IMG/VR virus record: IMGVR_UViG_3300046787_000450
Coordinates: 1-24,779 of that record
Strand: one strand, 5' to 3'
Source: a virus
DNA length: 24,779 bases
The notes below the pieces were generated by a model. It was not told where the DNA came from, made no database searches, and saw nothing but the letters and a program-made list of their open reading frames with translations. The position numbers and the translations under genes are program-made. Below are positions 1 to 24,779 of this stretch, piece by piece (within the stretch, counting starts at the first letter, position 1; each line of letters begins with the position of its first letter).

Positions 1-2021
1 CAGTTGTAACCGAACGGTGTTGACTGTACTGATCCGTCATTACAGTAGTAATACTTGTAATAGCCGAATGGGTAGGTTCCACCACAGTCAGCTATGTAGC
101 TCTGAGTGCTTGATGTGTAGATGCCATATGAAGAACCGCAGCAGAGCGGGAGGCTTGGGGTCGCTGGGTATCCCGATGTGCTACAAGATACCGCTGCGCT
201 ACAGCTACTGCTAGAGATATCAGTGTAGTAAGTGTACTGAGTACCTGTGTTGTCGGTACAGTAGTAAGTTGGTGGTGGCGGTGGCGGCGGCGGTGGCGGG
301 GCGGTTGCACAACTATATGCATGAGGTTCAGCGGCGATAGAGCCATCGTTGCAATAGTAGTACTGGGCATAGCCAAATGGGTAGCCGGTGGGGCAAGTCT
401 CGGTGTAGACCAAAGTGCTAGATGTGTATACTCCATAGGAGGATCCGCAGCACACCGGTAGGGCTGGATCTTCGGGGTAGGCGCTGGTGCTACAAGCTAG
501 AGCTTCCGTACAGTTACTATATGACGGATCATTCTCAACGGTTTGAGTACTCTGAGCTCCGGTGTCGGACACACAGTACCAGGTAGGATACGCACTTGTG
601 GTTGCCGTTATTGTTACTTCTGGATATTCGTCATTAGATGCTGTCAAAAACACTAGGTTATCGGAAGCTGGCTCTAGGTCGTAAATTATTTTGGTGCCGC
701 TAGATGTAGCACCTGCTGCTGTAGTTATGGTCTGCAGTGGGGTTAGATCTACGGACAAGTACGATACTAGCTCGGTGATCAGGTTGTTGTATATGCTATA
801 CGAAACACTAACGCTTGTAGGGCTTTCGTTGGTTTGAGAAAGCGAGACGACTGGGACTGGGGTTAGGGTGGTGACTACTTCGCTATCATTCCGATATGAA
901 TCGAAGATAGTATACATATACTCGGTGTTATAGGCTAGGTCTTCATCTAGGTATAGAGCGGAAAACGGGGCACTAGCATCAACACTATAGGTAGTTAGCG
1001 TAACTGGATCTTCGATTCCTACTGTTCTAGTTAATGTTAGGGTTCTAGCTACGTCAGACTCTCCGACTATGATGTCTAGGGCTACTGAACTTGTAGTTCT
1101 AGCATTAAGAGATATATTTGTAGAGCCAATGAGTATTGTCTTTTTAGTGGCAGTAGTAGCTAACGAGTTTCCCATTAAATTACTTGAAATCGCACTAATT
1201 GTATACTCTATGCCGCTAGTTAGCAGGGTAAAAGATGCTGGCGAATTCCCAGTATAGCTTCTAACTACTGTAGAACCGGTTAACACCCTGAGGGTGTTAC
1301 TAGTTATGGGAGATCCTCCGGTCTCGTTCTCGGAAAAACTAACGGTTATCGTGGTGTCGGTAGACTCTGGCGTGCCTAACGATGGTGCCTCGGGCACTGT
1401 CATAACGTATAGAGAGCTGCTATCATCTGATAGTTCACTATATCCGTTGTCGTTACTGCCTCTAGACTTGAAAGTTACGGTGGTCCCCCCGATCAAACCT
1501 GTCAAGGTTGCTGGACTACTACCCTGCTCGAAGCTGTCGGCAGGACCGGTGGGAAAGGTGGCTATCGCTACTAGAGTAGGCTTTCCTCCATCTGTCTCCA
1601 AGCTAAAAGGTATAAGTGCCGCGCCGTTATTGTAAGGCCTACCTCCGATGTTAGTAGGGGTCTCTAGCGTCGGGATAGCAGGTATGCTGGTTGTCTTAAC
1701 CATATTAGACTCGGGAGAGTACTCGGAAATTCCTGAACTATTCTTAGCTCTGGCGACATATTTAAATTCTTGACCCGTAGGTAGTCCTGTAACAACAGTA
1801 GACGTAGAGGTTATCTCTGTCTCTGTACTTAAATGAGTTGCTCTAATTAGGTACGAAGTTGCTGTTTCGCCCGTGGTTGCCGGAGTGATGTATACCGCAA
1901 TAGCGGAGTTACCTATTGATCTATTAGATCCTAGATCTGATATAGATACGGTAGGTGCATCTGGCTCCTGGAAGCTTCTAATTAATTGAGAAGAACTTAC
2001 CCCATCATGGTGTCTTTGCAT
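1..2021 (-). CDS. FN3-repeat tail/fibre protein with decaproline and Cys-rich repeats (partial, 3' end outside window)
   Basis: An open frame starts at ATG 2019-2021 and stays open to the window edge (673 complete codons). Its start overlaps the stop of the upstream collagen-fibre gene in a TAATG junction, so it is the last gene of module B seen here. Residues about 20-108, 116-205 and 208-300 look like fibronectin type III domains (for example GLPTGQEFKYVARAKNSSG), followed by more beta-rich repeats. From residue 481 a Cys-rich unit begins (WYC...CCGSSYG...GYPFGY..YYYCNDGS). It is repeated about 105 residues later, with a run of ten prolines (bases 270-299) between copies. FN3 domains are common on phage tail fibres and are thought to bind glycans on the host surface. 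The Cys-rich unit matches no family I recognise. Likely a virion surface protein; the exact role is unknown. Confidence 0.85.
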   Translation of the reverse strand, partial: MQRHHDGVSSSQLIRSFQEPDAPTVSISDLGSNRSIGNSAIAVYITPATTGETATSYLIRATHLSTETEITSTSTVVTGLPTGQEFKYVARAKNSSGISEYSPESNMVKTTSIPAIPTLETPTNIGGRPYNNGAALIPFSLETDGGKPTLVAIATFPTGPADSFEQGSSPATLTGLIGGTTVTFKSRGSNDNGYSELSDDSSSLYVMTVPEAPSLGTPESTDTTITVSFSENETGGSPITSNTLRVLTGSTVVRSYTGNSPASFTLLTSGIEYTISAISSNLMGNSLATTATKKTILIGSTNISLNARTTSSVALDIIVGESDVARTLTLTRTVGIEDPVTLTTYSVDASAPFSALYLDEDLAYNTEYMYTIFDSYRNDSEVVTTLTPVPVVSLSQTNESPTSVSVSYSIYNNLITELVSYLSVDLTPLQTITTAAGATSSGTKIIYDLEPASDNLVFLTASNDEYPEVTITATTSAYPTWYCVSDTGAQSTQTVENDPSYSNCTEALACSTSAYPEDPALPVCCGSSYGVYTSSTLVYTETCPTGYPFGYAQYYYCNDGSIAAEPHAYSCATAPPPPPPPPPPTYYCTDNTGTQYTYYTDISSSSCSAAVSCSTSGYPATPSLPLCCGSSYGIYTSSTQSYIADCGGTYPFGYYKYYYCNDGSVQSTPFGYN

Positions 2022-3819
2022 TAGGCGCTCAGATCACCAAATAGTATCCACGAGTAGTCCGGTCTTAGTACCAAGGTAGCCGTGGAGTAGCGAGCTCGTA
2101 GCTTTTTGCCCGGGGTAGCGTTTAAAGTAAGGCCAGTTTCTGCCACCGTGACTAGCCCTGTACCTACTCGCATAATGGTGATCTGGGTTCCGATGGCAAA
2201 CTGAGGTCCGGCGGATAGTGTGATAGTCACATCTGATGAGCTATCTACTTCAATAATTTTTCCGTCATCCGAGAGCTGTAGAGTGTAGTCAGCAGTTTTA
2301 CTATTAAAATCCACGTGAGATATGACATTTCCCGTGGAGGTTAGGCTTTCTACAGTAACTGCACCATTAACATCTAGTTCGGCTGCTGTAACTACACCTG
2401 TAAAGGTTGGCCCATCGAGCGGCGCTCTAGAAGTGTCTGATGGATGTACGTGATCTTGCCGTGCATAACGAAGAGAGGTTCCGATAGCTGCAGTGCCGTC
2501 AGATAGCGGGTTACTAGATGCGGCTTGACCCACAACGTATGCGGTGGTGGCTACCTGAGTGCTGTTGGTATTTGCTGACGCTGTCGGTGCTGCTGGTACT
2601 CCAGTAAAAGTTGGAGAGTCTACGTTAGCTTTTGTTGTGTCCGAAGCGTGAATATGGTCTTGGCGTGCGTAGCGGAGGGATGTTCCAGTAGCAGCGATGC
2701 CGTTTATTGCTGGAGCTGTGTTAGCAGCCTGGCCAACTACGAAAGCGGTGGTTGCTACCTGAGTTGTGTTTGTATTCGCAGCTGCGGTGGGAGCCGCTGG
2801 TGTTCCAGTAAATGTAGGCGAAGCAAGCGGAGACTTGAGAGCTAGATCTGAAGTCAGGCTCGTAACCTGCGACTGGGCGATTGTTATAGAGCTCTGAGTT
2901 ATACCTATTGTTACTGATCCAGTAGGTCCAGTAACAGTAATTGGACTAGTTGCAGCTACGATTCCGGCTGAACCTGAAGCACCAGTAGGGCCGGTAGGTC
3001 CTTGAGGTATTGTAAAATCGATAGTCTGAGAGGGCGATGTACCGGTTATGGTAACTACAGCATTAGCTGCTGGATCTCCTGTCGCGACTGTCCCTACTGT
3101 CAAAACATTGGCTGGACCTGTTGGTCCAGTATCTCCCGGGATACCCTCTGTGCCTTGCACACCTTGAACACCCTGTGCTCCGGTAGGCCCTGGGTCACCG
3201 TGCGCGCCGGTGGGTCCGGTCGGTCCTTCAATACCTTGGGCACCTGTTGGTCCGGTTGCACCAGTAGGCCCGACAATTTGGCCAGCGTCGATCCAGTCGG
3301 ATCCGTTCCATATCCAAAGATCGCCGTCTGACTGCACAATATAGGCATCGTTAATTGCTTGACCGGTGATTGCGTCTAGCGCGTTGTAGTCGGCAACCGA
3401 GCCTAGAATATTTAAAGCTGCTCCGGCATCACCCTGAACACCTCCAGGTCCGGCCTCGCCCTGTGGTCCAGTCGGGCCGGTAGGACCTGCTGCGCCAGTT
3501 GCACCATTTGCACCAGTCGCACCTGTCGCACCCGCGGCACCCGTTGGACCGGTAATATTTCCAGAATTAATCCACTCCGATCCATCCCATATGTGCAAGT
3601 CTCCATCGGCTTCTACTACGTAAGCGTCTCCTTGGACCTGACCCGTAGAGGGTAGGCTTGCCACATCAGCTACAGCTCCTTTTAGCTGGATTCCTAATCC
3701 CGTAGCGCCGGTCTCGCCCTGGACCCCCTGAGGGCCGGTGGGACCAGTAGCACCACGTGCACCAACAATTACAGGAACCCACGAGCTAGTCAGCTCGTCA
3801 TAATATTTTAGTTGACTCA

Positions 3820-3820
<1 letters not shown>
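2021..3820 (-). CDS. Collagen-like tail fibre protein with HxH fibre repeats
   Basis: 599 aa. A short N-terminal head (1-22) is followed by Gly-X-Y tracts (about 23-42, 91-133, 184-236) broken by two copies of a small module with the pattern GDAYVVEADGDLHIWDGSEW (about 44-88 and 137-182). A short beta segment follows, then two tandem copies (about 333-395 and 401-463) of an SPTFTG...TQVATTA.VVGQAA...RYARQDH.H unit. The DHIH and DHVH motifs resemble HxH sites that bind metal inside trimeric phage needles. Residues 505-599 form a tip domain ending FGDLSA that is shared with the 944-aa fibre protein of module A. Translation is coupled to both neighbours by TAATG overlaps. It is probably a trimeric receptor-binding fibre, and its prolines are candidate substrates of the adjacent hydroxylases (inference). 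Confidence 0.9.
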
Positions 3821-5861
<2,041 letters not shown>

Positions 5862-5862
<1 letters not shown>

Positions 5863-7850
5863 TAGACAGTTCCTCCGTCAATTACTGTAAGTGCACTAGG
5901 GTCTGCCCACTGGTAGTCATAGTCATCAGACGATGCTTTAGTTAGTATTTGATTCACAGTTCCACCTGTAGGGATCCCTGCACCAGTCGGACCCGTTGGC
6001 CCTTGAACACCTTGAGAACCAGTAGGTCCTGTAGGGCCTTGCTCGCCAGTTGCTCCGGTTGGTCCCTGAACACCCTGAGCACCTGTTGGACCGGTAGGGC
6101 CTTGAATGCCTTGCTCTCCCTGAGCGCCAGTCGGCCCCGTGGAACCGGTTGGGCCCATATCGCCAGTTGCTCCAGTAGGGCCAGTTACAGTCGAGTCTGC
6201 ACCGGTGGGTCCAGTGGGGCCTGTAGGACCCACCTGACCTTGGGGACCAGTTACTCCCTGAATCCCCTGAACACCCTGAGGCCCGGTTGGTCCTTGAACT
6301 CCTTGCTCGCCAGTTGCTCCGGTTGGGCCGGTGCTCCCCTGAGGACCAGTTGCTCCAGTAGCTCCGGTCAACCCTGTTGCTCCTGTAGGACCTGTAGCAC
6401 CGGTAGCACCAGTTGCGCCTGTAGCACCTACCTTATTTGCGGTTATCTCTACCCAATATGAGTCATAAAAAACAAATGTCTGACCTGAAGCTGAATCGAA
6501 CCACACGTCTCCCTCTACAGGATTTTCTGGTGATAGCTCGGATACTTCGTACACACCATGGGCACCGGTCGGGCCTGTTGGGCCAGTGGGGCCTACTTCA
6601 CCCTGGGGTCCAACAATCTGACCGGCATTGTCCCAATCGCTGCCGTTCCATACGTAGAGGTCTCCGTTGGAGTTTACGATGTATGCATCATTTACAGTTA
6701 AATCGTTTGTTGGTAGGTCGGCTACTTCTTCTACTGAACCAGCAAAGTGTATAGATACACCCTGAGCACCAGTCGGGCCAATGGCACCTGTAGGTCCCTG
6801 AATACCCTGAGCACCAGTTGGGCCGGTAGGGCCAGCCTGCCCAGTTAGACCTGTATCTCCGGGAACACCCTGAGCACCTGTAGCGCCAGTTGCACCCGTT
6901 GCACCAGTTGCACCAGTAGCGCCCTGAGCACCGGTTGCACCTTGTGGCCCAGTTGCGCCTTGAATACCTTGAGTACCCTGGATTCCCTGAATACCTTGAA
7001 CACCCTGAATACCGGTCTGTCCCTGTGCGCCGGTCGCGCCTGTAGGGCCAACTTGACCGGTAAGTCCTGCGTCACCTCTAGCACCTGTAGGTCCGGTAGC
7101 ACCTGTTGGACCAGCAACAGTAGAGTCAGCTCCGGTGGCACCGGTAGCACCTGCAGGTCCGGTGGCACCGGTAGCACCTGTAGGTCCAGTGGCACCGGCA
7201 TTACCTTGAGCTCCAGTAGCGCCAGTAGCGCCCTGAGAGCCAGTCGGTCCCTGAGCTCCAGTCGCGCCAGTAGCTCCAGTCGATCCAACATTTCCTTGAA
7301 TGCCCTGAATGCCTTGAGGTCCAGTTGGACCTTGAATACCGGCTGCACCAGTCGCACCTGTAGGTCCTGCAGGGCCTTGAGAACCGGTGGGACCTACCAA
7401 ACCTATTAGACCTGTGTCTCCGGGAACACCCTGAGCACCGGTAGGTCCTATTGAACCCGTTGCACCAGTTGCACCTGTTGCGCCAGTAGCGCCTTGGGCA
7501 CCAGTTGGACCTTGGGAACCGGTAGGGCCTTGAGTGCCCTGGGCACCTGTAGCACCTGTAGCGCCTTGGGAACCGGTAGGGCCAGTCTCACCCTGAAGTC
7601 CTGTAGTACCTTGAACGCCTTGAGGGCCGGTTGGTCCGGTGGGTCCCTGAGAGCCGGTAGGGCCTGTAACGTTTGAAGCCGCGCCTGTAGCACCGGTAGC
7701 ACCAGTTGCGCCGGTAGGGCCGGTCGCGCCTTGAGTTCCGGTAGGGCCGGTAGGTCCGCCAGCCGGGCCTTGAGCTCCAGTCGGGCCTGCAGGTCCTTGA
7801 ACGCCAACGCTTTTAACTTCTACATAGGCAAAGTTGTCTGATAATGGCAC
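5862..7850 (-). CDS. Long collagen-like tail fibre shaft protein
   Basis: 662 aa, the most collagen-rich protein here: Gly-X-Y tracts occupy about 18-366, 410-432 and 474-625. They are interrupted by a [19 protein letters not shown] module (about 367-408, also present twice in the 599-aa protein) and an [21 protein letters not shown] module (about 434-470). The protein ends soon after a [20 protein letters not shown] linker with ...DGGTV. It therefore has no globular tip, unlike its neighbours, and may be a shaft that joins the next gene product. The start is GTG at 7848-7850, overlapping the TAG of the head gene (TAGTG), which fixes the start. Its first 20 residues, running into GVQGPAG, resemble the 105-aa protein that holds the same position in module A. 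Confidence 0.88.
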
Positions 7851-8212
7851 TATCTAGTTACCTCCGGACGAACTGTCAGATTGCCTTGAATAATCTTGGT
7901 GACTACTCCGGTAGCAGTTTCCTCTAGCTCCAGGTCGTAAACGTAGCTATCAGGATCTAGTGCAGCCGTCTGAGCGGGTGATGCGATGATTAGAACAGTT
8001 CCCGCAGTAGCATTAAGCTCCAGTCCACCATTTGCGGTAGTGAGCGTCAAAATTACGGTTGTAGATGGTAATTTCTCGCGAACTTGCATGCGACCTGTAT
8101 ATCCAGCAACGGATATTGGCTTTTTGGAGGAGTTTTTTATAGCTAGAGAGCGTAGTAATGTAGCACCTTGATCGACAATAATGTCATAATAATTACTGGT
8201 AGCACAGTACAC
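7850..8212 (-). CDS. 120-aa tail-fibre-associated head protein (paralogue of 23838-24200)
   Basis: 120 aa with a GTG start and a GAGG Shine-Dalgarno 7-8 nt upstream. It shares length and pattern with the first gene of module A: a Q-G-(A/S)-T-L motif near residue 15, then GYT(G/A)RMQVR, LTT(A/E)NGG, a conserved YVYDLEL near residue 90, and a C-terminal G.....R.EVT. Small proteins with this signature often lie just upstream of tail-fibre genes in tailed phages and may be baseplate- or fibre-attachment components, but the family has no proven role that I can name. It heads fibre module B and is coupled to the collagen-shaft gene by a TAGTG overlap. Confidence 0.75.
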
Positions 8213-8242
8213 GGGGAATCCTCTAAGAAATGGCCTATTTCT

Positions 8243-8249
8243 CTTTATA
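8243..8249 (-). promoter_or_regulatory. Possible T4-late-type promoter element before module B
   Basis: In the 92-nt gap between the oxygenase cassette and the 120-aa head gene, the minus strand reads AAAATATAAAGAG, about 31 nt before the GTG start. TATAAAG resembles the T4 late core TATAAATA but is not exact. No matching -35 box is visible. Weak support. Confidence 0.28.
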
Positions 8250-8304
8250 TTTTACCCTACTACAGCGGGTTTGATTGAGTTGCAGTATAGCTACTTAGGG
8301 TATA

Positions 8305-8973
8305 TTAGTAAATACCCTCGCGCCACTTATCCTGCTGCTCCTTCTGCTGCGCTCTAACTAGCTCGATTTCTGCTTCCCATTCAGCCAGTCTTTCTGCTGA
8401 ATATTCGGACTCTGCGTAATCCCAGAAAGCGCCGATAGTGTGGCGAGTTCCGGACTCCACCTTGGTTACTTGGTGAACGTTGTGGATTCCACCAGGGAAG
8501 GTGATCAGCTGACCTGCTTTAGGCTTGATTGTGATGTCGTGATCGCGGAAATCTAGCTCTCCACCTTCGTAATCATCATTGATATAGAGCAGACACACTA
8601 GCTTGCTCTTCTCCCAGGCCGACGGGTTGCCGTCCATATCGGTATTGTCCGAGTGGAATGGGGCAAAAGCGCCGATTTCCCACTTCTGGGCATGGCTTGA
8701 TACTGATTTAATAGAACGACCGTGAGCATCCTCTACATAAGCCTTGAGTCGATTAATCAAGGTGTCCAAGTAATCACGTGGCAGTCCATACTGCTCCAGT
8801 TTAGGGTCATCAGTTAGTAGGCTCATGCCGTATGACTCGTAAAAAGCTGACATACTCCACGGGTGCCCCTCGTCTTCGAAGTAGGCGATAATCTTCTGCT
8901 GATCCTCTACAGGAATAAAGTTGTCGTAGTGGATGATATCTTCTTTGAAGAATCCTTTATTCTCGAACGTCAT
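8305..8973 (-). CDS. 2OG-Fe(II) oxygenase, prolyl-4-hydroxylase-like (copy 1)
   Basis: 222 aa. The double-stranded beta-helix core is clear: the metal-binding HxD is H107-S-D109, then LYINDDYEGGEL (129-140), then a distal His (H167, in HNVHQV) and a 2-oxoglutarate-binding Arg (R177, in SGTRH). This is the P4Hc/PiuC-like pattern. Enzymes of this class use Fe(II), O2 and 2-oxoglutarate to hydroxylate proline or similar residues. The C-terminus is a charged helical tail (about 190-222). A good SD (GGAGAG) precedes the ATG, and the start overlaps the unknown 159-aa gene by 17 nt. It is the last gene of the modification cassette; a 92-nt gap separates it from module B. The substrate is inferred only from context. 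Confidence 0.88.
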   Translation of the reverse strand: MTFENKGFFKEDIIHYDNFIPVEDQQKIIAYFEDEGHPWSMSAFYESYGMSLLTDDPKLEQYGLPRDYLDTLINRLKAYVEDAHGRSIKSVSSHAQKWEIGAFAPFHSDNTDMDGNPSAWEKSKLVCLLYINDDYEGGELDFRDHDITIKPKAGQLITFPGGIHNVHQVTKVESGTRHTIGAFWDYAESEYSAERLAEWEAEIELVRAQQKEQQDKWREGIY

Positions 8974-9436
8974 CGATAATCTCTCCTGTATAGCCTAGTT
9001 GCGTTAAGAAACGCTCTACTTCAAATCTCTGGTTGTCTTTAGAAAAAAGCTGAGCAAACTTGTAGATTAGTATATTATATGACTCGGTGTCTAGTTTATC
9101 CCATAGCTCGCCTAAAATTTTAGTAACGCTATGGTATTGCTCTCTGTGAAAGGCGCACTCCCCGCCCTTGGGGCGACGTAGTACTTTCTCGTGGACTCGT
9201 CCGGTTGGCTCGTATAACTTGACTGTTAGAAAGTCTCTAGCAAAACCCCAGTCGGTATAGTTACCGTAGCCTGCAGCAGCCTCTATAGCATCTCCATAGA
9301 AATATATAGATCTTGCTGGAGATTCTCCGTCTCTGGCAATAGTCAGCATATAGTGTTTAGCCACTCCCGACTTAGCCTGAGACTCGTAGTCAGCTACTAG
9401 GTCTAAATGCTCGTTTTTTAGCTCGTCTAGTCCCAT
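8957..9436 (-). CDS. Protein of unknown function within the oxygenase cassette
   Basis: 159 aa, family not recognised. It is soluble and charged, with no signal peptide or membrane segment. A region around residues 40-70 (SIYFYGDAIEAAAGYGNYTD) looks alpha/beta, and the C-terminal half (ILGELWDKL...IYKFAQLF) looks helical. It lacks the HxD...H iron-binding pattern of its neighbours. It overlaps the preceding oxygenase gene (9427-9436) and the following one (8957-8973), so it is translated from the same transcript. Position suggests an accessory to the hydroxylases, but nothing in the sequence shows this. Confidence 0.75.
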   Translation of the reverse strand: MGLDELKNEHLDLVADYESQAKSGVAKHYMLTIARDGESPARSIYFYGDAIEAAAGYGNYTDWGFARDFLTVKLYEPTGRVHEKVLRRPKGGECAFHREQYHSVTKILGELWDKLDTESYNILIYKFAQLFSKDNQRFEVERFLTQLGYTGEIIDDVRE

Positions 9437-10269
9437 TCGTGGAGGGTACCATTCTCTAGTCGTTCGTAGTACTCATCTATGCCGTGGTTTGGCGCATCCA
9501 GTGTTGATCTAAAATATGGCTTTTTATAATTAGCGGCGATCCTATCCTCTTCCATGATCTCCCACTGATCTCCGTATTTCTCTTTTAGAGAGTGCCATAT
9601 AGGGGTTCCAGGATGATTGTGCACCCAGTAGAGTCGCGTGATGTACTTATTACCGCTAAGCACGCGCCTAACTCCGTGATAGTAGGGGGCTGTAGACGGA
9701 AAAATCAGAACGTCACCCTTTGATGGTTTGTAGTCTATAGTGTCGGATTCCGAACCGTCGTCTTTTTTTACAGTAAAAGTGATCTCTCCGCCCTCGTAAT
9801 CATCATTTGAGTAAAACACGCATGTGATACCGAACTTCGGACCTGGCATGTCTGCTCTTTCGGCCTGAAAATCAGTGTGATACTCCATCGCCACTAGATC
9901 GTCTGACGTGGTTACATTGTATTTTGCTAGATTCCAGTTTCTACAAATCCAGCTATCGTTTTGGTATTCGCATCTGTCCCTGTAGATGTCAGAGATTTCA
10001 TAAAATATCTTAGATATAGCTGCCTTATAAGAGTCGCTCTGCGTGTCTACCATCTCTAAGGCCCACTCAGATTCAGTAGGGTAGTGGTCCCATTCTCCGC
10101 TAGGCCCTTGACTTATTACATGTGTACCATACTTGAACCATGTATCCCACTCGCCATTTTTTTCGTAGAAGTCTACTAGCTCATCGCTATTAGTTACGGC
10201 ACCTTTAAATACCAGTATTTTTGGGTATATTTCGTCTACAACGTAGTTTTCTTCGTACTTAGATGGCAC
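9427..10269 (-). CDS. 2OG-Fe(II) oxygenase, prolyl-4-hydroxylase-like (copy 2)
   Basis: 280 aa. H131-T-D133 (EYHTDF) supplies the metal-binding HxD, followed by FYSNDDYEGGEI (152-163). The distal His is H198 in YYHGVRRV and the 2OG-binding basic residue is probably K208 in SGNKYITR. This is the usual P4Hc-domain order, with a longer N-terminal domain and a C-terminal extension of about 60 residues beyond the core. The first codon is GTG (10267-10269) with only a weak SD, so the start is less certain than for its neighbours; the downstream codons are clearly coding. It belongs to the modification cassette and ends 10 nt inside the 159-aa gene. Its substrate is unknown; collagen-like fibre prolines are the contextual candidate. 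Confidence 0.85.
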   Translation of the reverse strand: MPSKYEENYVVDEIYPKILVFKGAVTNSDELVDFYEKNGEWDTWFKYGTHVISQGPSGEWDHYPTESEWALEMVDTQSDSYKAAISKIFYEISDIYRDRCEYQNDSWICRNWNLAKYNVTTSDDLVAMEYHTDFQAERADMPGPKFGITCVFYSNDDYEGGEITFTVKKDDGSESDTIDYKPSKGDVLIFPSTAPYYHGVRRVLSGNKYITRLYWVHNHPGTPIWHSLKEKYGDQWEIMEEDRIAANYKKPYFRSTLDAPNHGIDEYYERLENGTLHEWD

Positions 10270-10286
10270 TTTTTAGGTGTTCCTAA

Positions 10287-11054
10287 CTAATAGCTTGCAG
10301 GCTGTACCGGCTCGAATGCCGATCCAGCATTGTATTTTTCACGCGAGTCTGGGTCGTTAGGGTCGAACTCGTCGATGAAAACAAATCCAGGAAAAATGTA
10401 TTTATCGCCTTCGCGCATGGTGTGGACTCGGTGCATAAATGGATGAGTTGATGGGAAGATTAGAGCTGATCCAGCCTTTGGCTTTAGCCAAAAGTCGATC
10501 CTTCCCTCGTTCTCCGGGTCGTCTAGGTCGTCTAGAGGCTTCATATCTGAAAATCTGGTGTCGCGTAGATCGTAGTCACGAATAGCAAACGAGATCTCGC
10601 CACCCTCGTAGTTCTCGTTTAGATACAAAACGATCGAATACTTCAAGGTCCTATCTCCAGCCTGGGCGTCGAAGTGGGCTCCCATGGCGCAGCCCGGGCG
10701 GTACTTCATAACACCGACAAAGGGGGATAGGTTTGGCGAGTTCTCAAACCCCCTATCCCTATAGTAGGACGTGGCGACGTCGGTAACAGCTGCCTTGATG
10801 GCTTTTACAACACGCTCTACATCTGCTTTTCTAGGGGAATCTAGTTCAGCTAGCCTTGACTCGTCGAAGTCTTTCTTGCCGCCAAAGGCATGACCATCAC
10901 CGCTATTAGATAGCCACTTACCCCATGCTGGGATTACCGAGTGCGTAGTCTCGTCCGAGTCTAGATCCTCGATAAGGGCTACTAGTTCCTCTGAGTTTTC
11001 TATAACATCTTGGTAGTAGAAAACCTGCTCGTGTAGTTTTTCAGCTAAAAACAT
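10287..11054 (-). CDS. 2OG-Fe(II) oxygenase, prolyl-4-hydroxylase-like (copy 3)
   Basis: 255 aa. Metal ligands H127-F-D129 (GAHFDAQ), then LYLNENYEGGEISF (143-156), a distal His in FMHRVHT (H208 most likely, H211 possible) and K218 in GDKYI as the 2OG contact. Between the HxD and the distal His there is an insert of about 25 residues rich in Asp and Pro (about 160-187) that the other copies lack and that may shape a different substrate groove. The gene is flanked by small gaps (17 and 27 nt), and its ATG is preceded by seven A residues rather than a good SD. Family assignment is firm; the target is inferred from context. Confidence 0.87.
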   Translation of the reverse strand: MFLAEKLHEQVFYYQDVIENSEELVALIEDLDSDETTHSVIPAWGKWLSNSGDGHAFGGKKDFDESRLAELDSPRKADVERVVKAIKAAVTDVATSYYRDRGFENSPNLSPFVGVMKYRPGCAMGAHFDAQAGDRTLKYSIVLYLNENYEGGEISFAIRDYDLRDTRFSDMKPLDDLDDPENEGRIDFWLKPKAGSALIFPSTHPFMHRVHTMREGDKYIFPGFVFIDEFDPNDPDSREKYNAGSAFEPVQPASY

Positions 11055-11081
11055 TTTTTTATGCCTATCTGTAGGTATTAA

Positions 11082-11717
11082 CTAGTTTAGTGCGCTCTTA
11101 GGGAGTAGTACTAGGACGTTTGTTACGTACTTTGTCCCGCTTATCATCGGTACTGAATAGTGAAGATATGATGACGGGAAAACTACTACACTTCCAGGGG
11201 TAGGTTTTACTGACACCGATAGGTCACGAAAACCTAGATCTCCGCCTTCGTAATCATCGTTAAAGTACATAGATGCAGTAAAAGCTACGGGATCCTCTTT
11301 CTCCCAGTCTGGGTGCGGGCCTAAGCCCTCTCCTATGAAGTACTTTTTTATAGCTATGTGGTCTGGGCGTACGCTTTGAGGGGATTGAAAGTAAGAAATC
11401 TTCACCTCGTCGTCTAGACCTAGGTACCTGAAATACTCTCTAATACATTGATTTACTGTCTGGTAGAACTGCTCTATAAAGATAGAAGCTTTTTGTTTTA
11501 CAGATTCCTGTGTCTCTAAGTCTAGGCGTGCTTCAGTAAACTCTTTCAGCTCCCCGTATTGAGCGTTGTTAGGGTCTCTATTGGCATACCAGGGAATCCA
11601 ATCTCCTGCGGTAGCACTAACTTCTTCTTCTAGCAATTGAATAACGTCAGCCGGGTTGGGGAGTGCTCGCGGGAAGTGTAGAACCTTGTCAGCAACTACT
11701 TCGTAGTTGTTTGACAT
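11082..11717 (-). CDS. 2OG-Fe(II) oxygenase, prolyl-4-hydroxylase-like (copy 4)
   Basis: 211 aa, the shortest of the oxygenase set. HxD is H135-P-D137 (GPHPDWE), followed by MYFNDDYEGGDLGF (150-163), a distal His H186 (YLHYSVPM) and K196 (SGTKYVTN) as the probable 2OG-binding residue. The protein ends soon after the last core strand, so it is close to a bare double-stranded beta-helix with an N-terminal helical region. Its ATG (11715-11717) overlaps the stop of the next copy upstream in a TAATG junction, which fixes the start and shows translational coupling between two oxygenases. Confidence 0.87.
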   Translation of the reverse strand: MSNNYEVVADKVLHFPRALPNPADVIQLLEEEVSATAGDWIPWYANRDPNNAQYGELKEFTEARLDLETQESVKQKASIFIEQFYQTVNQCIREYFRYLGLDDEVKISYFQSPQSVRPDHIAIKKYFIGEGLGPHPDWEKEDPVAFTASMYFNDDYEGGDLGFRDLSVSVKPTPGSVVVFPSSYLHYSVPMISGTKYVTNVLVLLPKSALN

Positions 11718-12394
11718 TATGGCTGCCTATCTCCGGTGTGCTTGAGGATTGTCCAGAAGAACGGACTGACATATCGAATACCGGACTCGACTCTGGTTAC
11801 TCCATGAATATAGTTCATATCTCCGGGGAAAAAGTATGCGGCACCACGCTTAGGCTTAAACTGGATACCCTGCTCCGGAAAGTAGAGCTCGCCGCCTTGA
11901 TAGTCATCGTTGAGGTAGAAAAGTCCAGCGATATCGTAGTACGGAAAGTCGTTTGGCTTACCACGTTGATTACCTTCGTGTAACTCTTTATCTGCGTGAG
12001 GGTTTTGGAACTGACCTGGAAGCCAGCGGACCAATGCCGGACTAGTTGCACGAGCATCTACGTTGAAAAACTTATCTACTTCTACCTTTAGGCGCTCTTG
12101 AAGTCCCTGAATAATCTCTACAGCACGTGGGTCCACGCGCTTCAAAGTAGGCTCTGTTGCTACCCTATCCTCCCAGTACGAGGCATCGTAGATACAAACG
12201 CCATCCTCGTTGTAGTGCGACTCGGTGTAGTCCCAGGAAGTGTTTTTACGAGCGAACTCGTCTAGAAAATCTATCTCTTCTTCGGTCATGAAGTTCTCTA
12301 GCGAGACGATGTTATCTGGCGAGCTTCCGAAAAAGCCTGATGGAGTAATAGATACACGCTGAGTTAAGTTGATATTTTCGTTAGTGGGTTCCAT
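11717..12394 (-). CDS. 2OG-Fe(II) oxygenase, prolyl-4-hydroxylase-like (copy 5)
   Basis: 225 aa. HxD is H133-A-D135 (NPHADKE), then LFYLNDDYQGGELYF (158-172; note YQGG in place of YEGG), distal His H197 (YIHGVTRV) and R207 (SGIRYVS) as the 2OG contact. The H-G-V-x-x-V-x-x-G-x-R spacing is classic for P4Hc proteins. An AGGAT SD lies about 8 nt before the ATG. It follows the DUF6065-like pair with a 12-nt gap and is coupled to the 211-aa oxygenase by TAATG. Like its siblings it is presumed cytoplasmic (no signal peptide) and would act on fibre subunits before virion assembly, if those are the substrates. Confidence 0.88.
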   Translation of the reverse strand: MEPTNENINLTQRVSITPSGFFGSSPDNIVSLENFMTEEEIDFLDEFARKNTSWDYTESHYNEDGVCIYDASYWEDRVATEPTLKRVDPRAVEIIQGLQERLKVEVDKFFNVDARATSPALVRWLPGQFQNPHADKELHEGNQRGKPNDFPYYDIAGLFYLNDDYQGGELYFPEQGIQFKPKRGAAYFFPGDMNYIHGVTRVESGIRYVSPFFWTILKHTGDRQP

Positions 12395-12406
12395 AATACT
12401 ATCCTA

Positions 12407-13150
12407 TCACTGCTCGTACTTACGACGACTCCAGACACTCTTCTGATAGACACCGCCGTCCGGTACTCGATATTTGATGCTATTGTCCATATTAGCTTTG
12501 ACCATGGCTTCGTACTTTACGGTGTCGTCTATCTTAGAGACCCAGTCCTCCCGCTTGAACGGTATCAGCTGCGCGTACGGTGTTCCGGCTGGTAATACTC
12601 CAGTCCAACCCTTAGCAATGAAGAAGGGCATTGTGCCTGGAAGGTTGACTTTGTCGTTATCGATTATGCCGCTGGTGGTTAGAAATGGAAGGTCGAACCG
12701 GTTTAGTGGGCTCGTATATAACACACTATAGCCTTCAGGCACCTCTACTGCCCAGTCAGCCCACCAAGCAAAGTGCTCGTCTCTAAACCCTGGAGGAGTT
12801 ACAAATCCCGGCATTGGCGGTCTAAACCCGACGAAATCTTTATTCATCTGATCCAGAACTCTACAAGCTATGACGCCGTTGTCGTCCTCGTAGAACTCTA
12901 TGTCGCATGGGGTTCGATAAACGTAACCGGTCATCATCAGGTCGAATACTGCTGGACAGGCTTTCCATGTTGGAATTTTTCCGCCGTCCTGCGGGCTGAC
13001 CCAGTAGTCCTGCGTGTATGGGTTGATTGCAAAACGATCTGCTTTTCGATACCACTCGGGAATCACTTTTGAAGTAGGCTGCGGTACTGAGTCGCTCTTC
13101 TTGGTTAGCCAAGGCCTGTTTTTGATGAACTTAATTATCTGGGACGTCAA
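12407..13150 (-). CDS. DUF6065-like protein, copy 1
   Basis: 247 aa. It contains IPEWYRKAD (31-39), then CPAVFDLMMTGYVYRTPCDIEF and a C-terminal LPAGTPYAQLIPF segment. The G-(Y/W)-x3-x-P-x-D-I-x-F and P-A-G-T-P-x-A-x-(L/I)-x-P motifs are shared with the next upstream gene, so the two are distant paralogues of what I recall as the DUF6065 type, a beta-rich family of unknown function seen in phages and bacteria. The start is TTG (13148-13150). It is chosen because a perfect AGGAG SD lies 6 nt upstream and no other start occurs for about 70 codons. It overlaps the upstream gene by 20 nt and sits between oxygenase genes, which suggests a linked but unknown role. Confidence 0.78.
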   Translation of the reverse strand: MTSQIIKFIKNRPWLTKKSDSVPQPTSKVIPEWYRKADRFAINPYTQDYWVSPQDGGKIPTWKACPAVFDLMMTGYVYRTPCDIEFYEDDNGVIACRVLDQMNKDFVGFRPPMPGFVTPPGFRDEHFAWWADWAVEVPEGYSVLYTSPLNRFDLPFLTTSGIIDNDKVNLPGTMPFFIAKGWTGVLPAGTPYAQLIPFKREDWVSKIDDTVKYEAMVKANMDNSIKYRVPDGGVYQKSVWSRRKYEQ

Positions 13151-13868
13151 TTGTCGCTCCTGTCGCTGGGCACGTAATAGTCTTTAAGCGGATAGATTTT
13201 GTTTCGTGGGTACCTACCGACTGACCGTTGTAATCTACTGCATCTCGATACATTTTAGACCAGTCGCCAAGAGCGCCCTTTGCCTGAGCGACCTCTCCGT
13301 ATTTAGCAACTTCTTGCCAGTAAGAGCTGTCCGGCGCTTGTTCTACTATTTCTAGCTCGTAGTCTGATTCTAAGCTGCCTAGAGAGACGGGCAAGATAGC
13401 TGCTACTGGAGTTCCTGCTGGTATGGTGATTACTTTATTTGCCTCTGTAATCTTCCAGGCAATCGGCAGCTCCGGCATATAAAAAGATGTACTTATCAAG
13501 GTCGTAAAACATTGAGTACCGGCAATGAACTGGTTCGGTACCGGCATCGTTAGCATGGTGGTGCTTTCGTCAGTGCTAACAATAATACCTGTTTCGAAGC
13601 TCACTGTCGCATTGCACCGCTTAGGCGTGGCCCAACGCTCTCCGCTTAAGATGGTTACGTGGTCTGGAGTGGTATCGTCGATACCGTCCCAGACGAAAGA
13701 GATATCCTCAGGGAAAGAAATCCCCCACCCTAGTCGGTTGGTTAAGGTTAGTGGGAAGCACATATATGCGTGCTTTCCGACCGAATCATCCATCCACTGT
13801 CGAGTTGCTGCTAGCGGCTCGACGTGCGCAGCGCCTGGCCTGCTCTTAGTTACTCGTATAGTGTGCAC
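13131..13868 (-). CDS. DUF6065-like protein, copy 2
   Basis: 245 aa. It starts at GTG (13866-13868), overlapping the TAG of the upstream oxygenase gene (TAGTG). MCFPLTLTNRLGWGISFPED (36-55), continuing IDISF-like into the coding strand as ISFVWDG, and a later TIPAGTPVAAILPV segment match the pattern of the neighbouring 247-aa protein and of DUF6065-type proteins as I remember them. There is no iron-binding HxD pattern, signal peptide or membrane segment. The biochemical function is unknown. Its tight coupling on both sides places it in the same expression unit as the hydroxylases and the sugar transferase. A cupin-like or glycan-binding fold is possible but unproven. Confidence 0.78.
   Translation of the reverse strand: MHTIRVTKSRPGAAHVEPLAATRQWMDDSVGKHAYMCFPLTLTNRLGWGISFPEDISFVWDGIDDTTPDHVTILSGERWATPKRCNATVSFETGIIVSTDESTTMLTMPVPNQFIAGTQCFTTLISTSFYMPELPIAWKITEANKVITIPAGTPVAAILPVSLGSLESDYELEIVEQAPDSSYWQEVAKYGEVAQAKGALGDWSKMYRDAVDYNGQSVGTHETKSIRLKTITCPATGATIDVPDN
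13157..13161 (-). promoter_or_regulatory. Shine-Dalgarno for the TTG start at 13150
   Basis: The minus strand reads AGGAG six bases before TTG 13148-13150, inside the 3' end of the upstream DUF6065-like gene. It supports the non-ATG start of the 247-aa protein. Confidence 0.7.
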
Positions 13869-14605
13869 TAATTTCCGGTTTCTGCGTAAAATTCTCTACT
13901 GTGGAATTTTTCAGAGTAGTCCAGCATGGTGACCATTGAATATTTAACTCCAGACTTTACCGGCATAGCGCGGTGAGGATACATGAAGTTCGATGGGAAA
14001 ATGTAGGTCTCCCCTGCCTTAGCCTTAATAGTTGCATTCTGTAGACGGAAGTAGAGCTCTCCGCCTTCATAATCGTCGTTAGGAAAACTGACTAAAGATA
14101 CAACACAGTTATACGAATATCCGTGGTCATGGTGCTCCTGGAAGTGTTGACCTGGTCCATACTTCACATAGTTGGTTGCTTCCCAATAGCGAAGTTCTCC
14201 GATGTTGTAGCGACGGGTGTAATCCTTAACTGCCTGCATCTGACGATAGTTGACCTCGTCTGCTAGATTGTGTAGAGCTACCCCTGCTTCAGAAGTGTCC
14301 TGAAGAATATCAGACTTCTTGTACTTAAAATCTACGCAGTCGCGGTACTCTGGCATCTTCATCGCATAGCCAACCATAGCCTCTTGGTACTGGTACTGGT
14401 TGTTTGGGTCCTGAAGCACGGTCTCTAGTCGATCGATGATGTTTATCTCTTTAGGGAGGACGTCTCGGTACACCCAGATTCCGGATCCAGGGATTACCTC
14501 TTCGGCAGAGCTCCAGGTGGTTTCTTGGATCTGATACCAAGCTTTTAAACGCTCGTCTAGGGTGCGCTGGGCATCTTTATTCTGGTCTTCAGTAGGCTCA
14601 TTCAT
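13868..14605 (-). CDS. 2OG-Fe(II) oxygenase, prolyl-4-hydroxylase-like (copy 6)
   Basis: 245 aa. The HxD lies in the His-rich stretch HFQEHHDHG (H158-H-D160 the best fit), followed by SFPNDDYEGGELYF (173-186), distal His H211 (MYPHRAMPV) and K221 (SGVKYSM). The N-terminal 130 residues are mostly helical, as in other P4H-like proteins with an accessory domain. A GGAG SD lies about 9 nt before ATG 14603-14605. It is closest in layout to the next copy upstream (14620-15357): both share (A/E)A.N(Y/F)VKY.(G/P)..H.....DHG, so this pair may be the most recent duplication in the set. The target is inferred from context only. Confidence 0.88.
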   Translation of the reverse strand: MNEPTEDQNKDAQRTLDERLKAWYQIQETTWSSAEEVIPGSGIWVYRDVLPKEINIIDRLETVLQDPNNQYQYQEAMVGYAMKMPEYRDCVDFKYKKSDILQDTSEAGVALHNLADEVNYRQMQAVKDYTRRYNIGELRYWEATNYVKYGPGQHFQEHHDHGYSYNCVVSLVSFPNDDYEGGELYFRLQNATIKAKAGETYIFPSNFMYPHRAMPVKSGVKYSMVTMLDYSEKFHSREFYAETGN

Positions 14606-14619
14606 AGCTTAGATCTCCA

Positions 14620-15357
14620 TCAATATTTAAGCTCGTAGTTTTGTATTGTTTGTGGAACCCTTTGGTTCACGTTGTCTCTGTCGTTGTAGTCGCTCATAAT
14701 AACCACTGCGTACTTATTACCGCTAATCATATCCTGAGAAGCGTGCTCGTAGATATAAGTAGACGGAAACACTACTATGTCTCCAGCTTTAGGCTTGATA
14801 GATAGGTTATCCATTCGGGGGAACCATATCTCACCGCCCTCATAGTTATCATTTAGATATACAACAATAGAAATTGTGGTCACGTAGGTCGGACCGTGGT
14901 CAGCATGTATTTTAAAGTGCGTACCGGCACCCTCGTACTTTACAAAGTTAAACGCTTCGTATGATTGGATACCGACTCCCCAGGTGTGCCCATAATCATC
15001 TACGCATGTTTTTACTGCTTGAAAAATACTTTCGTGCATGTCATACAGTTCCGCATTTTCAGGATTCCTTGGACCCAGGCCCTTGGAGTTAAATTTAAAA
15101 TCTTTAGCGTTTCTAGCCTGAAGGTCTACTTCCGAAGATGAGGTTACGTAAGCCCCGCCCCATCGAAACTGAGTTTGACCGTTAAGCTTAGCTTCCAGTA
15201 GTTCTATATATTTCTGACCCTGATTTGCAGATATTGCTCCACTGTAAACGTTTATTCCTAGCGCCGGGTTTGCTACAGATATGTTCTGATTTATAGATCT
15301 GTCAGGCGTACGATTAGATGCGGTCTCAGACCTATCTTTAGTAAACCAATCATTCAT
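14620..15357 (-). CDS. 2OG-Fe(II) oxygenase, prolyl-4-hydroxylase-like (copy 7)
   Basis: 245 aa. Core motifs: H151-A-D153 (KIHADHG), VYLNDNYEGGEIWFP (166-180), distal His H205 (YIYEHASQDM) and K215 (SGNKYAVV). The first 40 residues are polar and probably flexible. FNFVKYEGAGTHFKIHADHG resembles the equivalent stretch of the 13868-14605 protein. A 14-nt gap separates it from that gene, and a 16-nt gap separates it from the sugar-transferase gene upstream. All catalytic positions are present, so it should be active. It is presumed to hydroxylate peptidyl proline or a similar residue; free amino acid or other substrates cannot be excluded. Confidence 0.88.
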   Translation of the reverse strand: MNDWFTKDRSETASNRTPDRSINQNISVANPALGINVYSGAISANQGQKYIELLEAKLNGQTQFRWGGAYVTSSSEVDLQARNAKDFKFNSKGLGPRNPENAELYDMHESIFQAVKTCVDDYGHTWGVGIQSYEAFNFVKYEGAGTHFKIHADHGPTYVTTISIVVYLNDNYEGGEIWFPRMDNLSIKPKAGDIVVFPSTYIYEHASQDMISGNKYAVVIMSDYNDRDNVNQRVPQTIQNYELKY

Positions 15358-15373
15358 GATCCCAGTATACGGT

Positions 15374-16378
15374 CTAATCTATAATTATCGGCTCTTTAGA
15401 TCTGAAATCGTCTGCGTGCCGTTTTTTGTTTAGAAGATCGTACATAGGGTTGTACCGAGACCACTGAGTGTTTAGTCCTGATTTTTTACAGAACTCGAGG
15501 ACAGATTCTAGACTTATGTCTCCGAATCGTCCATCTAGTTTTCCGGACAATAGCTTATTAAGTTTTAGCATAGAATCATCGGACTGCGCCCAGAAGGCAT
15601 CCTTGTTCATATCGCTCCACGGCCTATGAGTTACCATCCTGGATACCTGCTCGTCCGGGTACTCTTTATATGTGTTGTGGTAGTACATGATTGTTGGTGT
15701 GGAGTAAAACCTCCAACCTCGGCACCAGGCTTGCACTGTCACATATATCTCTTCGCCATGGTAGCTCATGTCGGGATCTAGCGGGACCTCGTCTACAAAA
15801 AGCTTAGGCGCGAACACCCAGCTAAATTGTAGATAGTAATCCTCGGACACGTCAGATTCGTCTACTATTTTAGACACCTCTGGAAACCCGTACCCTGGAA
15901 CATAGTCCGAATTTATTCTAGGCCTACAGTAGTTGGATACTCTCCCCGCCCTAGACCTGAGGCTGATTGACCAGCTCGGTTCGATCTCGTACTCCGGTCC
16001 AGCTACGGTTATCAATACTTTGTCGTTTTTGTAGGTTGCCTTGGCGTACTCATCTAGAACCTTGGTATCCCAGGAGTCGGCAAACAGGTTGTGCCCGCAA
16101 GTATAGAGTATGTAATCGTAATCCAAAGAGACGTCAGTGGTCTTCTCCCTAGACCAAAGCACGCCCCTGTACGCTGACAGATCGTATTTCCTATAAACGA
16201 GCTGACTCTCCGGTATAAAGCTTAGGTCAGCGTGTAGGTCATCCCTACTTTGCTCAGAGACGATAGAGAAAATTAGGTTCTCTGGTTTGGCAGCTTTTTG
16301 GTAGCAGTCTCTAACGGACTCACCCAGCTGCTTCTCTCGATAGGCGATCATCGATACTAGGATTTTTTCACTAGTCAT
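15374..16378 (-). CDS. Skp1-type GlcNAc transferase family protein (GT60, PF11397-like)
   Basis: 334 aa. The N-terminus ILVSMIAYREKQLGESVRDC matches the opening strand and helix of the GlcNAc-transferase family whose known eukaryotic members add GlcNAc to hydroxyproline of Skp1. Further family landmarks are YRGVLWSRE (70-78), LYTCGHNLFADSWD (91-104), a W/F-rich strand with PLDPDMSYHGEEIYVTVQAW (199-218) and GWRFYSTPTIMYYHNTY (221-237). The usual metal-binding D-S-H is C94-G-H96 here, although D86 and D88 lie just before it. The gene overlaps the upstream oxygenase-like gene by 8 nt and lies among prolyl hydroxylase genes, which supports hydroxyproline glycosylation (inference). The donor sugar is not shown by the sequence. 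Confidence 0.8.
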   Translation of the reverse strand: MTSEKILVSMIAYREKQLGESVRDCYQKAAKPENLIFSIVSEQSRDDLHADLSFIPESQLVYRKYDLSAYRGVLWSREKTTDVSLDYDYILYTCGHNLFADSWDTKVLDEYAKATYKNDKVLITVAGPEYEIEPSWSISLRSRAGRVSNYCRPRINSDYVPGYGFPEVSKIVDESDVSEDYYLQFSWVFAPKLFVDEVPLDPDMSYHGEEIYVTVQAWCRGWRFYSTPTIMYYHNTYKEYPDEQVSRMVTHRPWSDMNKDAFWAQSDDSMLKLNKLLSGKLDGRFGDISLESVLEFCKKSGLNTQWSRYNPMYDLLNKKRHADDFRSKEPIIID

Positions 16379-17165
16379 TTTTATCTAAATAAACGTATCC
16401 TTGAATGTGATCAACAAAATCTGGCGGAACTACGTAGCACTGCATGCAGTCGGGGCAGTCGTAGTTCCCTTCAGGAAGTCCAATAAACTGAGCAGAGTGT
16501 CCTCGATACTCATAGTACCGAATCTCGCTATCCCATCGGTGCTTCTCTATAAGGTCGTAATACTCCTGAGTGGGCGGCTTAGTGAAATCATGATCCCACG
16601 CCCAGTGGCCAGGCCTAATAAATGCGGCGAACATCAAGATATTGTATGAATCAGGGTCGTCTGACGGATACTTCGGCCTAGCGTGGGTTTGCTGCTGCCC
16701 GTGGAATAACACTGCAGAGTTCTCTTTTTCCGAGAAAACCTGATCATCTACGATGACGCCCCAGTCGTCGATGCCTTTTAGTTCTAGACATAGATCTAGC
16801 AAGTACTGAGAAGAGCTTTGATCCATGTGCTCCCAGAGATATGGTTTCACTGTACCGTTAGGTTGATATCTGGCCATGAAAGTAAAGGTTAGCTTTAGGT
16901 CAGAAACTCCAAACGATTCTCTGCACTTTTCTGTTATCTCATCCAGAATTGTTTGAGGGATACTCGGACCCCAGACCCAGCGTCCGGGTATGGTGTGGTA
17001 CGGGTTTACTTGAGGATCCGTGCCTGGCCCCCACGGGATATCTTTGATTAGCTCGCGTAAACCGTAAAAGGATTCTTCTGATAGGAAATTATTCTTAGAG
17101 AAGGCTGGCCCCACTGCGGGGAGCGGCCATTTTATGTTTGGACTGTTGTCCGCATGAGTTGGCAT
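16371..17165 (-). CDS. Divergent 2OG oxygenase-like protein with C-terminal Cys cluster
   Basis: 264 aa. It lacks the NDDYEGGE signature of its neighbours but keeps a plausible iron-binding set: H113-M-D115 (LWEHMDQSSS), then HGQQQTHARP with H155 or H161 as distal ligand and R163 as possible 2OG contact. That spacing fits a beta-helix oxygenase; an unrelated fold is possible. Near the C-terminus, CPDCMQC (237-243) could bind a metal, though only three Cys are visible. It is the first gene of the cassette: its ATG (17163-17165) has a strong AGGAG SD and lies 18 nt downstream of the terminator, leaving no room for a promoter between them. It overlaps the sugar-transferase gene by 8 nt. Confidence 0.6.
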   Translation of the reverse strand: MPTHADNSPNIKWPLPAVGPAFSKNNFLSEESFYGLRELIKDIPWGPGTDPQVNPYHTIPGRWVWGPSIPQTILDEITEKCRESFGVSDLKLTFTFMARYQPNGTVKPYLWEHMDQSSSQYLLDLCLELKGIDDWGVIVDDQVFSEKENSAVLFHGQQQTHARPKYPSDDPDSYNILMFAAFIRPGHWAWDHDFTKPPTQEYYDLIEKHRWDSEIRYYEYRGHSAQFIGLPEGNYDCPDCMQCYVVPPDFVDHIQGYVYLDKND

Positions 17166-17182
17166 ATCTCTCCTGGATAACT

Positions 17183-17213
17183 AAAAAGAGGGGTAGATTT
17201 CTCTACCCCTCTT
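17183..17213 (-). terminator. Intrinsic terminator or attenuator after fibre module A
   Basis: A perfect 12-bp inverted repeat (17186-17197 with 17202-17213) encloses a 4-nt loop that reads GAAA on the minus strand. On that strand the hairpin runs straight into a T tract ending at 17183. On the plus strand no T tract follows, so it works only for minus-strand transcription. It lies 13 nt after the stop of the 304-aa FN3 gene and 18 nt before the ATG of the first modification gene. Confidence 0.88.
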
Positions 17214-17225
17214 ATAGGTTACACC

Positions 17226-18140
17226 TTACTCGGTGTCCTTAGGCTTGTCACCCTCGGCTTCCTCGTCCCAGGCTTCTACCGAGAAGATTCCGAAGTACGG
17301 TGGGAAGAACGGTGGGAAGAACGGTGGGAAGAACGGTGGGAAGAACGGGAAGAACGGTGGGAAGAACGGTGGGAAGAACGGTGGGAAGAACGGTGGGAAG
17401 AACGGGAAGAACGGTGGGAAGAACGGTGGGAAGAACGGGAAGAACGGCGGGAAGAACGGTGGGAAGAACGGGAAGAACGGTGGGAAGAACGGTGGGAAGA
17501 ACGGGAAGAACGGTGGGAAGAACGGTGGGGTGGTAGAAATGCTGTTCGAATAAGCTGACCAAGCGCCGTTACCGTTGGCATTTACAGCTCGAACACGATA
17601 AGTCTGAGAAGTGCCGCCTTCCTGAGTAATGGTAGCCGGACTGGTTGCTGAAGATCCCGACTTAGCGTCAGTGCTCTCCCAGTTATAGGTAGAAATAGCT
17701 TTTCCACCGGTTGCTGGGGTAGACCATGCCAGCGAGTCTTGGTTCGCTACAGGGCTAGTTGCTGTAGGTGTACCTACTGCATCCGGGACTGTGGTAATAG
17801 TTACTGGTGATGATGCTGTCGATGCATCCGATGGGCCTACTGCGTTAGAGGCGACTACTTTAAATGTGTAAGCAGTGTTTGAGTCAAGGCCACCAATTAC
17901 GAGCGGGGAGCTAGACCCGGTACCGCCTGTAGCTGTAGAGTCTAGTACGCCAGCTTTGTATGCTGTTACTGTGTAGCCAGTGGCGGCTGGGGAGCCTGAA
18001 GGGAGCTCAAACGCAACGCTAGCAGCACCGTCATTAAATGCGCGTGCAGTACCTACGTCAGTACCTACAACATTTATAGGGGACTGAGGCTGCAGAAAGT
18101 CATTCTGCGACTGTGATTTTCTACCGGCTCTTTTACTCAT
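17226..18140 (-). CDS. FN3 protein with long PPFF repeat tail
   Basis: 304 aa. A basic N-terminus (MSKRAGRKSQSQ) is followed by two fibronectin type III domains (about 21-115 and 118-204; the second keeps YRVRAVNANGNGAWS). Residues 205-281 are an uninterrupted low-complexity array of PPFF and PFF units, followed by a short acidic tail (EEAEGDKPKDTE). There is no signal peptide. The Pro/Phe array would be extended or aggregating and very hydrophobic, which is unusual for a soluble virion protein. It is the last gene before the terminator, so it probably belongs to the virion fibre set. Its prolines are another candidate substrate for the nearby prolyl hydroxylases (inference). FN3 domains suggest binding to host-surface sugars. 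Confidence 0.87.
   Translation of the reverse strand: MSKRAGRKSQSQNDFLQPQSPINVVGTDVGTARAFNDGAASVAFELPSGSPAATGYTVTAYKAGVLDSTATGGTGSSSPLVIGGLDSNTAYTFKVVASNAVGPSDASTASSPVTITTVPDAVGTPTATSPVANQDSLAWSTPATGGKAISTYNWESTDAKSGSSATSPATITQEGGTSQTYRVRAVNANGNGAWSAYSNSISTTPPFFPPFFPFFPPFFPPFFPFFPPFFPPFFPFFPPFFPPFFPFFPPFFPPFFPPFFPPFFPFFPPFFPPFFPPFFPPYFGIFSVEAWDEEAEGDKPKDTE
17299..17523. repeat. Tandem 12-nt/9-nt repeat array coding the PPFF tract
   Basis: On the plus strand the array reads GGTGGGAAGAAC (12 nt) with shortened GGGAAGAAC units (9 nt): by eye about fifteen 12-mers and five 9-mers in 225 nt, with one T-to-C variant. Both unit lengths are multiples of three, so copy-number change keeps the PPFF/PFF frame open. 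It is expected to vary in length by slippage or recombination. All six frames are open through it, so the other long ORFs here are artefacts. Confidence 0.97.
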
Positions 18141-18162
18141 AGTAAGTTATTCTACCCTACTC

Positions 18163-20997
18163 CTAGGCCATCAAGTCGCCGTAAACAACCCATGTATTGG
18201 CGGCTCGCTTCATTAGTGTAGCAGATGACCATTGGGTGCGGAGCTTTAGACCTGGAGTAGCGTTGACAGTTGTAGTTCCGGGGGTTACAGCTGCAATAGT
18301 TACCTGACCAGTTCCTGTTTGCAGAATGTCTAGCGTAGTACCTACAGGATAGTTTACTGATGCATCAGTTGGGATGCTTAGTGTAACTCCGGTAGAGCTA
18401 TTAATCTCAATCAGAGTGTCGCGCTCTGTTAGAGAGGACAGTGTATAGGCTGCCGTTTTCTGCGAGATAGTGGTAATTGAAGGTACACCAGCTTTTGTCT
18501 GGGTGGCGTCAGTGAAAGCGATTCCGCTAGCTGAAACTGTAGTGGTACCAGTAAATGTTGCATTAGCTAGCGGTGCTTTTGCATCCAGCTGAGTCTGAAT
18601 AGCGCTAGTTACACCGTCAACATAGCCCAGCTCTGTAGCAGACACATTGCCGATAGATGTGGTAGATGGTAGTACTACGGTGCCTGTCAAAGTGGCGTTA
18701 GCTAGAGGAGCATATGTGGTAGCCGCTGTCGAGCTAGCAAGCTTTGCATCCAGCTGAGTTTGAATAGCAGAGGTGACACCATTTAAATATTGAAGCTCTG
18801 TGTTAGAGACGTCGCCAATAGTTGCTGAAGCTGCCTCGAATGCTCCGACGGCTAGAGCGTCTAGCGATGCTTGAGTGAAGTTGACTGTAGTGGTTGGCTC
18901 GTCAATCACGCCCTTGAAAAGCTTCCACTTGCTGTCTGACGAGTCACGAACTAGACCTGAGTGCTGATATGTACCATCGTTGAAGCTAGCAACTAGACCT
19001 AGGTCAGACGAGTTTGCATCATTGCCTTCACCGATATAGATTAGAGGGTCTGTGATGGTTAGATCTGTAGCATTTACAGTGGTAGTTGTTCCGTTTACAG
19101 TGAAGTCACCAGAAATAATAAGGTCTCCACCGATGTACGCACTGTCCCCAGTTCCAAGACCACCGGTAATTACTAGTGCACCAGTGGTGGTGCTGCTAGA
19201 GGCAGTGTTAGATGAAATAACTACATCTCCGGTGAAAGTATCGCCAGAAAGATCTGCCTTTGCATCCAGCTGAGTCTGAATAGCGCTAGTTACACCGTCA
19301 ACATAGCCCAGCTCTGTAGCAGATACATTGCCGATGCTAGTTGTAGAAGGAAGAGCAATGGTTCCGGTGAATGTAGCATTAGCTAGCGGTGCTTTTGCAT
19401 CCAGCTGAGTCTGAATAGCGCTAGTTACACCGTCAACATAGTTAAGTTCTGTTGTTGTAGCAGTAATGCCATCAAGTACGTTTAGCTCGGCTGCTGATGC
19501 AGTTACGTCGCTAATGTCTGCAGCTACAACGGTGATGCTATTGTCTGCGGTGCTGATTGTTTTATTGGTTAGAGTCTGAGTGCCCGATGTTGTAGTAACG
19601 TTGGCATCTATTTCAATGGCCCCGGATAGATTGAACTGTAGTCCAGTGCTGACTGATGCAGAAACCGCGCCAGTAGTGTCGTTATATGCAAGACCGTCTC
19701 CAACGTTTAGTCCGATGGCGTCCTGAGCACGCTCATTGGTGAAGTATTGGTTTGTGCCTTCTACAACTGCAGAAGTGGTAAGTGCTCCGATTTCTGAATC
19801 AGTGTAGCCGTTGGCTGTACTCACGGCCGCATCCGCTTTAGCTTGAGCTCCGGATTGAGTCTCTAGTAGCGAGGTGTCCGCAATTCCGTGAACACTGGTA
19901 GTGTCCGAGGCGTGGTCTGAAAGGTCGCTAGAGCTAGCCTTAGCATTCAACTGAGTCTGAATAGCGCTAGTTACACCATTTACATAATCAATCTCGGTTG
20001 CAGAAACGTTGCCAATAGAGGTGCTCGCTGGAAGTACCACCGTGCCAGTCAAAGTCGCATTAGCTAGTGGTGCATAGATGGTCTCGGCGGCAGTGGTTGC
20101 TAGTTTTGCATCTAGCTGCGACTGAATCCCACTAGTTACGCCATTTACATAGCTTATTTCAGTGTCTGAGACGCTGCCGATAGAGGTCGTTCCAGGCAAA
20201 ACTACAGTGCCTGTAAAAGTAGGATCTGCTAGTGGAGCTTTTACGGAGATAGCTTCAGATATCATTGTTGAAACATCTGACTCGGTGGTAAGTACGCTTG
20301 TATCAGCTATACCATGCACGTTAGTGGTTAGGTTTGCGTGTACTAAATCTGCTGCGTCAGCGTAATCCTCGGCATCGGCTAGAGTATCTGCCAACCCAGT
20401 TACGAACTCTGCAGAAGTGGTTCCAGCGTACTGGAGACCTACCCAAGTAGCTACACCATTACCGATTTTAAACTTGCCGGTGTTTGACTCTAGAGCAAAC
20501 GTATTAGCTGATACTACCGCGTTAGCTGTAGTCCAGTTAGATGCGGTATCAACTACTAAAGTTGCTTTGGTTGCAATAGATGTTGTGATTGTAGTAGCAA
20601 AATTAGCATCGTCACCTAGTGCAGCAGCTAGCTCATTTAGGGTATTAAGAGTGGTTGGTGCTGTATCCACTAGGTTTGAGATAGCTGCGTCAGTGTACCC
20701 GTTTGCAGCAGTTTCTGCTGCATTTGCTTTAAACTGCGCTCCGGTTTGAGTCTCCAAGGCAGCAGTATTTGCGATACCGTGAACGCTAGTTGTGTCAGCG
20801 ATGTGAGTATCTATTAGACCTGTGATTTCAGACGGAGTGTCCGTAGCATAGGCAAGTGAAGTCCAAGTCGTTGACCCATTACCAATCTTAAACTTACCGG
20901 TGTCGGTCTCAAATCCAGCCTCTCCTGCAGACAGGGTAGGGTTAGCTGAAGTCCACTCGGCGGCTGTACCGCGTCGGAGCTGAATCTTAATCGCCAT
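18163..20997 (-). CDS. Large tail fibre protein with Mtd-type N-terminus and six fibre repeats
   Basis: 944 aa. The N-terminus IQLRRGTAAEWTSANPTLSA with DTGKFKIGNGSTTW matches the N-terminal domain of major tropism determinant proteins and related fibres; a second, degenerate copy lies at about 146-192. The central part has six units ending in (Y/L)V(N/D)GVTS.IQ.QL.AK, alternating with TFTGTVVLP.TTSIGNVSATEL stretches, typical of trimeric beta-helical shafts. Residues 844-944 form a tip domain (TAAYTLSSL...LNATPG-like...VVYGDLMA) also found at the end of the 599-aa collagen fibre. A TAATG overlap couples it to the 132-aa gene upstream. It is most likely a main host-recognition or long-fibre subunit. 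Confidence 0.9.
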   Translation of the reverse strand: MAIKIQLRRGTAAEWTSANPTLSAGEAGFETDTGKFKIGNGSTTWTSLAYATDTPSEITGLIDTHIADTTSVHGIANTAALETQTGAQFKANAAETAANGYTDAAISNLVDTAPTTLNTLNELAAALGDDANFATTITTSIATKATLVVDTASNWTTANAVVSANTFALESNTGKFKIGNGVATWVGLQYAGTTSAEFVTGLADTLADAEDYADAADLVHANLTTNVHGIADTSVLTTESDVSTMISEAISVKAPLADPTFTGTVVLPGTTSIGSVSDTEISYVNGVTSGIQSQLDAKLATTAAETIYAPLANATLTGTVVLPASTSIGNVSATEIDYVNGVTSAIQTQLNAKASSSDLSDHASDTTSVHGIADTSLLETQSGAQAKADAAVSTANGYTDSEIGALTTSAVVEGTNQYFTNERAQDAIGLNVGDGLAYNDTTGAVSASVSTGLQFNLSGAIEIDANVTTTSGTQTLTNKTISTADNSITVVAADISDVTASAAELNVLDGITATTTELNYVDGVTSAIQTQLDAKAPLANATFTGTIALPSTTSIGNVSATELGYVDGVTSAIQTQLDAKADLSGDTFTGDVVISSNTASSSTTTGALVITGGLGTGDSAYIGGDLIISGDFTVNGTTTTVNATDLTITDPLIYIGEGNDANSSDLGLVASFNDGTYQHSGLVRDSSDSKWKLFKGVIDEPTTTVNFTQASLDALAVGAFEAASATIGDVSNTELQYLNGVTSAIQTQLDAKLASSTAATTYAPLANATLTGTVVLPSTTSIGNVSATELGYVDGVTSAIQTQLDAKAPLANATFTGTTTVSASGIAFTDATQTKAGVPSITTISQKTAAYTLSSLTERDTLIEINSSTGVTLSIPTDASVNYPVGTTLDILQTGTGQVTIAAVTPGTTTVNATPGLKLRTQWSSATLMKRAANTWVVYGDLMA
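18561..18625. repeat. 65-nt exact direct repeat within the 944-aa fibre gene (second copy at 19377-19441)
   Basis: Bases 18561-18625 and 19377-19441 are identical over 65 nt. A third copy at about 19258-19306 matches most of it, including the GCATCCAGCTGAGTCTGAAT block. They encode the LDAK...VTSAIQTQ unit of the fibre shaft. Identity at codon third positions points to recent duplication or gene conversion rather than only protein-level constraint. Confidence 0.9.
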
Positions 20998-21395
20998 TAG
21001 AAGCTACTTTCGTTTCCACCATCGTAGGTATTTGTGTAAGACGTGGTGGCTGGGGTTCCACCATCAATTGTACCAGTTGTCTGAGTTGTGTTGTATGCTC
21101 CGGCATCGCCAGAGATGAGACCTAGGTCAGTCAGCAAGCCCATCAGACTCGTGTTGATCCAAGCTGTATTTTCTGTGTTTCTTAATAGGACGTCGCCTGC
21201 TGCTACAGAGGTGAGCGTTACGTCAGATAAGGTTGCTATGGAGGCGTCAGACCCGCCTGATGCCCCCCATGAAGTGCCATTGTGTATATAGACTTTTCCG
21301 TCTGATGTATTGAAAAAGAGGTCACCAGATAAACCTGACGCAGGCAGAGAACTACCATGTGGCAGGTTTACTGGTGTTAAAAACCTTCTTGACAA
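20997..21395 (-). CDS. Small tail-fibre connector protein
   Basis: 132 aa. The N-terminus (RRFLTPVNLPHGS, then LFFNTSDGKVYIHNGTSW) resembles the first 60 residues of the next upstream 696-aa fibre protein (RQFLTGLNLNKNE, LVFDTTLGQLKVYSGSAW). It therefore looks like a shared attachment domain without the long shaft. The C-terminus is Gly/Thr-rich and ends DGGNESSF, similar to the short DGG endings of other fibre subunits here. The start is TTG (21393-21395), supported by an AGAGG SD 7 nt upstream; no ATG or GTG fits near the conserved N-terminus. It overlaps the 944-aa gene by TAATG. A fibre-joint or adaptor role is likely but inferred. Confidence 0.8.
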   Translation of the reverse strand: MSRRFLTPVNLPHGSSLPASGLSGDLFFNTSDGKVYIHNGTSWGASGGSDASIATLSDVTLTSVAAGDVLLRNTENTAWINTSLMGLLTDLGLISGDAGAYNTTQTTGTIDGGTPATTSYTNTYDGGNESSF

Positions 21396-21402
21396 AGTTT
21401 TT

Positions 21403-21407
21403 CCTCT
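21403..21407 (-). promoter_or_regulatory. Shine-Dalgarno for the TTG start at 21395
   Basis: The minus strand reads AGAGG seven bases before TTG 21393-21395. It decides the start of the 132-aa gene, together with the N-terminal match to the 696-aa protein. Confidence 0.7.
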
Positions 21408-21419
21408 TGTTGTTGGTTA

Positions 21420-23510
21420 TTAACCGACGATTACTACTTGGTACGCACCTGCAGTCACAGTTGCCGATGCTGGCCACTGTAGAGTTACGGTGCTTGTGTT
21501 GGTACGCTCTACGTCAACCTCAACTTGGTCGAAGGTTGATGTCTCGTAGACCTGGACAACTACAGTACGAATACCTAGGTTGTGGGTTACGGTCCAAGTA
21601 ACTTCACCGCTTGATACGGTTAGCTCTGGATTAGCCTCGGTGTATTTGGTGGTTGCGCCAAGGTTCTGACGAGCACCAGCAGCGGTTGAAGCACCAGTAC
21701 CACCGTCTGCAACAGCAATGTCGGTACCGTTCCAAACACCGGTGGTAATTGTTCCAAGAGTTGTAATGCTTGACTGACCGACATAAGTTGAAGCGATGTC
21801 AATGCTATCAGCGTTTGCTGTAATACGGTTTGAGGTTCCAACTACAGTAAGGGTGTTTCCAGTCTTGGTAAGACCATCCCCCGCTGTAATCTGAGCTGCA
21901 CCAGAGAACTGTACCCAGTCCTGGCTAGTAAAGTTGGTTAGGTAGGTGTTGGCTTGAGTCCAGGCTGACTGGCCGTAGGTAGTGCCTTCTGATACAAATA
22001 CGGTTGCGTGAACGAGCTCGGTGTATGCATCAGCATCTGTAGCACGTGTAAGAGTGTAGTTGGTGCCGTCATCGTTGTAGACGTAAATACCATTTTGAGA
22101 GTCAGTAGACTGGGCAATTAAAAGAATTCGGTAGCCGTCATCATTAGTGTCTAGTGCAGCGTGGCCATCAATCACTAAGCCAGTGCTACCAGTTAACGCA
22201 ACGTTTGAATCAGCTAGAAGGTGTACAGCAGCCTTCCAAGTCAGACCTGCAACTGCATTATCTACATATCCCTTAGTCGCGGCGTCGCCCGAGTTGGTAG
22301 GTGTAGGCAGGTTGGTGATAGTGCTGCCATCAGCATCTAGGTCTGCAGTAAGGACGTTACCTGAACCAAAATTCTTGTTGGTCAGAGTCTGATTGTCTGA
22401 AGTACCGACTATGTTACCTGTGACCCCATGAACTCCGCTTGTTCCGGCGGCGTGGTCGAGTACTGTGTCATCTACATAGAGCTTGGTAGCAGCATCTGAA
22501 TCAGCTGAAGGAGCGCCTAGATCGGTAATGGTGTAAGTGTTAGCGTCTACGTTAGCGCTTAGAACTGTGCCAGTACCAAGGGTCTTGTTAGTTAGGGTCT
22601 GGGAATCTGAAGTACCAACAACATCGCCAGCTGTACCATGAGCAGAGGTGTCGTTGATGTGCGTGGTTAGGTCACCAGTGACTGAGCTAATTCGGTCAGT
22701 AATAGTATTCCCAGTTGAGCCGTTTACAGTTCCGTCACCAATATATGAGTCAAGTCTGCTTTGAGTAATAATCTCGTTAGTAGAACCTACTGAGCCCTTG
22801 TATAGGTTGCCATCAGGGTTAAGAACAATGTCGCCGTTAGCTGAAGTGATGTTTACATCTTGGTTAGCAGAAATGTTGATGTCATTTCCGGTAGTAGACG
22901 TAATGTTAAGGGCAGAGTCCTCGAAGATGGTACCAGCGGTTTGAACTACAATCTCGTTTGCAGTAATCTGACCAGCTGCAAAGTTTCCAGAGCTGTCGCG
23001 CTTTACAATCTTGCCTGCAGTATTGGCTGATGTTGCAGCTGTTTCGACTGCAGTTACTGCTCTCGAGTCTGTGAAGTAGAGGTTAGTGGTGCCTTCATTC
23101 AGGTCATCGGTGTCTGAATCAGCAACGCCATTTTCAGCTGTGATGGTTAGACCAGATCCGTCACCTGTAATAGTGATGTTGGTCTTAGTTGCACCAGTTA
23201 GAAGCTCGGCTGCGTCAGTCTTAGCGCGTGACTCGGTGTAGTAGAGATTGCTAACACCTTCTTCAATATCGTCAGTGTCTAGAGCATCAATAGCGGCTGT
23301 GATTGCTTCGGTGACATTACCACCGGCGGCTAGGGCTACCCAGGCAGAACCGCTATATACCTTGAGCTGGCCCAGGGTAGTGTCGAACACTAGCTGCCCG
23401 GCGGTAGGAGAGCTAATGCTAGCTATCTCGGATGTGATTAAGTTTTGAATTTTTGCATTTAGAAGCTCATTCTTATTTAGATTGAGCCCAGTTAGAAATT
23501 GGCGAGCCAT
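21420..23510 (-). CDS. Tail fibre protein with LTNKT repeats and HNL tip
   Basis: 696 aa. The N-terminal attachment region (RQFLTGLNLNKNELLNAKIQ, then LVFDTTLGQLKVYSGSAW) is followed by a shaft with (Y/L)(Y/F)(T)(E/D)SRA repeats (NLYYTESRAKTDA, NLYFTDSRAVTAV) and two SQTLTNKTLG/NQTLTNKNFG units with AATK.YVD motifs. A GLTWKAAVHLLADSNVALTG domain with QNGIYVYNDDG follows, known to me from many environmental phage fibres. Then come VADGGTGASTAAGARQNLGA and a C-terminal beta domain (TWTVTHNLGIRTVVVQVYE...) that resembles the 105-aa protein next door. ATG 23508-23510 has an AAGGA SD. It is clearly a trimeric tail fibre; the receptor cannot be predicted. Confidence 0.9.
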   Translation of the reverse strand: MARQFLTGLNLNKNELLNAKIQNLITSEIASISSPTAGQLVFDTTLGQLKVYSGSAWVALAAGGNVTEAITAAIDALDTDDIEEGVSNLYYTESRAKTDAAELLTGATKTNITITGDGSGLTITAENGVADSDTDDLNEGTTNLYFTDSRAVTAVETAATSANTAGKIVKRDSSGNFAAGQITANEIVVQTAGTIFEDSALNITSTTGNDINISANQDVNITSANGDIVLNPDGNLYKGSVGSTNEIITQSRLDSYIGDGTVNGSTGNTITDRISSVTGDLTTHINDTSAHGTAGDVVGTSDSQTLTNKTLGTGTVLSANVDANTYTITDLGAPSADSDAATKLYVDDTVLDHAAGTSGVHGVTGNIVGTSDNQTLTNKNFGSGNVLTADLDADGSTITNLPTPTNSGDAATKGYVDNAVAGLTWKAAVHLLADSNVALTGSTGLVIDGHAALDTNDDGYRILLIAQSTDSQNGIYVYNDDGTNYTLTRATDADAYTELVHATVFVSEGTTYGQSAWTQANTYLTNFTSQDWVQFSGAAQITAGDGLTKTGNTLTVVGTSNRITANADSIDIASTYVGQSSITTLGTITTGVWNGTDIAVADGGTGASTAAGARQNLGATTKYTEANPELTVSSGEVTWTVTHNLGIRTVVVQVYETSTFDQVEVDVERTNTSTVTLQWPASATVTAGAYQVVIVG

Positions 23511-23520
23511 TTATTTTTCC

Positions 23521-23838
23521 TTATGAGAGATGAGCTTTTCCCGACACGGCTGACGAGAAAGTTATGGTTAGGGATGTTTCATTAGCGTGTGTTACGGTTC
23601 CCTCTACTTGGCTACCAGCACTATTAAATACGGTAACGTTCGGGTAGAAGTTTAGGTTGTGGTTCACTGTCCACGTAGTTAGTGGGGCATTTTGAGTGTG
23701 TCTGTACGAAACTAGAGGAACTATGTCGTCAGCGGAGACTCCGGAAGATCCAGCAGGACCTTGTGGTCCCGGGGCGGTTACTATGATCCGGCTAATGTAT
23801 TTTCCGGTAGCGATGCTGCTAGGTACGTCACCAGCCAT
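23521..23838 (-). CDS. Short fibre protein with mini-collagen segment and HNL domain
   Basis: 105 aa. The N-terminal anchor (YISRIIVTA, 14-22) leads into two or three collagen-like triplets (PGPQGPAGSSG, 23-33), then a beta domain TTWTVNHNLNFYPNVTVF...SLTITFSSAVSGKAHL typical of fibre tips. The same tip pattern ends the 696-aa protein. The anchor plus GPQGPAG matches the N-terminus of the 662-aa collagen shaft, which holds the same second position in module B. The gene is coupled to the 120-aa head gene by TAATG and lies 10 nt before the 696-aa gene. It may be a short fibre or a joint that attaches the long fibre to the baseplate (inference). Confidence 0.82.
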   Translation of the reverse strand: MAGDVPSSIATGKYISRIIVTAPGPQGPAGSSGVSADDIVPLVSYRHTQNAPLTTWTVNHNLNFYPNVTVFNSAGSQVEGTVTHANETSLTITFSSAVSGKAHLS

Positions 23839-24200
23839 TAGACAGTGACCTCCGCTCTAACCACAAAATTTCCGTGAAGAATCTTGTAGACATATAGGGT
23901 TCTACTCGGAGCCACTAGCTCTAAGTCATATACGTATATATCTTCAGTGATGTTTTGCAGCACTTCATCTGACACGTATATATTGATGTTGCCATTTGTT
24001 GCACCTAGACTGATTCCACCGTTTTCTGTGGTCAGTTCTAGAATTACCACGTCGCTATCTACAGCCGGGCGAACCTGCATTCTTGCGGTGTATCCACTGA
24101 ACAATATAGGTTTTTTAGCTGGATCCCTATAAAGAATGGTACGTTCCAGCGTCGAGCCCTGGACGGCTACGATGTTGTAAAGTGCAGCTGGAGTGCTCAC
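23838..24200 (-). CDS. 120-aa tail-fibre-associated head protein (paralogue of 7850-8212)
   Basis: 120 aa. It shares with the 7850-8212 protein a QGSTL motif, GYTARMQVRP, LTTENGG, IYVYDLEL and a closing R-A-E-V-T. The identical length and matching motif order make the two clear paralogues. The start is GTG (24198-24200) with only a weak purine stretch (GAAAG) upstream, so a slightly different start is possible. It is the first gene of the long minus-strand run and heads fibre module A. The small beta-rich family is commonly placed before fibre genes; a baseplate or fibre-anchoring role is plausible but unproven. Confidence 0.75.
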   Translation of the reverse strand: MSTPAALYNIVAVQGSTLERTILYRDPAKKPILFSGYTARMQVRPAVDSDVVILELTTENGGISLGATNGNINIYVSDEVLQNITEDIYVYDLELVAPSRTLYVYKILHGNFVVRAEVTV

Positions 24201-24224
24201 GTCGGTCTTTCGGGAGGTATAACT

Positions 24225-24347
24225 ATGCGATTACTACTTATTTTACAGCATTTGCAGTGTGGTAAGATGAGCTACTTTTATACACATTTAGTGTCAAGCA
24301 TACAAAGCACTACTAGATCTAGTAGCTGCAGCGCGGTATTCACGTAG
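24225..24347 (+). CDS. Possible small protein, 40 codons
   Basis: ATG 24225-24227 is preceded by GGGAGG (24212-24217) at 7-nt spacing, the best plus-strand SD in the area. The 40-codon frame (MRLLLILQHLQC...) ends with TAG at 24345-24347. It fills most of the 190-nt divergent gap between the minus-strand run and the next plus-strand gene. No family is recognisable, composition is ordinary, and no clear plus-strand promoter precedes it. It may be a small leader protein or chance. Confidence 0.3.
   Translation: MRLLLILQHLQCGKMSYFYTHLVSSIQSTTRSSSCSAVFT
24275..24282 (-). promoter_or_regulatory. Possible T4-late-type promoter element before module A
   Basis: The minus strand reads GTGTATAAAAGTAG about 75 nt before the GTG start of the first gene of the run. 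A TTGACA hexamer lies only 9 nt further upstream, too close for a standard sigma-70 spacing, so a late-type TATAAA element is the better reading. Weak support. Confidence 0.28.
24310..24325. repeat. 16-bp perfect palindrome in the divergent intergenic region
   Basis: CTACTAGATCTAGTAG is self-complementary over 16 bases and lies between the two divergently transcribed units. It could be an operator for a dimeric regulator or part of an RNA hairpin. CTAG is common throughout this DNA, which raises the chance of such a palindrome arising without function. Confidence 0.6.
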
Positions 24348-24390
24348 CAGTATGATTAGATTTAGCTAACTTTTATTAGAAATTACTGAT

Positions 24391-24779
24391 ATGTCCGTAG
24401 AAAAAGAAAAGTACCCTCTTATATCTCAGCTAGGTGGGGTAGTTAGGCGTATCCGAAGGCTGCCCGACCTCGAGGATAAGCGATGGTCTGCCCTTAATCC
24501 CTCTATCGCTGCCTCTCCTACGGACTACGCGGTCGCTATTAGATCTAGTAACTACCTAATTGACTCGACCACTGGTGTCTTAAATGTCCTCACCGCGGGT
24601 CTAGTTAAGAACCGGATGTGGTTCTGCTACCTGACAGATGATTTAGAGCTAGATACCGAGATGCTTCGGGAGATAACCTTCGACTCCGGATCGTATGACC
24701 TAGACATGAAGCGCGGTTGCGAAGACCCTAAGCTGTTTTGGCGAGATGGATCTTGGTTTTTTACGGCCGTGATCCTAGA
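24391..24779 (+). CDS. Glycan-active beta-propeller-like protein, N-terminal part (partial)
   Basis: 129 codons are visible from ATG 24391; the gene continues beyond the window. The sequence contains LNPSIAASPTDYAVAIRSSN (residues 31-50), NRMWFCYLTDDLEL and GCEDPKLFWRDGSWFFTAVI. An NPS...R start followed by G-x-E-D-P-(K/R) is the pattern of five-bladed propeller glycoside phosphorylases and hydrolases (GH130-like), in which the E-D-P segment lies near the active site. Only the first part is seen, so the assignment is tentative; a sugar transferase-associated propeller is also possible. The SD is weak. It is transcribed away from the fibre modules and is the only confident plus-strand gene here. 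Confidence 0.6.
   Translation, partial: MSVEKEKYPLISQLGGVVRRIRRLPDLEDKRWSALNPSIAASPTDYAVAIRSSNYLIDSTTGVLNVLTAGLVKNRMWFCYLTDDLELDTEMLREITFDSGSYDLDMKRGCEDPKLFWRDGSWFFTAVIL

Follow-up and report, generated by a model that had tools for sequence, protein, structure and literature searches.

Introduction

What does a phage modify with a battery of oxygenases encoded among its fibre genes? Among the extra genes of aquatic phages that lack an explanation, those for 2OG-Fe(II) oxygenases rank with the most frequent, and a 24,779-nt stretch of DNA from an uncultivated phage (IMGVR_UViG_3300046787_000450; the whole stretch is called the window below) carries seven predicted P4H-like members in one run. 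The original prediction was that these enzymes form hydroxyproline on the collagen-like fibres encoded nearby and that a transferase adds GlcNAc to it, as on Skp1. Our analysis points to a different partner. With a probability of about 0.58, an FN3 fibre protein has its Pro-Phe tail modified, most likely by prolyl hydroxylation, by the oxygenase/DUF6065 cassette. Searches of the open-access literature yielded no description of Pro-Phe tails or P4H cassettes in phages.

Organization of the locus

The window contains 23 minus-strand ORFs in a single direction, with gaps of at most 60 bp except for one of 92 bp (Table 1). Its two fibre-module starter proteins are 48% identical to each other. The small protein at 8957-9436 has no match in Pfam or PHROG profiles.

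Table 1. Features of the window and the matches on which their assignment is based
Position	Strand	Feature	Basis
3-2021	(-)	FN3-like protein with poly-Pro tract, truncated by window end	fn3 below cut-off
2021-3820	(-)	collagen-like fibre protein	PF01391, E 5.5e-19
3820-5862	(-)	collagen-like fibre protein	PF01391, E 7.7e-37
5862-7850	(-)	collagen-like fibre protein, possible secondary substrate	PF01391, E 1.3e-70
7850-8212	(-)	fibre-module starter protein, paralogue of 23838-24200	phrog_1084/phrog_3304, L-shaped tail fibre assembly
8305-8973	(-)	variable-set oxygenase, final gene ahead of collagen module	PF13640, 7.2e-11
8957-9436	(-)	small protein, family unknown	homologues in some cassettes
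9427-10269	(-)	variable-set oxygenase	PF13640, 1.8e-9
10287-11054	(-)	variable-set oxygenase	PF13640, 2.1e-11
11082-11717	(-)	variable-set oxygenase	PF13640, 1.6e-7
11717-12394	(-)	core oxygenase 3	PF13640; orthologous clade, support 1.0
12407-13150	(-)	phrog_7084 protein	phrog_7084, 3.3e-33
13131-13868	(-)	DUF6065 protein	PF19541, 1e-24
13868-14605	(-)	core oxygenase 2	PF13640; orthologous clade, support 0.99
14620-15357	(-)	core oxygenase 1	PF13640; one-per-genome orthologous clade, support 0.98
15374-16378	(-)	GT60/PF11397-like transferase, CxH subfamily, optional in cassette	PF11397, 1.5e-19
16371-17165	(-)	diverged oxygenase-like protein, eighth candidate	HMD...HAR in alignment
17226-18140	(-)	tail protein: FN3 domain and C-terminal Pro-Phe repeat; proposed main substrate	PF00041, 3.4e-8
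17292-17528	(-)	(PPFF/PFF)n tail, residues 205-283 of the 17226-18140 protein	tandem repeat
18163-20997	(-)	fibre protein with Mtd_N start, upstream module	PF18454, 6.9e-18; tail fibre PHROGs
20997-24200	(-)	upstream fibre module, four ORFs: 20997-21395, 21420-23510, 23521-23838, 23838-24200	ORF list, PHROG matches

Enzymes of the cassette

The seven oxygenases named in the original prediction all scored above the PF13640 cut-off in the profile search (32.6-47.3 bits; cut-off 27). Each has the HxD motif and the distal His, with a Lys or Arg 10 residues after that His; in the 10287-11054 protein the distal motif was taken from the alignment (HRVHTMREGDK). The 16371-17165 protein has no Pfam match in the profile search and matches phrog_2954 weakly. 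Its aligned motif (HMD...HAR) and an orthologue in relatives at the equivalent position (40-47% identical) suggest that it is probably an eighth, diverged oxygenase, one the original prediction had missed. In the PDB the oxygenase profile matches either protein hydroxylases or enzymes of PKHD type, among them prolyl 3-hydroxylase 1, PHD2 and the prolyl 4-hydroxylase 5c5t, which we take to be vCPH of Chlorella virus PBCV-1. The seven PF13640 proteins are P4H-like by sequence, and peptidyl-proline hydroxylation would be their activity. vCPH hydroxylates proline-rich repeat peptides, some resembling PBCV-1's own repeats. Like the cassette enzymes it is a virus-encoded P4H, but it is a lone enzyme of an algal virus, with no linked paralogue battery, DUF6065 protein or Pro-Phe tail.

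Two further proteins, 12407-13150 and 13131-13868, belong to related non-oxygenase families, phrog_7084 and DUF6065, which are distant relatives of each other (hhalign probability 94.6% over 127 columns). The DUF6065 protein, the one of the pair that was modelled (pLDDT 82.8), is predicted to have a dUTPase-like fold: its dUTPase matches reach Z 11.9, over 116-126 residues at 2.9-4.8 Å (VIA). The dUTPase motifs AGxD, [PG]RS[SG] and DxDYRG are absent from both proteins.

The Pro-Phe tail and its linkage to the oxygenases

Directly upstream of the enzymes lies the gene of the FN3 tail protein. The original prediction mentioned its PPFF tracts without singling them out. In the array a 12-bp unit is repeated in tandem 21 times, and the Pro codons vary at the third position only (CCA/CCG). 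The tail is composed solely of Pro, Phe and one Tyr, and is free of Ser, Thr and Lys. Among loci the repeat unit differs (PPFF, PPYF, PPHF or FFAPPG). An FxIxS motif C-terminal of the tail was considered as a conserved feature and rejected as clade-specific (2/109).

The original prediction had suggested surveying the co-occurrence of PF11397, P4Hc and collagen. In our surveys the oxygenases tracked the Pro-Phe tail instead. A forward sample of 120 viral loci was picked solely by (PPFF/PPYF) repeat DNA and a control sample of 120 solely by Gly-Pro-Thr collagen DNA. Oxygenases were found in 86/120 tail-sampled loci (2.97 per 10 kb) versus 10/120 collagen-sampled loci (0.13 per 10 kb). On this control we reject collagen, considered as the common partner of the oxygenases, as the main driver. 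The nearest oxygenase was downstream for 75 of 78 tail ORFs, at a median distance of 366 bp, and on the same strand for 66 of the 78. All 33 C-terminal tails with at least 4 kb of downstream sequence have oxygenases; internal PPFF repeats have them nearby in 11/18, and the loci lacking them are mainly of this internal type. For the reverse sample, loci were picked by the cassette DUF6065 gene and counted if at least 4.5 kb of upstream sequence was available. A P/F-rich repeat ORF lay upstream on the same strand in 47/47 of them, versus 0/120 collagen loci. Collagen and the transferase are optional parts, present in 26 and 7 of the 79 cassettes surveyed, respectively; relative G015 retains both core and tail, and no collagen was detected in it.

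Gene content, synteny and, from both sampling directions, the linkage of enzymes and tail are direct observations. The tail-bearing phages are akin, with 101/120 loci forming one cluster at 70% nucleotide identity. Masking the repeat did not prevent this threshold from collapsing the tail-sampled loci, and thresholds of 80% and 90% and a within-phage contrast were added. Inherited synteny could explain part of the linkage, but two observations speak against synteny alone. In the same phages the surroundings of the tail have 2.62 oxygenases per 10 kb, versus 0.33 in regions far from it. Moreover, 257 Gb of cellular genomes contained only four evident tails, in three MAGs, all with oxygenase and/or DUF6065 matches; one of these tail proteins has a PASTA domain in place of FN3.

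The same observations bear on the proposal that the oxygenases target host proteins, the ribosome or metabolism, and that the fibre locus is a cargo hot spot. 2OG oxygenases are common as phage auxiliary genes and are so classed by PHROG, and at least five copies are found in phages with short tails. However, their position by the Pro-Phe protein is fixed, as seen from both sampling directions, and they are sparse both elsewhere in the same phages and next to other fibre genes, which makes this proposal improbable.

Collagen-like fibres

The three collagen-like proteins of the original prediction match PF01391. Together they contain 301 strict triplets in runs of at least three, 135 of them GPT or GAT rather than the claimed hundreds. 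Pro is nearly confined to the X position (in 5862-7850, with 169 triplets: X-Pro 53, Y-Pro 2, Y-Thr 93). The classical hydroxylation site, Y-Pro, occurs in 4/301 triplets (0/88 in 3820-5862 and 2/44 in 2021-3820), and these fibres hardly offer the X-Pro-Gly substrate of a collagen P4H system, with Pro in Y. Lys is rare. Enrichment of Y-Pro in enzyme-bearing phages was sought and is absent: it makes up 0.4-0.8% in the relatives versus 1.9% in collagens of phages without the enzymes. Hydroxylation by the phage of its own fibres stands as the best reading, but the surveys do not support collagen as the main substrate.

The transferase

The transferase matches PF11397 as predicted (71.1 bits; cut-off 21), and the failure of this match, which the original prediction had named as refuting it, did not occur. 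Fold comparison was used because sequence search found no relative in the PDB. The model (pLDDT 94.6) is predicted to adopt a GT-A fold like polypeptide HexNAc-transferases. Its best solved folds are the Ser/Thr-directed pp-GalNAc-transferases (pp-GalNAc-T2, 6nqt_E: Z 22.4, 3.1 Å over 267 residues). GEE and a second His (H234) are retained, but the DxH metal-binding motif is absent: the window enzyme has CGH and its subfamily C-G/A-H, versus D-A/S-H in canonical phage members. Besides the Skp1 hydroxyproline enzyme, the family has members directed at Ser/Thr (PMC8724618, PMC6939170). An alignment search of bacterial genomes confirmed no relative. Searches of named phages pointed to no cultured host: they gave no match for DUF6065, a single marine virus record for one oxygenase, and for the transferase only jumbo phages of Xanthomonas/Stenotrophomonas; annotations near the jumbo-phage genes name no oxygenase or collagen.

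The full pathway of the original prediction, Skp1-like GlcNAc on collagen hydroxyproline, draws on the clustering of the PF11397 gene with P4H-like and collagen genes in a single run and on the recurrence of this gene order in several relatives. We regard it as very improbable: Y-Pro is scarce, few oxygenases lie beside collagen alone, most cassettes lack the transferase and Cys replaces the Asp of DxH. The family assignment held; the case for glycosylation of hydroxyproline is weak.

Discussion

We propose that the unit serves a tailed phage as a cassette for modifying its fibres. Its constant partner is the FN3 protein with its C-terminal Pro-Phe tail. Hydroxylation of tail prolines is the most likely role of the P4H-like Fe(II)/2-oxoglutarate oxygenases, three of which form a conserved core; the variable set perhaps differs in site preference. 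The DUF6065 and phrog_7084 proteins would assist. The window phage and a minority of relatives have, in addition, a GT60-like transferase with an altered metal site; its acceptor, if it is active, could be hydroxyproline on the tail or Thr in the GPT/GAT triplets of collagen. We infer that the tail is the substrate, proline the site and hydroxylation the reaction, that the tail is present in the virion, and that the modification may bring some benefit, such as adhesion or rigidity. Aromatic hydroxylation may be a second possible chemistry, in place of prolyl hydroxylation.

Several fibre proteins might instead be modified, which we consider rather unlikely: the Pro-Phe tail by the core enzymes, collagen X-Pro by the additional oxygenases and Thr in GPT/GAT by the transferase. 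Cassettes with collagen have more oxygenases (mean 7.6 versus 5.2 without), and some of these enzymes may therefore act on collagen, but clade confounds oxygenase number. Thr occupies Y in about half of the triplets, but is just as common there in phage collagens without a cassette. The Ser/Thr-directed members of GT60 and the fold matches of the transferase agree with Thr as acceptor, as does the glycosylated Thr of Riftia collagen; galactosyl-Thr stabilises the cuticle collagen of this vent worm (PMC10141479). The B. anthracis P4H hydroxylates Pro in both X and Y (PMC8968730), but phage collagens that lack hydroxyproline are heat-stable (PMC3368898).

Modification of the Pro-Phe tail has partial parallels. 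The B. anthracis system also has a prokaryotic P4H acting on Gly-Pro collagen peptides and a GPT-rich collagen, BclA, but its single enzyme prefers Y-Pro. The enzymes that glycosylate BclA are unrelated ones. In Mimivirus, collagen modification acts on lysine and hydroxylysine. The resemblance lies in a virus that modifies a collagen of its own by hydroxylation and glycosylation (PMC8968730), but the Mimivirus transferase is of another family, and the window collagen is Lys-poor and the tail Lys-free. The Skp1 pathway (PhyA/Gnt1, CAZy GT60) likewise joins a P4H-type oxygenase to a PF11397 transferase (PMC6939170), but a single hydroxylase modifies a single site of a cytosolic protein, extension enzymes follow, and the phage transferase lacks the DxH Asp.

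Tentatively, and at somewhat less than even odds, we suggest an undescribed, widespread phage polymer: fibre tails of the (PPFF)n type, matured by 5-12 prolyl hydroxylases and dUTPase-fold helpers and occasionally glycosylated, would form a hydroxyproline-aromatic virion material, like extensins or mussel adhesive in principle. If true, hydroxylated structural proteins of phages at a scale undescribed for prokaryotic viruses would exist, and natural enzyme-substrate pairs would become available for producing modified Pro-aromatic polymers. A large subset of phage 2OG oxygenases gains a testable substrate candidate, by a rule readable in sequence: a Pro-Phe repeat tail immediately upstream of the enzyme battery. 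Plant extensins, too, combine many P4H paralogues of overlapping site preference with proline-rich repeats and subsequent hydroxyproline glycosylation (PMC7960765), but in a cellular secretory pathway and on Ser-Hyp rather than Pro-Phe repeats.

Some proline-rich peptides of mammals, PR-39 for example, also contain PPFF, which we take to be a coincidence.

Gene organization of the window

The window derives from an uncultivated tailed phage, and its 24,779-base record contains a series of 23 consecutive minus-strand ORFs; the gaps between them measure 60 bp or less, apart from one of 92 bp. Profile searches found one PF11397, seven PF13640 and three PF01391 matches, all over curated cut-offs, confirming the original prediction of a PF11397 transferase, P4H-like oxygenases and collagen-like fibres. 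The HxD motif, the distal His and the Lys/Arg ten residues further are kept in the oxygenases. The same cassette contains a likely eighth oxygenase-like gene and also encodes DUF6065 and phrog_7084, two distantly related proteins whose fold is a different one. The starter proteins of the two fibre modules are paralogues with 48% identity.

Features of the window and of related loci
Feature	Position	Strand	Remarks
Upstream fibre module	24200 to 18163	-	first in transcription order
FN3 protein with (PPFF)n C-terminus	18140-17226	-	second in transcription order
Enzyme cassette	17165 to 8305	-	third in transcription order
Second fibre module	3' of cassette	-	last in transcription order; three collagen-like proteins
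Likely eighth oxygenase-like gene	16371-17165		
DUF6065 and phrog_7084 proteins	12407-13868		
Fibre protein	18163-20997		N-terminal Major tropism determinant domain (PF18454)
Partial ORF	24391-24779	+	window edge, opposite direction; without Pfam match
PF11397 copies	window 15374-16378; L044:14561-15535, L044:16848-17897; L025:1011-1964		CxH in cassette, DxH elsewhere
Hint/intein-like domains	L321:6367-7728, L325:6979-8367, L080:6071-7393		PF13403, below cut-off

Association of the oxygenases with a Pro-Phe tail

A transferase-based search of IMG/VR gave 22 loci, and whole-record scans and gene maps revealed one syntenic core common to about seven distinct phages, in the order 16371-like, transferase, oxygenase, oxygenase, DUF6065, phrog_7084 and oxygenase. 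A variable set of additional oxygenases and then the collagen module lie downstream. In every core locus whose contig extends there, a PPFF/PPYF array ends the protein immediately upstream. In the tree, each of the three core oxygenases falls into its own clade with one member per genome (support 0.98-1.0), while the remaining oxygenases are patchier. The battery is thus a long-established set of differentiated enzymes and not a group of recent duplicates. On one contig, G015, both the core oxygenases and the tail protein are retained, with the transferase more than 30 kb away and no collagen found within its 48 kb.

The original prediction took the collagen-like fibres as the substrate of the neighbouring enzymes. 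The neighbourhood stands, while sampling from both sides identifies the Pro-Phe tail as the main partner. IMG/VR was scanned for three PPFF/PPYF units, giving at least 120 loci, and for three Gly-Pro-Thr units, giving another 120, and both samples were scored with profiles made from cassette proteins. Oxygenases were found in 86 of the 120 listed tail loci compared to 10 of the 120 collagen loci; the 72% is probably an underestimate, since many tail loci are short or end near the tail, 51 tail ORFs having 4 kb downstream. DUF6065 (59 vs 3) and the transferase (5 vs 0) were distributed likewise, and collagen was seen in 2 of the listed tail loci. In these loci the nearest oxygenase is 3' of the tail gene in 75 of 78 cases, at a median distance of 366 bp. 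Oxygenases are present in 33/33 loci with a C-terminal repeat and 4 kb of downstream sequence, and in 11/18 with an internal repeat.

Viral contigs carry DUF6065 very often (at least 599 stretches in the scan). Among 79 new loci chosen by DUF6065 from the matches listed, all contain oxygenases, 26 collagen and 7 the transferase. A same-strand upstream Pro/Phe-rich repeat ORF is found in all 47 with sufficient upstream sequence; the composition rule for such ORFs found none in the 120 collagen loci. The repeat units differ among loci (PPFF, PPYF, PPHF, FFAPPG, FFSPPS), indicating that the conserved trait is Pro-Phe richness and not a single sequence.

The tail-bearing phages are related, with 101 of the 120 listed loci forming one cluster at 70% nucleotide identity. 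At 80% identity with the repeat masked, oxygenases occur in 45/67 tail clusters vs 10/117 collagen clusters (Fisher p 7e-17). In 20 tail-bearing phages, oxygenase density falls from 2.62 per 10 kb beside the tail to 0.33 in a distant stretch; therefore lineage alone does not account for the linkage.

Potential substrates

The evidence is against collagen as the main oxygenase target. In the window triplets, Pro occupies X in 96/301 and Y in 4/301, and Thr occupies Y in 153/301. Y-Pro is not raised with the cassette (0.4-0.8% vs 1.9% in collagen phages without it). Phage collagens are already heat stable without hydroxyproline (PMC3368898). The enzymes may still have some role on collagen: the B. 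anthracis P4H hydroxylates Pro at X as well as Y (PMC8968730) and cassettes with collagen hold more oxygenases (7.6 vs 5.2), although clade is a confounder.

Skp1-like glycosylation of hydroxyproline had also been proposed. The PF11397/GT60 match is compatible with it. However, besides the Hyp-GlcNAc enzyme that acts on Skp1, GT60 has Ser/Thr-directed members in Dictyostelium and T. cruzi (PMC8724618, PMC6939170), so family membership alone does not point to one acceptor. The transferase structure is confidently predicted (pLDDT 94.6), and its closest solved folds are all polypeptide GalNAc-transferases (Z 18.7-22.4; next family 17.1). Those enzymes bind Mn2+ through DxH and a later His. In the cassette subfamily a Cys replaces the DxH aspartate, with the GEE motif and His234 kept. 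The protein may thus differ in how it uses metal or in its donor, or it may act as a binding protein. Phage PF11397 proteins outside the cassette have DAH or DSH. Some of these are second copies in genomes that also carry the CxH class, and further phages with the tail have DxH copies as well (L118, L142). In the window tail, only Hyp, a single Tyr or hydroxylated Phe could carry sugar after hydroxylation. Thr, a possible acceptor, is abundant on collagen.

Proposed mechanism

The partner of the hydroxylase battery is the Pro-Phe tail: the original observation was sound, and is more interesting than the reading first given to it. From the observed gene linkage we infer each of the following steps. 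The tail protein would be synthesized first. Its repeat, probably polyproline-like and hydrophobic, would then be a hydroxylation target of the three core enzymes plus a set that differs between phages. DUF6065 and phrog_7084 may assist, for instance by holding the substrate; the DUF6065 model has a dUTPase-like fold, and dUTPase motifs are absent from both proteins. In a minority of phages the transferase would cap some hydroxyls. Hydroxylation could adjust how well the tail, which would otherwise be very hydrophobic, dissolves and packs.

The PBCV-1 P4H is a precedent for virus-encoded prolyl hydroxylation. Mimivirus collagen is cited as another (PMC8968730). A multi-enzyme cassette with a dedicated tail appears undescribed in the open-access literature searched.

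In 257 Gb of cellular genomes, the tail pattern occurs in only 11 stretches. Four are evident Pro-Phe tails, from three metagenome-assembled genomes, and oxygenase and/or DUF6065 matches adjoin all four; one has PASTA instead of FN3 as its partner domain. Tails with cassette genes (L287, L290, L294, L295) are filed under Verrucomicrobiales, Gammaproteobacteria SP183 and Chitinophagaceae genomes. These contigs are possibly prophages, or phage contigs binned with bacteria, and a clue to the hosts.

In several phages, Hint/intein-like domains lie immediately 3' of the Pro-Phe tail, some terminating in a typical HN. Self-cleavage by such domains would make the tail C-terminal, possibly joined to something else.
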